64,000 nt of DNA from Kitasatospora albolonga (GTDB taxonomy: Bacteria > Actinomycetota > Actinomycetes > Streptomycetales > Streptomycetaceae), in NCBI GenBank assembly GCA_002082585.1, contig CP020563.1:5636001-5700000 (forward strand), in the 5' to 3' direction. Below, in pieces: positions 1 through 64,000 of the stretch (within the stretch, counting starts at the first letter, position 1; each line of letters starts with the position of its first letter). A model generated the notes under the pieces. The model searched no databases. It had not been told where the DNA came from and saw nothing but the letters and a program-made list of their open reading frames with translations. The position numbers were made by a program, and so were the translations under genes.

Positions 1-1
1 G

Positions 2-424
2 ACGCTGGCGAAGGTGTTCAAGGCCCTGGGTGACCCGGTCCGGCTGCGGCTGCTGTCGATGATCGCCTCCCGTGCGGGCGGGGAGGTCTGCGTCTGCGAC
101 CTCACGCCCGCCTTCGACCTGTCCCAGCCGACGATCTCCCACCACCTCAAACTGCTGAAGCAGGCCGGGCTCATCGACTCCGAGCGGCGCGGAACCTGGG
201 TGTACTACCGGCTGCTGCCACAGACGACCGACCACCTCGCGGCGATCCTCACCCGGCCCGCCGGGCAGTCCCGGGCAGGGATCGCGCAGCCCGGGGCCGT
301 ACAACAGACCGGGGTCGTGGAGCCCGGGACCGTACAGCAGTCCGGGGCCGTACAGCAGTCCGGTGCTGCCCCGGAGAAGCCCGCACCCGCCAGGGGCGCC
401 GCACCCGCCGCGGCCGCTTCATGA
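2..424 (+). CDS. arsR: ArsR-family metalloregulator, 5' end cut by window edge
   Basis: This is a winged-helix repressor of the ArsR/SmtB family, expected to release the arsenic operon when As(III) binds. The reading frame is open to the left edge, so the true start lies outside the window; a GTG at 14 falls inside the conserved FKALGDPVRLRLL helix and is not the start. The metal-binding motif CVCDL is followed by the recognition helix LSQPTISHHLKLLKQAGLI and the wing GTWVYYRL. The last 50 residues are a Gln/Pro/Ala-rich tail with a repeated AVQQSG-like unit, longer than usual. The stop overlaps the next start (ATGA), giving translational coupling to the efflux pump. Confidence 0.9.
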   Translation, partial: TLAKVFKALGDPVRLRLLSMIASRAGGEVCVCDLTPAFDLSQPTISHHLKLLKQAGLIDSERRGTWVYYRLLPQTTDHLAAILTRPAGQSRAGIAQPGAVQQTGVVEPGTVQQSGAVQQSGAAPEKPAPARGAAPAAAAS

Positions 425-1527
425 GCACCGGGCCCGCCGGGGTCGTCGCCGGGCGGTTGTCCTTCCTGGACCGCTTCCTGACCGTGTGGATTCTCGTCGC
501 GATGGCCGCCGGCCTCGGTCTGGGCCGCCTCGTGCCCGGGCTGGGGGACGCGCTCGCGAAGGTCACTGTCACCGGCGTCTCGCTGCCGATCGCGCTCGGC
601 CTGCTCGTGATGATGTACCCGGTGCTCGCCAAGGTCCGCTACGACCGCCTCGGCACCGTCACCCGTGACCGGCGCCTGCTGATCCCGTCCCTGGTCCTGA
701 ACTGGGTCGTCGGCCCGGCCCTGATGTTCGCGCTGGCCTGGATCTTCCTGCCGGACCTGCCCGAATACCGCACCGGCCTGATCATCGTCGGCCTCGCCCG
801 CTGCATCGCCATGGTGATCATCTGGAATGACCTCGCCCGCGGTGACCGCGAGGCCGCCGCCGTCCTGGTCGCCCTGAACTCCGTGTTCCAGGTGGTCGCG
901 TTCGGCCTGCTCGGCTGGTTCTACCTCTCGCTGCTCCCCGGCTGGCTCGGCCTGGAACAGGCCGCGCTCGACGTGTCCGTGTGGGAGATCGCGCGCAGCG
1001 TGCTGATCTTCCTCGGCATCCCGCTGGTGGCGGGGTTCCTCACCCGCCGCCTGGGCGAGAGGGCCAAGGGGCGCACCTGGTACGAGACGCGGCTGATCCC
1101 CCGTATCGGGCCGTTCGCCCTGTACGGGCTGCTGTTCACGATCGTGGTGCTGTTCGCCCTCCAGGGCGAGGCCGTCACCTCGAAGCCGTTCGACGTCGTC
1201 CGGATCGCGGTGCCGCTGCTGGTGTACTTCGTTCTCATGTGGGCCGGGTCCATGGCCGTCGGCCGCGCCGTGGGGCTCGACCACCCGAAGGCGACCACGC
1301 TGGCGTTCACCGCTGCGGGCAACAACTTCGAGCTGGCCATCGCGGTCGCCATCGCCACCTTCGGCGCCACTTCCGGCCAGGCTCTCGCCGGGGTCGTCGG
1401 ACCTCTCGTTGAAGTCCCCGTTCTCATCGGCCTGGTCCATGTCGCCCTGGCCGCCCGCCGCTTCTTCCCCCGGCCCGCCCCGACGGCCGGACCGGCCCTC
1501 TCCCCGGAAAGTTCCGCCCATGTCTGA
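421..1527 (+). CDS. acr3: ACR3-family arsenite efflux permease
   Basis: This 368-residue membrane protein belongs to the ACR3/BASS superfamily and exports arsenite. About ten hydrophobic segments are visible, starting with LTVWILVAMAAGLGLG. Family signatures are present: an early LGLLVMMYPVLAKVRY block, a GLARCIAMVIIWNDLARGD block carrying the conserved Cys of TM4, and a GNNFELAIAVAIATFG block near the C-terminus. The start overlaps the arsR stop (ATGA), and the end overlaps arsC by 8 bases, so the three genes form one operon. Length is normal for bacterial ACR3. The substrate is inferred from family and context. Confidence 0.93.
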   Translation: MSTGPAGVVAGRLSFLDRFLTVWILVAMAAGLGLGRLVPGLGDALAKVTVTGVSLPIALGLLVMMYPVLAKVRYDRLGTVTRDRRLLIPSLVLNWVVGPALMFALAWIFLPDLPEYRTGLIIVGLARCIAMVIIWNDLARGDREAAAVLVALNSVFQVVAFGLLGWFYLSLLPGWLGLEQAALDVSVWEIARSVLIFLGIPLVAGFLTRRLGERAKGRTWYETRLIPRIGPFALYGLLFTIVVLFALQGEAVTSKPFDVVRIAVPLLVYFVLMWAGSMAVGRAVGLDHPKATTLAFTAAGNNFELAIAVAIATFGATSGQALAGVVGPLVEVPVLIGLVHVALAARRFFPRPAPTAGPALSPESSAHV

Positions 1528-1948
1528 GCCCAGGCCGTCCGTGCCCAGGCCGTCCGTACTGTTCGTGTGCGTCCACAACGCCGGCCGTTCGCAGATGGCC
1601 GCCGCCTTCCTCGCCCACCTCTCCCGGGGTGAGGTCGAGGTCCGCTCCGCCGGGTCCGCACCGGCCGACGCCGTGAACCCGGCCGCCGTGCGGGTGATGG
1701 CGGAGGTGGGTATCGACCTGTCCGCCGAGACGCCGAAGGTCCTGACCGCCGACGCCGTACGGGCGTCGGACGTCGTGATCACCATGGGCTGCGGCGACAC
1801 CTGCCCCGTCTTCCCGGGCAAGCGCTACCTCGACTGGCAGCTCGACGACCCGGCCGGGCTCGGTGTCGAGGCCGTGCGGCCCGTCCGCGACGAGATCGAA
1901 CGGCGCGTTCGCGGCCTGCTCGCCGAGCTGCTGCCCGAACACGCCTGA
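1520..1948 (+). CDS. arsC: Arsenate reductase, low-molecular-weight phosphatase type
   Basis: This 142-residue cytosolic enzyme reduces arsenate to arsenite for export by the adjacent pump. The P-loop VCVHNAGRSQMAAAF (C-X5-R, here CVHNAGRS) is at residues 16-30, and the conserved MGCGDTCP cysteine pair and the YLDWQLDDP motif follow, as in thioredoxin- or mycothiol-linked ArsC. I chose the ATG at 1520 because translation from it begins just before the VLFVCVHNAGRS core; an upstream in-frame start at 1409 would lie entirely inside the pump gene. The cofactor (thioredoxin or mycothiol/mycoredoxin) cannot be decided from sequence alone, and no trx gene sits beside it. Confidence 0.9.
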   Translation: MSEPRPSVPRPSVLFVCVHNAGRSQMAAAFLAHLSRGEVEVRSAGSAPADAVNPAAVRVMAEVGIDLSAETPKVLTADAVRASDVVITMGCGDTCPVFPGKRYLDWQLDDPAGLGVEAVRPVRDEIERRVRGLLAELLPEHA

Positions 1949-2184
1949 CGCGGGCGGGCCTGTACGGGGTGGTCGCCCGGCTCGGGGATCAGCGCGGTGC
2001 CCGCGTCCAGGGGCTTGTGAATCACGGTGCGCCGACCGGCGCCCGGCGGCCCTCTTCCGCGTAACTGCCTCGGCTGCCAGGGCTGTTCGGCCGAACCGGA
2101 ATGGTCACTCATGGTGATCGAGTGAATGCCTGGAGTGATAGAAAGGGGTGTTCTTCGACGTTCCTTTTCCGAAACGGAGCAATC

Positions 2185-2745
2185 GTGCGCACCCCCGTGA
2201 AGTCCCTCGCCGTGCTGGCCGCAGCCACCCTCGGCCTGATCTCGCCCGTCTGGACCGCGACCGCGGTCGAGTCCGCCGAGCGGTCGCAGCAGGCCCTGCG
2301 GGTCTGTCCGGCCGTCGACCCTGAGGACGCCTCCGTCTACGCGCCCCTCGGCAACACGGCGGCCGGTTTCGCGGAGTGCAGCAACGGTGTGCCGTACGTC
2401 ATGGACTGCCCCCAGGGGCTGCTGTTCAACCTGCGGCTGAACGTGTGCGACTGGCCGCGGAACGCGGAGAAGGAGGGTGCGGAGACCCGGTTGACCGCTG
2501 CCGCGGTGACCCTCTCTCCCACCACCGAACTCTCCGCGGTCGTCACCTGGGAGGACAAGCCGCTGTACCAGGCGCCGGTCGTCTTCCTCGACCCGCAGGG
2601 CAGCGCACTGTGCCACGCCGAGACCGACGACACCGGCCGCGCCGCCTGTGAGGCGGAAGGTGTCACCGAGGCCGGGTACACCGCCGCGTACGCGGGGACG
2701 GAGACGCTCACCACCGCCAACGCCAGGGGAACCGCCCGCAGCTGA
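2185..2745 (+). CDS. Secreted peritrophin-A (CBM14) chitin-binding-type protein
   Basis: This 186-residue exported protein has a signal peptide (VRTPVKSLAVLAAATLGLISP, cleavage probably near TATA-VES) followed by a cysteine-rich module at about residues 40-95. The spacing C..FAEC..VMDCPQGLLFN..LNVCDWP matches peritrophin-A/CBM14 chitin-binding domains. The C-terminal half resembles a small beta-sandwich (LSPTTELSAVVTWEDKPLYQAPVVFLD). The GTG at 2185 was chosen because GGAG lies 5 bases upstream and it places the signal peptide at the N-terminus; an ATG at 2101 would add an unsuited 28-residue extension. Binding of chitin is inferred; the protein lacks any visible catalytic domain. Confidence 0.75.
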   Translation: MRTPVKSLAVLAAATLGLISPVWTATAVESAERSQQALRVCPAVDPEDASVYAPLGNTAAGFAECSNGVPYVMDCPQGLLFNLRLNVCDWPRNAEKEGAETRLTAAAVTLSPTTELSAVVTWEDKPLYQAPVVFLDPQGSALCHAETDDTGRAACEAEGVTEAGYTAAYAGTETLTTANARGTARS

Positions 2746-2799
2746 GACCGCCCGCAGTGCCCGCAGGCGGGGCCGTCGGCCCCGCCCCGCCCACACGCA

Positions 2800-2840
2800 C
2801 AGCGCCGCCCACCGTGCCGGACGCACGGTGGGCGGCGCTG
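2800..2840. terminator. Bidirectional hairpin terminator
   Basis: There is a perfect 17-bp inverted repeat (CAGCGCCGCCCACCGTG and its complement) with a 7-base loop. It sits between the convergent stops of the chitin-binding gene (plus strand) and nrdB (minus strand). There is no T-run, as is common for Streptomyces terminators. Confidence 0.8.
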
Positions 2841-2881
2841 TCGTGGAAGTGGAACAGGCTGCTCAAGCAGAGCCGACGGGC

Positions 2882-3901
2882 CTAGAAGTCGTCGTCGAAC
2901 CCGACCGAGCCCTCCACCGCCACCTGGTACGCGGACGGGCGGCGCTCGAAGAAGTTCGTCAGCTCCTGGACGCCCTGGAGCTCCATGAACGAGAACGGGT
3001 TCTCGGAGCCGTACACCGTCGGGAAGCCCAGGCGAGCGAGCCGCTGGTCGGCGACGCACTCCAGGTACTGGCGCATCGACTCCGTGTTCATGCCCGGCAG
3101 GCCCTCGCCGCACAGGTCGCGGCCGAACTGGAGCTCCGCCTCGACGGCCTCCTTCAGCATGTCGGTGACCTGCTGCTGGAGCTCGTCGTCGAAGAGGTCC
3201 GGCTCCTCCTTGCGGACGGTGTCCACGACCTCGAACGCGAAGTTCATGTGCATCGTCTCGTCACGGAACACCCAGTTGGTGCCCGTGGCGAGGCCGTGCA
3301 GCAGGCCGCGCGAGCGGAACCAGTACACGTAGGCGAAGGCGCCGTAGAAGAACAGCCCCTCGATGCAGGCCGCGAAGCAGATCAGGTTCAGCAGGAAGCG
3401 GCGGCGGTCGGCCTTCGTCTCCAGGCGCTCGATCTTCTCGACCGAGTCCATCCACTTGAAGCAGAACTGGGCCTTCTCACGGATCGAGGGGATCTCCTCG
3501 ACCGCGTCGAACGCCGCCGCCCGGTCGTCCGGGTCGGGCAGGTAGGTGTCCAGCAGCGTCAGATAGAACTGGACGTGCACGGCCTCCTCGAACAGCTGCC
3601 GCGACAGGTACAGCCGCGCCTCGGGGGAGTTGATGTGCTTGTACAGCGTCAGCACGAGGTTGTTCGAGACGATCGAGTCACCGGTCGCGAAGAAGGCGAC
3701 CAGGCGGCCGATCATGTGCTGCTCACCCGGCGACAGCTTCGCGAGGTCGGCGACGTCCGAGTGGAGGTCGACCTCCTCGACGGTCCAGGTGTTCTTGATC
3801 GCGTCCCGGTAGCGCTCGTAGAAGTCCGGGTAGCGCATGGGACGCAGGGTCAGCTCGAATCCCGGGTCGAGCAGGTTCTTCTCTTCGTTCGTGGTGCTCA
3901 T
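2882..3901 (-). CDS. nrdB: Class I ribonucleotide reductase, small (radical) subunit
   Basis: This 339-residue R2 subunit houses the diiron-tyrosyl radical centre for dNTP synthesis. It starts MSTTNEEKNLLDPGF. Metal-ligand helices are visible in DLHSDVADLAKLSPGEQHMIGRLVAFF, in EEAVHVQFYLTLLDTYL and in RDETMHMNFAFEVVD, and the C-terminal tail ending GFDDDF fits R1 docking. I chose the ATG at 3901 because it overlaps the nrdA stop (TAATG), indicating coupling; the ATG nine bases upstream lies inside nrdA. In S. coelicolor, as I recall, an AraC-like nrdS follows nrdB; here a terminator follows directly and no nrdS is present. Confidence 0.95.
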   Translation of the reverse strand: MSTTNEEKNLLDPGFELTLRPMRYPDFYERYRDAIKNTWTVEEVDLHSDVADLAKLSPGEQHMIGRLVAFFATGDSIVSNNLVLTLYKHINSPEARLYLSRQLFEEAVHVQFYLTLLDTYLPDPDDRAAAFDAVEEIPSIREKAQFCFKWMDSVEKIERLETKADRRRFLLNLICFAACIEGLFFYGAFAYVYWFRSRGLLHGLATGTNWVFRDETMHMNFAFEVVDTVRKEEPDLFDDELQQQVTDMLKEAVEAELQFGRDLCGEGLPGMNTESMRQYLECVADQRLARLGFPTVYGSENPFSFMELQGVQELTNFFERRPSAYQVAVEGSVGFDDDF

Positions 3902-6315
3902 TACTGGCATGCCTCGCAGGACTCAGGGTTTTCCAGGGAGCAGGCGATGGCGTCCGCGTCGGGAGCCGTCGCCTGCTGTACGGGAATGGGGGCGGCGGCC
4001 GACGCGGCTCCGGAGGCGGCACGGGCGATCCGGGTCGCCGGGCGCGAACGGAGGTAGTACGTCGTCTTCAGCCCCTGCTTCCAGGCGTACGCGTACATCG
4101 AGGAGAGCTTGCCGATCGTCGGCGTCTCCAGGAACAGGTTGAGCGACTGGCTCTGGTCGAGGAACGGCGTACGGGCCGCCGCCATGTCGATCAGGCCGCG
4201 CTGCGGGATCTCCCACGCCGTGCGGTACAGCGCCCGCACGTCCTCGGGAATCCAGGCGAAGCCCTGCACCGAGCCGCTGGCCTCGCGCAGTGCCTCACGG
4301 GTACGGGCGTCCCACACGCCGAGCTTCTTCAGCTCGTCCACCAGGTAGCCGTTGACCTGGAGGAACTCACCGCTGAGCGTCTCGCGCTTGAACAGGTTGG
4401 AGACCTGCGGCTCGATGCACTCGTACACACCGGCGATCGAGGCGATCGTGGCGGTCGGCGCGATGGCGAGCAGCAGCGAGTTGCGCATACCGGTCTTCGC
4501 GACCCGGGCGCGCAGCGCGTCCCAGCGCTCCGGCCAGTTCAGCTCGGTGTCGTAGTGGTCGGGGTGCAGCACACCGCGCGCCGCCCGCGTCTCCGACCAC
4601 GCGGGCAGCGGGCCCGAACGCTCGGCGAGGTCGCAGGACGCCTCGTACGCGGCGAGCATGATCCGCTCGGAGATCTTCGTGGAGAGCGCGCGCGCCTCGG
4701 GCGAGTCGAAGGGCAGGCGCAGCTGGAAGAAGACGTCCTGGAGGCCCATCGCGCCCAGGCCGACCGGCCGCCAGCGGGAGTTGGAGTTCCCGGCCTGCTC
4801 GGTCGGGTAGAAGTTGATGTCCACCACCCGGTCGAGGAAGGTGACCGCGGTGCGGACCGTGGAGTCCAGGCGGTCCCAGTCGATCGAGCCGTTCGCCACG
4901 AACGCGCCCAGGTTGACCGAGCCCAGGTTGCAGACGGCCGTCTCGCCGTCGTTGGTGACCTCAAGGATCTCCGTGCACAGGTTCGACGAGTGCACGACCC
5001 GGCCCGGCTCGGCGGTCTGGTTCGCGGTCCGGTTGGAGGCGTCCTTGAACGTCATCCAGCCCTGGCCGGTCTGCGCGAGGGTCCGCATCATCCGGCCGTA
5101 CAGCTCACGCGCCGGCATCGTCTTGCGGGCCAGGCCCTTGGCCTCGGCCGCGCGGTAGGCGGCGTCGAACTCGTCGCCCCACAGGTCGACCAGCTCGGGG
5201 ACCTCGGCGGGGGAGAACAGCGACCACTCGGTGTCCGCGTCGACCCGGCGCATGAACTCGTCCGGAATCCAGTGCGCCAGATTCAGGTTGTGCGTACGCC
5301 GCTGGTCCTCACCCGTGTTGTCGCGGAGCTCCAGGAACTCCTCGATGTCCGCGTGCCAGGTCTCCAGGTAGACCGCCGCCGCGCCCTTGCGCCGACCGCC
5401 CTGGTTCACCGCCGCCACCGAGGCGTCCAGCGTCTTGAGGAACGGCACGATGCCGTTGGAGTGCCCGTTGGTGCCCCGGATCAGCGAACCCCGGGCGCGG
5501 ATACGGGAGTAGGAGAGGCCGATACCGCCCGCGTGCTTCGAGAGGCGCGCCACCTGGTGGTAGCGGTCGTAGATCGAGTCCAGCTCGTCCTTGGGCGAGT
5601 CCAGCAGGTAGCAGGAGGACATCTGCGGGTGCCGGGTGCCGGAGTTGAAGAGCGTGGGGGAGGAGGGGAGGTAGTCCAGCTTGCTCATCAGCCCGTAGAG
5701 CGCGGCGACCTCCTCCAGTGCCCGCGCCGACTCGTCCTCGGCCAGACCGGCGGCCACGCGCAGCATGAAGTGCTGCGGGGTCTCGATGACCTGACGGGTG
5801 ATCGGGTGGCGCAGCAGGTAACGGCTGTGCAGCGTACGGAGACCGAAGTAGCCGAAGCGGTCGTCCGCGCCCTCGGCCAGCGTCCGCTCCACCAGCTCGT
5901 CCAGCGCCTTTGCGTGCAGCTCCACGAAAGCGGCGGTGCGGTCGGCGATCAGGCCCTCGCGGTGGCCCACCGCGACCGAGGCGGAGAAATGCGTCGCGCC
6001 CTGGCTCGCGGCCTCGTCGGCGATCGTACGGGTCAGCAGCCGGGCGGCGAGTTTGGAGTACGCCGGGTCCTCGGAGATCAGGCCCGCGGCCGCCTCGGTG
6101 GCCAGCGAGCGCAGCTCGGCCTCGTCGGAGCGGGCGTTGCGCCCGCGCAGCGCGGAGGCGGCGACCCGTCCGGGGTCGGTGTCGGGCAGATCGACGGTGA
6201 GGTCGGTCAGGGTCCGCAGCAGGGCGGTCCCGGGTCCGTCGGTCGTGCCTGCTCCGGACGTGGTGGAGGCAGCGGATTCGGTGGCTGAAACCGGATCGGC
6301 GGGCGCGATGGTCAC
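3901..6315 (-). CDS. nrdA: Class I ribonucleotide reductase, large (catalytic) subunit
   Basis: This 804-residue R1 subunit reduces ribonucleoside diphosphates. It shows the catalytic N-x-C-x-E segment SSNLCTEIL, the redox-cysteine block TAVCNLGSVNLGAFV, the loop-binding RRKGAAAVYLETWH region, and a C-terminal redox tail CSLENPESCEACQ. I do not see a clear VxKRDG-type ATP-cone at the N-terminus. The frame is open upstream to 6609, but that extension runs through the riboswitch; the GTG at 6315 (MTIAPADPV when initiated) with a GAGGGAAAG upstream is preferred. It is co-transcribed with nrdB and preceded by a cobalamin riboswitch, so expression should fall when B12 allows the alternative class II enzyme to work. 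Confidence 0.92.
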   Translation of the reverse strand: MTIAPADPVSATESAASTTSGAGTTDGPGTALLRTLTDLTVDLPDTDPGRVAASALRGRNARSDEAELRSLATEAAAGLISEDPAYSKLAARLLTRTIADEAASQGATHFSASVAVGHREGLIADRTAAFVELHAKALDELVERTLAEGADDRFGYFGLRTLHSRYLLRHPITRQVIETPQHFMLRVAAGLAEDESARALEEVAALYGLMSKLDYLPSSPTLFNSGTRHPQMSSCYLLDSPKDELDSIYDRYHQVARLSKHAGGIGLSYSRIRARGSLIRGTNGHSNGIVPFLKTLDASVAAVNQGGRRKGAAAVYLETWHADIEEFLELRDNTGEDQRRTHNLNLAHWIPDEFMRRVDADTEWSLFSPAEVPELVDLWGDEFDAAYRAAEAKGLARKTMPARELYGRMMRTLAQTGQGWMTFKDASNRTANQTAEPGRVVHSSNLCTEILEVTNDGETAVCNLGSVNLGAFVANGSIDWDRLDSTVRTAVTFLDRVVDINFYPTEQAGNSNSRWRPVGLGAMGLQDVFFQLRLPFDSPEARALSTKISERIMLAAYEASCDLAERSGPLPAWSETRAARGVLHPDHYDTELNWPERWDALRARVAKTGMRNSLLLAIAPTATIASIAGVYECIEPQVSNLFKRETLSGEFLQVNGYLVDELKKLGVWDARTREALREASGSVQGFAWIPEDVRALYRTAWEIPQRGLIDMAAARTPFLDQSQSLNLFLETPTIGKLSSMYAYAWKQGLKTTYYLRSRPATRIARAASGAASAAAPIPVQQATAPDADAIACSLENPESCEACQ

Positions 6316-6424
6316 TGGGCTTTCCCTCGCTCGGCTGGGGGCCGGCGGCGAGCGGGGAAGCCGGGCAGCGCGGTGCCCACAGGGGCAGCACTGCTCACGG
6401 CGTCCACCGGCCCATCCGCGAGGC

Positions 6425-6575
6425 CCGGACGTCTGCCGTCCGGTTCGGTCGAGCCGGACGTACTGTCGACAGGTCTTCGGACTTCGGGTGTGCAAAAGCA
6501 CACTGATCACACCGTTGCGGGACAGTTCCGGATTCGCACCGGATTCCCCTGCGGCGACAGCGAGGTCGAGCATAC
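6425..6575 (-). promoter_or_regulatory. Cobalamin (AdoCbl) riboswitch upstream of nrdAB
   Basis: Read on the minus strand, this leader contains the cobalamin-riboswitch core: GGGGAATCCGGTGCGAATCC followed by GGAACTGTCCCGCAACGGT, then a short variable arm with a TGTGC-TTTT-GCACA hairpin, and a B12-box-like GTCCGAAGACCTGTC at about 6468-6483. The end of the aptamer lies about 150 bases before the nrdA GTG. A B12 riboswitch controlling class Ia nrdABS is established in S. coelicolor. Boundaries here are approximate, and I could not assign the expression platform. Positions 6577-6708 upstream of it show no gene. Confidence 0.88.
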
Positions 6576-6708
6576 ATGTGGGGGGCGCTCGATGAGGAAG
6601 CCCCCACATGTTGTGTCGGCGTGAACAGATGTCGGTATGACGGTCTGGCTTCTTCGCCCTGCTTTCTTCCGGGTCCGCGGGGTGCGGAGGGGGCTGGGCG
6701 AGGGTGCG

Positions 6709-6749
6709 AAAAGGGGCCGCCGCGCCCCTGGAAGGGGTGCGACGGCCCC
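6709..6749 (-). terminator. Intrinsic terminator after ybdD
   Basis: On the minus strand GGGGCCGTCGCACCCC pairs (with mismatches) with GGGGCGCGGCGGCCCC across a 5-base loop and is followed by TTTT. It lies 17 bases beyond the stop of the small gene downstream of cstA. Confidence 0.7.
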
Positions 6750-6765
6750 GATCGGCCGGTGGTGG

Positions 6766-6972
6766 TCAGCAGCAGCGGAAGCCCTCGCGGGGGTCCGCCT
6801 CGCGGGCGTCCGTGCGGCTGCGTTCGAAGGCGCGGCGGCTCATTACCGGCGTGTCCGGATCGTGGGACCTGGCGTGCGCCACATAGCGGTCGTACGTCGA
6901 CTCGCCGGTCAGCTCACGGACGTACCAGCGGACGCGTCCGGCCACCCGCCGTACGTCGTCGGCGACGGTCAT
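6766..6972 (-). CDS. YbdD/YjiX-family (DUF466) small protein, cstA partner
   Basis: This 68-residue basic protein has the family pattern VRWYVRELTGESTYDRYVAH...SRRAFERSR, and ends PREGFRCC with a C-terminal Cys pair. Proteins of this family almost always follow cstA/btsT genes; here the start overlaps the cstA stop (ATGA). Its biochemical role is unknown in my knowledge; genetic linkage suggests it modulates peptide or pyruvate uptake by CstA. Length is standard for the family. Confidence 0.85.
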   Translation of the reverse strand: MTVADDVRRVAGRVRWYVRELTGESTYDRYVAHARSHDPDTPVMSRRAFERSRTDAREADPREGFRCC

Positions 6973-9197
6973 GACCGGCTCCCCGTCCCCGCGGTCTCCT
7001 CCTTGCGGAGGCCGCCCTCGGGGCCGACTCCGGCGGCGGCCAGTTCGGCCTTCTCCTCCTTGGTCGCGATGAGCGAGGCCGGGGCGACGAACTTCGACTG
7101 CACGAAGGGCGTCTCGTGGAGCTTGACGCTCTCCGGGTCGCGGATGGCCTTGTAGCAGACCCGGCCCGCGTCCACGAGCACGACGATGATGAGGAGCGCG
7201 AAGACCGCGCACAGCACCCCGTCGACGGTGGAGTTGGTGACGATCGTCCGCATGTCGTCCATGGACTTGGCCGGTGCCAGCACCTCGCCCGCGTCGATGC
7301 CCGCCTGGTACTTGTCGCGCTGGGCGAAGAAGCCGACCTTCACGTCCGGGGAGAAGATCTTCTGCCAGCTCGCGGTGAGGGTGACCGCCACGTCCCAGGC
7401 GAGCGGTACGGCGGTGACCCAGGCCCACTTCAGCCGCCCCGACTTCACCAGCAGCGTGGTGCAGACGGCGAGCGCGACGGCGGCCAGCAGCTGGTTGGCG
7501 ATGCCGAAGAGCGGGAAGAGCTGGTTGATGCCGCCCAGCGGGTCGTGCACCCCGACCCAGAGGAAGTAGCCCCAGCCGCCGACCACGACGGCACTGGCGA
7601 ACCAGACGCCCGGCTTCCAGCTGACCTCGCGGAACGGCTTGTAGGCGTTGCCCAGCATGTCCTGGAGCATGAAGCGGCCGACCCGGGTGCCCGCGTCCAC
7701 GGTGGTGAGGATGAAGAGGGCCTCGAACATGATGGCGAAGTGGTACCAGAACGCCTTCATCGCGGTCCCGCCGATCACCGCGGAGAAGATCTCCGCCATG
7801 CCGAGCGCGAACGTGGGCGCGCCACCCGTCCGGGAGAGGAGGCTCGCCTCCTCGACGTCCTTCGCGGCCTGGGCCAGGGCGTCGGGGGTGATGGTGAAGC
7901 CGAAGTTGGCGACGGCCTCGGAGGCGGACTGGACGCTGTCACCGATCACGCCGACGGGCGCGTTGATGGCGAAGTAGAGACCGGGGTCGATGATGCAGGC
8001 CGCGATCATCGCCATGATCGCCACGAACGACTCGACCAGCATCGCGCCATAGCCGATCACCCGGATCTGCGTCTCCTTCTGGACCATCTTCGGGGTGGTG
8101 CCCGAGGAGACCAGGGAGTGGAAGCCGGAGAGCGCGCCGCAGGCGATGGTGATGAAGACGAACGGGAACATCGAACCGGCGAAGACCGGGCCCGATCCGC
8201 TGGAGGCGAAGTCGGTGACGGCGGGCATCTTCAGCGTCGGCAGGGCGACGACCACGCCGAGGGCCAGCAGGACGATCGTGCCGATCTTCATGAAGGTGGA
8301 GAGGTAGTCGCGCGGGGCCAGCAGCAGCCACACGGGCAGCACTGAGGCGAGGAACCCGTACACGATCATCCAGATGACCAGCGTGCCCGGCTCCAGCGTG
8401 AAGAAGTCCGCCCACGACGACTCGGCGACCCAGCCGCCCGCGACGATCGCGAGCAGCAGCAGCGCGACGCCGATGAAGGAAACCTCGCTGACCCTGCCGG
8501 GCCGCAGGATGCGCAGATAGACGCCCATAAAGAGGGCGATCGGGATCGTCATACCAATGGAGAAGACGCCCCACGGAGAGTGGGCCAGCGCGTTCACGAT
8601 GACCAGCGCGAGGACCGCGAGCAGGATGATCATGATGATGAAGACGGCGACCAGGGCGGCGATCCCGCCGACCGGCCCGATCTCGTCGCGCGCCATCTGG
8701 CCGAGCGAACGGCCGTTGCGGCGGGTCGAGAAGAACAGCGTCACCATGTCCTGGACGGCCCCGGCGAAGATGACGCCGACGACCAGCCAGATCGTGCCGG
8801 GCAGATAGCCCATCTGGGCGGCGAGCACGGGGCCGACCAGCGGACCCGCCCCCGCGATGGCGGCGAAGTGGTGGCCGAACAGGACCCGGCGGTCGGTGGG
8901 GTGGAAGTCGACACCGTTGTCCAGCCGTTCGGCCGGGGTCGCGCGGTTCTTGTCCGCCTTCAGTACCCGGTTGGCGATGAACCGGGAGTAGAAGCGGTAC
9001 GCGATGGCGTACGAGCCCAGCGCCGCCGCCAGCATCCAGGCGGCGGAGACCTCCTCACCCCGCGAGAGCGCGAGGGTGGCCCAGCCCGCGGCGCCGGCCA
9101 GGGCCACCAGGCTCCAGACCGCTATGGACTTCGGGGTCAGGGTCCGGCGCCCCGGTGCTGATGGAACCGGTGGTGCTGGTGTGGGCGATTCCGGCAT
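6969..9197 (-). CDS. cstA: Carbon starvation protein A, peptide/pyruvate transporter
   Basis: This 742-residue inner-membrane protein has roughly 16 hydrophobic segments. It contains the family blocks RFYSRFIANRVL, FHPTDRRVLFGHHFAAIAGAGPLVGPVLAAQMGYLPG (residues split here only for description) and FHSLVSSGTTPKMV, and a C-terminal extension in place of the shorter E. coli tail. CstA/BtsT proteins import peptides or pyruvate under carbon limitation. The ATG at 9197 is preceded by GAGGGG. An 8-bp palindrome GTGATCAC lies in its leader, but I found no clear CRP site. The 207 bases between this start and the next gene hold nothing else that I can support. Confidence 0.93.
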   Translation of the reverse strand: MPESPTPAPPVPSAPGRRTLTPKSIAVWSLVALAGAAGWATLALSRGEEVSAAWMLAAALGSYAIAYRFYSRFIANRVLKADKNRATPAERLDNGVDFHPTDRRVLFGHHFAAIAGAGPLVGPVLAAQMGYLPGTIWLVVGVIFAGAVQDMVTLFFSTRRNGRSLGQMARDEIGPVGGIAALVAVFIIMIILLAVLALVIVNALAHSPWGVFSIGMTIPIALFMGVYLRILRPGRVSEVSFIGVALLLLAIVAGGWVAESSWADFFTLEPGTLVIWMIVYGFLASVLPVWLLLAPRDYLSTFMKIGTIVLLALGVVVALPTLKMPAVTDFASSGSGPVFAGSMFPFVFITIACGALSGFHSLVSSGTTPKMVQKETQIRVIGYGAMLVESFVAIMAMIAACIIDPGLYFAINAPVGVIGDSVQSASEAVANFGFTITPDALAQAAKDVEEASLLSRTGGAPTFALGMAEIFSAVIGGTAMKAFWYHFAIMFEALFILTTVDAGTRVGRFMLQDMLGNAYKPFREVSWKPGVWFASAVVVGGWGYFLWVGVHDPLGGINQLFPLFGIANQLLAAVALAVCTTLLVKSGRLKWAWVTAVPLAWDVAVTLTASWQKIFSPDVKVGFFAQRDKYQAGIDAGEVLAPAKSMDDMRTIVTNSTVDGVLCAVFALLIIVVLVDAGRVCYKAIRDPESVKLHETPFVQSKFVAPASLIATKEEKAELAAAGVGPEGGLRKEETAGTGSRS

Positions 9198-9404
9198 GAC
9201 GATCCGTCCCCTCGCGTGATCACTGTGTCGTAACGTGCGCGAAATCTAGGGGCTCGTGGCCGCTCTCCGGAACCCCTGTCCGCATTCCGGTCAGGTAAGG
9301 CCGGTGCTGTGCGACCCCGCACCGCTGTTGTTCCGCTGTTGCTCCATAGGTGGGGCACGGATGGGGAGAGGGGTCGGTTCACGCGGATTCAAAAGCCCGG
9401 GGCG

Positions 9405-10400
9405 TCAGATCCAGCCCCGGCGGGCCGCCTCCGCTCCGGCCTGGAAGCGGCTGCGGGCGTCCATACGGGCGGTCAGCTCGGCGTTCATCCGGCGGACGGT
9501 CCGCAGCGAGACCCCCAGCCTGCGGGCAGCGGTGGCGTCCGTGTGGCCCTGCGCCAGGAGGGAGAGCAGCTCGCCCTCCTGCGGGGTCAGTCCGTCGCTG
9601 TCCACGGGCGGCCGGGCGCCGAGCGGGGTGGCGGCGGCCCAGAGCCTCTCGAACAGCAGCCGGGCGACCAGGACGGCCCCCTTGCTGCGCAGCTCCAGCG
9701 CGCCGGCCCGGCCGTTCTCGGGGTCGAGCGGGACGAGGGCCACCTCGCTGTCGACCACGACCATGATGAGCGGCAGAGTGGGTAACGTACGGCTCTCGGC
9801 GCCCAGTCCGCCGATCCAGTTCACGTACCGCAGGGTGTCCGGGTCGTTGCGGAAGCTGTCCTGGTAGATCGAGCGGATACGGACGCCCCGCTCCAGGGCC
9901 TGCTGGTCGAGCGGCTTGCTGGCCGCCAGGGTGTCGGGGGCCTGCGCTCCGCCGGGCAGCAGGGAGAGGCACTCGGTCCTGGCCAGCTCGGCGAGTTCGG
10001 TGAGCCGTTCCCGTACGGCGTCGAGCCCCTCCAGCCGCTTGATGACGTCGAACCCGCGCCGCTCTCCCCGGCCGCGATGGGCCGTGAGCGCGGAGACCGC
10101 GTCCCGGGCGACCTCCAGGCCCCGTTGCTGGCGCGCCAGTTCCGCCTCCCGCCGGGAGAGCAGGAACGGCAGGCTGGCGGCCGGGTCCAGGGCGCGGAAG
10201 ACCGGCGGGTCACCGTCGGTGGAGCGGTCGTCGCGGTTGTCCAGCAGGCAGAGTTCGGCGAGCCGGTCCAGGGCGTCGCGCACGTCCTGCTCGCTGCGGC
10301 CCAGCCGCGCGACGATCTGGTCGAGCCGCAGCTCCGGTTCCTCCAGGACGAGCCGGTACACGAGCTCCGTCCGCGCGTCCAACCCCAGTACCTGAAACAT
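9405..10400 (-). CDS. LuxR-type regulator with TrmB-like N-terminal domain
   Basis: This 331-residue DNA-binding protein starts MFQVLGLDARTELVYRLVL, an N-terminal winged-helix of TrmB type, followed by a long helical linker (ARQQRGLEVARDAVSAL) and a middle domain resembling a degenerate phospholipase-D-like sensor region (about residues 110-240). It ends with a LuxR helix-turn-helix (LTPQEGELLSLLAQGHTDATAARRLGVSLRTVRRMNAEL). I chose the ATG at 10400 because GGGGGAG precedes it at good spacing; the open frame upstream to 10646 crosses a dre-like operator. Similar Streptomyces proteins regulate surface or secondary metabolism, but no target is known here. The neighbouring plus-strand glycan cluster is a candidate. 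Confidence 0.82.
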   Translation of the reverse strand: MFQVLGLDARTELVYRLVLEEPELRLDQIVARLGRSEQDVRDALDRLAELCLLDNRDDRSTDGDPPVFRALDPAASLPFLLSRREAELARQQRGLEVARDAVSALTAHRGRGERRGFDVIKRLEGLDAVRERLTELAELARTECLSLLPGGAQAPDTLAASKPLDQQALERGVRIRSIYQDSFRNDPDTLRYVNWIGGLGAESRTLPTLPLIMVVVDSEVALVPLDPENGRAGALELRSKGAVLVARLLFERLWAAATPLGARPPVDSDGLTPQEGELLSLLAQGHTDATAARRLGVSLRTVRRMNAELTARMDARSRFQAGAEAARRGWI

Positions 10401-10498
10401 CTCTGGCTCCCCCACCGATGTCACGCCGCGCCTGAACGCCGATGCCGGGCCGGGACCCCTCATCGGCACCGGGCGCGAGTGTAGAGCGCGGGGGGCGG

Positions 10499-10514
10499 AT
10501 AGGTATAGACCAAG
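10499..10514. promoter_or_regulatory. dre-like DasR operator upstream of LuxR-type regulator
   Basis: The 16-mer ATAGGTATAGACCAAG matches the dre consensus (ACTGGTCTAGACCACT) through the GGTnTAGACCA core. It lies about 100 bases upstream of the LuxR-type gene (minus strand) and about 270 bases upstream of the plus-strand glycan cluster. The core is the same as in the site before nagB in this window, where DasR control is expected. Confidence 0.65.
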
Positions 10515-10770
10515 TCCATGGGGTGGATACGGGACACGGTCCGGCCGGATTCTGCCCGGAGTGTGGACATCCAGTGGTGAAGGTGTGGCCTCTTGGTGCC
10601 TGGTCACCGGCTGCCAGTACGGCGTCGCCGCAGGTGACAGGGGCATTTGCGGGGTGGCGGGTGCTGGCAGCCTGCTGCCCGTAACTCCCGGCCACCCGCA
10701 GGGCGTGACCCCCGGACCGCCGCGACGCCATGCTCAGGCCGTGCCCAGACATTCACACGCTGTTGATGAG
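10515..10770. other. Divergent intergenic region, no further feature resolved
   Basis: This stretch lies between the dre-like site and the first plus-strand gene. I see no convincing coding frame and no confident promoter hexamers; presumably the promoter of the glycan cluster lies here. Confidence 0.4.
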
Positions 10771-10782
10771 ATGGAGCCCCGC

Positions 10783-10893
10783 ATGCAGACCTTCCGTACG
10801 CTCTCCCTCCGCATCGCCCTGGCCTGCGCCCTCGCCCCCGTCCTCCTGGCCGTGGCCGTCCCCGCCACCCGGAGCGGCTTCTCCTGGGGGTGA
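10783..10893 (+). CDS. Small hydrophobic exported or membrane peptide
   Basis: This is a 36-residue peptide, MQTFRTLSLRIALACALAPV then LLAVAVPATRSGFSWG: a basic N-terminus, one hydrophobic stretch of about 18 residues and a short polar end. It reads as a signal-peptide-like or single-span membrane microprotein. The ATG at 10783 has GGAG 6 bases upstream (the in-frame ATG at 10771 has none). It is the first plus-strand reading frame of the glycoconjugate cluster, 24 bases before the next start. No family is recognised. It may be a genuine microprotein or a leader whose translation sets expression of the genes behind it. Confidence 0.5.
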   Translation: MQTFRTLSLRIALACALAPVLLAVAVPATRSGFSWG

Positions 10894-10917
10894 CCCCGGG
10901 AGAAGAGAACCTCCTCC

Positions 10918-11298
10918 GTGTACCTGGTGACCGCGCTGCTGGTGCGGGCCGAGCCCCCGGAGCCCGCCGCCTGGACCGCCCGTGAACTGGCCGGGCGGCT
11001 GCGGGCCTCGGGCGCCGGAGCGAGGACGCGGTGCCCCGGCCCGGACGGTCCGGGCCCGGCCCACCTGTACGCAGCCTCGTACCTCGGCCGGACCGTCCGC
11101 GCCGCGCTCTACATGGAGGACTCCGACCCCCTCCACGCCGAACTGGCCGCCCTGGACTTCCTCCTCGCCTCCCTGGCCGCCGACCCCGGCGCCAGGGGCT
11201 GGCACCTCGCGGTCCTCGGCCGCCCGGACCTGCACCGACTGCCCGAACGGAAAGGACCCGACCCGCCATGTCACGGGAGCACCCCACCGTGTCCGTGA
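10918..11298 (+). CDS. Unknown 126-residue protein at head of glycan cluster
   Basis: The protein starts VYLVTALLVRAEPPEPAAWTA at a GTG preceded by GGGAGAAGAG. It is predicted soluble, mixed alpha/beta, with AHLYAASYLGRTVRAALYMEDSDP and LAALDFLLASLAADPGARGWHLAVLG as its most structured parts. I recognise no domain. The third-position GC pattern supports coding, and the 3' end overlaps the next glycosyltransferase by 31 bases, typical of this operon. Function is unknown; position suggests a role in the same pathway. Confidence 0.62.
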   Translation: MYLVTALLVRAEPPEPAAWTARELAGRLRASGAGARTRCPGPDGPGPAHLYAASYLGRTVRAALYMEDSDPLHAELAALDFLLASLAADPGARGWHLAVLGRPDLHRLPERKGPDPPCHGSTPPCP

Positions 11299-12296
11299 TC
11301 ATCCCGAACCACAACTACGAGAAGACCCTGCGGGCCTGTCTGGAATCCGTCTTCGCCCAGACCCTGCGCCCGCTGGACGTGGTGGTCGTGGACGACGCCA
11401 GCACCGACTCCTCCCGCGACATCGCCCGGGAGTTCCCCTGCGTCCTGGTGGCCCGCCCCGACAACGGGGGCGTCTCCGCCGCCCGCAACCTCGGCGTCGC
11501 CGCGTCGCGCGGCGAGGTCCTGTTCTTCCTCGACTCCGACATCGCGCTGGCCCCCGACGCGATCGAGAACGCGGTCGCCCTGCTGGGCGCCGACCCGGAG
11601 ACCGGCTGCGTCCACGGCGTGCTCGACCCCGAACCGCTCTACGACGACGGGCCGGTGGAGGTCTACCACTGCCTGCACGCCCACTTCTGGCGCCGCCGCA
11701 GCGCCGGGATCGTCGGCACCGCCTTCTTCGCCCTGGCCGCGATCGAACGCCGTGTCTTCGAAGCCACCGGGCCCTTCGACGAGAACCTGCGGGACTCCGA
11801 GGACGTCGAGTACAGCGACCGCCTCGCCGCCACCCACCGCATCCGCCTCAGCGAGCGGGTGACCGGCCGCCACGACGACGTGGACCGGCTGCTCCCGATG
11901 CTCGCCGAGCAGTACCGCCGCTCCCAGCTGCTCGTCCCGGTCGCCGCCGTCGAGCGCCGCCGGGGCGGCGGGCTCCGGGCCAACCGCACCCGCGGGGTCC
12001 TGGCCGCCGCCCTGGTCCCCGCCACGCTCCCGCTCGCGCTGCTGACGCCCTGGCTGCTCGCGGTGCCCCTGGCCTGCGCGCTGGCCTTCGCCCTGGCGGA
12101 CGTGGAGCTCTCCCGCTTCGTGGCCCGCCGCGAGGGGTGGCCCTTCCTCCTCCGCTTCACCGCCCTGCACTTCGCGGTGCACCTGGCCCTGGTCCTCGGC
12201 GCGGTCCACGGGGGCGTCCGCTGGCTGGTGGACCCGGGCTTCGGCCCCTCCGTCCGACGCCGCCGGGACCGGCCGTCGGCCGTGGTCGCGCCATGA
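11268..12296 (+). CDS. Family 2 glycosyltransferase, membrane-anchored
   Basis: This 342-residue protein has a GT-A domain: PTVSVIIPNHNYEKTLRACLESV at the N-terminus, VVVVDDASTDSS, the nucleotide-sugar-binding RPDNGGVSAARNLG, and the DxD-like metal motif FFLDSDIAL. A DSEDVEYSDRL segment fits the catalytic ED of GT2 enzymes. Two or three hydrophobic helices follow residue 240, so the enzyme should be held at the inner face of the membrane. The ATG at 11268 has GGAAAGGA upstream and gives a clean GT2 N-terminus. It is paralogous to the GT2 at 17192, with the same architecture. Donor and acceptor are unknown. Confidence 0.88.
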   Translation: MSREHPTVSVIIPNHNYEKTLRACLESVFAQTLRPLDVVVVDDASTDSSRDIAREFPCVLVARPDNGGVSAARNLGVAASRGEVLFFLDSDIALAPDAIENAVALLGADPETGCVHGVLDPEPLYDDGPVEVYHCLHAHFWRRRSAGIVGTAFFALAAIERRVFEATGPFDENLRDSEDVEYSDRLAATHRIRLSERVTGRHDDVDRLLPMLAEQYRRSQLLVPVAAVERRRGGGLRANRTRGVLAAALVPATLPLALLTPWLLAVPLACALAFALADVELSRFVARREGWPFLLRFTALHFAVHLALVLGAVHGGVRWLVDPGFGPSVRRRRDRPSAVVAP

Positions 12297-13516
12297 GTAC
12301 GGCTACGCGGGACATCGGTGAGGGGGGTGCGGGTGCGGCCGGGAGCGGTGGGACTGGTGGGGCTGGTGTGGCTACCGGGGCTGCTGAGGCCATAGGGACT
12401 ACTGGGGCCGTTGAGGCCGCTCCGGGCGACGGCGCCTCCGGAGCCGTTCCGGGTGACGGCAGCCCCGCGAACGCTCCGGGTGACGGTGTGCCCGGAGCCG
12501 CCCCCGTACGGCCGTCCCGGCGGGCACGGCTGTTGCGGTGGGTCGCCGCCCTCGTCCTGATCGCGGCCACCTGCTTCGCCGTGGGCGGTGCGCTGCGCGG
12601 TGCCGGTACGGAGGTGGCGCAGGCGGCCGGACGGCCCGGGGGCGTACTGCTCCTGGGGGCCGCCCTCCTCGCCAACGCGGCCGGACTCGTCCTGTCGATG
12701 CTCTCCTGGCGGGTCCTCGTCGTGGACCGCGGAGTCGTGGACGGCGGAGCCGGGGACGGCGGCGCGGGCGAGGGCGGTGGCCGTGGGCCGAAGGCCCGTA
12801 CCTCCGACATCGCGCGGATCTTCTTCATCGGCGTCATCAGCAAGTTCGTCCCCGGCCGGATCTGGGGCGTCCTCGCCCACATCCAGCTCGGCAAGGCCCT
12901 CGGCATCGCCCCCGAGCGGATGATCGCGGCCTTCGGGCTCGGCCTCGTCATCGGGATGACCACCGGCGCCGCCGCCGGACTCCTGGTCGCCCCGGCGGTG
13001 TTCGGCGCCCACGCCTGGGTCTTCGCCCCCCTCGTCCTGCTCGCCGCCGCGGCCGTGGCCCGGCCCGGCTGGGTGGGCCGGCTGGTCGCGTGGACCATGC
13101 GGCTGGCCCGGCGCCCCGACCGGTCCGCCCCGTCCTCGCCCCGGGCCCTGCGGATCTCCATCGGCTGGGCCTGCGCCTCCTGGGCGGTCTCCGGGCTCCA
13201 CCTGTGGGTCATCGCCGTCCTCCTCGGCGCCCCGCCGCTGCTCTCCCTGCCCGTCTGCGTCGGCGGCTTCGCCCTCGCCACCGTCGCCGGAAGCCTCGCC
13301 TTCGTCCTGCCCGACGGCTGGGGCGCCCGCGAACTCGTCCTGCTCGCCCCCCTCAGCGCCGTCATGCCGCTCTCCGCCGCCGCTGCCGCCGTCATCGCCA
13401 GTCGGCTGGTCTGCGTGATCAGCGAAGTCGCCGCCACCGGCGGAGCGCTGCTCTGGGCCCGTGCCGCGGGCCCCCTCCCCACACCCCGACCCGCGCTCCA
13501 GGAAGGAGCCGCATGA
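12293..13516 (+). CDS. Flippase-like integral membrane protein (LPG synthase TM/AglD family)
   Basis: This 407-residue protein starts with about 75 residues of low-complexity Gly/Ala (repeated GDG and GA units), then eight or so transmembrane segments. The conserved IFFIGVISKFVPGRIWGVLAH and LGLVIGMTTGAAAGLLVAP blocks match the lysylphosphatidylglycerol-synthase transmembrane / YbhN / AglD superfamily, members of which are implicated in lipid or lipid-linked sugar translocation. No soluble LPG-synthase domain is present. The start overlaps the preceding stop (ATGA) and its own stop overlaps the next start. In this context it is a candidate for moving the pathway's lipid intermediate across the membrane; that is inference. 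Confidence 0.78.
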   Translation: MSTATRDIGEGGAGAAGSGGTGGAGVATGAAEAIGTTGAVEAAPGDGASGAVPGDGSPANAPGDGVPGAAPVRPSRRARLLRWVAALVLIAATCFAVGGALRGAGTEVAQAAGRPGGVLLLGAALLANAAGLVLSMLSWRVLVVDRGVVDGGAGDGGAGEGGGRGPKARTSDIARIFFIGVISKFVPGRIWGVLAHIQLGKALGIAPERMIAAFGLGLVIGMTTGAAAGLLVAPAVFGAHAWVFAPLVLLAAAAVARPGWVGRLVAWTMRLARRPDRSAPSSPRALRISIGWACASWAVSGLHLWVIAVLLGAPPLLSLPVCVGGFALATVAGSLAFVLPDGWGARELVLLAPLSAVMPLSAAAAAVIASRLVCVISEVAATGGALLWARAAGPLPTPRPALQEGAA

Positions 13517-15003
13517 CCACCGACGCAACACCCCCGCCCTCCGACACCACGCCCCCGGCCACCGGTCTGCCACCGCTGATCACCGTGGACGAGTGCGAGG
13601 AGATGCCGCTGCGCCGGGTGCACGACCTCTATCGGTCGCACGTCAACAAGAGCCAGGTCTCCCTGATGACGTCCTTCGGCTTCGGCCGGGAGCTCGTCAG
13701 CCACGCCGAGGGCTCCTGGATACACACCCGCGACGGCCGCCGCGTCCTCGACTTCACCGGGGGCGTCGGCGTCCTCAACCACGGCCACAACCACCCCCGC
13801 ATCCTCGCCGCCCGCCGCCGCTTCCAGGAGCAGCGCCGGATGGAGGTGCACAAGACCTACTTCTCGCCCTACATCGCGGCCCTCGGCCACAACCTCGCCC
13901 AGCTCCTCCCCGGCGACCTGAACATGTCGTTCTTCCCCAACTCGGGCGCGGAGGCGGTCGAGGGCGCGGTGAAACTCGCGTACAAGTACCACGGAGGCAA
14001 GCGGCAGCAGATCCTGCACGCCGACATCAGCTTCCACGGCAAGCTGCTGGGCTCCGGCAGCCTCACCGGCAGCGCCCAGAGCACCTTCGCCTTCCCCGGC
14101 ATCCCCGGAGTCTCCGCCTTCCGCTACGGCGACCTCGACTCCGTGCGCGAGAGCGTCGCGGCGGCCCGGGACGCCAAGGGGCGCTGCGATGTGTACGCGA
14201 TCCTCATCGAACCCTTCTCCGCCTCGACCATGACGGAGTGCTCCGAGGAGTTCCTGCGCGGGCTGCGGGAGCTGTGCACCGCCGAGGACATCGTGCTGAT
14301 CTTCGACGAGATCTACACCGGCTGGGGCAAGACCGGCAGCCTCTTCCACTTCATGCGCCACCCCGGGCTCGTCCCGGACGTCGTGACCACCTCGAAGTCG
14401 TTCGGCGGCGGCAAGTCCTCCATCTCCGCCTTCGTCGCCCGCGAACCCGTCTTCCGCCAGGCGTACGACAGCCTCGGCGACGCGATGCTCCAGTCGACCA
14501 GCACCACCTACTACGGCTTCGGCGAGGAGACCGCCACCGCGCTGGAGGCCGTCAACATCGCGGTGGAGGACGACTATCCGGCCCGCGCCCGCGCCATCGA
14601 ACGCGTCCTCGCCCCGGGCCTGGAGCGGTTGCGCAAGCAGTACCCCGACATCATCGCGGACGTCCGGGGCGCCGGAGCGCTGTACGGGATCTTCCTCGAC
14701 GGCGGCCCCCGGATGCTCGACCTCGCCGCCAAGCTCGCCCCCGGAGGGCTGGCGCGCGACCCCCTTCTGCGGACGAAGGTCATCACCTGCGCGGTCGTCA
14801 ACGCGATGTACCAGGAGCACGACGTGTACATGTACTACACGCTCAACGGGCGCAGCCCCCTCGTCGCGGCGCCCTCCCTGGTCGCCGGGCCCGAAGAGGT
14901 GGAGATCTTCCTCGACGCCTTCGACAAGACCCTCGCCCGGGGCATGAACCGGCTCCTCGCCGCGTTCCTGAAGGACAAGGCGGTGTCCCGATGGGCCGCC
15001 TGA
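13513..15003 (+). CDS. Class III PLP-dependent aminotransferase
   Basis: This 496-residue enzyme has fold-type I with class III (ornithine/diaminobutyrate-type) features: FTGGVGVLNHGHNHPRI, the SGAEAVEGAVKLAY block, the cofactor-contacting IFDEIYTGWGKTG and the internal-aldimine lysine in TTSKSFGGGKSS. The substrate is not evident; class III members transfer amino groups at terminal amines or on 4-aminobutyrate-like substrates. The ATG at 13513 has GGAAGGAG upstream and overlaps the preceding stop (ATGA). The coding sequence overlaps the epimerase gene by 13 bases. Placement inside a glycan operon suggests formation of an amino-bearing building block. Confidence 0.85.
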   Translation: MTTDATPPPSDTTPPATGLPPLITVDECEEMPLRRVHDLYRSHVNKSQVSLMTSFGFGRELVSHAEGSWIHTRDGRRVLDFTGGVGVLNHGHNHPRILAARRRFQEQRRMEVHKTYFSPYIAALGHNLAQLLPGDLNMSFFPNSGAEAVEGAVKLAYKYHGGKRQQILHADISFHGKLLGSGSLTGSAQSTFAFPGIPGVSAFRYGDLDSVRESVAAARDAKGRCDVYAILIEPFSASTMTECSEEFLRGLRELCTAEDIVLIFDEIYTGWGKTGSLFHFMRHPGLVPDVVTTSKSFGGGKSSISAFVAREPVFRQAYDSLGDAMLQSTSTTYYGFGEETATALEAVNIAVEDDYPARARAIERVLAPGLERLRKQYPDIIADVRGAGALYGIFLDGGPRMLDLAAKLAPGGLARDPLLRTKVITCAVVNAMYQEHDVYMYYTLNGRSPLVAAPSLVAGPEEVEIFLDAFDKTLARGMNRLLAAFLKDKAVSRWAA

Positions 15004-16037
15004 CCATCGCCGTGACCGGAGCGGCCGGAATGCTCGGCTCGCACCTGGTGGCCCGGCTCGCCGCCGACGGGCACGACGTCATCGGCATCGACCTCCGCGA
15101 CGACCCCCACCCGCCCCCGGGCGCCCGGCACGTGGTCGCCGACATCCGGGACGGCGTGGTGCTCGGCCGCGCCTTCGCCGGGGCCGACGCGCTGGTGCAT
15201 TGCGCCGCCGCCCTGCCCAGCTACCCCGTGGACCAGATCCGCTCGATCACCGTCGACGGCACCCGTACGGTCCTGAGCGCCGCCCACCGGGCCCGGGTGC
15301 CCCGGGTCGTGCACATCTCCTCCACCGCCGTCTACGGGCTCCCCCAGCAGGTCCCCACCCCGGAGGAGCACCCGCGCGAACCCGTCGACCCGTACAGCAG
15401 GGCCAAGGCCGAGGCGGAGGAGGTCTGCGAGGAGTTCCGGGCGCGCGGGATGTGCCTGCCGGTGCTGCGCCCCAAGACCTTCCTCGGGCCGGGCCGGATG
15501 GGCCTGTTCGCGATGCTCTTCGAATGGGCCGAGGAGCGGCGCAACTTCCCCGTCCTGGGCCGGGGGGACGTCCGCATCCAGATGTTCGGCATGGCCGACC
15601 TGGTGGACGCGGTGGTGCTCGCCCTGCACGCCGAACCCGAGGTCGCCAACGACGTGTACAACCTGGGCGCCGCCGAGTTCGGCACCCTGCGCGAGGACTT
15701 CCAGGCCGTCCTGGACGCCGCCGGACACGGCAAGCGGGTCGTCCCGCTGCCCGCCGCGCCCGCGCTCGGCGTCCTGCGCCTCCTGGAGCGCACCAAGCTC
15801 TCCCCGGTCTACGGGCGGCTCCTCTTCAAGCTCCTGGACGACTCGTACGTGGACATCAGCCGCGCCACCGAACGGCTCGGCTTCCGTCCGCAGCTCTCCA
15901 ACCAGGACGCCATCCTCGGCACATACGCCTGGTGGCGCACCCAACGGCAGGGCAGCGCACCCGCTCCCGGGGCCGGCCGGACCAGCCGGGACCCGTGGCG
16001 CCAGGGCGCGCTGGGCCTGGCCAAGGTCTTCTTCTAA
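14991..16037 (+). CDS. NAD-dependent epimerase/dehydratase (extended SDR)
   Basis: This 348-residue cytosolic enzyme begins MGRLTIAVTGAAGMLGSHLVARL, a Rossmann GxxGxxG motif, followed by an acidic residue at the end of strand 2 (GIDLRDD) favouring NAD(H). The active-site Ser/Tyr/Lys are in HISSTAVYG and DPYSRAKAE (YxxxK). It resembles nucleotide-sugar 4-epimerases or dehydratases, but the substrate cannot be named. The last 40 residues are a polar tail ending GLAKVFF. It is translationally coupled to the aminotransferase gene through a 13-base overlap, so the pair may act in sequence on one sugar or polyol. Confidence 0.85.
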   Translation: MGRLTIAVTGAAGMLGSHLVARLAADGHDVIGIDLRDDPHPPPGARHVVADIRDGVVLGRAFAGADALVHCAAALPSYPVDQIRSITVDGTRTVLSAAHRARVPRVVHISSTAVYGLPQQVPTPEEHPREPVDPYSRAKAEAEEVCEEFRARGMCLPVLRPKTFLGPGRMGLFAMLFEWAEERRNFPVLGRGDVRIQMFGMADLVDAVVLALHAEPEVANDVYNLGAAEFGTLREDFQAVLDAAGHGKRVVPLPAAPALGVLRLLERTKLSPVYGRLLFKLLDDSYVDISRATERLGFRPQLSNQDAILGTYAWWRTQRQGSAPAPGAGRTSRDPWRQGALGLAKVFF

Positions 16038-16055
16038 AGACGCGGGAGCCCTGCC

Positions 16056-17153
16056 GTGGACATCACCCGGTCCTCACCCGCGCCGATGCGCGTGGTGACC
16101 GCACCGCCCGAACCCCCGGATCTCACCGTCCTGCCGACCCCCGGCCCGCTGCCCGGGCCCCCGGAACCCGTCCTGCCCACGACCGCCCCGCAGCCCACCC
16201 CGCCGAACGCGGTGCCGGAAGCCACCGGGACAGCGACCGCCGCGCCCCCCACCACCCCGCAGCCCGCCGCCCCCCACCGCGGCCTCGCCCGGGACCTCCT
16301 CGCCCTCGTACGCCCCGGCCAGTGGGTGAAGAACCTCGCCGTGGTACCGCTCGCCCTGCTGGACGTCCGGCCCTGGCACCCCGCCGCGTTCGGGCGGATC
16401 GGGTGGGCCGTGCTCGGCTTCACCCTGGCCTCCGCGCTCGTCTACGTCGTCAACGACCTCGCCGACCGGGACCGGGACCGGCTGCACCCGGTCAAACGGA
16501 ACCGCCCGATCGCCTCCGGCCGGGTCTCCACCACCGCGGCCACCGTCCTGACCGGCCTCATCGCCGCCTCGCTCACCTGCTGGGCGGTGGCCGGGCCCGC
16601 CTGGCAGTGGTGGCCCACCGCGCTCTACCTGGTGCTCTCCGTCGCGTACAGCCAGGGCCTCAAACACGTACCGCTGGTGGACGCGTTCATCGTGGCGAGC
16701 GGGTTCGTCCTGCGCCTCGTCCAGGGCGCGCTGCTGGTGGGCGGCCGGGTCTCCGAATGGCTCGCGCTCTGCGTCTTCGCGCTCTGCCTGATGCTGGCCC
16801 TCGGCAAACGGCGGCACGAGATGACGGCGGCCGGACGTGCCCACCGCCCCGCCCTGCGCGGCTACACGCTCGCCTTCCTGGACCACCTCGTCGTCCTGGT
16901 CGCCGTGCTGACGGCCGTCTCCTATGTGCTCTACCTCCGCGACGACGCCGCCCTCGCCGCCGGAGCCTCCTTCGTCACCCTGCTCTCCGCCCCCTGCGCC
17001 GTCTTCGGGCTGGCCCGCTATCTGCAACTCCTCCTGGTGGAGGAGGGCGGCGCCAATCCGGTCCACGTCCTCTTCCGGGACCGCGCGACGCTCGTCAACG
17101 CGACGCTGTGGGCCGTGCTCGTCTCCGTAGCCCTCCTCCTCTCCCGACTGTGA
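16056..17153 (+). CDS. UbiA-family prenyltransferase, DPPR-synthase-like
   Basis: This 365-residue polytopic protein has about 70 Pro/Thr-rich N-terminal residues and then LVRPGQWVKNLAVVPLALLDV, the aspartate-rich NDLADRDRDRLHPVKRNRPIASG and a second conserved block, AYSQGLKHVPLVDAFIVASGFVLR. These are the hallmarks of decaprenyl-phosphate phosphoribosyltransferase (arabinan precursor pathway) and related UbiA proteins that load a sugar phosphate on polyprenyl phosphate. Streptomyces do not make mycobacterial arabinogalactan, so the transferred group may differ. GTG at 16056 with GGGAG 7 bases upstream. It supplies the likely lipid-carrier step of the cluster. Confidence 0.83.
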   Translation: MDITRSSPAPMRVVTAPPEPPDLTVLPTPGPLPGPPEPVLPTTAPQPTPPNAVPEATGTATAAPPTTPQPAAPHRGLARDLLALVRPGQWVKNLAVVPLALLDVRPWHPAAFGRIGWAVLGFTLASALVYVVNDLADRDRDRLHPVKRNRPIASGRVSTTAATVLTGLIAASLTCWAVAGPAWQWWPTALYLVLSVAYSQGLKHVPLVDAFIVASGFVLRLVQGALLVGGRVSEWLALCVFALCLMLALGKRRHEMTAAGRAHRPALRGYTLAFLDHLVVLVAVLTAVSYVLYLRDDAALAAGASFVTLLSAPCAVFGLARYLQLLLVEEGGANPVHVLFRDRATLVNATLWAVLVSVALLLSRL

Positions 17154-17191
17154 CCACCCAGTTCCTCCGACCGCCCGAAGGTGCGGCCCCC

Positions 17192-18226
17192 ATGAACCAG
17201 AAGAAGACACCGTTCGTCTCCGTCGTCATCCCCAACTACAACTACGGCCGCGCCCTGGAGCTCTGCCTGCGCGCCGCGCTCGCCCAGACCTACGCCCCCA
17301 TGGAAGTGCTGCTGATCGACGACTGCTCCACCGACGACTCGGTCGCCGTCGCCGAGGCGTGCGGGGTGCGGGTCATCTCCACCGGGGTCAACAGCGGGGT
17401 CGCCACCACCCGCAACACCGGGGCCGCCCACGCCCGGGGCGAGATCGTCGTCTTCGTCGACTCGGACGTGGCGATGGAACCGGACGCCATCGCCAACGCG
17501 GTCGCCCTGCTCACCTCCGACCCGAAGATCGGCGCCGTCTGCGGCACGTACGACGCCGAACCCCTCATCAGGGACAGCCTGATCGAGGAGTACCGCTGCC
17601 TCCACCAGTACTACTGGCTCGCCGAGACCGAGGGCCGCATCGGCACCCTGCACACCGCGATCTGCGCCATGCCCGCCCATGTCTTCGCCGAGATCGGGCC
17701 CTTCAACCCCCGGCTGCGCCACACCGAGGACGGCGACTACGCGGCCAGGATCTGCCGGAGCTACGAGGTCCACAGCTCCACCACCGTGCGCGGGCGCCAC
17801 GACCACGACGACACCTGGCGGGTCGTGCTCCGCAAGGTCTTCCACCGCACCCGGCTGCACATCCCGCTGTACGTGCGCCGGGGCGACCTCCCCGGCGGCA
17901 TCGCCACCGGCCCCCGCGCCGGTGCCAGCGTCGCGGCCCTGCTCGCCGTGCTGACCCTGCCGCTGGGGTTCGCCGCCGCGCCCTGGCTGCTGCTCCCCGC
18001 CGCCCTGCTCGCCCTCGCCCTGCTGGCCGACACCGCCCTCTACCGCTTCGTCCTGCGCCGCCGGGGCCCCCTCTTCACCGCCTACTTCGCCTTCGTGCAC
18101 TCGGTGGTCAACGCGGTCATCGCGGCGGGCGCGGGCGTCGGCGTCCTCCAGTGGCTGGCCTCCCGGCGCTTCCGCAGGCTGTACGAGCCGGGGGAGCACC
18201 TCACCGCCGTACGGGCCACGACGTGA
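17192..18226 (+). CDS. Family 2 glycosyltransferase, second copy in cluster
   Basis: This 344-residue protein is a paralogue of the GT2 at 11268: FVSVVIPNYNYGRALELCLR, LLIDDCSTDDS, GVNSGVATTRNTG and the DxD-like VFVDSDVAM are all in matching positions, with a TEDGDYAARI motif and a C-terminal pair of membrane helices. The two proteins share layout from end to end, suggesting duplication and different acceptor specificity. ATG 17192 was chosen for the match with the other copy; a GTG at 17150 overlapping the preceding stop (GTGA) is an alternative that would add 14 residues. The stop overlaps the next gene's GTG. Confidence 0.86.
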   Translation: MNQKKTPFVSVVIPNYNYGRALELCLRAALAQTYAPMEVLLIDDCSTDDSVAVAEACGVRVISTGVNSGVATTRNTGAAHARGEIVVFVDSDVAMEPDAIANAVALLTSDPKIGAVCGTYDAEPLIRDSLIEEYRCLHQYYWLAETEGRIGTLHTAICAMPAHVFAEIGPFNPRLRHTEDGDYAARICRSYEVHSSTTVRGRHDHDDTWRVVLRKVFHRTRLHIPLYVRRGDLPGGIATGPRAGASVAALLAVLTLPLGFAAAPWLLLPAALLALALLADTALYRFVLRRRGPLFTAYFAFVHSVVNAVIAAGAGVGVLQWLASRRFRRLYEPGEHLTAVRATT

Positions 18227-19353
18227 CCCACGTACACGACCCCGACGCCGCTCCGGGCACGCGCGGCGCCCCCAGGGCGTGGCCCGGCCGCCTCCTGCTC
18301 GCCGTCGCCCTCCTCTGGGCGCTGTTCGTCGCCGCCCGCGCGGTCCTCAGCGGGCGGTGGTGGGCGTGGAACGGCATCGGCCTCGCCCCGCCCGTCGCCC
18401 ATCTGCTTGTCCCGCTCGCCCTGCTGGCCCTCGCCGCCCTGATCCGGCGGGGGAGACGGCTCGCCGTGGGCGTCGCCCTGGTCTCGCTGCTCCTCGGCTC
18501 CTGGCAGACGGGGCTGCACCCCGGGGCGCTGCTGCGCGGGCAGCCGGCCGTGCCCGCCGACGCCCTCAAGGTGGTCAACTGGAACACCTTCTTCTGGGAC
18601 GAGGACAGCGACACCGACGACTTCTACGCCTACCTGAAGAGCCACTCCGCCGACGTCTACCTCCTTCAGGAGTACCAGAACCGCCGGGGCGACGAACCCG
18701 CGCCCATCGACGACCTGGCCAGGCTCCGGGCCGAGTTCCCCGGCTACCACCTCGCCACCGAGGGGGAGTTCCTCACCCTGTCGCGCTACCCCATCACCTC
18801 CGTAAGGGCGTTGCGGCCCCAAGGGCTCGCCCCGCCGGACACCTCCTGGGCCGACTACTGGAACATTCGCGTCCTGCGCACCGACATCGACGTGGACGGC
18901 CGGACGCTCTCCCTCTACAACGCCCATCTGCCCGACCTGCTGAACGTCGACCGCAACCCCCTCACCCCCGCCTACCACCGCTCGGTGAAGCAGCTCTCCG
19001 ACCGGCGGGAGATCCACTTCCGGGCCCTGCGCGAGGACCTGGACGCCAACGAGCACCCCGTGGTCCTCGCCGGGGACCTCAACGTGCTGCCCGGCACCGG
19101 GGACCTGCGCTGGTTCGACGGGCTCCGGGACGCCGCCGGGCTCGTGGGCCCGGTCCACCCGGCCACCTTCCCGGTCCGGGGTCCCGCCCTCTGGCGGCTC
19201 GACTGGGCCTTCGTCTCGCCCTCCGTCCGGCTGCACCGGCAGTCCATCGAGGACCCGCCCGCCGAACACTCCACCCACAAGCTGATCGACCTCCGCCTCT
19301 CCCTGCCCGCCCCCGCGAACTCCGCCCCGCCCACCGAGAAGGACCGGCCATGA
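18223..19353 (+). CDS. Membrane-anchored endonuclease/exonuclease/phosphatase-fold hydrolase
   Basis: This 376-residue protein has three hydrophobic segments within the first 100 residues, then an EEP (DNase I/sphingomyelinase-like) domain: KVVNWNTFFWDED (Asn), YLLQEYQNRRGD (catalytic Glu), LYNAHLPDL, the AGDLNVLPG metal-binding Asp/Asn and a WRLDWAFVS block. The final His motif reads EHSTHKL rather than the usual SDH. The topology places the domain on the outer face of the membrane, so a phosphodiesterase acting on lipids or lipid-linked sugars is more likely than a nuclease. It starts with GTGA overlap and ends with ATGA overlap. Confidence 0.8.
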   Translation: MTHVHDPDAAPGTRGAPRAWPGRLLLAVALLWALFVAARAVLSGRWWAWNGIGLAPPVAHLLVPLALLALAALIRRGRRLAVGVALVSLLLGSWQTGLHPGALLRGQPAVPADALKVVNWNTFFWDEDSDTDDFYAYLKSHSADVYLLQEYQNRRGDEPAPIDDLARLRAEFPGYHLATEGEFLTLSRYPITSVRALRPQGLAPPDTSWADYWNIRVLRTDIDVDGRTLSLYNAHLPDLLNVDRNPLTPAYHRSVKQLSDRREIHFRALREDLDANEHPVVLAGDLNVLPGTGDLRWFDGLRDAAGLVGPVHPATFPVRGPALWRLDWAFVSPSVRLHRQSIEDPPAEHSTHKLIDLRLSLPAPANSAPPTEKDRP

Positions 19354-20543
19354 CCAGGCGCCCCGCCCACCGAGAGGGCCCGGCCGCGACCAGGCGCGCC
19401 GCGCCCCCGCCCCGCTTCGACGTGGCGATCGTCCTCACCTACTACCTCCCCTACACCAGCGGCCTCACCGAGGTGGCCCGCACGGTCGCCGAGGGGCTGG
19501 CCGCCCGGGGCCGCCGGGTCGCCGTCGTCGCCTCCCGCCACGACCCGGCCCACCCCGCGCGGGAGACCGTCAACGGCGTGGAGGTCTTCCGTGCCCCGGT
19601 GGCGGCCCGGGTCGGACGCGGGGTGCTCAGCCCCGGGTTCGCCCCGCTCGCCGGACGCGTCGCCCGCGCCTCCCGGGTGGTCAACATCCATCTGCCGATG
19701 CTGGAGGCCGGGGCCGTCGCCCGGCTCGCCGGGAACACCCCCGTGGTGAGCACCCACCACGACGACGTCTGGCTGCCGCCCGGCAGGCTCGCCCCGCTCC
19801 AGGTGAAGGTGGTCGACGCCTCGGTCGGCGCGGCCCTGCGCCGCTCGGCCGCCGTCGTCGTCAACAACGTGGACCACGCCGAGCACTCCCGCCACTGGCC
19901 CCTCATGCGCGGGCGCACGCTCCTGGCCATCGCCCCGCCCTGCCGCCAGCGCGAACCCGCCCCCGCCACCTTCCGGGAGACGGCGGGCCCCCACGTCGGC
20001 TTTCTCGGCCGGATCGCCCACGAGAAGGGCCTGCACCACCTGGTGGACGCCTTCCGCACGCTCCCCGACCCCGAGGCCCGGCTGCTCATCGCGGGGGACT
20101 ACTCCAAGGTGGCGGGCGGCAGCGTCGTCGGGGCGCTGCGCACCCGGGCCGGCGACGACACCCGTATCCGCTTCACCGGTTTCCTGGACGACGCCCGGGT
20201 CCCGGAGTTCTACGCCTCGCTGGACGCCTTCGCCCTGCCGTCCGTCGCCGAGGAGTCCTTCGGCATCTCCCAGGCCGAGGCCATGATGCTCGGTGTCCCC
20301 TCCGTCGCCAGTGACGCCCCGGGCATGCGGGTGCCCGTCTCCGAGACCGGGTTCGGGCGCCTCTTCCCGCCCGGCGACGCCCACGCCCTGGCCGCCGCCC
20401 TGACGGAGGTGGCCGCGTTCCCGCCGGAGCGGCGCGCGGAGGGGGCGCGCGCCACGAGGGCCCGGTACGGGACGGACGCCTGCCTCGACGCGTACGACGC
20501 CCTCTTCCAGGAGGCCGGAGCCGTTCGCGGGGCCGCCGCGTGA
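19350..20543 (+). CDS. Family 4 glycosyltransferase (GT-B fold)
   Basis: This 397-residue enzyme has an N-terminal Rossmann half starting [28 protein letters not shown] and a C-terminal GT4 half with [20 protein letters not shown] and the donor-binding [20 protein letters not shown] (E-x7-E). It lacks membrane helices and should act at the cytoplasmic face. ATG 19350 overlaps the previous stop. Following two GT2 genes, it implies that the product carries at least three sugar or sugar-like additions. The nucleotide sugar donor is unknown. Confidence 0.87.
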
Positions 20544-21595
20544 CCGGGGGGCCGGTGCTGTGGGCGGCGGTGGCCTGGGCGGTCTTCCTCGGCGCCCACC
20601 TGGCCCTCAACGGCCGCTGGTGGCTGTGGCTGCTGCCCTCGCTGCTCCCGCCGCCCCTGTTCGCCGCCGTCCCCGCCGCCCTGCTGGTGCTCGCCTGGGC
20701 CGCGGGGGACGGGGCCGCCGGGGCGGTGGCGGGCGGTGCGCTGCTGCTCGGGGCGCGCCAGTGCGGCCTGGTGCCCGGCGCACTCGTACGCCGACCGGCC
20801 CGGCCGCCCGAGGAGGGCACCGTACGCGTCGTGTCGTGGAACACCCAGCACTGGTGCCAGTCCACCGACCCCGACCCGTTCTACGCCTTCCTGCGCGAAC
20901 TGGACGCCGACGTCTACCTCCTCCAGGAGTACCACCACGACGAGTTCGACGGCACCTACCGCCTGATCGACGACGAACGGCGGCTGCGCGCCACCTTCCC
21001 CGGCCATCGGGCCGTCATCGCCCGGGGGCTGATCACCCTCTCCCGGCTGCCGGTGGCCGCCACCGTGGAGACCGCCGCCCGCCGGACCCTGCGGGTGGAC
21101 CTCGAACTGCCCGGCGGCCGGGGGCGGCTGGCCACCTTCAACGTCCACATCCCGGTGCAGCTGCGGCTCATCAGCCCGCTGCGCGCGGAGTTCTACCGCG
21201 CGGTGCGCACCCGGGCGGGGGACCGGGCCCGGGAGTACGCCGGACTCGCCCGCGATGTGGCAGGCTGCCCCCATCCCGCCCTGATCGCGGGGGACTTCAA
21301 CACCACGGCGGCGATCGGGGACGCCCGGCACATCGCCCGGCTGGGCGCCGACGCCGTACCCCTGACCGGACGCCTCTGCCCCACCTCCTGGCAGCCCCGC
21401 CCCGGACTGCGCTGGTGGCGCCTGGACTGGGTGCTCACGACCCCCGGCGCCCGGGTGCACAGCTACCGCTTCCGCGATCCGCGCGGACTCTCCGACCACA
21501 GCGTCCAGGAGGTGACCGTGTCCCTCACCGGACCGGGCCCCCGGACCCCCGCCGACACCCGACTCCGACCCCGACTCCACAGCGAAGGAACCTGA
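20540..21595 (+). CDS. Second membrane-anchored EEP-fold hydrolase
   Basis: This 351-residue paralogue of the protein at 18223 has about three N-terminal hydrophobic helices, then [54 protein letters not shown] and an intact terminal SDHSVQEV. All metal and catalytic positions of the EEP superfamily are present, unlike the first copy, whose last motif is altered. It starts at a GTG overlapping the preceding stop (GTGA). The pair of extracytoplasmic phosphodiesterase-like enzymes in one glycan operon is unusual; they may trim, transfer or recycle phosphate-linked groups. Confidence 0.8.
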
Positions 21596-21597
21596 CC

Positions 21598-22608
21598 ATG
21601 CGCTACCGCTACCTCGGAAAGACCGGCCTCAGGGTCAGCGAACTCTGCCTGGGTGCCATGACCTTCGGCCGCGAGGCCGACGAGCGGACCAGCCACGCCC
21701 TGCTGGACCGCTTCACGGAGGCGGGCGGCACGTTCGTCGACACCGCCGACATCTACTCCGCCGGAGCCTCCGAGGAGATCCTCGGGCGCTGGCTGAAGGG
21801 GCAGCGCCGCGACGACGTCGTGGTCGCCACCAAGGTGCGGTACGGCACCGGGGAGGGCCCCAACGACCGCGGACTGGGCCGCAACCACCTGATCGCCGGG
21901 GTGGAGGCGAGCCTGCGCCGCCTGGGCACCGACCACATCGACCTCTACCAGGTGCACGCCTGGGACCCGGGCACCCCGCTGGAGGAGACCCTCGCCACGC
22001 TGGACGCCCTGGTCACCTCCGGGAAGGTCCGCTACATCGGGGCGAGCAACTTCTCCGGCTGGCAGCTCCAGAAGGCGGTGGATCTGAGCCGGGCGCACGG
22101 CTGGGAGCCGTTCACCGCTCTCCAGCCGCTCTACAACCTGCTGGACCGCTCCGCCGAGTGGGAGCTGATGGAGGTCAGCCGCAACGAGGGCCTCGGCGTG
22201 ATCCCGTGGAGCCCCCTGCGCGGCGGCTGGCTGAGCGGCGCGATCCGGCGCGGTACGACGGCACCGCCCTCCGGCACCCGGGTGGAGACCGCCGAGCGGC
22301 TCGGGTGGGGCGAGTCGTGGAGCGCGTACGAGGGTGACGAGCGGACCTGGCGGGTGCTGGACGCCCTGCACGAGGTGTCCGGGCGCACCGGTCTCGCGGT
22401 GCCCGTCCTCGCCCTCGCCTGGCTGCTCGGCCGGCCGGGCGTGACGGCCCCGATCGTGGGCGCCCGCACCCTGGAGCAGCTGGAGACCAACCTCGGCGCC
22501 GCCGACCTGGACCTCGACCCGGCCGACGCGGAGCTCCTCACCGAGGCGAGCGGGCAGGTGCTCCCGTACCCGTACAGCGTCATCGAGACGGACCCGGAGC
22601 TGCGCTGA
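21598..22608 (+). CDS. Aldo/keto reductase
   Basis: This 336-residue NADPH-dependent (beta/alpha)8 oxidoreductase starts [24 protein letters not shown]. The catalytic tetrad is visible: Asp and Tyr in [11 protein letters not shown], Lys in VATKVRYG and His in YQVHAWD. The C-terminal cofactor-binding [14 protein letters not shown] is intact. It lies 2 bases after the previous stop with GAAGGAA as ribosome site, so it is the last gene of the cluster before a strong terminator. It may reduce a keto or aldehyde sugar intermediate, or may be a general reductase; the substrate is not readable from sequence. Confidence 0.85.
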
Positions 22609-22665
22609 CCCGGGACCGGTCCGGCCGGTGATGTGACAGCGGTCCGGCCGGTGACCTGACCGGAA

Positions 22666-22707
22666 ACAGCCGGTGGCCCGGGGGTGCGTCCCCGGGCCAC
22701 CGGCTGT
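22666..22707. terminator. Bidirectional hairpin terminator
   Basis: There is a perfect 17-bp stem (ACAGCCGGTGGCCCGGG with its complement) and an 8-base loop between the convergent aldo/keto reductase and dasR genes. Just before it the segment GGTCCGGCCGGTGA occurs twice (from about 22617 and 22641). Confidence 0.8.
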
Positions 22708-22745
22708 CGGTGTTTCCGCCGTCCCTCAGTACGTCGGTCCGTACG

Positions 22746-23510
22746 TCAGTCGGTCGGCCGCTTCAGGCGGGCCACGAACTTGTACCGGTCGCCCCGGTAC
22801 ACCGAACGCACCCACTCCACGGGTTCGCCCTGGCCATCGATGGAATGGCGCGAGAGCATCAGCATCGGCAGCCCCACGTCCGTCCCCAGCAGACCGGCCT
22901 CGCGCGGGGTGGCGAGCGAGGTCTCGATGGTCTCCTCGGCCTCGGCGAGGCGGACGTCGTACACCTCGGCGAGCGCGGTGTAGAGCGAGGTGTACTTCAC
23001 CAGCGAGCGGCGCAGCGCGGGGAAGCGTTTGGCCGAAAGATGGGTGGTCTCGATCGCCATCGGCTCCCCGCTGGCGAGCCGCAGCCGCTCGATGCGCAGC
23101 ACCCGGCCGCCCGTCGAGATGTCCAGCAGCCCGGCGAGCGTGTCGTCCGCCGTGACATAGCCGATGTCGAGCAGCTGGGACGTCGGCTCAAGGCCCTGGG
23201 CGCGCATGTCCTCGGTGTACGAGGTCAGCTGGAGCGCCTGGGAGACCTTCGGCTTGGCGACGAAGGTCCCCTTGCCCTGGATGCGTTCGAGCCGGCCCTC
23301 CACGACCAGCTCCTGGAGCGCCTGGCGCACGGTGGTGCGCGAGGTGTCGAACTCGGCCGCCAGGGTGCGTTCGGGCGGCACCGGGGTGCCCGGCGGCATG
23401 GTGTCGGTCATGTCGAGGAGATGCCGCTTGAGCCGGTAGTACTTCGGTACGCGCGCGGTGCGCGCACCGTTGCCGGTCTCGCTCCCCGAACTGCCCCCGT
23501 CGGCACCCAT
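22746..23510 (-). CDS. dasR: DasR, GntR/HutC-family regulator of amino-sugar metabolism
   Basis: This 254-residue repressor has an N-terminal GntR winged helix ([21 protein letters not shown], then [16 protein letters not shown]) and a C-terminal UTRA effector domain (about residues 90-245) that in S. coelicolor binds GlcN-6-P and GlcNAc-6-P. The sequence from [12 protein letters not shown] to the end is, from memory, nearly identical to S. coelicolor DasR, and the length matches when the ATG at 23510 is used. It is divergent from dasA, with dre sites in the shared intergenic region. DasR links chitin and GlcNAc supply to development and antibiotic production. Confidence 0.95.
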
Positions 23511-23667
23511 GGCCCGCCTTCCCGACGCTTGCGTTGCTGCCGTCACCGGCTCCTCCGTCTGTCGCGGCTCACATGGTGGCACGGTCCGGTCACGGGTCGT
23601 CGCCCTCCCTTAGGTGTCGGTCCTATAACGGACGCGAGTGCACTTCTTATACACCCTTGACACCCCT

Positions 23668-23683
23668 AAAGGTCTAGGCCAAG
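23668..23683. promoter_or_regulatory. Putative dre (DasR site) 1, dasR/dasA intergenic
   Basis: AAAGGTCTAGGCCAAG has the palindromic GGTCTAGnCCA core of the dre consensus. It is about 110 bases before dasA and 160 before dasR, and weaker than the neighbouring site. Confidence 0.65.
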
Positions 23684-23691
23684 CTCCCGGT

Positions 23692-23707
23692 ACTGGTCTA
23701 AACCATT
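23692..23707. promoter_or_regulatory. dre (DasR site) 2 upstream of dasA
   Basis: ACTGGTCTAAACCATT matches the dre consensus ACTGGTCTAGACCACT at all but two or three positions. It is centred about 90 bases upstream of the dasA GTG, the expected place for DasR repression of chitobiose uptake. Confidence 0.88.
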
Positions 23708-23790
23708 AAAGACCAGGTCCCAGCCCCAGCAGAACTCGTCGAAAGTCTTCGCGGTGGGTGGGGTTGCAGCATCCCTGAGGAGGGTTTGAC

Positions 23791-25089
23791 GTGAAGCGCA
23801 AGCTCATCGCGGCTATCGGTGTCGCGGGCATGTTGGTTTCGGTCGCGGCGTGTGGTTCGGACGACAAGGCGTCGTCGCAGGACCCGAAGGACCGCAAGGA
23901 GAACCTGACCGTCTGGCTCATGGGCGAGGCCCGGTCGACCTGGCCCGAGCTGGTCAAGGACGTCAACGCCGAGTTCAACAAGAAGTACCCGAACGTCAAG
24001 GTCAAGGTTCAGTACCAGCAGTGGGCTGACAAGGTCAAGAAGCTTGACACCTCCCTCGCCGGTGACAAATTCCCGGACGTCGTCGAACTCGGCAACACCG
24101 AGACCATGCAGTACATCCTGAATGGTGCGCTCGGGGAAATCGACCCCAAGAAGTACGAGAACTCGGACACCTGGATCAAGGGTCTTCAGGACACCTGTTC
24201 CTTCGAGGGCAAGACGTACTGCGTTCCTTACTACGCCAGTGCCCGTCTGGCCGTCTACAACCAGGACATGCTGAAGGCCGGCACCGGCAGCGACGCCCTC
24301 CCGCAGACCGAGGACGAGTTCCTCGCCGCGATGGACAAGGTCGCCGCCGAGCTCGGCAAGAAGGACAAGCGCGCCTCCACGCTCTACCTGCCGGGCCGCT
24401 ACTGGTACGCCGCGATGTCCTACGTCGCCGCCTACGGTGGCAAGATCGCCGAGTACGACGAGGGTGCCAAGGAGTGGAAGTCCACGCTCTCCACCCCGGA
24501 GGCGCAGAAGGGCCTCGAGCACTTCATCAACCTGGTCAAGAAGTACAACAAGGGCGACCAGCTGAAGGACGAGCAGGACCACGCCAACGTCATGGCCAAC
24601 GAGAAGGCCGCCGTGATCTACGGCCAGGCGTGGGAGGCCGGCAGCGTCACGGGTGGCGAGAACGGCAACCCGAAGCTCGAGGGCAAGATCGCCACGGCCG
24701 GTATGCCCGGTCCCGAGGGCAAGGCCCTCCCGTCCTTCATCGGCGGCTCGGACCTCGCGACGATCTCCAAGTCCAAGGTCCAGGACCTCGGCGAGGAGTG
24801 GATCTCCCTCTTCACCAACGCGAAGTCCATGGAGGTCCTCGCGTCGAAGAACATCCTCCCGAACAACGAGAAGCAGCTTGAGCCGCTGAAGGCCAAGCCG
24901 GAGACGGCCGCCATCGCCAACGCGGTGCCGGACGCCTGGTTCACGCCGATCGCCCCGGGCTGGGCCTCCATCGAGAAGGAGGAGATCCTGGAGAACCTGC
25001 TCCTGGAGATCCTCAAGGGCTCCTCCGTCGCCGACGCCACCAAGAAGGCCGACGACAAGGTCAACGCTCTGATCAACAAGAAGTCCTGA
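23791..25089 (+). CDS. dasA: Chitobiose/GlcNAc ABC transporter, substrate-binding lipoprotein
   Basis: This 432-residue extracellular lipoprotein has the signal MKRKLIAAIGVAGMLVSVAACG with lipobox VAAC, then a family 1 solute-binding fold (LTVWLMGEARSTWPELVKDV, FPDVVELGNTETM). In S. coelicolor DasA binds N,N'-diacetylchitobiose. GTG 23791 follows GGAGGG. Codons are biased to AAG, GAC and CTC, as in highly expressed genes. It is first of dasABC(D); a hairpin 15 bases after its stop may lower expression of dasBC relative to dasA. Confidence 0.94.
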   Translation: MKRKLIAAIGVAGMLVSVAACGSDDKASSQDPKDRKENLTVWLMGEARSTWPELVKDVNAEFNKKYPNVKVKVQYQQWADKVKKLDTSLAGDKFPDVVELGNTETMQYILNGALGEIDPKKYENSDTWIKGLQDTCSFEGKTYCVPYYASARLAVYNQDMLKAGTGSDALPQTEDEFLAAMDKVAAELGKKDKRASTLYLPGRYWYAAMSYVAAYGGKIAEYDEGAKEWKSTLSTPEAQKGLEHFINLVKKYNKGDQLKDEQDHANVMANEKAAVIYGQAWEAGSVTGGENGNPKLEGKIATAGMPGPEGKALPSFIGGSDLATISKSKVQDLGEEWISLFTNAKSMEVLASKNILPNNEKQLEPLKAKPETAAIANAVPDAWFTPIAPGWASIEKEEILENLLLEILKGSSVADATKKADDKVNALINKKS

Positions 25090-25103
25090 CCTTCCGGTCG
25101 CCA

Positions 25104-25137
25104 GGCGGGGGTCCGGCAGGCATGCCGGGCCCCCGCC
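25104..25137 (+). terminator. Hairpin between dasA and dasB (attenuator-like)
   Basis: GGCGGGGGTCCGGCA pairs with TGCCGGGCCCCCGCC (15 bp with one G-U pair, loop GGCA). It has a C-rich rather than T-rich tail. It lies between a highly expressed binding protein gene and its permease genes, where partial termination or 3'-end protection is common. Confidence 0.6.
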
Positions 25138-25204
25138 CCCTTCTCGCCAGTGAACGCCGTGAATTCCGGGGCCCGCCTCGGACCCGCGATGGAAGGTCAG
25201 CCAC

Positions 25205-26212
25205 GTGTCTGCCGCTGATACCAAGGCCGTCGGGCCGCCGGTCCCCGTACCACCCGACCCGCAGCCGACCGGGAAGTCGTCCGCCGACGACAGCACCCCC
25301 CGGGCACAGAAGAGGAAGTGGAAGAAGGGCGAACTCCTCCCCTACTTCCTGATCCTCCCGGCGATCGTGGCGATCGCCGCCGTCTACCTCTACCCGCTGA
25401 GCAAGACGGTCATCATGTCCTTCCAGGACATGGGCCGTCGTGAACTGTGGTCCGGAGAGCCCGCCCCCTGGGTGGGCTTCGAGCAGTTCACCAACATCCT
25501 CGGCGACTCCGAGTTCTGGTGGGTGACCTTCCGCACGGTCGCCTTCATGGCCATCTGTGTGGTCCTGACCATGGGCATCGGGCTCCTCGTCGCCCTGCTC
25601 ATGCGCAAGCTCTCCACCTGGGTCCGGCTCGTCCTGACGGTCGCCCTGATCGCCGCCTGGTCGATGCCGCTGATGGTCGCCGCCTCGATCTTCCGGTTCA
25701 TGGCCGACTCCGACTACGGCCTGATCAACACCCTGGTGGCCAAGGTCGTCGGTGAGGACTGGCTCGGACACAACTGGTACGTCAACCCCGTCCAGGGCTT
25801 CGGCATCATCACCCTGCTGGTCGTCTGGGGCGCCATCCCGTTCGTGGTCGTCACCCTGTACGCCGCCCTCACCCAGGTTCCCCAGGAGCTGGAGGAGGCC
25901 GCGGCGCTCGACGGCGCCAGCGCCTACGGCATCTACAAGTTCGTCACCTGGCCGGTCATCAAGCCGGTCTTCACCATGGTCGCCACCCTCTCGGTGATCT
26001 GGGACTTCAACGTCTTCGGCCAGATCTGGCTGCTGCGCGGCAACAAGCCCGAGCCGGAGTACGAAACCCTCGGCCTCTACTCCTACTCCAAGGCGTTCGA
26101 GTCCACCTCCTTCAGCCAGGGCTCCGCGATCGCCCTGATCACGGTGCTGCTGCTGTCCGGTGTGGCCGTGTACTACCTGCGCCAGCTCATGAAGACAGGA
26201 GAGGTCGAATGA
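25205..26212 (+). CDS. dasB: Chitobiose ABC transporter permease 1
   Basis: This 335-residue inner-membrane permease has about 45 charged N-terminal residues, six transmembrane helices (first: LPYFLILPAIVAIAAVYLYPL) and the EAA-loop signature EELEEAAALDGASAYGIYKFVTWP for docking the shared ATPase (MsiK in other Streptomyces, not encoded here). GTG 25205 is 115 bases after dasA. It pairs with DasC, whose start overlaps the dasB stop. Confidence 0.93.
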   Translation: MSAADTKAVGPPVPVPPDPQPTGKSSADDSTPRAQKRKWKKGELLPYFLILPAIVAIAAVYLYPLSKTVIMSFQDMGRRELWSGEPAPWVGFEQFTNILGDSEFWWVTFRTVAFMAICVVLTMGIGLLVALLMRKLSTWVRLVLTVALIAAWSMPLMVAASIFRFMADSDYGLINTLVAKVVGEDWLGHNWYVNPVQGFGIITLLVVWGAIPFVVVTLYAALTQVPQELEEAAALDGASAYGIYKFVTWPVIKPVFTMVATLSVIWDFNVFGQIWLLRGNKPEPEYETLGLYSYSKAFESTSFSQGSAIALITVLLLSGVAVYYLRQLMKTGEVE

Positions 26213-27069
26213 GCAGCACGACCGAGACACAGGCGCTGCGGCCCGACCGCAAGAAGAGCCGGCTCCACCTCGACATCATCGGCCTCGGTATCGCCGCGGT
26301 CATGATCTTCCCGGTCTACTGGCTGGTCATCAGCGCCCTGCGGCCCAACCGGGAGATTCGCAGCTACGACCAGACCCTGTGGCCCTCGTCGATCACCTTC
26401 GACAACTTCGAACGGGCGATCAACCAGCCCAACTTCGCCACCGCCATCCAGTCCAGCCTGATCGTCGCGGTCACCGCGGTGGTCGGCGGCATGATCATCG
26501 CCACGCTGGCGGCCCTCGCGATCGGCCGGTTCCGTTTCTTCGGCCGCAAGCCGCTGCTCCTGATCATGATCCTGGTCCAGATGCTGCCGCCGACGGCGAT
26601 GCTCATCCCGATCTACGCCCAGCTCAACGCGATGGGCGGGATCGACGAGTACTGGGGCCTGATCGTCGTCTACCTGGTCTCCACGCTGCCCTTCGCCACC
26701 ATCATGATCCGCGGCTTCGTCGTGAACATCCCGGTGGAGCTGGAGGAGTCCGCGATGGTGGACGGCTGCACCCGCTTCCAGGCGTTCCGCAAGGTGATCT
26801 TCCCGCTGCTGGCCCCCGGGCTCGCCGCCGCGTCGATCTTCGCCCTGGTGAACGCGTGGAACGAGTACCTCTTCGCGTACATCCTGATCAACGACAACTC
26901 CAAGTACACGCTCAACGTGTGGCTGATGACGTTCACCACCGAGCGCGGAACGGACTACGGCGCGCTCATGGCGGCCTCGACCATGATCGCCCTGCCCGTC
27001 GTCATCTTCTTCATGATCATCCAGAAGAAGATGGCCGCGGGGCTCACCTCCGGCGCTGTGAAGGGATAG
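26209..27069 (+). CDS. dasC: Chitobiose ABC transporter permease 2
   Basis: This 286-residue permease has six membrane segments (DIIGLGIAAVMIFPVYWLVI first) and the EAA-loop VELEESAMVDGCTRFQAFRKVIFP. Its start overlaps the dasB stop (ATGA). It completes the membrane channel for DasA-delivered chitobiose. No ATP-binding gene is present in the locus, consistent with use of the multi-sugar ATPase MsiK known from S. coelicolor. Confidence 0.93.
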   Translation: MSSTTETQALRPDRKKSRLHLDIIGLGIAAVMIFPVYWLVISALRPNREIRSYDQTLWPSSITFDNFERAINQPNFATAIQSSLIVAVTAVVGGMIIATLAALAIGRFRFFGRKPLLLIMILVQMLPPTAMLIPIYAQLNAMGGIDEYWGLIVVYLVSTLPFATIMIRGFVVNIPVELEESAMVDGCTRFQAFRKVIFPLLAPGLAAASIFALVNAWNEYLFAYILINDNSKYTLNVWLMTFTTERGTDYGALMAASTMIALPVVIFFMIIQKKMAAGLTSGAVKG

Positions 27070-27078
27070 TGCGGGCCG

Positions 27079-28608
27079 ATGACCACCCTCGTTTCCACCA
27101 CGGACACGCTGACGCGCGACGCGCTCGCGGTGCTCCAGCCCGGATTCACCGGAACCACCGCACCGGACTGGCTGCTGCGCCGCGTCGGTGAGGGGCTCTC
27201 CTCCGTCGGACTGTTCGGCCGCAACATCGAGACGCCCGAGCAGCTGGCCGCCCTCACCGCCCGGCTGCGTTCCGAGCGGGACGACGTCCTCGTCGCCATC
27301 GACGAGGAGGGCGGGGACGTGACCCGCCTGGAGGTCAACGAGGGCTCCTCGTTCCCGGGCAACTTCGCCCTGGGCTCCGTCGACGACGTCGACCTCACCC
27401 GGGCCGTCGCCCAGGAGCTGGGGCGCCGGCTCGCCGAGTGCGGCGTCAACCTGAACTGGGCGCCGTCCGCGGACGTCAACTCCAACCCGGGCAACCCGGT
27501 CATCGGCGTACGCTCCTTCGGCGCCGACACCCGGCTGGTGGCCCGCCACACCGCCGCGTACGTGGAAGGGCTCCAGGCCGCGGGCGTCGCCGCCTGCACC
27601 AAGCACTTCCCCGGCCACGGCGACACGGCGGTCGACTCGCACCTCGCGATGCCCCGGATCGATGTGGATCTCGACACCCTGCACGCCCGTGAGCTGGTGC
27701 CTTTCCGGGCTGCCATCGCCGCGGGTTCCAAATCGGTGATGAGCGCGCATATCCTGCTTCCCGCACTCGACCCGGACCGCCCGGCCACCCTGAGCCCGCA
27801 GATCCTCACCGGTCTGCTCCGCCAGGAGCTGGGCTACGACGGCCTGATCGTCACCGACGGCGTGGAGATGGAAGCCATCTCCAAGACCTACGGCATCGAG
27901 CGCGGATCGGTCCTCGCGATCGCCGCGGGCGCCGACGCCATCTGCGTCGGCGGCGGGCTGGCCGACGAGGAGACAGTGCTCGCGCTGCGCGACGCCCTGG
28001 TGGCGGCGGTACGCAGTGGGGAGCTGTCCGAGGAGCGGCTCGCGGACGCGGCCGCCCGAGTACGAGCCCTCGCGTCCTGGACGCAGGGGGCCCGGGGGGT
28101 TGTCCCGGAGCCGGGCGCGGCAGTGCAGGAGGGGACCGCGCCCGGCACCGGAGTCAGCTCCGACATCGGCCTGGTGGCCGCCCGCCGCGCGGTCCGGGTC
28201 ACCGGCTCCGGCGACCGGCTGACCGAGCCGGGGCACCTGGTGGAGTTCGCCACGGAGGCGAACATCGCGGTCGGCGACGAGACCCCCTGGGGCATCGCCG
28301 CCGGGCTGAGCGCCGCCCTTCCCGGGACCACCACGGCCACGTACACCAGCGAGAGTGCCGACCCGGCGGCCGACGCGGTCGCGGCGGCAGGGGAGCGGCG
28401 CATCGTCGCCGTCGTCCGCGACGAGCACCGGCACTCCTGGATGGCCGAGGCGCTGGACGCCCTGCTGGCGGCCCGCCCCGACACGATCGTGGTCGAGATG
28501 GGCCTCCCGGAGGCCACCCCCCGGGGCGCCCTCCACGTGGCCACCTACGGTGCCTCCCGCGTCTGCGGCGAGGCGGCGGTGGAAGCGGTCACGGGCACGA
28601 AGGCGTAG
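27079..28608 (+). CDS. dasD: GH3 beta-N-acetylglucosaminidase
   Basis: This 509-residue enzyme lacks a signal peptide, so it is probably cytosolic and hydrolyses imported chitobiose. GH3 NagZ-type motifs are VAIDEEGGDVTRLE, the catalytic KHFPGHGDTAVDSH (His of the Asp-His dyad) and the nucleophile Asp in IVTDGVEMEAI. A C-terminal domain of about 170 residues (GLVAARRAVRVTGSGDRL onward) is present as in longer family members. It starts 9 bases after dasC and is the last gene of the das operon. Confidence 0.92.
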   Translation: MTTLVSTTDTLTRDALAVLQPGFTGTTAPDWLLRRVGEGLSSVGLFGRNIETPEQLAALTARLRSERDDVLVAIDEEGGDVTRLEVNEGSSFPGNFALGSVDDVDLTRAVAQELGRRLAECGVNLNWAPSADVNSNPGNPVIGVRSFGADTRLVARHTAAYVEGLQAAGVAACTKHFPGHGDTAVDSHLAMPRIDVDLDTLHARELVPFRAAIAAGSKSVMSAHILLPALDPDRPATLSPQILTGLLRQELGYDGLIVTDGVEMEAISKTYGIERGSVLAIAAGADAICVGGGLADEETVLALRDALVAAVRSGELSEERLADAAARVRALASWTQGARGVVPEPGAAVQEGTAPGTGVSSDIGLVAARRAVRVTGSGDRLTEPGHLVEFATEANIAVGDETPWGIAAGLSAALPGTTTATYTSESADPAADAVAAAGERRIVAVVRDEHRHSWMAEALDALLAARPDTIVVEMGLPEATPRGALHVATYGASRVCGEAAVEAVTGTKA

Positions 28609-28621
28609 GGCGGGCACAGCA

Positions 28622-28706
28622 AGCCCGTCCGGCGTTTGAGGACGAGGCCGCAAGGCCGAAAACGAGCCCGTCCGGCGATTGAGGACCAGCCTCTCGCCGG
28701 ACGGGC
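28622..28706. repeat. Intergenic GTCCGGCG-TTGAGGAC repeat pair with inverted copy
   Basis: Two 22-base copies (28622-28643 and 28665-28686) differ at one base: AGCCCGTCCGGCG(T/A)TTGAGGAC. An inverted TCGCCGGACGGGC at 28694-28706 pairs with the second copy over 13 bp (28666-28678). This motif is, from memory, common between genes in Streptomyces genomes and may serve as a mobile palindromic or termination element. Confidence 0.6.
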
Positions 28707-28713
28707 GGCACAA

Positions 28714-28755
28714 CGGGAAGGGCCAGGACACCGTGAGGCGTCCTGGCCCTTCCCG
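28714..28755. terminator. Bidirectional terminator between dasD and nagB
   Basis: There is a perfect 16-bp stem (CGGGAAGGGCCAGGAC and complement) with a 10-base loop between the convergent dasD and nagB genes. Confidence 0.8.
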
Positions 28756-28775
28756 CATGCACGGCCCCGTACGGA

Positions 28776-29561
28776 CTACAGCCCCTGCCACCCCGGCTTC
28801 GCCGCATACGTGGCGCGGAAGTAGTCCGCCAGCTTCAGCTTCGACGCGGCGGCCTCGTCCACCACCACCGTCGCGTGCGGGTGCAGCTGGAGCGCCGAGG
28901 CCGGTACGACCGAGGCGACCGGCCCCTCCACGGTCTGGGCGATGGCCTCCGCCTTGCCCTCGCCGGTGGCCAGCAGGATCGGGTGCCGGGAGTCCAGGAT
29001 GGTCCCGATGCCCTGGGTGATCACGTGGTGCGGCACCTGCTCGATGTCGTCGTCGAAGAAGCGCGCGTTGTCGACCCGGGTCTGCTCGGTCAGTGTCTTG
29101 ATCCGGGTGCGCGAGGCGAGCGAGGAGCACGGCTCGTTGAAGCCGATGTGCCCGTCGGTGCCGATGCCGAGCAGCTGGAGGTCGACCCCGCCGGCCTCCG
29201 CCAGCGCCCGGTCGTACGCCTCGCACGCGGCCTGGACGTCCTCGGCGGCGCCGTCGGGGCCCATGAAGGACGCCTCGGAGAGCCCGAGCGGCTCGATGAC
29301 CTCACGGAGCACCACGGAACGGTACGACTCCGGGTGGCCGACGGGCAGGCCGACGTACTCGTCCAGCTGGCAGACCCGGGCCCGCGAGGCGTCGACGGCC
29401 CCGGAGGCGACCTTGGCGGCCAGCGCGCGGTAGATGGGCAGCGGGGTGGAGCCGGTGGCAACGCCGAGCAGGGCGTCGGGCTTGCGGCTGAGCAGGGAGG
29501 CGATGGCCTCTGCGATCAGTTCGCCGCCTGCCGTGGCGTCCGGGACGATGACAACTTCCAC
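28776..29561 (-). CDS. nagB: Glucosamine-6-phosphate deaminase
   Basis: This 261-residue cytosolic enzyme converts GlcN-6-P to fructose-6-P and ammonia, the exit from amino-sugar catabolism. Motifs are LLGVATGSTPLPIYRAL (phosphate loop), QLDEYVGLPVGHPES (catalytic Asp) and GIGTDGHIGFNEPCSS. Size is standard. It is controlled by DasR in S. coelicolor; a dre lies 32-47 bases before its start. GlcN-6-P, its substrate, is also the DasR effector, so it forms part of the feedback loop. Confidence 0.95.
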   Translation of the reverse strand: MEVVIVPDATAGGELIAEAIASLLSRKPDALLGVATGSTPLPIYRALAAKVASGAVDASRARVCQLDEYVGLPVGHPESYRSVVLREVIEPLGLSEASFMGPDGAAEDVQAACEAYDRALAEAGGVDLQLLGIGTDGHIGFNEPCSSLASRTRIKTLTEQTRVDNARFFDDDIEQVPHHVITQGIGTILDSRHPILLATGEGKAEAIAQTVEGPVASVVPASALQLHPHATVVVDEAAASKLKLADYFRATYAAKPGWQGL

Positions 29562-29592
29562 GCTGTGCCTGCCGATCTGGTGAGGGGAGCCG

Positions 29593-29608
29593 TGTGGTAT
29601 AGACCAAT
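29593..29608. promoter_or_regulatory. dre (DasR site) upstream of nagB
   Basis: Read on the minus strand, ATTGGTCTATACCACA matches dre consensus with the GGTCTAnACCA core. It is 32 bases upstream of the nagB start, a position expected to block the promoter. Confidence 0.87.
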
Positions 29609-29735
29609 CAAGGGCTCAATCTAGCAGAATCGGGCAGCCGTGCGGTGAACAGCCCACGCATCGGTCACCCCGCCCGGTCCGGCTGGCGGACCCCGGGTTT
29701 GCCTGGTCGACTTGTCCGGTACGGAACCGGCGGGG

Positions 29736-29818
29736 CGGTCCGCGGAAGGCGCCGTACACGACCGGTCCGCGGGAGGCCCCGCACCGGGGCCGGTCCGCAG
29801 GAGACCGCCGTACACGAC
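29736..29818. repeat. Three tandem imperfect 27-28-bp repeats
   Basis: Three adjacent units begin CGGTCCGC(G/A)G at 29736, 29763 and 29791. Units 1 and 3 end GCCGTACACGAC, while the middle unit has a diverged end. The array ends 44 bases before the SIS-gene ATG in the divergent nagB region. Apart from the dre and this array, I see nothing else in 29562-29862. Confidence 0.75.
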
Positions 29819-29862
29819 TCCGTACGCCACCGCCGACGACACCGCCATGGGAGGCACCCCAC

Positions 29863-30945
29863 ATGTCCGCCACCCCTCCGCCCGGCCCGGACGACCAGAG
29901 CGATGTGCCCGGCCGCATCATGTCCGGCGAGATGGCCGAGCAGCCCGCGATGCTCCGGCGCATCCTCGACCAGGGCGCGCCCCGCATCCGCGAGGTGGCC
30001 GCCGAGATCGCCGCCAGGAAGCCCCGCTTCGTGCTGCTCACCGCGCGCGGCACCTCCGACAACGCGGCGCTCTACGCCAAGTACCTGCTGGAGATCCGGC
30101 TCGGCCTGCCCTGCGGCCTCGCCTCCATGTCCACCACGACGGCGTACGGGGCCACGCCCGATCTGCGGGACGTCCTGGTGATCACCGTCAGCCAGTCGGG
30201 CGGCTCTCCGGACCTGGTGGCCTCCACCCGGGCGGCCCGGGAGGCCGGTGCGGTCACCCTCGCGGTCACCAACAACCCGGACTCCGCCCTGGCGGCGGTC
30301 TCCGAGTACCACATCGACATCCTGGCGGGCCCGGAGAAGGCGCTCCCGGCCACCAAGACGTACACGGCCTCCCTGCTCTCCCTCTACCTCTTCGTGGCGG
30401 GCCTGGGCGGCGGTGACGGTACGGAGGCGGCGTCGGTCCTGCCCGATCTGGCGGGCGCGGTCCTGGGCCGCCGGGCCGAGGTCAAGGCGCTGGCCTCCCG
30501 CTACCGCTTCGCCGAGCGCATGGTGATCACCTCGCGCGGCTACGGTTACCCCACGGCCAAGGAGGCCGCCCTCAAGCTCATGGAGACGAGCTACATCCCC
30601 GCTCTCTCCTACTCGGGCGCCGATCTGCTGCACGGCCCACTGGCCATGGTCGACAACATCTCCCCGGTGATCGCCGTGGTCACCGACGGCCGGGGCGGCG
30701 AGGCGCTCCAGCCGGTGCTGGACCGGCTGCGGGGGCGCGGCGCCGACCTCTTCGTGGTCGGCCCGAAGGCCCAGGTGGAGGCGGCGTCGGCGGGCTTCGC
30801 GCTGCCGACGTCGGGGGTGCCGGAGGAGCTGCAGCCGATCCTGGAGATCCTGCCGCTCCAGATGCTCGCGTACGAGGTCACCATCGCCCGCGGCCAGGAC
30901 CCGGACTCACCGCGCGCCCTGGCGAAGGTCACGGAGACCCGCTAG
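29863..30945 (+). CDS. SIS-domain sugar isomerase (GlmS-isomerase-like)
   Basis: This 360-residue protein has two SIS domains as in the C-terminal half of GlmS, without the glutaminase domain. The first holds VLLTARGTSDNAALYAKYLLE and VITVSQSGGSPDLVAST. The second holds ITSRGYGYPTAKEAALKLME (the conserved Glu/Lys region) and YSGADLLHGPLAMVD. Such proteins act as amino-sugar-phosphate isomerases or deaminases. ATG 29863 has GGAGG at 29851. It is divergent from nagB and next to the das locus, so a role in amino-sugar phosphate conversion is likely. Confidence 0.86.
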   Translation: MSATPPPGPDDQSDVPGRIMSGEMAEQPAMLRRILDQGAPRIREVAAEIAARKPRFVLLTARGTSDNAALYAKYLLEIRLGLPCGLASMSTTTAYGATPDLRDVLVITVSQSGGSPDLVASTRAAREAGAVTLAVTNNPDSALAAVSEYHIDILAGPEKALPATKTYTASLLSLYLFVAGLGGGDGTEAASVLPDLAGAVLGRRAEVKALASRYRFAERMVITSRGYGYPTAKEAALKLMETSYIPALSYSGADLLHGPLAMVDNISPVIAVVTDGRGGEALQPVLDRLRGRGADLFVVGPKAQVEAASAGFALPTSGVPEELQPILEILPLQMLAYEVTIARGQDPDSPRALAKVTETR

Positions 30946-31151
30946 GAGCTCGTACGGCCCCGGAAACACCCGCGGGCCGCGGCGCCGGGATGGGACCCTC
31001 AGCCCATCCGGCACCGCAGCCCGGAGCTACCTGGCCGGCGGTGTGCGGTGCCTCCGGCCACATGAGACACCTTGCGCAGTCAGGGCAGAGAGCGCCGGGT
31101 GCCTCGGTCCGTTCTCCTGTGCGGGGAGAACGGAGGTCTTGGTGAACTCAT

Positions 31152-31167
31152 TGTGGACTAGACCAAT
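31152..31167. promoter_or_regulatory. dre-like DasR site upstream of PdtaS-like kinase
   Basis: TGTGGACTAGACCAAT retains the dre core (GGnCTAGACCA). It is about 145 bases upstream of the proposed leaderless start at 31310. A GTGAACTCATTG segment adjoins it. The rest of 30946-31309 shows no gene and no clear terminator. Confidence 0.65.
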
Positions 31168-31297
31168 TGCCCGTGTCCATCCATGTGCACGACATTCTCC
31201 GGCCGTACACCGCGCGCTGTCCATCGCCTTCCGGCCGCCCCACCCCACCGCACGGCCCGCCGGGCCGATCGGTTCGAACACGTCCGTTCACCCCGGG

Positions 31298-31303
31298 TAC
31301 GCT
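31298..31303 (+). promoter_or_regulatory. -10 element for leaderless kinase mRNA
   Basis: TACGCT stands exactly 6 bases before the GTG at 31310, and no ribosome-binding sequence precedes that start. This is the spacing expected when transcription begins at the first base of the start codon. No strong -35 is seen. Confidence 0.55.
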
Positions 31304-31309
31304 CCACAG

Positions 31310-32785
31310 GTGCCCTCCATGAACGATCTCGTCCGCCAGCACACCGCTCTGAGCGACACCGACCTCGAGTGGCTCCATCTGCTGGTCTCGGAGTGGCAGC
31401 TGCTCTCCGACCTCTCCTTCGCCGACCTCGTGCTGTGGGTCCCCACCCGGGACGGCACGCGGTACGTCTCCGTCGCCCAGATGCGGCCCAACACCGGCCC
31501 CACCTCCTACCAGGACGATATGGTCGGCCACCTGGTGCCCCGTGGCCGCCGCCCGCTGCTGGACGCGGCCCTGGACGAGGGCCGGATCGTGCGCGAGGGC
31601 GACCCGGAGTGGCGCGAGGAGGTCCCCGTACGGGTCGAGTCCATCCCCGTACGCCGTGAGGGCCGGGTCCTCGGCGTCATCGCCCGCAACACCAACCTGC
31701 TCACCGTGCGCACCCCCTCCCGGCTGGAGCTCACCTACCTCCAGTCCGCCTCCGACCTGGCCCAGATGATCGCCGCCGGGGCCTTTCCCTTCCCCGGCCA
31801 GCAGGTCGACATGGACGCCTCCCCGCGCGTCGGTGACGGCCTGATCCGGCTCGACGCGGACGGGGTCGTCCAGTACGCCAGCCCCAACGGCCTCTCCGCC
31901 TACCACCGCCTCGGCCTCGCCTCCGACCTCGTCGGCCACCACCTCGGCACCACGACCGCCGAACTGGCGCCCTCCCGGGGCCCGGTGGACGAGGCCCTGG
32001 TCAAGGTGGCCAGCGGGTACGCGCCGCGCGAGTTCGAGGTGGAGGGCGAGGGCGGGGTGATCCAGCTGCGGGCCATCCCGCTCAAGCCCAAGGGCGTCCG
32101 CATCGGCTCGCTGGTCCTGCTCCGGGACGTCACGGAACTCCGCCGCCGCGAGCGAGAGTTGATCACCAAGGACGCGACCATCCGGGAGATCCACCACCGG
32201 GTGAAGAACAACCTCCAGACGGTGGCCGCCCTGTTGCGGCTCCAGGCCCGCCGGATGGATTCCGTCCAGGGGCGCGAGGCGCTCAACGAGGCGGTGCGGC
32301 GCGTCGGTTCGATCGCGATCGTCCATGAGACGCTCTCGCAGAATCTCGACGAGCGCGTCGAGTTCGACGAGATCGCCGACCGGGTCATCGCGATGGTCTC
32401 GGAGATTTCTCCCGGCAAGGTGACCTGCCGACGCATCGGACGCTTCGGCATCCTGGACGCCGAGGTCGCCACCCCGCTCTCCATGGTGCTCACCGAAGTT
32501 CTCCAGAACGCCCTGGAACACGCGTTCACGGTGGCGGACCAGGGCACGGTGGAGGTCTCGGCCGTACGGGGTGGCTCACCGTCCGACGCCCGGCTGCTGA
32601 TCACCGTCACCGACGACGGGCGCGGTCTGCCCGAGGGGTTCGACCCGCAGCAGGCAGGGAATCTGGGGCTCCAGATCGTACGGACGCTGGTGGAGGGGGA
32701 GTTGGGCGGCACGTTCGGCATGGTCCCGGCGCCGGAGCGCGGCACCCAGGTGGTGCTGGACCTGCCGGTGCGCGGCGCCAAGTAG
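31310..32785 (+). CDS. PdtaS-like sensor histidine kinase (HisKA_2)
   Basis: This 491-residue protein has an N-terminal GAF-like domain (about 20-160; WLHLLVSEWQLLSDLSFADLVLWV), a PAS domain (about 180-285; RLDADGVVQYASPNGLSAYHRLG), the HisKA_2 phosphoacceptor helix EIHHRVKNNLQTVAALLRLQ and an HATPase domain (NALEHAF, DDGRGLPEGFD, LGLQIVRTLVEGELGG). No membrane helix is seen, so it is a cytosolic sensor. It resembles mycobacterial PdtaS (Rv3220c), which likewise sits next to whiB1. No response regulator (PdtaR) is adjacent. GTG 31310 is preferred; ATG 31319 is in frame. Confidence 0.86.
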   Translation: MPSMNDLVRQHTALSDTDLEWLHLLVSEWQLLSDLSFADLVLWVPTRDGTRYVSVAQMRPNTGPTSYQDDMVGHLVPRGRRPLLDAALDEGRIVREGDPEWREEVPVRVESIPVRREGRVLGVIARNTNLLTVRTPSRLELTYLQSASDLAQMIAAGAFPFPGQQVDMDASPRVGDGLIRLDADGVVQYASPNGLSAYHRLGLASDLVGHHLGTTTAELAPSRGPVDEALVKVASGYAPREFEVEGEGGVIQLRAIPLKPKGVRIGSLVLLRDVTELRRRERELITKDATIREIHHRVKNNLQTVAALLRLQARRMDSVQGREALNEAVRRVGSIAIVHETLSQNLDERVEFDEIADRVIAMVSEISPGKVTCRRIGRFGILDAEVATPLSMVLTEVLQNALEHAFTVADQGTVEVSAVRGGSPSDARLLITVTDDGRGLPEGFDPQQAGNLGLQIVRTLVEGELGGTFGMVPAPERGTQVVLDLPVRGAK

Positions 32786-32801
32786 GAGCTGCACACAGCA
32801 G

Positions 32802-32837
32802 AGCGGGCCCGGACCGTGGTGACGGTCCGGGCCCGCT
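32802..32837. terminator. Bidirectional hairpin between kinase and wblE
   Basis: There is a perfect 16-bp stem (AGCGGGCCCGGACCGT and complement) with a 4-base GGTG loop between two convergent genes. Confidence 0.82.
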
Positions 32838-32954
32838 CCGTGCTGCTCACGATGCGATGCGCTCCGGGGTACTGCGCGCTGCGACTCGAAGGCGGGGCTG
32901 TGCGTACGCTCTGTACGCGCCGCCGGGCTGAGGCGTGTTCGTGGGGGGCGTCGG

Positions 32955-33212
32955 TCAGGCGCTGGCGTTGCGCGCCCGGTTGCGAGCGGCACGGCGCTTC
33001 ATCGCGCGGCGCTCGTCCTCGCTGAGGCCACCCCAGACGCCGGAGTCCTGGCCGGACTCGAGCGCCCACTGCAGGCACTGCTCCATGACGGGGCAGCGAC
33101 GGCAGACGGCCTTGGCTTCCTCGATCTGCAGCAGCGCAGGACCGGTGTTGCCGATGGGGAAGAACAGCTCGGGGTCTTCCTCACGACAAACGGCGTTGTG
33201 ACGCCAGTCCAT
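32955..33212 (-). CDS. wblE: WhiB-like iron-sulfur regulator, WblE/WhiB1 type
   Basis: This 85-residue protein has four Fe-S ligands at Cys9, Cys37, Cys40 and Cys46 (CRRCPVMEQC), the GVWGG turn at 58-62 and a basic C-terminal DNA-binding tail RRAMKRRAARNRARN. The sequence is close to mycobacterial WhiB1, an essential NO-responsive regulator that binds the principal sigma factor. ATG 33212 has AAGGAGAGG upstream. A CRP-like site lies 44 bases before the start, as in the CRP-controlled whiB1 of M. tuberculosis. Confidence 0.94.
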   Translation of the reverse strand: MDWRHNAVCREEDPELFFPIGNTGPALLQIEEAKAVCRRCPVMEQCLQWALESGQDSGVWGGLSEDERRAMKRRAARNRARNASA

Positions 33213-33255
33213 GGCTGCTACCTCTCCTTGGTATTACACGCTTGTTGCTTGTGAA

Positions 33256-33271
33256 TGTGAACGCTTTCACG
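33256..33271. promoter_or_regulatory. CRP-like site upstream of wblE
   Basis: TGTGAACGCTTTCACG fits TGTGA-N6-TCACA with one mismatch. It is 44-59 bases upstream of the wblE start. The remaining bases of 33213-33532 hold no gene; an 8-base T run is present at 33435-33442. Confidence 0.6.
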
Positions 33272-33532
33272 AATCCCCCCGCAGATGACGGGCCGACCCC
33301 CAGGAGGACTGGGTGTGGTCTGTGATGGTGAGGAGGGGTTCTGGCTCTCAGTGGAGGCCGGTGTTGCGGGCCGTCCCGATCGCCATGTAGAGATTCGCAA
33401 ACCTCGGCGGCGGATACAACCCCTTCTGGAAAGTTTTTTTTGATTCCTCGGTGTCGACTAGGTCACAGGCGCACTTCTTAGGGGTGGGACCCAGGCCAAA
33501 CGTTCGAGTTAAAGGACTTTCGGCCCTTCCAC

Positions 33533-34501
33533 TCACACAATCACACGCAGTGCACGGCGTACGCCTGTGAACGTCACGCTCGTACGCAGTCCCAGGTGGT
33601 CGCCGTCCATCTGGAAGGGCAGTGGGACCTTTGAATGCAAGGTGAAGTCCGTGAGGTCGTGGCGTGAAACGGCATGCTTCCCCCGGGGCCCTCTTTCAGG
33701 GCTCGAAGTAAGCAGCTGGGTGCCGTACAGGGCCACCGCCGGGGTGGACAGACGCTTCAGTCCGAGGACGTCCAGAGCGGTGTCGAAGGAAGCCTTCGGA
33801 GACGCGTACACCGGACGATTCCCCAGGTAGGTCCAGGGGGCGGTGTTGCAGATTATGGAGAGCGCGAGGTCGGTGACGGGCTCCTGGCCGGGCACGTCGA
33901 GCGTGATCTGCCCGTGCCTGCGGTGGGCCTCGTTCAGGAACTGGCGCATCACCTGGCGCACGTACAGCGCGTGCGTCGAACGCTTGCCGCCCTCGCGTTT
34001 CTGTTCGACCCGGCCGACCACTCCGGCGTCGAAACCGAGACCGGCACAGAAAGTGAACCAGCGTTCCGGTACGGACTCGTCCTCGGTGCCCGGGGTGCCG
34101 GCCGCGAGCCCCAGACCGACCGTGCGCTCGCTCCGGTTCTCCAGGGCGTCCAGAATCGCGCCGGTCGCCTCCACGGCGTCGTTGGGCAGCCCCAGGGCGC
34201 GCGCGAAGACATTGGTGGAGCCGCCGGGGACCACGGCGAGCTTCGGGACACCGTCCGGGTCCGGCCCCCGGTGCAGCAGCCCGTTCACGACCTCGTTGAC
34301 CGTGCCGTCACCGCCGAGGGCGACCACCAGGTCGATGTCGTCGCTGTCGGCCGCCCGCCGCCCCAGATCCCGCGCGTGACCCCGGTACTCGGTGGTCACC
34401 GCCTCCAGCTTCATCTCGCTGGCCAGGGCGTGGATGAGTACGTCCCGGGTACGCGCACTGGTGGTGGTAGCTGCCGGGTTGACCACGAGGAGTGCGCGCA
34501 T
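33533..34501 (-). CDS. Diacylglycerol kinase-family lipid kinase
   Basis: This 322-residue enzyme of the DagK/YegS/sphingosine-kinase family phosphorylates a lipid, probably diacylglycerol. It shows LVVNPAATTTS at the N-terminus, the nucleotide-binding VVALGGDGTVNEVVNGLL and PGGSTNVFARALGLP, and the C-terminal beta-sandwich with FCAGLGFDAGVVGRVE and FQMDGDHLGLR. ATG 34501 gives the usual N-terminus; it has no ribosome site but a TACTCT -10 seven bases upstream, suggesting a leaderless transcript. It is in the usual place between wblE and sigH. Confidence 0.88.
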   Translation of the reverse strand: MRALLVVNPAATTTSARTRDVLIHALASEMKLEAVTTEYRGHARDLGRRAADSDDIDLVVALGGDGTVNEVVNGLLHRGPDPDGVPKLAVVPGGSTNVFARALGLPNDAVEATGAILDALENRSERTVGLGLAAGTPGTEDESVPERWFTFCAGLGFDAGVVGRVEQKREGGKRSTHALYVRQVMRQFLNEAHRRHGQITLDVPGQEPVTDLALSIICNTAPWTYLGNRPVYASPKASFDTALDVLGLKRLSTPAVALYGTQLLTSSPERGPRGKHAVSRHDLTDFTLHSKVPLPFQMDGDHLGLRTSVTFTGVRRALRVIV

Positions 34502-34508
34502 GCCCGCC

Positions 34509-34514
34509 AGAGTA
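34509..34514 (-). promoter_or_regulatory. -10 element for leaderless dagK-like mRNA
   Basis: On the minus strand TACTCT ends 7 bases before the ATG at 34501, with no Shine-Dalgarno between them. Confidence 0.45.
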
Positions 34515-34658
34515 CCTACCGGGCGGTTCGGCACCGAAGCCGCGGTTCACCGGGCGCCCGCCCGGTCACGTTGAGTCACCGGTGCCTGTACGTGACATGC
34601 GCCGCGCCCGCGCACCCCGGCTTCACTTCCGGGCCCCCGGGATGCCAACCTGAAGGGC

Positions 34659-35108
34659 GTGAGCACTGAAGCGACCTCCTCCACCCCCTCGCCCGCCGTG
34701 ACGGAGCGCCCGCGAAGGATCACGATCCTCGCCGGGATCAACGCCCTCGAAGGCGCCGCGCTCGCGATCGGCGGGCTCTACCTGCTGGTCATGGGGGTGC
34801 TCGGGCGCCCCGAGAGCCCGCAGCAGGCGGAGACGGTCGGCATCACGCTGATCGCGCTGGGCGCGATCCCGCTCGCCGCCGCCCGGGGTCTGCTGCTGCT
34901 GCGCGGCTGGAGCCGGGGCCCGGCGCTGATCACCCAGATCATGGCGCTGCCCGTCGCCTGGACGCTGCTGCGCTCCCAGGGCGCGCTGATCCCCACCGGG
35001 ATCGTCGTGGCCGTGATCGCCGTGACCGGTCTGGCGCTCGTCCTGAACCCCGAGACCACCCGGACCCTGGGCCTGCGCCGGGGCGCCGGGGCGGACCCGG
35101 GGGCCTGA
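34659..35108 (+). CDS. Small four-helix membrane protein
   Basis: This 149-residue protein has four hydrophobic segments (ILAGINALEGAALAIGGLYL, VGITLIALGAIPLAAARGLL, ALITQIMALPVAWTLL, GIVVAVIAVTGLALVL) after 20 polar residues. It belongs to no family I can name with confidence. GTG 34659 follows AAGGGC. It lies alone between divergent dagK and convergent sigH, matching the order I recall at the S. coelicolor sigH locus. The 127 bases after it are GC-rich with weak inverted repeats. Confidence 0.75.
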   Translation: MSTEATSSTPSPAVTERPRRITILAGINALEGAALAIGGLYLLVMGVLGRPESPQQAETVGITLIALGAIPLAAARGLLLLRGWSRGPALITQIMALPVAWTLLRSQGALIPTGIVVAVIAVTGLALVLNPETTRTLGLRRGAGADPGA

Positions 35109-35235
35109 GCCCCTTCAGGGGGTGAGCCCCGGGGGCCTGGCTTCGGAGGGCGAGCCCCGAGGCCCGGCCTCGCAGGCGCCCCCGGGGCGGTCGGCGGTCC
35201 GCTCCCGGGCCGCCCGCTCCCCGCTCCTCGGCGGT

Positions 35236-36189
35236 CTACTCCTCGACGAGCAGGCGCTCGCGCAGCTGGGCCAGGGTGCGGGCCAGCAGCCGGGAGACGT
35301 GCATCTGCGAGATGCCGACCTCCTGGGCGATCTGCGACTGGGTCATGTTCCCGAAGAACCGCAGCAGCAGGATGCGCTTCTCGCGCGGCGGGAGGTCCTC
35401 CAGGAGCGGCTTGAGCGACTCCCGGTACTCCACGCCCTCCAGCGCCTCGTCCTCCGAGCCCAGCGTGTCCGCGACCGCCGGGGACTCGTCGTCGGTGTCC
35501 GGCACGTCCAGCGAGAGCGTGCTGTACGCGTTGGCCGACTCCAGGCCCTCCAGGACCTCTTCCTCGGAGATGCCGAGCCGCTCGGCCAGCTCGTTCACGG
35601 TCGGTGAGCGGCCGTGCTGCTGGGAGAGCTCGGCGGTGGCCGTGGTCAGCGAGAGCCGCAGCTCCTGGAGGCGGCGCGGCACCCGCACCGCCCAGCCCTT
35701 GTCCCGGAAGTGGCGCTTGATCTCGCCGACGACCGTGGGGGTCGCGTACGTCGAGAACTCCACGCCCCGGTCCGGGTCGAACCGGTCCACCGACTTGATC
35801 AGCCCGATCGTGGCGACCTGGGTCAGATCGTCCAGCGGCTCCCCCCGGTTGCGGAAGCGCCGGGCGAGATGCTCGACCAGCGGCAGATGCATCCGCACCA
35901 GCCGGTTGCGCAGCTCCGCCTTCTCCGCCGAGCCGTCGGGAAGCTCCCGCAACTCGATGAACAGGGCCCGTGCCCCGCTGCGGTCGTGTGGATCGTGGTG
36001 CCCGTGCTCGCTCATCTGGCCCGCCCGCTCTGCCTGCGACTGCTCCACCGCGACGTTGAGGCTCTGCGACCCGTCCGCTCCGTCCACCGGATGCGGCCGG
36101 GCCTGTTGCTCCGGGATGCCCGCAGGGCGCACCACCCCGGATCGGATCGTCTCGTCCCGCACAGGACCGTCCCCGTTCCCCTCGCTCAC
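35236..36189 (-). CDS. sigH: SigB/SigF-type stress sigma factor, SigH orthologue
   Basis: This 317-residue sigma-70 group 3 factor has region 2 (DDLTQVATIGLIKSVDRFDPDRGVEFSTYATPTVVGEIKRHFRD), region 3 (LSQQHGRSPTVNELAERLGISEEEVLE) and region 4 helix-turn-helix (TQSQIAQEVGISQMHVSRLLARTLAQLRERL). The first 60 residues are extra and contain a second internal start (MSEHGHHDPHDRSG), in line with the several SigH forms described in S. coelicolor. GTG 36189 overlaps the anti-sigma stop (GTGA). It directs stress and differentiation genes; control is by the neighbouring anti-sigma factor. Confidence 0.93.
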   Translation of the reverse strand: MSEGNGDGPVRDETIRSGVVRPAGIPEQQARPHPVDGADGSQSLNVAVEQSQAERAGQMSEHGHHDPHDRSGARALFIELRELPDGSAEKAELRNRLVRMHLPLVEHLARRFRNRGEPLDDLTQVATIGLIKSVDRFDPDRGVEFSTYATPTVVGEIKRHFRDKGWAVRVPRRLQELRLSLTTATAELSQQHGRSPTVNELAERLGISEEEVLEGLESANAYSTLSLDVPDTDDESPAVADTLGSEDEALEGVEYRESLKPLLEDLPPREKRILLLRFFGNMTQSQIAQEVGISQMHVSRLLARTLAQLRERLLVEE

Positions 36190-36599
36190 GCCGGCCCGGG
36201 GCCCGCGCCGCGCTGTTTGTAGAGGCTGATGCTGACCGTACGGTCGTCGGCGACCGTCGACTCGACCTTGCCGGCCAGTGCGGAGAGCACCGTCCAGGCG
36301 AAGGTGTCCCGCTCGGGCGCGCGGCCGTCCGTCGTGGGGGCCGACACCGTCACCTCGAGAGAGTCGTCGATGAGCCGGAAGACGCAGCTGAGGACGGAGC
36401 CGGGCACGGCCTGCTGAAGCAGGATCGCGCAGGCTTCGTCGACCGCGATGCGAAGATCCTCGATCTCGTCGAGGGTGAAGTCCAAACGCGCTGCGAGACC
36501 GGCCGTGGCCGTTCGCAGCACCGACAGGTAGGCACCCGCAGCGGGCAGCCGGACTTCCACGAAGTCCTGATTCCCGGGCTCGCCTGCGATCTGGGACAC
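36186..36599 (-). CDS. RsbW-like anti-sigma factor of SigH
   Basis: This 137-residue protein has an HATPase/serine-kinase fold like RsbW: FVEVRLPAAGAYLSVLRT, the N-box LRIAVDEACAILLQQ and a C-terminal TFAWTVLSALAGKVES. The ATP-lid Gly motifs are weak. It would bind and sequester SigH. I chose GTG 36599 because GGAGGTGAGG ends right before it and the length matches the S. coelicolor counterpart (UshX/PrsH/RshA); an ATG at 36659 lacks a ribosome site. The two genes are translationally coupled. The 230 bases upstream show no gene and probably hold the sigH promoters. Confidence 0.88.
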   Translation of the reverse strand: MSQIAGEPGNQDFVEVRLPAAGAYLSVLRTATAGLAARLDFTLDEIEDLRIAVDEACAILLQQAVPGSVLSCVFRLIDDSLEVTVSAPTTDGRAPERDTFAWTVLSALAGKVESTVADDRTVSISLYKQRGAGPGPA

Positions 36600-36830
36600 C
36601 CTCACCTCCAAGGTGGCACAAACTCTTTCGAGGTTCCGGGAAGGGTGGCCCGGAGCCATGCGGTCGGTCGACGGTTCTCAGCTCGGCGACGCTATCGGAT
36701 CAATGATGCAGTGTCGTCCGCACCCCATCCCCCGACCGTCACTCATGGTAAACATATGAGCACGCACAGTGGCTAGGGGGTTGCGGCGTCCAATTACGAA
36801 GAACCGGCGCCGGATTGACGTACCCAGACG

Positions 36831-37091
36831 TCAGACGATCGAACCGTCCTCGAAGCACCAGCGCCAGTTCTCGCCCGGCTCGAAGCTCCGCATCACCGGA
36901 TGACCGGTCTCCCGGAAGTGCCCGGTGGCGTGCCGCAGCGGTGAGGAATCGCAGCAGCCGACGTGCCCGCAGGTCAGGCAGAGCCGCAGCTGCACGGGGT
37001 GGGTGCCCGCCGCCAGGCACTCGGGGCAGGTCTCCCCGAGCGGGTCGGGCTCGGGGCGTGGCAGATCCGCTACGTGCGCGCACTCGCTCAT
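36831..37091 (-). CDS. UBP-type zinc-finger protein
   Basis: This 86-residue protein is almost wholly one ZnF-UBP domain: CPECLAAGTHPVQLRLCLTCGHVGCCDSSPLRHATGHFRETGHPV. The Cys and His residues for two or three zinc ions are intact. In eukaryotes the fold binds ubiquitin C-termini; in actinobacteria it is a short stand-alone protein of unknown role. It is divergent from the antiporter with 35 bases between starts. Confidence 0.88.
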   Translation of the reverse strand: MSECAHVADLPRPEPDPLGETCPECLAAGTHPVQLRLCLTCGHVGCCDSSPLRHATGHFRETGHPVMRSFEPGENWRWCFEDGSIV

Positions 37092-37126
37092 GATGGGCAG
37101 GTTACGACGGATGCGAGGACGGTGGG

Positions 37127-38728
37127 ATGGACGCGCTGCCGCTGGTGGCGCTGGTCGCGGCCAGTGCGGCGGTCGCCGGGGCGGCGCGCCGCACCCCGGT
37201 CCCCGCCCCGCTCGTCCTGGTCGCCGTCGGCCTCGTGGCGGGCCTGGTGCCGGGCGTTCCCACGTACCACCTGGACGCGCATGTCGTCCTCCCGCTGCTG
37301 CTGCCCCCGCTGCTCCACACGGCGGCCCTGGACAGCTCCTACCTGGACCTGCGGGCCAATATCCGGCCGGTCGCGCTGCTCTCCGTGGGGTACACCCTCT
37401 TCGCGACGGTGGCGGTGGGCTGGCTGGCGCACCTCGCCATTCCGGAGCTGCCGCTCACCGCCGCACTCGTCCTGGGGGCCGTCGTCGCCCCGCCGGACGC
37501 CGTGACGGCCGCCGCCATCGCCCGCCGGGTGGGGCTGCCCGCCCGGGTCACGACCATCCTTCAGGGTGAGTCCCTGGTGAACGACGCCACCGCGATCACC
37601 GCCTTCCGGGTGGCGCTCGCCGCAGCTGTCGGGGAGGGGATGACCTGGGCCGCCGGGATCGCGGAGTTCCTGCTGGCGGCGGTCGGCGGGGTCGGCGTCG
37701 GCCTCCTCCTGATGGTGCCGCTGCACTGGCTGCGCACCCACCTGAAGGAAGCCCTCCTCCAGAACACGCTCTCCCTTCTGATCCCGTTCGTGGCGTACGC
37801 GGCGGCCGAACGGGTGCACGCCTCCGGAGTCCTCGCCGTGGTCGTCGTCGCCCTCTACCTGGGACACCGCTCCTGGCAGGTCGACTTCGCCACCCGCCTC
37901 CAGGAGGCGGCCGTCTGGAAGATGGCCGCCTTCATCCTGGAGTCCACGGTCTTCGCCCTGATCGGGCTGCAACTGCCCTTCGTACTGAAGGGCCTCGAAG
38001 CGGGCGGCTGGGCGGCGGCCCTGGGGTACGCGGCCATCGTGTTCGCCGCCGTCGTCGTGGTCCGCTTCGTCTGGGTCTACCCGGCCACCTACCTGCCGCG
38101 ACGGCTCTCCAGGCGGGTACGGGAACGGGAGCCGGGAACCGACTGGACCGCACCCCTGATCGTCGGCTGGGCGGGCATGCGCGGGGTCGTCTCGCTCGCC
38201 GTAGCCTTCTCCATCCCGCTGGTCACCCACGACGGCGAGCCGTTCCCGGCCCGCAACCTGGTGCTGTTCCTGACCTTCACCACCGTCATCGCCACGCTGG
38301 TGATCCAGGGGCTGACCCTGCCCGTACTCGTTCGCGTACTGAAGCTGCCGGGGCGCGACCCGCAGACCGAGACGCTCGTCGAGGCACAGGCCCAGAGCGA
38401 GGCGTCGGCAGCCGCCGAAGCCCGCCTGGAGGAGCTGCTCGCCGCCCCGCACAACCGCCTCCCGCCCCCGCTGGCCGACCGGCTGCGCAGCGTCCTGGAC
38501 CGCCGCCGCAACGCCGTCTGGGAGCGCCTGGGGGCGGCCGACCCGGTCACGGGGGAGTCGGCGGACGACACCTACCGCCGGCTCGCCCGCGAGATGATCG
38601 AGGCCGAGCGGAAGGTCTTCGTCCGGCTCCGGGACGAGCGGCGGATCGACGACGAGATGATGCGTACGCTGCTGCGCAGGCTGGACCTGGAGGAGGCCGC
38701 CGCCTACCGGGAGACGGACGGGCCCTGA
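37127..38728 (+). CDS. CPA1-family Na+(K+)/H+ antiporter
   Basis: This 533-residue protein has about 12 membrane segments, including the ion-binding motif GESLVNDATAI (Asn-Asp) and VVAPPDAVTAAAIARRVGLP. It is followed by a cytoplasmic tail of about 130 charged residues with coiled-coil character (EAQAQSEASAAAEARLEELL, EMIEAERKVFVRLRDERRID). It exchanges monovalent cations for protons across the plasma membrane. ATG 37127 sits directly after GGTGGG. Convergent with the next gene, 10 bases between stops. Confidence 0.9.
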   Translation: MDALPLVALVAASAAVAGAARRTPVPAPLVLVAVGLVAGLVPGVPTYHLDAHVVLPLLLPPLLHTAALDSSYLDLRANIRPVALLSVGYTLFATVAVGWLAHLAIPELPLTAALVLGAVVAPPDAVTAAAIARRVGLPARVTTILQGESLVNDATAITAFRVALAAAVGEGMTWAAGIAEFLLAAVGGVGVGLLLMVPLHWLRTHLKEALLQNTLSLLIPFVAYAAAERVHASGVLAVVVVALYLGHRSWQVDFATRLQEAAVWKMAAFILESTVFALIGLQLPFVLKGLEAGGWAAALGYAAIVFAAVVVVRFVWVYPATYLPRRLSRRVREREPGTDWTAPLIVGWAGMRGVVSLAVAFSIPLVTHDGEPFPARNLVLFLTFTTVIATLVIQGLTLPVLVRVLKLPGRDPQTETLVEAQAQSEASAAAEARLEELLAAPHNRLPPPLADRLRSVLDRRRNAVWERLGAADPVTGESADDTYRRLAREMIEAERKVFVRLRDERRIDDEMMRTLLRRLDLEEAAAYRETDGP

Positions 38729-38738
38729 GAGGTTTCCG

Positions 38739-39647
38739 TTACGGGGACGGGGCGGCCGGTGCGTCAGGGGTGCCCGTGATCACCGCGCTCACCCGGCTCC
38801 CCGGCGCGAACGCCCCCTCCTGGGCCAGGGCCGTCAGCGCGTACAGCAGTTTGGCGACGTAGACGCGCTCCACCGGCAGCCCGTGGCGGTCCTCGAAGTC
38901 CGCGGCGAAGGCGTCCAGTTCCGGGGTCGTACGGGCGTAGCCGCCGAAGGTGAAGCGCTCGTCCAGCGACCAGTGGCCGGCCGGTCCGCCGAACGCCTGT
39001 TCCTGGAGACGGGCGACGGTCTCGCCCAGGAAGCCGCCGCGCAGGACGGGTACGCCGAGGGCGCGCTGTCCGTCGTCCAGTCCGGCCGCGAGCCCGGCCA
39101 GGGTGCCGCCGGTCCCGCAGGCCACGGCCGCCACATCGGTCTGCCCGCGCAACTCGCGCCCCAGCGCTGCGCAGCCCTGTGCGGCCAGGGCGTTGCTGCC
39201 GCCCTCCGGGATGACCTCCACGTCCCCGAACAGGCTCAGCAGCCCCTCCAGGACCTCGGACGAGCCCTTCGCCCGGTAGGTCGTACGGTCCACGAAGTGC
39301 AGCCGCATCCCGTCGGCGGCGCACCGGGCGAGGGACGGGTTCAGCGGCCGGTGCGCCAGCTCGTCACCGCGTACGACCCCGACGGTGGGGAACCCCAGCA
39401 GCCGCCCGGCCGCGGCGGTGGCCCGCAGGTGGTTGGAGTAGGCGCCGCCGAACGTCAGCACGGCCCGTCCGGCGGCGGCCTCCAGGTTGAGGACGAGCTT
39501 GCGGAACTTGTTGCCCGGGAGGTCGGGGTGGATCAGGTCGTCCCGCTTGAGGAGGAGCGTGATCCCGTGCCGGGCGAAGCGGTCGTCCCGGACCTCCTGG
39601 AGCGGGGACGGCACCCGGGGGCGCAGGAGGGTCTCGGGGCGGTTCAC
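38739..39647 (-). CDS. PLP-dependent D-cysteine desulfhydrase/ACC-deaminase-like enzyme
   Basis: This 302-residue fold-type II PLP enzyme contains LKRDDLIHPDLPGNKFRKLVLNL with the Schiff-base Lys of NKFRK, TFGGAYSNHLRATAAAG and the phosphate-binding CGTGGTLAGLAAG. Family members remove sulfur from D-cysteine or deaminate 1-aminocyclopropane-1-carboxylate; ACC-specific residues cannot be judged here. GTG start at 39647, 36 bases after the neighbouring hmp gene, so the two may be co-transcribed. Confidence 0.85.
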   Translation of the reverse strand: MNRPETLLRPRVPSPLQEVRDDRFARHGITLLLKRDDLIHPDLPGNKFRKLVLNLEAAAGRAVLTFGGAYSNHLRATAAAGRLLGFPTVGVVRGDELAHRPLNPSLARCAADGMRLHFVDRTTYRAKGSSEVLEGLLSLFGDVEVIPEGGSNALAAQGCAALGRELRGQTDVAAVACGTGGTLAGLAAGLDDGQRALGVPVLRGGFLGETVARLQEQAFGGPAGHWSLDERFTFGGYARTTPELDAFAADFEDRHGLPVERVYVAKLLYALTALAQEGAFAPGSRVSAVITGTPDAPAAPSP

Positions 39648-39683
39648 GTGCCCATTGTGGCCCGCCCCGGTCCGGGCGCCCGC

Positions 39684-40880
39684 TCAGGCGCTCGCCAGCC
39701 AGAGGTCCGGGCCGAACACCTCGTAGTGGATGTCGGCCGGGCGGACCCCCGCGTCCAGCAGCCGGGTGCGGACGGTGCGCATGAAGGGGAGCGGGCCGCA
39801 CAGGTAGGCGTGGGTGCCGGGGAGGACGGTGATGCCGTTCAGGTCGACGAGGCCGGTGCGGTGGGCCGGGTGGCCGTCCTCCGGGGACTCGTACCAGAAG
39901 TGCGGCTCGGCCTCCGGGAGCTTCTCCGTCAGCCGGACGTGGTGGGTGCGCAGGGCGTGGTCGGCGGGGGAGCGGTCGCCGTGCACCACGGTGACCGGGC
40001 GGTCGTGGCCCTGCTCGGCCAGGTACTCCAGCATCGACAGCATGGGCGTGCAGCCGATTCCCGCCGAGGCCAGCAGCAGGGGCGCGTCCAGGTGGTCGAG
40101 GACCAGGTCCCCGTAGGGGACGGAGACGCGCAGCCGGTCGCCCGCGCGGGTGTGCTCGTGGAGGTGGCGGGAGACCTCGCCGTCCGGGGCGGCCTCACCG
40201 CGCACCCGCTTCACCGTGATGGAGCGCAGCCGGGAGCCGGGGGCGGAGGAGAGGCTGTACTGGCGTATCTGCCGGGCCCCGTCGGCCAGTTCGACCTGTA
40301 CGGAGACGTACTGGCCGGGCCGGAAGGCGGGGCCGTCACCGCCGTCCGCCGGGCGGAGGTGGAACGTGGCCACGTCCTCGGTCTCCTCGATCCGCGCGGC
40401 GACCTCCCACTCCCGCCACACATCGCCCGCCACCACGCCCTGCTGGGCGTAGAGCCGCGCCTCCATGGTGATGAGCGCGTTCGCCATCAGCCAGTAGACC
40501 TCGTCCCAGGCGGCGGCGACCTCGGGGGTGACCGCGTCGCCCAGTACGTCGCCGATCGCGGCGAACAGGTGGGTGTGGACGACCTCGTACTGCTCCGGGG
40601 TGACACCGAGCGACGCGTGCTTGTGGGCGATCCGGTTCAGCATCACGTCGGGCCGGGTGCCGGGGTGCTCGACCAGCGCGGTCGCGAACGCGGCGATGGA
40701 CCCGGCCAGCGCTTTCCGCTGGTCGCCGGAGGCTTGGTTGCCCCGGTTGAAGAGGTCGCGGAGCAGCTCCGGGTGGGCGGCGAACAGCTTCTTGTAGAAG
40801 AGGTCGGCGATGTCCCCGATGGCCGCGCCGACGGCGGGGAGGGTGGCACGGACGGTGGCGGTGGACCGGTCGGAGAGCAT
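39684..40880 (-). CDS. hmp: Flavohaemoglobin, nitric oxide dioxygenase
   Basis: This 398-residue cytosolic enzyme oxidises NO to nitrate. It has an N-terminal globin domain (about 1-145; proximal region QYEVVHTHLFAAIGDVLG), an FAD domain with RQYSLSSAPGSRLRSITVKR and an NAD domain with LLLASAGIGCTPMLSMLEYL. ATG 40880 has AAAAGGAGCC upstream. An NsrR box lies directly before it, and the nsrR gene follows next upstream, so NO should derepress it. Confidence 0.95.
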   Translation of the reverse strand: MLSDRSTATVRATLPAVGAAIGDIADLFYKKLFAAHPELLRDLFNRGNQASGDQRKALAGSIAAFATALVEHPGTRPDVMLNRIAHKHASLGVTPEQYEVVHTHLFAAIGDVLGDAVTPEVAAAWDEVYWLMANALITMEARLYAQQGVVAGDVWREWEVAARIEETEDVATFHLRPADGGDGPAFRPGQYVSVQVELADGARQIRQYSLSSAPGSRLRSITVKRVRGEAAPDGEVSRHLHEHTRAGDRLRVSVPYGDLVLDHLDAPLLLASAGIGCTPMLSMLEYLAEQGHDRPVTVVHGDRSPADHALRTHHVRLTEKLPEAEPHFWYESPEDGHPAHRTGLVDLNGITVLPGTHAYLCGPLPFMRTVRTRLLDAGVRPADIHYEVFGPDLWLASA

Positions 40881-40897
40881 GTGGACGGGCTCCTTTT

Positions 40898-40920
40898 AAT
40901 TGGTATTTGATGTGCGTATT
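40898..40920. promoter_or_regulatory. NsrR operator of hmp
   Basis: On the minus strand this 11-1-11 imperfect palindrome reads AATACGCACAT, C, AAATACCAATT. It closely resembles the S. coelicolor hmpA NsrR site and lies 18 bases before the hmp ATG. Confidence 0.85.
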
Positions 40921-40970
40921 TTTGGGCTGACGGAACCCGCCCGTGGGTGGGGGCGGGTTCCGTGCGGGGG

Positions 40971-41417
40971 TCAGTCCTGGGGTGGGCCGCTGCCGATGCC
41001 GAGCAGCAGGGGGCCGGTCGGGGCGGCGACGAGATCGGTGACGGTGATCGGGTCGAGCGTGGCGTAGAAGGCTTCCTGGGCCTGCCGCAGGGCACCGCGC
41101 AGCCGGCAGGCGGAGCGCAGCGGGCAGGGGGTGGAGCCCTCGCACTCCACGACGTCGTCCGTGCCCTCCAGCTCCCGTACGACCGCGCCGATCGAGGCGG
41201 AGTGCCCGGCCGTGGTGAGGGTGAGTCCGCCGCCCCGGCCCCGGCGGGCGTCGAGCAGCCCCAGGTGCTGGAGCCGGGCGACGACCTTGGCCGCGTGCGT
41301 GTAGGGCACCTGCATGGTGTCCGCCACCTCGCGGGTGGTCGGCGGGTCCGTGCCCTCGGCGACCGCCAGCCGCATGAGCACGCGGAGCGCCACATCGGTG
41401 AATCTGGTCAGCCGCAT
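40971..41417 (-). CDS. nsrR: NsrR, NO-sensing Rrf2-family repressor
   Basis: This 148-residue [4Fe-4S] regulator has a winged helix with REVADTMQVPYTHAAKVVARLQ as recognition region. Cluster ligands are Cys92, Cys98 and Cys104 (ECEGSTPCPLRSAC) plus Asp8, the same ligand set known for S. coelicolor NsrR. It represses hmp and itself until NO reacts with the cluster. The start has a TAGGAT -10 six bases upstream and no ribosome site, so the mRNA is likely leaderless. Confidence 0.94.
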   Translation of the reverse strand: MRLTRFTDVALRVLMRLAVAEGTDPPTTREVADTMQVPYTHAAKVVARLQHLGLLDARRGRGGGLTLTTAGHSASIGAVVRELEGTDDVVECEGSTPCPLRSACRLRGALRQAQEAFYATLDPITVTDLVAAPTGPLLLGIGSGPPQD

Positions 41418-41423
41418 GGCTTG

Positions 41424-41455
41424 ATCCTAGATAAGTGGCATCTCTGATGCAAGTT
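41424..41455 (-). promoter_or_regulatory. nsrR promoter and autoregulatory NsrR operator
   Basis: On the minus strand TTGCAT (41447-41452), 17 bases, TAGGAT (41424-41429), then 6 bases to the ATG. The NsrR-type palindrome 41433-41455 (AACTTGCATCA, G, AGATGCCACTT) covers the -35 region. Confidence 0.8.
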
Positions 41456-41591
41456 ATGGGGACCGCAGGGCGACGGAGGCAACCTGCCCCGCCCGAAGGC
41501 CGATTAGTCACACTCTTTTGTGTAATGGCGGGCCGAGTCCTCCGCTGAAAGGCTTCTCCAGCAGGTCAGCCCAAGATCGAGAGGACGTCAG

Positions 41592-42998
41592 ATGTCCGTT
41601 GGTGAAGAGGTTCGCGACACGCAGGCGCCGCCGCAGCAGAGTCTGGGGACGGCAGCTGCGCGGAACCTCGCGACGACCACCAAATCCGCGCCGCAGATGC
41701 AGGAGATCACCTCGCGGTGGCTGCTGAAGATGCTGCCGTGGGTGCAGGTACAGGGCGGTACGTACCGGGTGAACCGTCGGCTCAGCTATTCGGTCGGTGA
41801 CGGCCGGGTGACGTTCGTCCAGACCGGGGACCGGGTGGCCGTGATCCCCGCCGAGCTGGGGGAACTGCCCGCTCTGCGCAACTTCGGGGACGAGGAGGTC
41901 CTCGCCGAGCTCGCCCGCAGGTGCGAGCAGCGGGACGTGGCGGCGGGGGAGGTGCTCGCCGCTGCGGGGGACGCGGCGGACCGGGTCTTCCTGCTGGCCC
42001 ACGGCAAGGTCGAGAAGATCGGCTCCGGACTCTACGGGGACGAGACGGAGCTCGAAGTCCTCGCCGACGGCGCGTACTTCGGCGACCAGAGCCTGGTCGA
42101 CGGTGACGCCGTCTGGGAGTACACCGCCCGCACCGTCACCGCGTGCACGCTGCTCACGCTCAGCCGCGCGGACGTATTCAACCTGGCGGAGCGGGCCGAA
42201 CCGCTGCGCGCCCATCTCGCCGGTCTGCTCACCATCCCGCACCAGCGGACCAACAAGTACGGCGAGGCGGAGATCGACCTCTCCGCCGGTCACGTGGGCG
42301 AGGCCGTCGTCCCGCACACCTTCGTCGACTACGACGCCGCACCCCGCGAGTACGAGCTGAGCGTCGCGCAGACGGTGCTCAAGGTGCACAGCAGGGTCGC
42401 CGACCTCTACAACCAGCCGATGAACCAGACCGAGCAGCAGTTGCGGCTCACGGTCGAGGCGCTGCGCGAGCGCCAGGAGCACGAGCTGATCAACAACCGT
42501 GAGTTCGGCCTCCTCAACAACTGCGACTACGGCCAGCGGCTCCAGCCGCACGACGGGGTGCCCAGCCCCGACGACATGGACGAACTGCTCTCGCGGCGGC
42601 GCGGATCGAAGCTCTTCCTCGCCCACCCGCGCGCCATCGCCGCCTTCGGCCGCGAGTGCAACCGGCGCGGACTGTCCCCGGAGAGCGTGGACATCGGCGG
42701 CCACCACGTGCCGGCCTGGCGCGGGGTGCCGATCTTCCCGTCCAACAAGATCCCGGTCACCGAGGCCCGCACCACCTCCATCATCTGCATGAGGACCGGC
42801 GAGGCCGAACAGGGCGTCATCGGCCTCCAGCAGACCGGCATCCCGGACGAGATCGAGCCGAGCCTCTCGGTCCGCTTCATGGGCATCGACGAGCAGGCGA
42901 TCATCTCCTACCTGGTGACTGCGTACTACTCCGCCGCCATCCTGGTACCGGACGCCCTCGGCGTACTGGAGAACGTGGAGGTGAGCCGCTGGCGCTGA
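41592..42998 (+). CDS. Family 2B encapsulin shell protein with inserted cNMP-binding domain
   Basis: This 468-residue HK97-fold protein has a polar N-terminal arm (about 1-40), the start of the shell fold ([23 protein letters not shown]), an inserted cyclic-nucleotide-binding domain (about 95-215) with [13 protein letters not shown] and ARTV as the phosphate-binding cassette, and the remaining capsid domain ([52 protein letters not shown]). This is the layout of Family 2B encapsulins, which in other Streptomyces enclose terpene enzymes. ATG 41592 has GAGAGGA upstream. A TGTAAT -10-like hexamer is at 41520. The adjacent polyprenyl synthetase is the presumed cargo. Confidence 0.9.
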
Positions 42999-43084
42999 CC
43001 CCGTGTCACCCCCGGTGGCCCGGTCGGCCGACACCGGCCGGGCCGCCGGGGCCCCGCCCCATCGCACCGCCCCAGGGAGTGACC

Positions 43085-44134
43085 GTGACCATGACCAGTA
43101 CGGACGCAGCGACGGAAGGGCACGAGGCCGCGGCGCTGCTGGAGCGCACCCGCGCCATCGTCGACCCGCATCTGCGAACGGCCGTGGAATCGCTGCCCGG
43201 TGGCATACGCCGGATCGCGATGTACCACTTCGGCTGGGAGAACGCCGACGGAACGCCCGCCGCCGGACAGGCGGGCAAGGCCATCCGGCCGGCCCTCGTG
43301 CTGGCCGCCGCCCGGGCGCTGGGCGGCGATCCGGAACGCGCCGTGCGCGCCGCCGTCGCCGTCGAGCTGGCGCACAACTTCACCCTGCTCCACGACGACG
43401 TCATCGACGAGGACACCACCCGCAGACACCGGCCCACCGCCTGGGCCGTCTTCGGCGTCCCGGACGCGATCATCACCGGCGACGCCATGCTGGCCCTCGC
43501 CCAGCGGCTGCTGGCCGAGGACACCCACCCGGCCGCCCAGCGGGCCGCCGCCCGCCTCTCCTCCTGCGTCATCGAGCTCTGCGCGGGCCAGCAGGCCGAC
43601 TGCGCCTTCGAGGAGCGCGGCCCGGACGAGGTCACCCTCGACGAGTGCCTCACCATGGCGACCGCCAAGACCGGCGCCCTGCTCGGCTGCGCCTGCGCGC
43701 TCGGCGCCCTCTACGCCGGGGCGGAGGACCGGGCGGTCCGCGCCATGGACGGCTTCGGCCGGGAGGCGGGCCTCTCGTTCCAGCTCATCGACGACCTGAT
43801 CGGCATCTGGGGCGACCCGGCCCGCACCGGCAAGCCCGTCGGCGCCGACCTGGCCGCCCACAAGAAGTCGCTCCCCGTGGTGGCGGCCCTGACCTCCGGC
43901 ACCCCGGCCGCCGAGGAGCTCGCCGCGCTCTACCGGGGCCCCATGGCCACCGCCGCCGATGTGGACCGCGCGGCCGACGCCGTGGACCGGGCCGGTGGCC
44001 GGGACTGGGCCCAGGTCTGCGCGGCCGACCGGATGGCCCGGGCGGTCCACCACCTCTCCCGGGCGGTCCCCGACCCCGACGGAGCCGGTGATCTGCTGGC
44101 CCTGGCCGAATTCGTCACCCGCCGGACCAGCTGA
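43085..44134 (+). CDS. Polyprenyl (trans-isoprenyl) diphosphate synthase, presumed encapsulin cargo
   Basis: This 349-residue all-alpha enzyme condenses isopentenyl diphosphate with allylic diphosphates. The first aspartate motif is in LLHDDVIDEDTTRRHRPTA (DDxxD) and the second in FQLIDDLIGIWGD (DDxxG). AGKAIRPALVLAAAR supplies the KxxRP diphosphate-binding motif. GTG 43085 is 5 bases after AGGGAG; ATG 43091 is also possible. It lies 86 bases after the shell gene. The N-terminus before the catalytic fold is only about 40 residues, shorter than the disordered loading segments known for Family 2 cargo. Confidence 0.9.
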   Translation: MTMTSTDAATEGHEAAALLERTRAIVDPHLRTAVESLPGGIRRIAMYHFGWENADGTPAAGQAGKAIRPALVLAAARALGGDPERAVRAAVAVELAHNFTLLHDDVIDEDTTRRHRPTAWAVFGVPDAIITGDAMLALAQRLLAEDTHPAAQRAAARLSSCVIELCAGQQADCAFEERGPDEVTLDECLTMATAKTGALLGCACALGALYAGAEDRAVRAMDGFGREAGLSFQLIDDLIGIWGDPARTGKPVGADLAAHKKSLPVVAALTSGTPAAEELAALYRGPMATAADVDRAADAVDRAGGRDWAQVCAADRMARAVHHLSRAVPDPDGAGDLLALAEFVTRRTS

Positions 44135-44230
44135 CCGGCCTCCCCAACTCTAGTATTCCGGAGGTTGATTGAGAGCCGAAAGCTGACAGCCGAGAGCTGG
44201 GAACAGCGGGCGAAGGGGCGGAAGCCGGTC

Positions 44231-44827
44231 ATGGGCATACGGATACAGCGGGCGGAACAGGGCGACCGGGGGCTGGTCGTGGCGGTCATGGAGGAGGCGT
44301 TCCACCACGACCCGGTCAGCAACTGGGTCTTCCCCGACGAGGCGCACCGGCTGGCCGTGCACGGCAAGTTCCTCGGCGTCTTCGTCGACGTCGCCCTGGC
44401 CGAAGGCCGTATCGATGTGGCCGAGGACGGCGCCGCGGTGGCCCTGTGGCTGCCGGTGCCCGCCGGTGCGCCCGAGGAGGAGGACCCCACGCCCGCCCTG
44501 ATGCGGCAGACCGCCGACCCCGACAACGAGCGGTGCGAACTGGTGGGGAGGCTGACCGGCACGGTCCACCCGCACGACCGCGCCCACGCCTACCTGCTCA
44601 TGATCGGGGTCGTCCCGGGGCGCTGGGGCGAGGGCATCGGGACGGAGCTCGTCCGGGCGGAGCTGGAGCGCTGCGACCGCGACGGCCTCCCCGCCTATCT
44701 GGAGGCCAGCAGCGCCCGCAGCCGTACGCTCTACGAACGGCTCGGCTTCCGCTGCCTGGAACCCACCGTCCAGCTGCCGGACGGTCCCACGATGTGGCCC
44801 ATGTGGCGTGAACCGCAGGCGGGTTGA
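44231..44827 (+). CDS. GNAT N-acetyltransferase
   Basis: This 198-residue protein has a GNAT fold: the acetyl-CoA-binding motif MIGVVPGRWGEGIGTELVRAELERC (R/Q-x-x-G-x-G/A type) and the terminal YLEASSARSRTLYERLGFRCL. ATG 44231 was chosen; an upstream TTG at 44165 with GGAGG would extend by 22 residues. It is downstream of the polyprenyl synthase on the same strand, 96 bases away, so a functional link with the encapsulin operon is possible but unproven. Substrate unknown. Confidence 0.82.
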   Translation: MGIRIQRAEQGDRGLVVAVMEEAFHHDPVSNWVFPDEAHRLAVHGKFLGVFVDVALAEGRIDVAEDGAAVALWLPVPAGAPEEEDPTPALMRQTADPDNERCELVGRLTGTVHPHDRAHAYLLMIGVVPGRWGEGIGTELVRAELERCDRDGLPAYLEASSARSRTLYERLGFRCLEPTVQLPDGPTMWPMWREPQAG

Positions 44828-44971
44828 CCGCTCGCGGCATGTGACCGCGAGCGGCCCGGCCGCTCGGCGGACGGCCGCGCGGGGGAGGCGCGAGAGCGGT
44901 ACGGGGGCGGTGCGGGGAAGCGCGGGGGCCGTGCCGGGCGGGCACCCGGGCAGGGGCTACAGTCCCTGCTC

Positions 44972-45667
44972 ATGACAGATGAGTCGTGGGCCGGCTGGTA
45001 CCGGGACGGCAACGGTTCCGATGCCGTCGTTCTCACCACGGACGGACAGCAGCTCCGCATCCGGATCAGAGGGGTCGACTTCGAGGGCGAGAGCTTCGAC
45101 CGCCTCCTGCCCGTCCCGGACGCACCCCCGGAGAGCGGGATGTTCGCCCTCGCGGACGGGGCGCTCACCGACTGCGTACTGGAGTGGGACCTCCCGCTGC
45201 CCGTCCTCGTCGCGGGCGCCCCGCGCCAGGCCACCCTCGGCTGCCTGCTCTCCCTGCGCCGGGCCGACCCGGACCTCCACCTGGCCCTCCATCTGGACGG
45301 CGCGGTCTACGAATCCGCCCGCGCCGAGAGCGACTTCGCCGCCGCGCTGACGGCGATCCAGCGCACCCTTCCGGACGGCATCCGGCTCCAGACCTGCATC
45401 GCCTGCGCCTTCTCCGACTACTTCCCGGCCGCCGGCCGCGGCCTCTCCGGCACCCTCGCCTGCTTCCGCGGCGCCAAGGACGCCTACCGGGGCACGGCGG
45501 GCGAGGGCGCGGTGCTGGACCTGTGGGACCGGCGGACCGGATCGGTCCAGGAGGTCTGGAGCTGCAAGGAGTTCGAGACGCGCCCGGCCGAGGGCGCCGG
45601 AACCGGCCACCGGGGCGCCTTCCCCCAGCAGCCCCTGGACTCCGTGGAACCCCTCGAACCCGCCTGA
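44972..45667 (+). CDS. Conserved-looking unknown protein, 231 residues
   Basis: This is a predicted soluble, beta-rich protein starting MTDESWAGWYRDGNGSDAVV. It contains RIRIRGVDFEGESFDRLLPV, a core strand series, and a Cys-containing QTCIACAFSDYFPAAGRGLSG followed by LACFRGAKDAYRG. It may belong to the DUF6304-type group, but I am not sure. No catalytic motif is evident. The ATG at 44972 lies after GGCAGGGG. It is followed by a 12-bp-stem terminator and so is probably monocistronic. Confidence 0.7.
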   Translation: MTDESWAGWYRDGNGSDAVVLTTDGQQLRIRIRGVDFEGESFDRLLPVPDAPPESGMFALADGALTDCVLEWDLPLPVLVAGAPRQATLGCLLSLRRADPDLHLALHLDGAVYESARAESDFAAALTAIQRTLPDGIRLQTCIACAFSDYFPAAGRGLSGTLACFRGAKDAYRGTAGEGAVLDLWDRRTGSVQEVWSCKEFETRPAEGAGTGHRGAFPQQPLDSVEPLEPA

Positions 45668-45708
45668 ACCTGCCCGGCGTCACCCCGCGCCCGACGGACT
45701 GCCTTTTC

Positions 45709-45738
45709 TGCCCCGTACCGCAACTCCGGTACGGGGCA
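45709..45738 (+). terminator. Hairpin terminator
   Basis: There is a perfect 12-bp stem (TGCCCCGTACCG and complement) with a 6-base loop, 42 bases past the preceding stop. Confidence 0.75.
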
Positions 45739-45824
45739 GACCTGTTCCCGGACCGAAGGATGGGCCCCGCCGCCATTGCCCCGCCCCCGATTGTTCTACT
45801 AACATGCGAACAACGGAGGTTTTC

Positions 45825-46796
45825 ATGACACGCAAGAACCTTGGCCGCGCCACACTCGCGGCCCTGCCCTTTGTCCTCGCCCTGCTCCTCGAACTGATCC
45901 TGTTCATCGCCCTCAAGGACCGTCTCCCCACCCGCCTGGCCAGCCACTTCGACCTCTCCGGGAAGGCCGACGGCCACATCGACCGGAGCGCCTACGTCCT
46001 CGTCACCGCCCCGCTGCTGCTCCTGCTCGGCGCCCTGTGGGCCCTGATGGCGGTCGGCGGGAGGTTCTACGGGCGCGCCCACCGATGGCTGACCGGCGGC
46101 GGCTGGGCCGTGGCCGCTTTCCTCCAGTACGTGCTGAGCGCCACCCTGATCGTCAACCTGGACGCCCCGGAGGGAGGGGCGGCCACCGACTTCCCGATGT
46201 GGCACCTCGCCGTGGCCCTCGGGGCGGCCGTCCTCGCCGGAGCGGTCGGGCTGCTGCTGGCCCGGCTGGTCCCCGCGCCGGAGGACCCCGACGCCGGGAA
46301 GAACCCCGAGGACCGCGAGCGGATCGCGCTCGCCGACGGTGAGGTGGCGGGCTGGGCGCGCACGACCGGTGCCTGGTGGCTGCCGCTGAGCGCCCTGGTG
46401 ATCGTGGCCACCGGAGCGGTGCTCGGCTACGAGACCAACTGGTTCGCCGGTGCTCCCGTGCTCCTCCTCGGCCTGCTGGTGCTCACTTTCAGCCGCGTCC
46501 ACGTCACCGTGGACCGGCGCGGCCTCACCGTCTCCGGGCTGCTGCCCCGGCCCCGGGTCCGGGTCCCGCTGGAGCGCATCGAGGCGGCGGACAGCCGGCC
46601 GGTCAACGCCGTCGCGGAGTTCGGCGGCTGGGGCTACCGCATCCGCCCCGGCCGGACCGGCTTCATCGTCCGCTCGGGCGAGGCCGTCGTCGCCCGGCGG
46701 AGGGGCGGACGCGACTTCGTGGTCACTGTCGAGGACTCCGCGACCGCCGCCGCCCTGCTCAACACCCTCGTCGACCGGCACCGGGCGGGGCGCTGA
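45825..46796 (+). CDS. DUF1648-type integral membrane protein
   Basis: This 323-residue protein opens with a DUF1648-like helix and loop (ALPFVLALLLELILFIALKDRLPTRLASHFDLSGKADG), has five or six further membrane helices, and ends in a PH-like beta region (RVHVTVDRRGLTVSGLLPRP). Related proteins such as B. subtilis SdpI-type neighbours act in immunity or signal sensing, but the function here is unknown. ATG 45825 has GGAGG five bases upstream; the earlier ATG 45804 lacks one. It lies 2 bases before a YtrA-type GntR regulator, a frequent pairing. Confidence 0.82.
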   Translation: MTRKNLGRATLAALPFVLALLLELILFIALKDRLPTRLASHFDLSGKADGHIDRSAYVLVTAPLLLLLGALWALMAVGGRFYGRAHRWLTGGGWAVAAFLQYVLSATLIVNLDAPEGGAATDFPMWHLAVALGAAVLAGAVGLLLARLVPAPEDPDAGKNPEDRERIALADGEVAGWARTTGAWWLPLSALVIVATGAVLGYETNWFAGAPVLLLGLLVLTFSRVHVTVDRRGLTVSGLLPRPRVRVPLERIEAADSRPVNAVAEFGGWGYRIRPGRTGFIVRSGEAVVARRRGGRDFVVTVEDSATAAALLNTLVDRHRAGR

Positions 46797-46798
46797 CC

Positions 46799-47155
46799 AT
46801 GCTCTTCCGGGTCGACCCCGCCTCCACCGTGCCGCTCGGCGACCAGATCGCGGCGTCCGTACGCCGCGCGGTCGCCGAGGGCGCGGTGATCCCGGGCGAA
46901 CGGCTCCCCGCCGCCCGGGTACTCGCCGAATCCCTCGGGGTGAACGTCCACACCGTGCTGCGCGGCTACCAGCGGCTGCGCGAGGAGGGACTCATCGAAC
47001 TGCGCCGCGGCCGGGGCGCGATGGTCACCGGGGCCGCCTCCCCGCGCCGGGCCCAACTGCTGGAGCGGGTCCGCGAAGTGGTCGCGGACGCCCGGGAGCT
47101 GGGCCTGACGGAGGAGGAGCTGCTGACGCTCGTCCGCGCCGAACTGGGCTCCTGA
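46799..47155 (+). CDS. YtrA-subfamily GntR regulator
   Basis: This 118-residue protein has a GntR winged helix (PLGDQIAASVRRAVAEGAVIPGERLPAARVLAESLGVNVHTVLRGYQRL) and the short helical tail of the YtrA subfamily (QLLERVREVVADARELGLTEEELLTLV) that mediates dimerisation. It starts 2 bases after the membrane protein gene and very likely represses the operon. Effector unknown. Confidence 0.88.
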   Translation: MLFRVDPASTVPLGDQIAASVRRAVAEGAVIPGERLPAARVLAESLGVNVHTVLRGYQRLREEGLIELRRGRGAMVTGAASPRRAQLLERVREVVADARELGLTEEELLTLVRAELGS

Positions 47156-47260
47156 CCCGGCCCCTTCCTCCCGGTCCGAGACGGACACCTCGGGAGTTCC
47201 CCGTTCTGCTGACAGCATGCGGGTGTTCCCCGGGGCGGTGCGGCCGGGCAGGCTCGGACC

Positions 47261-48268
47261 ATGAGGCTGCTGATGCTGGGCGGTACGGAGTTCGTCGGAC
47301 GGGCCGTCACCGATGCCGCGCTGGAGCGGGACTGGGAGGTCACCGTCTTCCACCGGGGCCACCACGCCCCGCCGCCGGGCGTGCGCGTGCTGACGGGCGA
47401 CCGTACGGGCGGGAGAGAGGGGCTCGCGGGGCTGGCGGACCACCGGGGCGACTGGGACCTGGTGGTCGACACCTGGAGCGGGGTGCCCACCGCCGTACGG
47501 GACAGCGCCCGGCTCCTGGCGGACCGCGCGGGCCACTGTACGTACGTCTCCAGCCGCTCGGTCTACGCCTACCCGGCACCGGCCGGGCTGGACGAGGACG
47601 GACCGCTGGTGACCGGTGCCTCTCCCGACGAGGGCGGCGGGGCCGGTGACGTGCCGTACGACCGGGCCAAGCGCGGCGGTGAGCTGGCCGCCCTCGACGC
47701 CTTCGGCGACCGGGCGCTGCTGGCCCGGGCGGGGCTGATCATCGGCCCGGGGGAGAACATCGGCAGGCTGCCCTGGTGGCTCACGCGGATCGCGCGCGGC
47801 GGCCCGGTGATCGCCCCCGGTCCCCGTACCGCGGGGCTCCAGTACATCGACGCCCGCGACCTGGCGAGCTGGCTCCTGGACGCGGCGGCGGCCGGGCTGC
47901 ACGGCGCGTACAACACGGTCAGCCGCCCCGGCCACGCCACCCTGGGCGAACTGCTCGACGCCTGTGTACGGGTCACGGGTTCCGGCGCCGAGCTGCGCTG
48001 GACGGACCCGGACACCCTGCTCGCCGCCGGGGTCGAACCCTGGACCGGGCTGCCGATCTGGCTGCCGCCGGGCGAGCTGTACGACGCCATGTACGCGGGC
48101 GGCCACGGCAGGGCCGAGGCGGCCGGACTCCGCTGCCGGCCGGTCGGCGAGACCGTCGCCGCCACCTGGTCCTGGCTGTGCGGGCGCGGAGGCACCGCGC
48201 CCCAGCGGCCGGACCGGCCCGCCGTCGGCCTCGATCCCCGGCTGGAGGCGAAGCTCCTGGCTCTCTGA
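47261..48268 (+). CDS. NAD-dependent epimerase/reductase (atypical SDR)
   Basis: This 335-residue Rossmann enzyme starts MRLLMLGGTEFVGRAVTDAAL (GGTxFxGR) like isoflavone-reductase or CSP41-type epimerases. YVSSRSVYAYP and YDRAKRGGE carry the Ser/Tyr/Lys candidates. Length is normal for the group. It is 105 bases after the GntR gene and appears to be a single unit. Substrate unknown. Confidence 0.82.
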   Translation: MRLLMLGGTEFVGRAVTDAALERDWEVTVFHRGHHAPPPGVRVLTGDRTGGREGLAGLADHRGDWDLVVDTWSGVPTAVRDSARLLADRAGHCTYVSSRSVYAYPAPAGLDEDGPLVTGASPDEGGGAGDVPYDRAKRGGELAALDAFGDRALLARAGLIIGPGENIGRLPWWLTRIARGGPVIAPGPRTAGLQYIDARDLASWLLDAAAAGLHGAYNTVSRPGHATLGELLDACVRVTGSGAELRWTDPDTLLAAGVEPWTGLPIWLPPGELYDAMYAGGHGRAEAAGLRCRPVGETVAATWSWLCGRGGTAPQRPDRPAVGLDPRLEAKLLAL

Positions 48269-48349
48269 GCCCTCCTATAGGTCTACGTATGAGGGCAAGT
48301 CCGGCGTGTCATAACAAATGACTAGTATTAAAGATGCATATTGCGCGGC

Positions 48350-50062
48350 ATGGAACAACAGGCGCGCAGGCGCGGCAACACAATCCGGGCAGCAGTGACA
48401 GTGGCCACGGCCGCGGCGATGGTGGGCATGCTGGCCCCGGCCGCTGCCGCCGATCCGTTGCCGGGCGGGCTGGGTCCCTGCCTCGGCAGCGAATGCCCGT
48501 CCGTATGGAACGACCCCAACAACGGACCGGTCGCCGGTTACGACGAGAACATCAACATCTACGTCGGCGGGGACTTCCTGGTCAGGGAGGCCGCCGCCGA
48601 GGCCGAGGGGAAGATCGTCACCCTCGGCCGGTTCGACATGGATAAGCGGGACGGCGTATCGCAGATCTACAACATCGGCATCGTGGGCGTGGGCTCACGA
48701 GTACCGCCCCCGAACGGTTCCGACTACCTCTCGGTGGGGGGCACTGTCAGCATCGCCGACGGTGAGCGCCTGATTGCCGAGGAGGGTTCGAACTCCGGCC
48801 AGGTCGCCCACGCGGGCGCCCTGACCGGCACGGTGAACCCGACGACCGCCCCACGCCTCGACCCCGACGCGGTCACCCCGTTCACCGGCCTGCGCCCGCA
48901 GCTCACCGAGGCCAGCCAGTGCTACGCGTACGACGGCGACGAGCACCGCACCGCGACCGGCACCTGGGAGAGGGTCGGCGACACGTTCACGTTCACCGGG
49001 GACGGTTCCTCGGCGATCCAGATCTTCGACGTGGACGCGGATCTGACCACTGCGGGCGGCGGCAACGTGGGCTTCACCTTCAACGGCATTCCCGCCGGGG
49101 CGACCGTCCTGGTCAACGTCTACGGGGACGCCCGTACGGTCGCCACGTTCATGGGAACCCTCCCGAACGCCGGGCTCCGTGAGCGCCTGCTGTGGAACTT
49201 CCCGGACGCGACGGACCTGACGCTGTCCGGTCCGGCCCAGTTCCAGGGCAGCGTGCTGGTCGGTCAGCCCACCAGTACCACCACCCTCTCCATGAGCGGC
49301 ACCAACGGTCGCTTCTACACGGCAGGCTCGCTGACCCACACCTCGGGCGCCTCGGGTGGCCAGGAGATCCACGCGTACCCGTTCGACGGCGACCTCCCGA
49401 CCTGCGGCCCGGACCCGACGCCGACTCCCACGGACCCGACGCCCACGCCCACGGACCCGACGCCCACGCCGACGGACCCGACGCCCACGCCGACGGACCC
49501 GACGCCGACGCCGACGGACCCGACGCCGACCCCGACGGACCCGACGCCGACCCCGACGGACCCGACGCCGACCCCGACGGACCCGACGCCCACGCCGACG
49601 GACCCGACGCCCACGCCGACGGACCCGACGCCGACCCCGACGGACCCGACGCCAACCCCCACCGACCCGACGCCGACTCCGACGGACCCGACGCCGACTC
49701 CCACGGACCCGACGCCCACGCCGACGGACCCCACTCCGACTCCCACGGACCCCACTCCGACTCCGACGGACCCGACGCCGACTCCGACGGACCCCACCCC
49801 CACCCCGACGGACCCGACGCCGACGCCCACCGACCCGACCCCCACCCCCACCGACCCGACCCCCACGCCCACCGAGCCCACCCCGGGTCCCACCGACACA
49901 CCGACGTGGAAGCCGACCCCGTCTCCGTCCCACCCGGGCCAGCTGCCCGACACCGGGTCGCGCGGCGGTGAATGGATCATCGGGTCCATCGCGGCAGCGC
50001 TGGTGGCCGCCGGTGGAACGGTCCTCGTGGCCACGCGCAGGGCACGGCGCCGCACCTACTAG
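48350..50062 (+). CDS. LPXTG-anchored surface protein with choice-of-anchor-A domain and PTD stalk
   Basis: This 570-residue secreted protein has a signal peptide (TIRAAVTVATAAAMVGMLAPAAA), a choice-of-anchor-A-type domain (about 30-340; NINIYVGGDFLV, NGRFYTAGSLTHTSG), a Pro/Thr/Asp stalk of about 22 tandem seven-residue units (PTPTPTD), and a sorting signal LPDTG followed by a hydrophobic helix and RRARRR. It should be covalently linked to the wall by sortase, with the stalk lifting the domain off the surface. ATG 48350 lacks a strong ribosome site; TTG 48341 is an in-frame alternative. The ligand is unknown. Confidence 0.86.
   Translation: MEQQARRRGNTIRAAVTVATAAAMVGMLAPAAAADPLPGGLGPCLGSECPSVWNDPNNGPVAGYDENINIYVGGDFLVREAAAEAEGKIVTLGRFDMDKRDGVSQIYNIGIVGVGSRVPPPNGSDYLSVGGTVSIADGERLIAEEGSNSGQVAHAGALTGTVNPTTAPRLDPDAVTPFTGLRPQLTEASQCYAYDGDEHRTATGTWERVGDTFTFTGDGSSAIQIFDVDADLTTAGGGNVGFTFNGIPAGATVLVNVYGDARTVATFMGTLPNAGLRERLLWNFPDATDLTLSGPAQFQGSVLVGQPTSTTTLSMSGTNGRFYTAGSLTHTSGASGGQEIHAYPFDGDLPTCGPDPTPTPTDPTPTPTDPTPTPTDPTPTPTDPTPTPTDPTPTPTDPTPTPTDPTPTPTDPTPTPTDPTPTPTDPTPTPTDPTPTPTDPTPTPTDPTPTPTDPTPTPTDPTPTPTDPTPTPTDPTPTPTDPTPTPTDPTPTPTDPTPTPTDPTPTPTEPTPGPTDTPTWKPTPSPSHPGQLPDTGSRGGEWIIGSIAAALVAAGGTVLVATRRARRRTY
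49413..49875 (+). repeat. Tandem 21-bp repeats coding the PTPTPTD stalk
   Basis: About 22 units of GACCCGAC(G/C)CC-type 21-mers encode Pro-Thr-Pro-Thr-Pro-Thr-Asp. Third positions vary between units while the peptide is nearly invariant, so selection maintains the protein repeat. Such arrays often change length between strains. Confidence 0.85.
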
Positions 50063-50084
50063 CAGCGCCCGCTAGCGTGGTTCG

Positions 50085-50480
50085 ATGACCGAACTGCTGC
50101 TGCACCTCGCCGAAGCACCCTTGTGGGAGGCGGCCCGCGGGTCAGGGACGTACGAGATGTCCACCCGCGGCCGCACCCTCCAGGAGGAGGGCTTCATCCA
50201 CCTCTCCCTTCCCCACCAACTCCCTGGTGTGGCAAGGATGCTGTACGGCGACGGAGGCGGGGACGGGGACGGCGGCCGGGACCTGGTGGTCCTGGTCGTC
50301 GACCCCGCCCGCCTCACCGACCCCGTCCGGTACGAGGCGATGAAGCCCGGCGGCGAGGAGTTCCCGCACCTGTACGGACCGCTCCCGGTGGAGGCGGTCG
50401 TGGAGGTGCGGCCCTGGCCCGCGGTTTCCGGAGCCTCCGGAGCTCATGGAGTACGACGAGAGGAAGACGAACCCCAGTGA
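50085..50480 (+). CDS. DUF952 family protein
   Basis: This 131-residue protein has the DUF952 layout LLHLAEAPLWEAARGSGTYEMSTRGRTLQEEGFIHLSLPHQL, VVDPARL and EFPHLYGPLPVEAVVEV. The fold is related to glutathione-S-transferase-domain-like or ADP-ribosyl proteins in published annotations, but the activity is unknown. ATG 50085 is 22 bases after the surface protein stop. The stop overlaps the next gene's start (GTGA). Confidence 0.85.
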   Translation: MTELLLHLAEAPLWEAARGSGTYEMSTRGRTLQEEGFIHLSLPHQLPGVARMLYGDGGGDGDGGRDLVVLVVDPARLTDPVRYEAMKPGGEEFPHLYGPLPVEAVVEVRPWPAVSGASGAHGVRREEDEPQ

Positions 50481-51358
50481 CCGGCCCCCTCACCGCGGTG
50501 ACCGGAGCGAGCGGAGCGGTCGGCGGCCGGGTCGCCGAGCGGCTCGCCCGCACCGGAGTCCCCGTACGCCTCCTCGGCCGTGACCCGGCCCGCCTCCCCG
50601 ACCTGCCCGGCGCCGACCGCGCCCCCGCCGCCCCCTACGGCGACGCGGAGGCGATGCGCCGGGCCCTGGAGGGGGCGCACACCCTGTTCCTGGTCTCCGC
50701 CCACGAGAGCCCCGACCGGGTGCGCGAGCACATCACGGCGGTGGACGCGGCCGTGGCGGTGGGCGTGGAGCGGATCGTGTACGTGTCCTTCCAGGGCGCG
50801 GCGCCCGACGCCACGTTCACCTTCGCCCGCGACCACTGGCACACCGAGGCGCACATCCGCACGGCGGACCTGCGCCACACGTTCCTGCGGGACAACTGGT
50901 ACCTGGCGGGGCTGCCCGCGATGGCCGGTGCGGACGGGGTGCTGCGCGGTCCGGGCGGTGACGGCCGGGTCGCCGCCGTGGCCCACGAGGACATCGCGGA
51001 CGCGGCCGCCGCCGTCCTGCTGGACGAGTCCACGGCCCACGACGGCCGGGGCTACGACCTCACCGGACCCGAGGCGTTCACCCTGGCGGAGGCCGCCGAG
51101 GAGCTGAGCCGGGTCACCGGACGCTCCATCCGCTACGTCCCCGAGACCGTCGAGGAAGCCTACGCCTCCCGGGCCGGGTACGGGGCGCCGGAGTGGGAGG
51201 TGGCCGGCTGGGTCACCTCGTACGAGGCGATCGCGGCCGGTGAACTCGCGGCCGTGTCCGACGCGGTGCCCACCCTGACCGGCCGCCCCGCCATGAGCTT
51301 CGCCGACTACCTCGCGGAGAACCCGGACAGCTACCGCCATCTGCTGCCCGGCGTCTGA
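50477..51358 (+). CDS. NmrA-like NAD(P)-binding protein
   Basis: This 293-residue atypical SDR contains TAVTGASGAVGGRVAERLAR (GxxGxxG), LLGRDPARLPDLPGA (NADP-type Arg after strand 2) and VERIVYVSFQGA with no canonical YxxxK. It resembles QorB/NmrA-type quinone reductases or redox sensors. It starts at a GTG overlapping the DUF952 stop, so the two are coupled. Confidence 0.86.
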   Translation: MTGPLTAVTGASGAVGGRVAERLARTGVPVRLLGRDPARLPDLPGADRAPAAPYGDAEAMRRALEGAHTLFLVSAHESPDRVREHITAVDAAVAVGVERIVYVSFQGAAPDATFTFARDHWHTEAHIRTADLRHTFLRDNWYLAGLPAMAGADGVLRGPGGDGRVAAVAHEDIADAAAAVLLDESTAHDGRGYDLTGPEAFTLAEAAEELSRVTGRSIRYVPETVEEAYASRAGYGAPEWEVAGWVTSYEAIAAGELAAVSDAVPTLTGRPAMSFADYLAENPDSYRHLLPGV

Positions 51359-51476
51359 GCCCCGAAGCCTTCAAGGCCGTTGTCCCAGGGGCGGTTTCCC
51401 GGGGCCGACGGCCCGTGGGGCTGCCGGTGGCGGTCAGGGACCGGTCGGCCGCACCAGGGGCCCACTGACAGCGAAA

Positions 51477-51533
51477 GACCGCACCCGGTCCGCATGGACG
51501 CCGTGCTCGGCGGCCTGCGGACCGGGTGCGGTC
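51477..51533 (-). terminator. sodN 3' hairpin
   Basis: There is a perfect 18-bp stem (GACCGCACCCGGTCCGCA and complement) with a 21-base loop, about 50 bases beyond the sodN stop. A second hairpin (GTCCGACC...GGTCGGAC) lies between it and the stop at about 51543-51570. In S. coelicolor the sodN 3' UTR gives the small RNA s-SodF; the structure here could serve the same end. Confidence 0.72.
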
Positions 51534-51584
51534 AGGTAGGGAGTCCGACCGGCGAAACCGTGGGTCGGACGGCCCAACCGGAGA

Positions 51585-51980
51585 TCAAGCCTTCTTGGTC
51601 TCCCAGAAGATCTTGTCGATCTCGGCGATCAGGTCCAGGGCCTTCTGGCCCGTCGCCGGGTCGTTCGAGCCCTTGGCCGCGGAGAGCGCCTTCAGGGTGT
51701 CGTTGATCAGCTGGTGCAGCTCCGGGTGCTTCTCGAAGTGCGGGGGCTTGAAGTAGTCGCTCCAGAGCACCGAGACGTGGTGCTTCGCGAGCTCGGCGCG
51801 CTGTTCCTTGATCAGGACCGCGCGGGTGCGGAAGTCCGCGTCCTCGTTGGCCTGGTACTTCTCCTGGACGGCCTTGACCGACTCGGCCTCGATACGGGCC
51901 TGGGCCGGGTCGTAGACGCCGCAGGGCAGGTCGCAGTGGGCGCTGACCTTCACCTTGGGGGCAAACAGGCGGGAAAGCAT
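51585..51980 (-). CDS. sodN: Nickel superoxide dismutase precursor
   Basis: This 131-residue precursor has a 14-residue propeptide (MLSRLFAPKVKVSA) followed by the nickel hook HCDLPCGVYD, where His1, Cys2 and Cys6 of the mature chain bind nickel. The remainder is the four-helix bundle (YQANEDADFRTRAVLIKEQR). The mature protein has 117 residues as in known SodN. It is divergent from sodX, the processing protease. ATG 51980. Confidence 0.96.
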   Translation of the reverse strand: MLSRLFAPKVKVSAHCDLPCGVYDPAQARIEAESVKAVQEKYQANEDADFRTRAVLIKEQRAELAKHHVSVLWSDYFKPPHFEKHPELHQLINDTLKALSAAKGSNDPATGQKALDLIAEIDKIFWETKKA

Positions 51981-52188
51981 GGAGCTGTCCTCCTCGTGAT
52001 CGTCTTCTCAGGTGGGACATTACTCCGTGGAGCGCCGCTTTCCGTGGCTGCCCCAGGGGCTTAGGTCAAAAGTCCGGGGTGGGAATCGGGCCGTCGGCCG
52101 AATGTACGGAGCCGCGGTACGCGCGGAGCGGCGTCCGGGGCGCGGTACGCGTTACGGTGCGGCGGAGGAGGACCGGGAGGTGGCCGAG

Positions 52189-52626
52189 ATGCCGGAGCGG
52201 GGCCGGGTGTCCGGAGGCGGGCGGGGTGCGCGGCGGCCGTGGCGGGTCGTGGAGGTGACGGGGCCTTCGATGGTGCCCACGCTCTACCACGGGGATCTGC
52301 TGCTGGTGCAGTACGGGGTGCCCGTGCGCCCCGGTGACGTGGTGATCCTGCGTCACCCCTTCCAGCAGGACCTGCTGGTGGTCAAGCGGGCGGTCGAACG
52401 GCGGCCGGGCGGCTGGTGGGTGCGGGGCGACAACACGTTCGCGGGCGGGGACAGCACGGACTACGGGGTGGTGCCCGAGGAGCTCGTGCTCGCCCGGGTG
52501 CGGGCCCGTTACCGGCCTCCGGCGAAGACGCCCAGGGGTCAGCGGTCCGCGACCGAACTGCTCGGCTGGGCGGTCTCGGCCGTGCGGCCCGTCCGGTCCG
52601 CCTCCGCCCGTTTGCGGGCCCGGTAG
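52189..52626 (+). CDS. sodX: SodX, nickel-SOD maturation signal-peptidase-like protease
   Basis: This 145-residue S26-type peptidase has catalytic Ser in VEVTGPSMVPTLYHGDLLLV and catalytic Lys in DLLVVKRAVERR, and the box VRGDNTFAGGDSTDYG. SodX is needed to remove the SodN propeptide. I chose ATG 52189 with GGGAGG at 52175; frames open upstream to 52012 but without a matching ribosome site. The last 88 bases overlap the convergent CGNR gene on the other strand. Confidence 0.9.
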   Translation: MPERGRVSGGGRGARRPWRVVEVTGPSMVPTLYHGDLLLVQYGVPVRPGDVVILRHPFQQDLLVVKRAVERRPGGWWVRGDNTFAGGDSTDYGVVPEELVLARVRARYRPPAKTPRGQRSATELLGWAVSAVRPVRSASARLRAR

Positions 52627-53159
52627 GCCGCCACGTTGGCCCGGGTCGCGCACCGGTCCGAGCAGTAGCGCCGGGAGCGGTTGGTCGAGGTGTCCAGGTA
52701 GGCGTTGCGGCACGGGGCCGCCTCGCACAGGCCCAGCCGGTCCACGCCGTGCGAGGTCAGGTGGAAGGCGAGGCCCATCGCCGCGATGGCCGTGTAGCCG
52801 GCGGTCGCGTTCGAGGGGTGGTCGGCCAGGTGCATGTGCCAGTCCGGGCGGCCGTCCTCGTCCCGTACGTCGTGGCCGGAGATCTGCGGGCTCACCGGGA
52901 ACTCCAGCAGCAGCGAGTTGAGCAGGTCCACCGCGAGCGTCTCGTCCCCGCCGTCGGCCGCCTCGAAGACCGCGCGCAGCCGCCCCCGTACGGAACGGAA
53001 ACGGGTCACGTCCGCGTCCGTCGCCCGCCGCGCCGCCTGCTGGTTGGCGCCGAACAGCTCCCGGACCGCCTCGACCGAGGTGAGGGCGTCCTTGTTACGG
53101 GCCGGCTCCTCGGTGTTGACCAGGCGCACGGCGTAGTCCGAGTAATAGGCCAGTTCCAC
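52539..53159 (-). CDS. CGNR zinc-finger regulator (ABATE domain)
   Basis: This 206-residue protein has an N-terminal ABATE helical domain (YYSDYAVRLVNTEEPARNKDALTS) and a C-terminal CGNR-type zinc finger LCEAAPCRNAYLDTSTNRSRRYCSDRCATRANVAAYRARK. These are predicted DNA-binding stress regulators. Its 3' end overlaps sodX by 88 bases, antisense. It is divergent from the methyltransferase with 88 bases between starts. Confidence 0.86.
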   Translation of the reverse strand: MELAYYSDYAVRLVNTEEPARNKDALTSVEAVRELFGANQQAARRATDADVTRFRSVRGRLRAVFEAADGGDETLAVDLLNSLLLEFPVSPQISGHDVRDEDGRPDWHMHLADHPSNATAGYTAIAAMGLAFHLTSHGVDRLGLCEAAPCRNAYLDTSTNRSRRYCSDRCATRANVAAYRARKRAEADRTGRTAETAQPSSSVADR

Positions 53160-53247
53160 TTGTAGTCCTTACCGGGTCGGTCTAGGGTCGGGGTGTCGGT
53201 CAGTGTAATGGGTGGCCGACGTTCAAGAGGCTTACTTGGAGGTTGGC

Positions 53248-54009
53248 GTGACGGAGACGGGGACGAGCACCGACTGGCGGTCCTGGCAGGAGAGCTGGGA
53301 CCGCCAGCAGGAGTGGTACATGCCCGACCGCGAGGAGCGGTTCCGGGTGATGCTGGACATGGTCGAGGCGGTCGTCGGCCCCGCGCCCCGGGTGCTCGAC
53401 CTCGCGTGCGGTACGGGAAGTATTACGGACCGGCTCCTCAAGCGGTTCCCGGACGCCACGAGCACCGGGGTCGACCTCGACCCCGCGCTCCTGGCCATAG
53501 CGCGCGGCACCTTCGAGGGCGACGACCGGGTCACCTTCGTCACCGCCGACCTCAAGGACCCGGAGTGGACGGTCCGGCTGCCGCACACCTCGTACGACGC
53601 CGTCCTCACCGCCACCGCCCTGCACTGGCTGCACAGCGAGCCGCTGGCCGCCCTGTACGGGCAGCTCGGCAGGCTCGTCCGGGACGGCGGGGTCTTCATG
53701 AACGCCGACCGCACCATCGACCCGGCCACCCCCCGGATCAACGCCGCCGAGCGCGCCCACCGGCACGCCGCCATGGACCGCGCCAAGGCCGCCGGTGCCC
53801 TGGACTGGGCCGAGTGGTGGGCGCTCGCCGCCGCGGACCCCGTACTGGCCGGGCCCACCGCCGAACGGTTCGCGATCTACGGCGAGCACGCGGACGGCGA
53901 CATGCCCTCCGCCGACTGGCACGCCCGCACCCTGCTCGCCTCCGGCTTCGGTGAGGCCCGCGCGGTCTGGGCCTCGCCCTCGGACAGCCTCGTCCTCGCC
54001 GTGAAGTAG
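53248..54009 (+). CDS. Class I SAM-dependent methyltransferase
   Basis: This 253-residue enzyme has motif [21 protein letters not shown], the acidic end of strand 2 [24 protein letters not shown] and the post-motif [12 protein letters not shown], the trans-aconitate/ubiE-like family layout. GTG 53248 has GGAGG five bases upstream; an ATG at 53212 lacks one. Acceptor unknown. A strong terminator follows. Confidence 0.85.
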
Positions 54010-54024
54010 GCGGCACCACACACG

Positions 54025-54064
54025 GGAGAGGGCGGTACGGACCCGTGTCCGTACCGCCCTCTCC
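54025..54064. terminator. Bidirectional hairpin terminator
   Basis: There is a perfect 18-bp stem (GGAGAGGGCGGTACGGAC and complement) with a CCGT loop between the convergent methyltransferase and ABC ATPase genes. Confidence 0.85.
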
Positions 54065-54084
54065 TGTCGAGCCCGTCGAGCGGG

Positions 54085-54849
54085 TTACAGCACCTTCGAC
54101 AGGAACGCCTTCGTCCGGTCCTGCTGCGGGTTGGTCAGCACATCGCGCGGGTGGCCCGACTCGACCACCACACCGTCGTCCATGAAGACCAGCGCGTCAC
54201 CGACCTCGCGGGCGAAGCCCATCTCATGGGTGACGACGATCATCGTCATACCGTCCTCGGCCAGACCGCGCATGACGTCCAGGACATCGCCCACCAGCTC
54301 CGGGTCGAGCGCGGAGGTCGGCTCGTCGAAGAGCATCAGCTTCGGCTCCATCGCCAGCGCGCGGGCGATGGCGACGCGCTGCTGCTGGCCGCCGGAGAGC
54401 TGGGAGGGGTAGTTCTTCGTCTTGTCGCCGAGGCCCACCCGGTCCAGCAGCTTCTCGGCCCGGGCCCGGGCCACCGCCTTGGCCTCGCCCTTGACCTGGA
54501 TCGGGGCCTCCATGACGTTCTCGATGGCCGTCATGTGCGGGAACAGGTTGAACCGCTGGAACACCATGCCGATGTCCCGGCGCTGGAGGGCGACCTCGCT
54601 GTCCTTGAGCTCGTAGAGCTTGTCGCCCTTCTGCCGGTACCCGACCAGTTGGCCGTCGACCCAGAGCCGGCCGGCGTTGATCTGCTCCAGGTGGTTGATG
54701 CACCGCAGGAACGTCGACTTGCCGGAGCCGGACGGGCCGACCAGGCAGAACACCTCACGCGGGGCGACCTCCAGGTCGATGCCCTTGAGGATGTGGGCGG
54801 CGCCGAAGGACTTGTGGACGCCCTCGGCCTTCACCATGGGGGTGGTCAT
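54085..54849 (-). CDS. Polar amino-acid ABC transporter ATPase
   Basis: This 254-residue protein has Walker [15 protein letters not shown]-loop [13 protein letters not shown], signature [15 protein letters not shown] and Walker [15 protein letters not shown]. It matches GlnQ/GluA-type subunits for glutamate, glutamine or related amino acids. ATG 54849 overlaps the permease stop (ATGA). It is the last gene of the binding-protein, permease, ATPase operon. Confidence 0.93.
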
Positions 54850-55814
54850 GCGGAGACACCTCCGGAGGGCCGGTTGCTGAACGAGGCGAGGTTGACCTTG
54901 ACGCGCTGCCACGGGGTGAGCGGCAGCGAGCGCAGGGAGCCCCGGGCGTAGCGGCGCTCCAGGTAGTACTGGCCGACGCTGAACACGCTGGTCATCACGA
55001 TGTACCAGATGGACGCGACGAACAGCATCTCCATCACCGCGTACGACGTGGAGCCGATCTGCGAGGTGGAGCGGAGCAGCTCGTTGTACGTCACCGCGTA
55101 GACCAGCGAGGACGTCTTGAGCATGTTGATGAACTCGTTGCCGGTCGGCGGGATGATCACCCGCAGCGCCTGCGGCAGGACCACCCGGCGCATGGTCTTC
55201 GCCTGGGTCATGCCGAGCGCGTGGGACGCCTCGGTCTGGCCCTCGTCGACCGACTGGATACCGGCGCGGCAGATCTCCGCCATGTAGGCGGCCTCGTTCA
55301 GCGCGAGCCCCAGCAGGGCGCACATGAACGGGGTCATGACGTCCGTCATCTCGTCCTTGTAGATGAACGGGATGTTCAGGATCGGGAAGATCAGCGCCAG
55401 GTTGAACCAGAGCAGCAGCTGTACGTAGACGGGGGTGCCCCGGAAGAACCAGATGTACAGCCAGGCGACCCAGCTGGTGACCGGGTTCTTCGAGAGGCGC
55501 ATCACGGCCAGGATCACACCGAGGACCACGCCGAGCACCATCGCGAGGACGCTGATCAGCACGGTGCGTCCGGCCCCGGCGAGGACCGTGCTGTCGAACA
55601 GCTTGTCGCCCACCGCGTGCCACTGGATGTTGCCCTGCGAGAAGGCGTACACGAGCGCGGCGAGGAGGCCGAGGACGACGACACCGCTGATCCAGCGGCC
55701 GACATGCCGGACAGGGATGGCCTTGATGTTCTCCGGGGCCGTGGTGGAGCCCTTGGAGACGGACACCGGTCCGGCCGGTGAGGCGGCGGGTGTCTTGTCG
55801 AACTTGTCAGTCAT
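54846..55814 (-). CDS. Polar amino-acid ABC transporter permease
   Basis: This 322-residue permease of the HisM family has five or six membrane helices, the EAA-loop [27 protein letters not shown], and [15 protein letters not shown]. It has about 40 extra polar N-terminal residues. The operon has one permease, so it probably works as a homodimer, unlike gluABCD, which has two. Confidence 0.92.
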
Positions 55815-55842
55815 GGTGACTGCCCTTCAGTGAAGCGTCCGG

Positions 55843-56805
55843 TCACTTGCCGCCGTTGATGGCGGCCTTGTCGATCGCTCCCGTGCCGGCGCCCCACTTG
55901 TCGAGCACCTTCTGGTACGAACCGTCGGCGATGATCGCGTCGACGGCCTCCTTCAGGGCGTCCCGCAGCCCGGTGTTGTCCTTCTTGACGGCGATCCCGA
56001 ACGGGCCCGCGTCGATCTGCTCGCCGACGACCTCGAAGGCGTTGCCCCCGTCGGCCTTGCGGGCCAGGTCGACCGCGACCGGGTAGTCGTTGACCCCGGC
56101 GACCGCACCGCCGGACTTGACCCGGGTCTGGGCCTCGGTGTCGTTCTCGAACGACTCGATCTTGATGGCCTTCTCGCCGCCGTCCGTACACGCCTTGGAC
56201 TGCTTCTTGAGGGCCTCTTCGTAGGTCGTGCCGCGCTGCACGGAGGCGGTCTTCCCGCAGAGGTCCTCGATGGACTTGATGTTCTGCGGGTTGCCCTTCT
56301 TCGTGTACACGGCGGTGCCCGCGAGGAAGTAGTCGACGAAGTCGACACCCGGACCCAGCTTCTTGCCGGAGTCGTCCAGGCCCTCCTGGCGCTGCTTGTT
56401 GTCCGTGATGGACGACATGGCGATGTCGTGGCGGCCGGAGTTCAGGGCGGTGATCAGCCCGTCGAAGTTGCCGGAGGTGAACGTGAACTCGACACCGAGC
56501 TTCTTGCCGAGCTCCGCGGCGATGTCGGGGTCGACGCCCACGATCTTGCCGTTCTCGACGGACTCCATCGGGGCGTACTCGGCGTTCGTGCCGACCTTGA
56601 TGACACCCGACTTCTGGTACTTCTCCGGCAGCTTCGAGAAGAGCGGGGCACCGGCCTTGGTGGCGGTGCTGTCGCCGCTCCCCGCGGACGCGCTGTCGGT
56701 CTGGTCGCCACAGGCGGTGAGCAGCAGGGTGCCGGCGACCGCGATGGCGCCGACCGCCGCAATCCGGGACTTGGCGGTCTTGCGACGCGTGATGCTTGCG
56801 GTCAT
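55843..56805 (-). CDS. Polar amino-acid ABC transporter substrate-binding lipoprotein
   Basis: This 320-residue family 3 solute-binding protein has the lipobox LLLTACGDQ after a twin-basic signal, GVIKVGTNAEYAPMESVE, VGVDPDIAAELGKKLGVEFTF and GRHDIAMSSITDNKQRQE. It delivers an amino acid, perhaps acidic, to the permease. ATG 56805 with GGAGGTTCC upstream. It heads the operon and starts 28 bases before the permease gene at its 3' end. Confidence 0.92.
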   Translation of the reverse strand: MTASITRRKTAKSRIAAVGAIAVAGTLLLTACGDQTDSASAGSGDSTATKAGAPLFSKLPEKYQKSGVIKVGTNAEYAPMESVENGKIVGVDPDIAAELGKKLGVEFTFTSGNFDGLITALNSGRHDIAMSSITDNKQRQEGLDDSGKKLGPGVDFVDYFLAGTAVYTKKGNPQNIKSIEDLCGKTASVQRGTTYEEALKKQSKACTDGGEKAIKIESFENDTEAQTRVKSGGAVAGVNDYPVAVDLARKADGGNAFEVVGEQIDAGPFGIAVKKDNTGLRDALKEAVDAIIADGSYQKVLDKWGAGTGAIDKAAINGGK

Positions 56806-57342
56806 GTCGGGAACCTCCGGCAGGTGAGGGATGAAAGAGAGAGTGGGGGGCTTTCAGGAGGCTTGGCACGCACCTTCGAGTGTCGGCACCTCGTTTGATG
56901 ACGGCATCCTGCCATTCGGACCAGCCGATTCAGGGGCCCAGTCATGTCAAAATCGGATAACGGGCAACACCCGAACTCGCGTGACCGATAGGTCTGGACC
57001 GGACCTTCTGTGGTGAACCGTCCCCAGCGCCGAAGAATCTTCGGTGGACCTGGCGCATCGGACGGCATTTGTGCCGGTTTGCCGACTTGTCCAGATATTC
57101 GACTATGAGTCACGTCACCGCATCGGAATGGACTCGTGCGTAACAGGGTTGGTCCGGTAAGAAAGACGTTTACACCCCTCATCCGGGGCTCAGGGCGCGT
57201 GTGCGGCGCGCCCGCGCGTACGTACCTCTCCCTGCCGGGGCGGGCCAACCGCCCAGTGCGGGGCACGTACGCGGTGCCCGCCCACCCCTCCTCAACCAGG
57301 AGTGGCCACCCTCAAACGATGAAGACTTAAGGGGTCAACACC
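56806..57342. other. 537-base divergent intergenic region
   Basis: No credible gene is seen. On the minus strand a TTGACA hexamer (56945-56950) is present but without a clear -10. A weak dre-like ATAGGTCTGGACCGGA lies at 56988-57003. On the plus strand the malic-enzyme ribosome site AAGGGG is at 57329. Confidence 0.5.
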
Positions 57343-58590
57343 ATGGCAGCGGAGATCGTCAATCCTCGCAGCGACAGCACTACCGACAGTGACATCCGGC
57401 GCGTGAGCGCGACGGATGCGGAGACCGGGGCCGACGAGCCCTTCGATCCGGCCTTCGCCCTCCACCGGGGAGGGAAGATGGCCGTGCAGTCCACCGTCCC
57501 GATCCGGGACAAGGACGACCTTTCCCTGGCCTACACGCCCGGCGTGGCGAAGGTGTGCAGCGCCATCGCCGACAACCCCGAGCTCGTCCACGACTACACC
57601 TGGAAGTCCCAGGTCGTGGCCGTCGTGACGGACGGCACCGCCGTGCTCGGCCTCGGTGACATCGGGCCCGAGGCGTCCCTCCCCGTGATGGAGGGCAAGG
57701 CCATCCTCTTCAAGCAGTTCGGCGGCGTGGACGCGGTGCCGATCGCGCTCGCGACCACCGACGCCGACGAGATCGTCGACACCGTCGTCCGGCTCGCCCC
57801 CTCCTTCGGCGGGGTCAACCTGGAGGACATCTCGGCGCCCCGGTGCTTCGAGATCGAGCGCAAGCTCCAGGAGCGGTTGGACATCCCGGTCTTCCACGAC
57901 GACCAGCACGGCACCGCCGTCGTCACCCTTGCCGCCCTGCGCAACGCCGCCAAGCTCTCCGGGCGGACGCTCGGCGATCTGCGCGGCGTGATCTCCGGCG
58001 CGGGCGCGGCGGGCGTGGCCATCGCCAAGTTCCTGCTGGAGGCCGGTATCGGCGATGTCGCCGTGGCCGACCGCAAGGGCATCGTCAGCCGGGACCGGGA
58101 CGACCTGACCGAGGTCAAGCGCGAGCTGGCCGAGCTCACCAACCGGGCCGGGATCTCCGGTTCGCTGGAGAAGGCGCTCGCCGGCGCGGACGTCTTCATC
58201 GGTGTCTCCGGCGGTACGGTCCCGGAGGCGGCGGTGGCGTCGATGGCGCCGGGCGCGTACGTCTTCGCCATGGCCAACCCGAACCCGGAGGTCCACCCCG
58301 AGATCGCGCACAAGTACGCGGCCGTGGTGGCGACCGGGCGCTCGGACTTCCCGAACCAGATCAACAACGTGCTGGCCTTCCCCGGCATCTTCGCGGGGGC
58401 GCTCCAGGTGCGGGCCTCCCGGATCACGGAGGGCATGAAGATCGCCGCGGCGAACGCGCTGGCGGACGTGGTCGGCGATGAGCTGGCCGCCGACTACGTG
58501 ATCCCGTCGCCGTTCGACGAGCGGGTCGCGCCCGCGGTCACCGCCGCGGTGGCCGCCGCCGCGCGGGCCGAGGGCGTGGCCCGGCGCTGA
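57343..58590 (+). CDS. Malic enzyme (NAD(P)-dependent, decarboxylating)
   Basis: This 415-residue short bacterial malic enzyme converts malate to pyruvate and CO2. It contains the catalytic Tyr/Lys region SLAYTPGVAKVC and LGLGDIGPEASLPVMEGKAILFK, the metal-binding PVFHDDQHGTAVVTLAAL, and the Rossmann GAGAAGVAIAKFLLEAG. The N-terminal 40 residues are an added polar segment. No PTA domain is fused, unlike MaeB. ATG 57343 with AAGGGG eight bases upstream. It is terminated by an intrinsic hairpin. Confidence 0.94.
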   Translation: MAAEIVNPRSDSTTDSDIRRVSATDAETGADEPFDPAFALHRGGKMAVQSTVPIRDKDDLSLAYTPGVAKVCSAIADNPELVHDYTWKSQVVAVVTDGTAVLGLGDIGPEASLPVMEGKAILFKQFGGVDAVPIALATTDADEIVDTVVRLAPSFGGVNLEDISAPRCFEIERKLQERLDIPVFHDDQHGTAVVTLAALRNAAKLSGRTLGDLRGVISGAGAAGVAIAKFLLEAGIGDVAVADRKGIVSRDRDDLTEVKRELAELTNRAGISGSLEKALAGADVFIGVSGGTVPEAAVASMAPGAYVFAMANPNPEVHPEIAHKYAAVVATGRSDFPNQINNVLAFPGIFAGALQVRASRITEGMKIAAANALADVVGDELAADYVIPSPFDERVAPAVTAAVAAAARAEGVARR

Positions 58591-58644
58591 TGCCGCGCGG
58601 GTGCGGGTGACGCATGTGCGGGTGACGCGTGTGCGTTCGGTGGT

Positions 58645-58686
58645 GGGCGGGGCCTGTCGGTACGGGCCCCGCCCCCCCCTTTTTTC
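58645..58686 (+). terminator. Intrinsic terminator after malic enzyme
   Basis: A GGGCGGGGCC / GGCCCCGCCC stem with 10-base loop is followed by CCCCC and then TTTTTT, one of the few T-tailed terminators in the window. Confidence 0.85.
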
Positions 58687-58762
58687 GGCCCCGGAGCGCC
58701 GGGGGACAGGCACTTGGTGTGCGTCACACACGGATGCGGTTACGCCGTCGCCCCGCCCCGCC

Positions 58763-58768
58763 TATCGT
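58763..58768 (+). promoter_or_regulatory. -10 element for leaderless oxidoreductase mRNA
   Basis: TATCGT stands 6 bases before ATG 58775 and no Shine-Dalgarno is present. Confidence 0.5.
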
Positions 58769-58774
58769 CTAGCC

Positions 58775-59743
58775 ATGTTCGCCGCCTACGCAGCCCGCAT
58801 CGACCCCGACCGGCCCCTCGACGGCCTCGAGCTGGGCGAGCGCCCGGCCCCCGAGGCGCGTCCGGGGTGGAGCACCGTCACCGTCCGGGCGGCCTCCCTC
58901 AACCACCACGACCTCTGGTCGCTGCGGGGCGTGGGGCTCTCGCAGGACCGGCTGCCGATGATCCTCGGCTGTGACGCCGCCGGTGTCGACGAGTACGGCA
59001 ACGAGGTCGTCCTGCACTCCGTGATCGGGCAGTCCGGGCACGGGGTGGGGCCCGAGGAGCCGCGCTCCATCCTCACCGAGCGCTACCAGGGCACCTTCGC
59101 CGAACAGGTCACCGTGCCCACCTGGAACGTGCTGCCCAAGCCGAAGGAGCTCACCTTCGAGGAGGCCGCCTGTCTGCCGACCGCCTGGCTCACCGCGTAC
59201 CGCATGCTCTTCACCAACGCCGGGGTGCGGCCGGGGGACTCCGTGCTCGTCCAGGGCGCGGGCGGCGGGGTCGCCACCGCCGCGATCGTGCTCGGGAAGG
59301 CCGCCGGGCTCCGGGTCTACGCCACCAGCCGCGACGAGACCCGGCGCAAGCGGGCGGTGGAGCTGGGCGCGCTGGAGGCGTACGAGCCCGGGGCGCGGCT
59401 CCCGCAGCGGGTGGACGCCGTCATCGAGACCGTCGGGGCCGCCACCTGGTCCCACTCCGTCAAGTCCCTGCGGCCCGGCGGCACCCTCGTCATCTCCGGG
59501 GCCACCAGCGGCGACCGGCCCTCGCACGCCGAGCTGACCCGGATCTTCTTCCTGGAGCTGAAGGTCGTCGGCTCCACGATGGGGACCAAGGACGAGCTGG
59601 AGGACCTGCTCGCGTTCTGCGCCACCACCGGGGTGCGGCCCGTCATCGACGAGGTGCTGCCGCTGGACCGGGCCCGTGAGGGGTTCCAGCGGCTGGCCGA
59701 CGGGGAGCAGTTCGGCAAGATCGTGCTCCGGCCGACGGAGTAG
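58775..59743 (+). CDS. Zinc-independent alcohol dehydrogenase/quinone oxidoreductase-like
   Basis: This 322-residue MDR-superfamily enzyme has the GroES-like half with SLNHHDLWSLRGVG (no catalytic Cys), GCDAAGVDEYGN, and an NADPH Rossmann fold VLVQGAGGGVATAAIVLGKAAG. Lack of zinc ligands suggests quinone-reductase-type activity. It appears leaderless. ATG 58775 follows a terminator, so it is a separate unit. Confidence 0.87.
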   Translation: MFAAYAARIDPDRPLDGLELGERPAPEARPGWSTVTVRAASLNHHDLWSLRGVGLSQDRLPMILGCDAAGVDEYGNEVVLHSVIGQSGHGVGPEEPRSILTERYQGTFAEQVTVPTWNVLPKPKELTFEEAACLPTAWLTAYRMLFTNAGVRPGDSVLVQGAGGGVATAAIVLGKAAGLRVYATSRDETRRKRAVELGALEAYEPGARLPQRVDAVIETVGAATWSHSVKSLRPGGTLVISGATSGDRPSHAELTRIFFLELKVVGSTMGTKDELEDLLAFCATTGVRPVIDEVLPLDRAREGFQRLADGEQFGKIVLRPTE

Positions 59744-59799
59744 CTCCACAGAAGTCGTCACCACCCCATACTTGAATAAGTGTCAGCTTTGCTGATGGG

Positions 59800-61236
59800 A
59801 TGCCGCCCATGCGTATGGGCAGAGCACTCATAGCACTTGTCGTCGCGTCCGTCCTCGCGGCGGGGGCCCTCGCTCCCGCCGCGACGGCCGACCCCGCACC
59901 CGCCCCCGTCTCCCCGGCCTCGTACGAACGCTCCATCCCGCCCCTCACCGACAGCCGGGGCCGCACCCTCACCCTGCGCGGCTGGAACGTCGAGGACAAG
60001 GCGAACCGGGGCGAGGCCGCGCTCAGCGCCATCACCGAACGCCACTTCCGCGACCTGCGGGCGAACGGGTTCAACTTCGCCCGGCTGCTGGTCTTCTGGG
60101 ACGACCTGGAGCCCCGGCGCGGCCAGTACAGCGCGCGCTACCTGGGCAAGATCGAACGCATCCTGGACTGGGCGCGCAAGCACCGCATCCATGTCCTCAT
60201 CGACGCCCACCAGGACGTCTTCGGGCCCGCGTTCGGGCACCGGGGCATCCCGGAGTGGGCCACCCGGACCGACGGGCTGCCGTTCACCCCGAACCCCGAC
60301 GACTGGTTCTCGGAGTACTTCGAACCCGCCGTCCAGCGGGCCTTCACCCACCTCTACGAGGACCCCGACCTGCGACGCGCCCAGGCCGCCATGTGGCAGG
60401 TCCTCGCGGAGCGCTTCCGCGACCACCCGGCCGTCATCGGCTACGACCTGATCAACGAGCCGATGGGGGAGCTGCGCGAGGGCGAGGACCTGGCGACCGC
60501 CGCCCGCCGCATCGAGGCCGAGCACCTCACCCCGATGTACAACCGGCTCGCCCGCGCCGTCCGCGCCAAGGACCGCTCCACCTGGCTCTTCGTCGAGCCG
60601 ACGCCGATCGTCGGCGAGGGCGTGCCCACCGGTCTCGGCCGTATCCACGACAGCCGGACCGTGTACGCCCCGCACTTCTACAACACCGCCATGGAGGCGG
60701 GCGCCGACTACGACCCGGACGCGGGCTGGATCGAGGCGTACGAGGCCGCCGTCACCGCCTACCCGGCCCGCCACCGGATGCCCGTGGTCGTCGGGGAGTG
60801 GGGGCCGCTGAACAACTCCCTCCCGAACATGGGCCGTTTCTACCGCGAGGCCGTGGCCTCCCTGAACCGCTACAGCTCCGGCTGGGCGGGGTACGTCTGG
60901 TGCTACGGCGGCGGCTACTGCGCGGTGGACGAGCGGGGCCGCTTCCGTACGAACAAGGAGCAGACGGCGACCCCGTACGCCCCCGCCGTCGCGGGCACGG
61001 TCCGCTCCGACACGTACGACGCCACCACCCGCTCCTACCGCCTCGCCTACCGGGCCGCCGCCCGCCCCGGCACCACGGAGCTCTCCCTCCCGCCCTCGTC
61101 CCGGGGCTGGCGGGTCTCGGTGGCGGGCCCGGCCCGGGTTCTCGGCCGGGCGCCGCACGGGGGCCGGCTGACCGTGCTGGCGTGGCCCGGGGCGGAGGTG
61201 GTGGTGACGGTCCGGGAAACTGGCCCGTATGGATGA
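59800..61236 (+). CDS. Secreted GH5 endoglycoceramidase-like hydrolase
   Basis: This 478-residue secreted enzyme has a signal peptide (MGRALIALVVASVLAAGALA, cleavage near ATA-DPA), then a GH5 barrel with RGWNVEDKANRGE, GFNFARLLVFWDDLEP, the acid/base Glu of YDLINEPMGE and the nucleophile Glu of VVVGEWGPLN. A C-terminal beta-sandwich of about 90 residues resembles endoglycoceramidases. It would release sugars from glycolipids such as glycosphingolipids. The exact start is uncertain (ATG 59800, 59809 or 59815). It overlaps the next gene by 8 bases. Confidence 0.87.
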   Translation: MPPMRMGRALIALVVASVLAAGALAPAATADPAPAPVSPASYERSIPPLTDSRGRTLTLRGWNVEDKANRGEAALSAITERHFRDLRANGFNFARLLVFWDDLEPRRGQYSARYLGKIERILDWARKHRIHVLIDAHQDVFGPAFGHRGIPEWATRTDGLPFTPNPDDWFSEYFEPAVQRAFTHLYEDPDLRRAQAAMWQVLAERFRDHPAVIGYDLINEPMGELREGEDLATAARRIEAEHLTPMYNRLARAVRAKDRSTWLFVEPTPIVGEGVPTGLGRIHDSRTVYAPHFYNTAMEAGADYDPDAGWIEAYEAAVTAYPARHRMPVVVGEWGPLNNSLPNMGRFYREAVASLNRYSSGWAGYVWCYGGGYCAVDERGRFRTNKEQTATPYAPAVAGTVRSDTYDATTRSYRLAYRAAARPGTTELSLPPSSRGWRVSVAGPARVLGRAPHGGRLTVLAWPGAEVVVTVRETGPYG

Positions 61237-61768
61237 ACTGACCGCACCGGAAGGGTTCTTGCTGCGGCCCTGGCTTCCCTCCGACGCCTCGGCCGTGCTC
61301 CGCGCCTTCGCCCCGGCCGAGATGGACCGCCAGACGGACCGGACCATCTCCGGCGAGGCCGACGCGCTGGGCTGGATCGCGGACCGCACGCGGGAACGGG
61401 ACACCCGGACCGGTTACTCCTGGGCCGTCGTGGGGGAGGGCGGCGAGGCGCTCGGCTGCGTCGCCCTCAACGCCGTCAACCCGGTTCACGGCACGGGCTG
61501 GGTCTCCTACTGGACCACCGGGGCGGCGCACGGCCGGGGCGTGGCGACCGCCGGAGTCCGGGCACTGGCGCGGTGGGCGTTCGGCCCGCTCGGCCTCTAC
61601 CGGCTGGAGCTGGGCCACCGCACCGACAACGCGGCCTCCTGCCGGGTCGCCACCCGCTCGGGGTTCGCGCCCGAAGGAATCGACAGGAGGAAACTGCGCT
61701 ACGGCGACACCCGGTACGACGTCGAACGGCATGCCCGTCTCGCGGACGATGTTGTCAACTTTGATTGA
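61229..61768 (+). CDS. RimJ/RimL-type GNAT acetyltransferase
   Basis: This 179-residue protein has FLLRPWLPSDASAVLRAFA, SYWTTGAAHGRGVATAGVRALARWAF (acetyl-CoA loop) and LGHRTDNAASCRVATRSGF, typical of ribosomal-protein or antibiotic acetyltransferases. ATG 61229 overlaps the hydrolase stop. Substrate unknown. Confidence 0.87.
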   Translation: MDELTAPEGFLLRPWLPSDASAVLRAFAPAEMDRQTDRTISGEADALGWIADRTRERDTRTGYSWAVVGEGGEALGCVALNAVNPVHGTGWVSYWTTGAAHGRGVATAGVRALARWAFGPLGLYRLELGHRTDNAASCRVATRSGFAPEGIDRRKLRYGDTRYDVERHARLADDVVNFD

Positions 61769-61797
61769 CGGGAGGGTGGTGTCAATGTAAGTTGACA
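61765..61797 (+). promoter_or_regulatory. Promoter with TGTCAA-N6-TTGACA operator
   Basis: TTGACG (61765-61770), 17 bases, TAAGTT (61788-61793), then 6 bases to the ATG at 61800, indicating a leaderless mRNA. The perfect palindrome TGTCAA-TGTAAG-TTGACA (61780-61797) covers the -10. A related TGTCAACTTTGATTGAC lies at about 61753-61769. Confidence 0.72.
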
Positions 61798-61799
61798 TC

Positions 61800-62009
61800 A
61801 TGACCGAAGCAACGGATCTGGCCGCACGTGCCGGTGACCGCGACCCGCGCGTCGGGCTGCGGGCGGTGGCCGCGCTGCGGCGGCTGCTGGAGCAGCTCGA
61901 AGCCGTACAGGTGCGCAGTGCGCGTGTCCAGGGGTGGTCGTGGCAGGAGATCGCCGCCGAGCTGGGCGTCAGCCGGCAGGCCGTGCACAAGAAACATGGG
62001 AGGCGCTGA
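61800..62009 (+). CDS. Small helix-turn-helix protein
   Basis: This 69-residue protein ends in a clear helix-turn-helix, WSWQEIAAELGVSRQAVHKKHG, after a helical region LAARAGDRDPRVGLRAVAALRRLLEQLEAVQ. Nothing else is fused. It probably binds the palindrome directly in front of it and autoregulates. Its stop overlaps the Clp-N gene start (TGATG). The pair HTH plus Clp-N recurs in actinobacteria, as I recall. Confidence 0.85.
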   Translation: MTEATDLAARAGDRDPRVGLRAVAALRRLLEQLEAVQVRSARVQGWSWQEIAAELGVSRQAVHKKHGRR

Positions 62010-62587
62010 TGTTCGAACGGTTCAACCGAGGAGCCCGCGCGACCGTGAAGGGCGCCGTGGCGGAGGCGGAGCGCGTCGGGGCCGGATCGGTCACCGAGGA
62101 GCACCTCTTCCTCGCCCTGCTGGACCAGAAGGGCGACCGGGCCTCCTTCGCCGTCGCCTCCCTCGGCCTGCTCCGCCGCCGCGCCTCGCTGGAAGCCTCC
62201 TTCGCCGAGGCCCGCCGCCGGGGCGGGCTGACGAAGGCCGAGACCGACGCCCTCGCGGGGATCGGCATCGATGTCGGCGCCATCGTGGACCGGGTCGAGG
62301 GCGCCCACGGCGAGGGCGCCCTCGCCGCCGACCGGAGCAGCCGCCGGTGGTGGTCGGGCCACCGCGCCTTCACCCCGGGGGCGAAGAGCATCCTGGAGAA
62401 GTCGCTGAGGATCGCCCTGGGGCGCGGCGACCGCTTCATCGGCCAGGAACACCTGCTCCTGGCCCTCACCGCGACCCCCGGCACCGTCGCCGACACCCTC
62501 GCCGAGCACGGAGTGACCCACACGGCCGTACACCACGCGCTGTACGGGCCCGAGGCCGACGGGGAGGGCCACGCCGAGGCCGGGTGA
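62009..62587 (+). CDS. Clp N-terminal-domain protein
   Basis: This 192-residue protein consists of two Clp-N repeats: MFERFNRGARATVKGAVAEAERVGAGSVTEEHLFLALLDQ and SILEKSLRIALGRGDRFIGQEHLLLALTA. No AAA+ ATPase domain is present, so it may act as an adaptor or decoy for ClpC rather than an unfoldase. ATG 62009 with GGGAGG upstream and overlap with the HTH gene stop. Confidence 0.88.
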   Translation: MFERFNRGARATVKGAVAEAERVGAGSVTEEHLFLALLDQKGDRASFAVASLGLLRRRASLEASFAEARRRGGLTKAETDALAGIGIDVGAIVDRVEGAHGEGALAADRSSRRWWSGHRAFTPGAKSILEKSLRIALGRGDRFIGQEHLLLALTATPGTVADTLAEHGVTHTAVHHALYGPEADGEGHAEAG

Positions 62588-62630
62588 GAGGGGGAGGGGC
62601 GGGTGTGGTTGGAGGCGGGGCCAGCCCCGC

Positions 62631-62690
62631 CTTCGGCTCGGCGAGTGCAGGCCCCGTGCACAGCCTTCGGCTCGGCGAGTGCGGGCCCCG
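62631..62690. repeat. Direct repeat pair after Clp-N gene
   Basis: Two 26-base copies, CTTCGGCTCGGCGAGTGC(A/G)GG plus CCCCG, lie at 62631-62656 and 62665-62690 and differ at one base. An 8-bp hairpin GGCGGGGC/GCCCCGCC (62614-62631) precedes them and may terminate the operon. Confidence 0.7.
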
Positions 62691-62723
62691 GCCTCAGCCC
62701 GTCCCCGGCCCTCCCGGGGTCCC

Positions 62724-63806
62724 TCAGCCCTGCCCGCTCCCCTTCTCGTCCTCCTCCGGCGTCAGCAGCGCCTCGATCCGTGCCGCCGCCGTGCCCAGGT
62801 GGTGGCGGGCCTCGGCCAGCTGGGCGTCCGTCACCCCGTGGTCGCGGGCCGCGTCCCGGACGGTGTCGCGGAACCGGTCCAGGAGGCGGTCCAGGTCGCG
62901 CGCCGGGTCGTCCGTGACCGGGACGTCCTGGCCCCAGGGGGACGGGGGCTCCGGAGCGGACCCGGAGGGCTCGGCGGAGCCGGTTGCCCCCGTCGCCCCG
63001 GACTCGGCAGGGCCGGGCTTGCCGAACGGGGGCCAGACACCCGTACGGGCGAAGCCGCCGAGCTGTCCGGTGATCTCGGCCAGCCCGTCCCGTACGCCGG
63101 AGGGCCAGTCGCCCCGGGCGAAGTGCTCCTGGACCTGGCGGGCCGCGTCCCGCATCTGCTCGCGCGCCCGGTCCTGGGCCTCCTTGGCCTGGCGGCGGGC
63201 CTGCTGGGCCTCCTCGCGGGCGCGGCGGGACTCGTCCTTCGCCCGGCGCGCCTGCTCCTTCCATTCTTGCCTGGCCCGGCGCAGCTCCTTCTTGGCCGCG
63301 CGCCACGCCTCGCTGTCGCCGAAGTCGCCCAGCTTGCCGAAGTCGCCGAAGTCGCCGAAGTCACCGAAGGGGGAGGACGGTTCGGTCTTGGCGCCCGCGT
63401 CGGCGCCGCCCGTACCGTTCCTGGTCTCCGAGGCCGCCGCCCGCATGTCGCTGCGGAGCCGGCCCGCCGCCCCCCGCACGTCATCGCGTATCTCGGCGGC
63501 CAGTTCGGCGAGGGAGTCGCGGATCTCCAGCTCCAGATCGGCCAGTTCACCGCTGCGGCCCGCCAGTTCCTCACGTCCGGCCTCGGTGATCGAGTAGACC
63601 TTGCGCCCGCCCTCGGTGGCGTGGGTGACCAGGCCCTCGGCCTCCAGCTTGGCCAGCCGGGGGTAGACGGTGCCCGCCGAGGGGGCGTACAGACCCTGGA
63701 AGCGCTCCTCCAGCAGCCGGATCACCTCGTAGCCGTGGCGCGGCGCCTCGTCCAGGAGCTTCAGCAGATACAGGCGCAGTCGGCCGTGGGCGAAAACGGG
63801 GGCCAT
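62724..63806 (-). CDS. PadR-family regulator with long helical C-terminal extension
   Basis: This 360-residue protein has the PadR winged helix (GRLRLYLLKLLDEAPRHGYEVIRLLEERFQGLYAPSAGTVYPRLAKLE) in the first 85 residues. It is followed by an acidic helix, a GDFGDFGDF repeat patch, an Arg/Glu-rich coiled coil (about 170-240; ARRAKDESRRAREEAQQARRQ) and a final helical domain. Typical PadR proteins end near residue 180-200. ATG 63806 with GGAAAGG upstream, 1 base after the stop of the DUF4097-like gene, so it is coupled to it. Confidence 0.86.
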   Translation of the reverse strand: MAPVFAHGRLRLYLLKLLDEAPRHGYEVIRLLEERFQGLYAPSAGTVYPRLAKLEAEGLVTHATEGGRKVYSITEAGREELAGRSGELADLELEIRDSLAELAAEIRDDVRGAAGRLRSDMRAAASETRNGTGGADAGAKTEPSSPFGDFGDFGDFGKLGDFGDSEAWRAAKKELRRARQEWKEQARRAKDESRRAREEAQQARRQAKEAQDRAREQMRDAARQVQEHFARGDWPSGVRDGLAEITGQLGGFARTGVWPPFGKPGPAESGATGATGSAEPSGSAPEPPSPWGQDVPVTDDPARDLDRLLDRFRDTVRDAARDHGVTDAQLAEARHHLGTAAARIEALLTPEEDEKGSGQG

Positions 63807-63807
63807 G

Positions 63808-64000
63808 TCAGAGAACCTTTCCGGTCGGCTCGGCACCGTATGTGCCGTCCTCGGCGGGGGGCCTGCGCAGCAGGGCGATCGAACCGGAGACGGTCGTCGC
63901 CTTCAGCGTCCCCGTCCCGGCGCCGAGCGTGCCGGTGATCTTCTTCGCGCCCCACTGCCCGCCGACCCGCAGGTCCTCGAAGGCGTTGGAGACGGCCCCG
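63808..64000 (-). CDS. DUF4097-type beta-strand repeat protein, 5' part outside window
   Basis: Only the C-terminal 63 residues are inside the window: NAFEDLRVGGQWGAKKITG, LGAGTGTLKATTVSGSIALL and a tail ending TGKVL. The alternating short strands match the adhesin-like DUF4097 beta-helix found next to PadR or anti-sigma genes. It is the upstream partner of the PadR gene (1-base gap). Function unknown. Confidence 0.75.
   Translation of the reverse strand, partial: GAVSNAFEDLRVGGQWGAKKITGTLGAGTGTLKATTVSGSIALLRRPPAEDGTYGAEPTGKVL

Follow-up and report, generated by a model that had tools for sequence, protein, structure and literature searches.

What does a run of ten tightly linked genes for glycosyltransferases, an aminotransferase, a UbiA-type enzyme and membrane hydrolases make, and why is it preceded by two small ORFs and a divergent regulator? 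The window (the whole 64,000-nucleotide stretch of Kitasatospora albolonga DNA analyzed here) contains these genes as listed in Table 1. With moderate confidence, we read them as a biosynthetic core for a lipid-linked sugar together with a control module (the regulator, the peptide ending in GFSWG and the small protein u2) that would regulate the operon. The locus is thereby a candidate for a peptide-signaling module controlling a lipid-linked glycoconjugate operon, with a putative ligand and a putative product.

Table 1. Features of the locus, in window coordinates.
Feature	Position	Strand	Evidence or remark
Regulator, TrmB-like/PLD-like/LuxR	9405..10400	-	Divergent from peptide operon
Peptide ORF, 36 aa, one hydrophobic stretch, C-terminus ...RSGFSWG	10783..10893	+	
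u2, small protein, 126 aa	10918..11298	+	No Pfam or NCBIfam matches
GT2a, glycosyltransferase, ~3 C-terminal TM segments	11268..12296	+	Pfam Glycos_transf_2
YbhN/AglD-type membrane protein, candidate lipid-sugar flippase	12293..13516	+	LPG_synthase_TM, PF03706, 36.9 bits (cut-off 33.4)
AT3, class III PLP aminotransferase	13513..15003	+	Aminotran_3, PF00202, 213 bits
Extended SDR (epimerase/dehydrogenase family)	14991..16037	+	Epimerase, PF01370, 130 bits
UbiA-family polyprenyl-phosphate phosphoribosyltransferase-like enzyme	16056..17153	+	Pfam UbiA; PDB 8j8j, E 2.4e-26; PRPP-site residues
GT2b, glycosyltransferase, ~3 C-terminal TM segments	17192..18226	+	Pfam Glycos_transf_2
EEP1, EEP hydrolase domain (predicted outside) after three N-terminal TM segments	18223..19353	+	Exo_endo_phos
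GT4, glycosyltransferase	19350..20543	+	Pfam Glycos_transf_1
EEP2, second EEP hydrolase, N-terminal hydrophobic segments	20540..21595	+	Exo_endo_phos
AKR, aldo/keto reductase	21598..22608	+	Aldo_ket_red, PF00248, 251 bits
GntR/UTRA regulator, flank outside the system, marks chromosomal slot	22746..23582	-	

The first-pass annotation had described ten genes of named families joined mostly by overlaps of 4–31 bases, and both statements hold: the coordinates agree, the Pfam domains of all ten operon genes exceed their family cut-offs in a profile search of the window proteins, and 7 of the 10 junctions from u2 to AKR are overlaps (of 31, 4, 4, 13, 4, 4 and 4 bases), the remaining three being gaps of 18, 38 and 2 bases. 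A guanidine-II riboswitch match within the SDR gene is antisense and barely exceeds the threshold, and was taken as chance.

Comparison with related actinobacterial loci (the best 80 of 134), drawn from many genera, revealed AT3 directly followed by SDR in all 80. In the full-length subset (62 loci of at least 21.3 kb from these best 80 of 134), EEP genes occur in all 62 loci, UbiA in 61, GT2 in 57 and a called YbhN gene in 56; two loci (L072, L102) encode a protein of 10–12 TM segments that belongs to no Pfam family and does not match YbhN. The genome itself (8.03 Mb) has only 5 places with UbiA and 12 with EEP genes, which makes chance linkage unlikely given the near-constant presence of both families, and this explanation was rejected. 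The ten-gene operon is a real, conserved unit, as the co-occurrence check proposed for it bears out. The earlier remark that it was not recognized as a characterized pathway also stands, no match to one having emerged from NCBIfam or literature searches: among the NCBIfam matches listed for the ten proteins (25 of 69 for the aminotransferase, none for either EEP protein) no curated pathway cut-off was reached, and open PMC papers (subscription papers and preprints being outside the search) yielded no description of this cluster.

The two small genes have a different distribution. Both have counterparts in other loci, and ORFs ending in GFSWG occur in 22 of the best 80 of 134 loci as well as in the window, each (except in L086) followed 21–72 bases downstream by a u2-type ORF. 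Across Streptomyces, the GFSWG DNA pattern was found in 21 of 392 genomes; every one of them belongs to the 49 AT3-bearing genomes and has the pattern 2.4–5.7 kb from AT3. An exact GFSWG ORF is absent from the other 58 of these best 80 loci, five of which (L024, L027, L037, L042 and L044) are incomplete contigs of peptide-bearing types, and many of the loci lacking it carry SARP-like or two-component genes (as judged by eye); the core, therefore, does not need the peptide. Altered endings are also seen (DGFSRA in L032, GFFRR in L034). In type A loci the middle of the peptide evolves quickly and often resembles a poor signal peptide (by eye). The u2 place holds ORFs of 70–92 aa in other types; since window-type and shorter u2 proteins share only 20–28% identity, their kinship is proposed tentatively. 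An AF2 model of the u2 protein of L050 (pLDDT 83.7) has an alpha-beta-beta-alpha-beta arrangement, with no PDB match at E<=0.001.

The regulator on the opposite strand, which was absent from the first-pass annotation, travels with the two small ORFs. It contains a PLD-like/TrmB sensor domain followed by a LuxR (GerE) HTH. Its N-terminal TrmB-like winged helix is a weak match (Pfam TrmB, 20.6 bits against a cut-off of 25.6), and comparison of its model with TrmB/TrmBL2 structures by VIA-align spanned this region only at high rmsd; the VIA-align matches listed for the model are PLD-like and LuxR HTH, with TPR not among them. A homologue is present in 22 of 22 peptide loci. Among 100 relatives, a set that includes the genome itself, six genomes (G000, G056, G019, G011, G004 and G015) have homologues of at least 56% identity, and all six have the aminotransferase, while weaker homologues in G005 (53%) and G076 (51%) belong to genomes without it. 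A fixed chromosomal neighbor was considered and rejected, as the close homologues track the aminotransferase; they accompany only 6 of the 15 AT3-bearing genomes, the other nine having none.

On the regulator tree, GFSWG forms one clade (support 98/93), and the five peptide-ending labels require 8 changes, where shuffling gave a mean of 18.7 and none of 200 shuffles came as low, with 44 of the 86 regulators unlabeled for want of a found peptide. On the AT3+SDR tree, the GFSWG label falls into three separated clades with 9 changes, at least 5 of them forced, the count being inflated by five "no peptide" rows that are the incomplete contigs named above. Peptide type is thus seen to track the regulator tree and not the biosynthetic tree, and we show that regulator and peptide are physically and evolutionarily coupled. 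The two small genes do precede the operon, as originally described; together with the upstream TrmB/PLD-like/LuxR regulator, however, they look like a separate module and not like members of a twelve-gene biosynthetic cluster.

Paralogous regulators extend this picture. By a rule fixed before the 40 new paralog regions were seen, a divergent signal-like ORF with W in its last 16 residues was found in 14 of them, compared with 2 of 1038 control genes; none of the 79 other regulators had one. Signal-like ORFs ending in W[GQDE], an ending chosen after the fact, occur in 24 of 60 paralog regions vs. 0 of 1031 control genes. The first motif rule, derived from the first set, gave 4 of 20 there (0 of 1013 controls) but only 3 of 40 in the new regions, so that the result depends on the looser W rule. 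With the rule relaxed, 27 of the 60 regions still lack a W-type ORF, and within the K. albolonga genome such an ORF accompanies 2 of 8 regulator relatives. Some precursors hold tandem motif copies (DAGWQ, SINWD, GFGWD, and DSTW nine times).

These observations bear on an explanation that we consider unlikely, namely that regulator, peptide and u2 are linked by hitch-hiking only, the small ORF being a leader or a product of chance and the regulator, like TrmB, a sugar sensor. The enrichment of W[GQDE] endings (post hoc as that ending is), the synonymous codon change within GFSWG between types and the repetition of the motif in several precursors all argue against it. In the control module that we favor, regulator, GFSWG peptide and u2 would form a cognate set: the peptide would be translated and exported, would mature close to the W motif at its C-terminus and be sensed again, and the regulator would switch the divergent operon. 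Counting against this module, a simple word count detected no shared operator upstream of the peptide.

As to what the operon makes, the most informative protein is the UbiA-family enzyme. Like Rv3806c, the mycobacterial DPPR synthase of UbiA fold (PDB 8j8j), it has the RPxQWVKN, NDxxDxxxD, HPxKRxRPI and Y..GLKH motifs. In an alignment of 72 rows (window included), the PRPP and Mg residues R22, K28, Y70, N73, D77, K87, R90, Y138 and K143, together with K191 (Rv3806c numbering from the excerpted text of PMC10994848) are identical in every non-gap row, gaps affecting R22 in 6 rows and K28 in 3. Of the residues of decaprenyl-phosphate phosphoribosyltransferase tested for PRPP and lipid-phosphate binding, all but two are thereby kept: Y157 is F in 72 of 72 rows, and K208, a pyrophosphate contact in Rv3806c according to the same excerpt, is P in 69 of 72. 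This agrees with the original assignment to the DPPR-synthase type and makes an entry step with polyprenyl-phosphoribose likely. The score against the NCBIfam equivalog NF008977 (192.8 bits) falls below its cut-off of 234, and the protein is, therefore, not filed as a DPPR synthase equivalog. The operon also differs from the Rv3806c system in that none of its genes in the window has a match of Rv3807c or DprE1 type.

AT3 retains its PLP lysine K295 and PLP aspartate D265, and SDR its S111, Y135 and K139, in 81 of 81 sequences each. Among 106 EEP proteins, metal and catalytic residues are kept at E150 (105), H235 (105), N287 (106), D327 (105), H352 (105) and D285 (97). A sequence search of the PDB with EEP1 gave nothing at E<=0.01. 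By hydropathy, 71 of the 106 have three hydrophobic N-terminal segments, so that the catalytic domain is likely outside, in line with the proposal of surface enzymes. In the pathway that we favor, UbiA would transfer phosphoribose from PRPP to polyprenyl phosphate, a step that its residues support; SDR and AT3 may generate an amino sugar, either on this lipid or on a further sugar attached to it; GT2a, GT2b and GT4 would extend the product inside the cell; the YbhN-type protein would flip it; and the two membrane EEPs may remove phosphate or release glycan outside.

The core might instead be a pentofuranose donor system of the three-component type, decorating a wall polymer via a GT-C encoded elsewhere. 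Such systems, as far as the excerpted text of Kelly et al. (2024, PMC11127046) describes them, share a PRPP-based polyprenyl-phosphoribose synthase, in some cases an SDR epimerase, and a flippase; one gene family, moreover, lies near the cluster in 4 of the best 80 of 134 loci, and its member in L098, the sole one scanned, is a GT87 GT-C (147.8 bits). By the same excerpt, these systems differ from ours, where the flippase is of YbhN and not MATE type, and where an aminotransferase, GT2/GT4 and EEP enzymes are additional. By Pfam, the ten window operon genes include no GT-C, no MATE flippase, no HAD phosphatase and no dedicated cytosolic phosphatase, and we regard this interpretation as improbable. 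Still less probable is a small soluble, aminoglycoside-like metabolite, with UbiA ribosylating an acceptor, be it soluble or a lipid, and the EEPs dephosphorylating it outside: the sporadic distribution of AT3 (49 of 392 Streptomyces genomes) and SARP-like and LuxR-type regulators near many core loci (by eye) would fit it, but membrane segments predicted in UbiA, YbhN, both GT2s and both EEPs, as well as the retained lipid-phosphate contacts K28 and K191, speak against it. Very unlikely, finally, is a glycopeptide product with the GFSWG peptide as a RiPP-like or acceptor substrate of the operon enzymes, for although the peptide sits before the operon with a C-terminus invariant in the aligned set and GFSWG ends 43 of 43 database relatives (candidates picked by shared 5-letter words), the core mostly lacks it, it follows the regulator tree, and W-peptides adjoin paralogous regulators in regions where no such core was seen.

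A broader and more tentative proposal, which we consider possible, is that W-motif peptides (GFSWG or W[GQDE] ends, sometimes multicopy), TrmB/PLD-like/LuxR receptors and u2 constitute an undescribed Streptomycetales peptide-signaling family, one member of which would control a new polyprenyl-phosphoribose aminoglycan operon, others lying beside NRPS-type antibiotic genes. Textbook Streptomyces signals are gamma-butyrolactones. RRNPP signaling of Firmicutes (PapR/PlcR, Phr/Rap) pairs a small precursor, which is exported and ends in a short conserved motif, with an adjoining cytoplasmic DNA-binding regulator; the likeness to our peptide and regulator is in how they may work only, as here the regulator combines a PLD-like domain with a LuxR HTH, tryptophan is the basis of the motif, and the hosts, within the genomes searched, are mostly Streptomycetales. 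Compared with archaeal TrmB/TrmBL, the regulator has an extra LuxR HTH at its C-terminus and is paired with a peptide gene. VanJ, a teicoplanin resistance protein of S. coelicolor, has an EEP fold and, like the EEPs here, is a membrane protein in Streptomyces. Unlike them, it belongs to a vancomycin-resistance cluster (excerpts of PMC4790382 and PMC6001138). Open PMC papers, with subscription papers and preprints outside the search, yielded no description of W-motif peptides; actinobacterial quorum sensing is the subject of a review, PMC4748050.

If the proposal is true, Streptomyces switch specialized pathways by cognate exported peptides and one-component receptors. As the C-terminus of each candidate signal can be read from its precursor, the use of synthetic peptides to wake silent clusters would be directly testable. 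Separately, the core would represent a new PRPP-fed, lipid-linked aminoglycan pathway in many actinobacterial genera. At the other end of the locus, the flanking GntR/UTRA regulator is DasR-like, and 75 of the 100 relatives have a match to it at E<=1e-100.

Using the class III aminotransferase (AT3) of the window as a query against genome contigs, we confirmed 134 relatives and kept the best 80 as loci, a sample of close aminotransferase relatives only, with genes called by a simple codon model. The first-pass annotation had described a co-directional gene set that might be conserved as a unit, and both points held: the genes from the peptide ORF onward all lie on the + strand, with overlaps at 7 and short gaps at 3 of the 10 junctions from u2 onward, and among the best 80 of 134 relatives the SDR gene directly follows AT3 on the same strand in every locus. 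The proposed co-occurrence with the DPPR-synthase-like UbiA enzyme and the Exo_endo_phos (EEP) hydrolases was found in 61 and 62, respectively, of the 62 loci among these 80 that span 21.3 kb or more, accompanied by GT2 (57/62), YbhN (called in 56/62), aldo/keto reductase (43/62) and GT4 (19/62); tblastn recovers YbhN matches missed by the gene caller in some loci (e.g., L085, L096, L098). Because gene order varies between lineages, this conservation amounts to more than simple synteny.

Positions of the discussed features in the window and in compared loci
Feature	Position	Strand	Remark
TrmB/PLD-like/LuxR regulator	9405-10400	-	divergent from the peptide operon
GFSWG peptide ORF	10783-10893	+	first small ORF
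u2 protein	10918-11298	+	
Ten-gene core	11268-22608	+	GT2a to AKR (aldo/keto reductase)
Guanidine-II riboswitch match	15701-15750	-	antisense inside SDR gene
GntR/UTRA regulator and solute-binding protein genes	22746-25089		3' flank, adjoining the cluster
TM protein of L072	L072:7943-9214		inside operon
TM protein of L102	L102:16798-18012		inside operon
Tachylectin-type protein	L198:12921-14108	-	regulator-paralog region
Regulator near the L222 peptide	G013:C1:4731345		

Host genera include Streptomyces, Micromonospora, Salinispora, Herbidospora, Nonomuraea, Lentzea, Kitasatospora and Actinosynnema. Distribution within Streptomyces is sporadic (aminotransferase in 49/392 genomes, own included, at E<=1e-150), and the nearest rows to the window (which lies in a single-contig genome of 8.03 Mb) on the AT3+SDR tree are Streptomyces, the closest being Streptomyces cyaneofuscatus with 98% over aminotransferase plus SDR. 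Two gene families stand just past the cluster in Micromonospora L054, L059, L064 and L079, one with an S-adenosylmethionine decarboxylase as its L059 member and the other with a GT1/GT28-like member in L054; five Micromonospora loci carry a different conserved ORF of ~75 aa 5' of GT2a (e.g., ending ...PPILLYTAHRN). The riboswitch match inside the SDR gene (33.8 vs. gathering 32 bits) is probably due to chance.

Overall, the core is probably a PRPP-fed, polyprenyl-linked aminoglycan pathway. The UbiA protein matches Rv3806c (PDB 8j8j, E 2.4e-26), below the NCBIfam equivalog cut-off, and at the sites compared here, which were taken from PMC10994848, 72 rows, window included, are identical wherever a residue is aligned, except Y157 (F in 72/72) and K208 (P in 69/72). 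In the three-component systems published in 2024 (PMC11127046), polyprenyl-phosphoribose is formed by a UbiA-type enzyme of this kind and loses its 5-phosphate to a phosphatase; epimerisation by an SDR is possible, flipping is proposed to fall to a MATE protein, and transfer is carried out by a GT-C. Neither the catalytic S-Y-K of the SDR nor the lysine of the aminotransferase varies in any of 81 sequences, and therefore the simplest reading, judged from sequence, is that the SDR would make a keto sugar to be aminated by the aminotransferase. Since no cytosolic phosphatase family appears among the Pfam matches of the operon, the EEP proteins, with conserved metal residues and three (71/106), two (25/106) or other numbers (10/106) of N-terminal hydrophobic segments, are natural candidates for a phosphatase or phosphodiesterase acting outside. 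L072 and L102, where the YbhN match is absent, encode proteins of 10-12 TM segments and no Pfam family, possibly an alternative flippase; this pattern fits a flippase role and falls short of proof because the L072 contig is short. In a gene family common to four loci, the one member that was scanned is a GT87 GT-C.

The first small ORF of the window ends in GFSWG. By six-frame search, GFSWG followed by a stop was found in 22 of the best 80 of 134 loci in addition to the window, with a u2-type ORF 21-72 bases 3' in every case except L086, for which the search gave no such ORF. Kinship of the window-type u2 with the shorter u2 of other types is tentative because identity between them is only 20-28%. 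The GFSWG codons differ synonymously between types, the five residues being constant. Type A (window-type) peptides are 36 aa each with a fast-changing middle (ten compared: window plus nine loci), and those of type B, 56-84 aa long, combine a hydrophobic segment that looks like a signal (signal peptides were judged from hydropathy alone) with an alanine/proline/threonine-rich spacer. The GFSWG DNA pattern occurs in 6/120 relatives and 21/392 Streptomyces genomes (own included in both), and every match is separated by 2.4-5.7 kb from that genome's AT3 gene; the backward-pattern control gave one match, in genome G039, in each scan.

The peptide travels with the divergent regulator and not with the biosynthetic core, because the peptide loci form one clade on the regulator tree (98/93) vs. 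three separated clades on the AT3+SDR tree. A homologue of this regulator (E<=1e-15) is present in 32 loci (best 80 of 134), including 22/22 peptide loci; the ten without GFSWG comprise two with altered ends (L032, L034), two truncated (L037, L042) and six distant (31-37% identity). Neighbours of the GFSWG clade are two rows with peptides GGFEWSG and DGFGWN. The core varies among peptide loci as three cassette versions in one chromosomal slot, and the same GntR/UTRA regulator adjoins 21/22 of them, L061 ending before this gene is reached; L032 has none within 10 kb, its genome (G011) carrying one on another contig. In the window this slot, which in other Streptomyces holds those different cassette versions, is flanked by the regulator and a solute-binding protein gene, presumably DasR/DasA-like. 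Structurally, the modelled regulator combines a LuxR HTH with a PLD-like domain that resembles the sugar-binding domain of TrmB and may bind a sugar ligand; evidence for the predicted N-terminal winged helix is weaker. The front module reads as a regulator with its cognate, probably exported peptide; we infer the direction of control, peptide maturation and receptor binding.

Paralogous regulators suggest a wider family. Inspection of 20 of their regions by eye revealed divergent ORFs of signal-like character carrying W close to the C-terminus; a motif rule drawn from these regions found 4/20 vs. 0/1013 control genes and only 3/40 new regions. Less strict criteria, which were fixed before the 40 new regions were viewed and asked for a divergent, signal-like ORF with W among its final 16 residues, found 14/40 vs. 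2/1038 control genes (Fisher p 9e-20) and 0/79 other regulators, controls being the other genes of the 80 loci after regulator-family genes, short genes and GFSWG-bearing upstreams had been dropped. A W[GQDE] end, chosen post hoc, gave 13/40 vs. 0/1038. In a relaxed scan of all 60 regions, W falls in the last 8 residues in 33/60 (some plainly other ORFs) vs. 67/1031 controls, with no such ORF in 27/60, and W[GQDE] occurs in 24/60 vs. 0/1031. Ends include NFGWQ, NISWD, DLTWG, ACGACWE, DMSWQ, SINWD and GFGWD, and the motif is repeated within several precursors. Extending the set by 18 regions, of which two were known before, brought in L215/L219 (a single ORF common to both), L216 and L222; 12/18 were without a peptide, among them L211 and L212, which had little upstream sequence. 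The signal-like ORF of L222 carries DSTW nine times and resembles a multi-copy pheromone precursor.

At E<=1e-60 the regulator family occurs in 5/149 genomes across the phylum, four of the five same-genus, and in the window's own genome a W-type peptide lies beside 2/8 regulator relatives. Across the paralog regions, u2-like ORFs (E<1e-3) were found in 6/20 and 5/40, and NRPS-type or AMP-ligase genes in 3 of ten viewed more widely (L197, L200, L204), Pfam having been run on genes from four of these ten. In L198, a Tachylectin-type protein lies beside a u2-like gene and a peptide with DAGWQ repeats.
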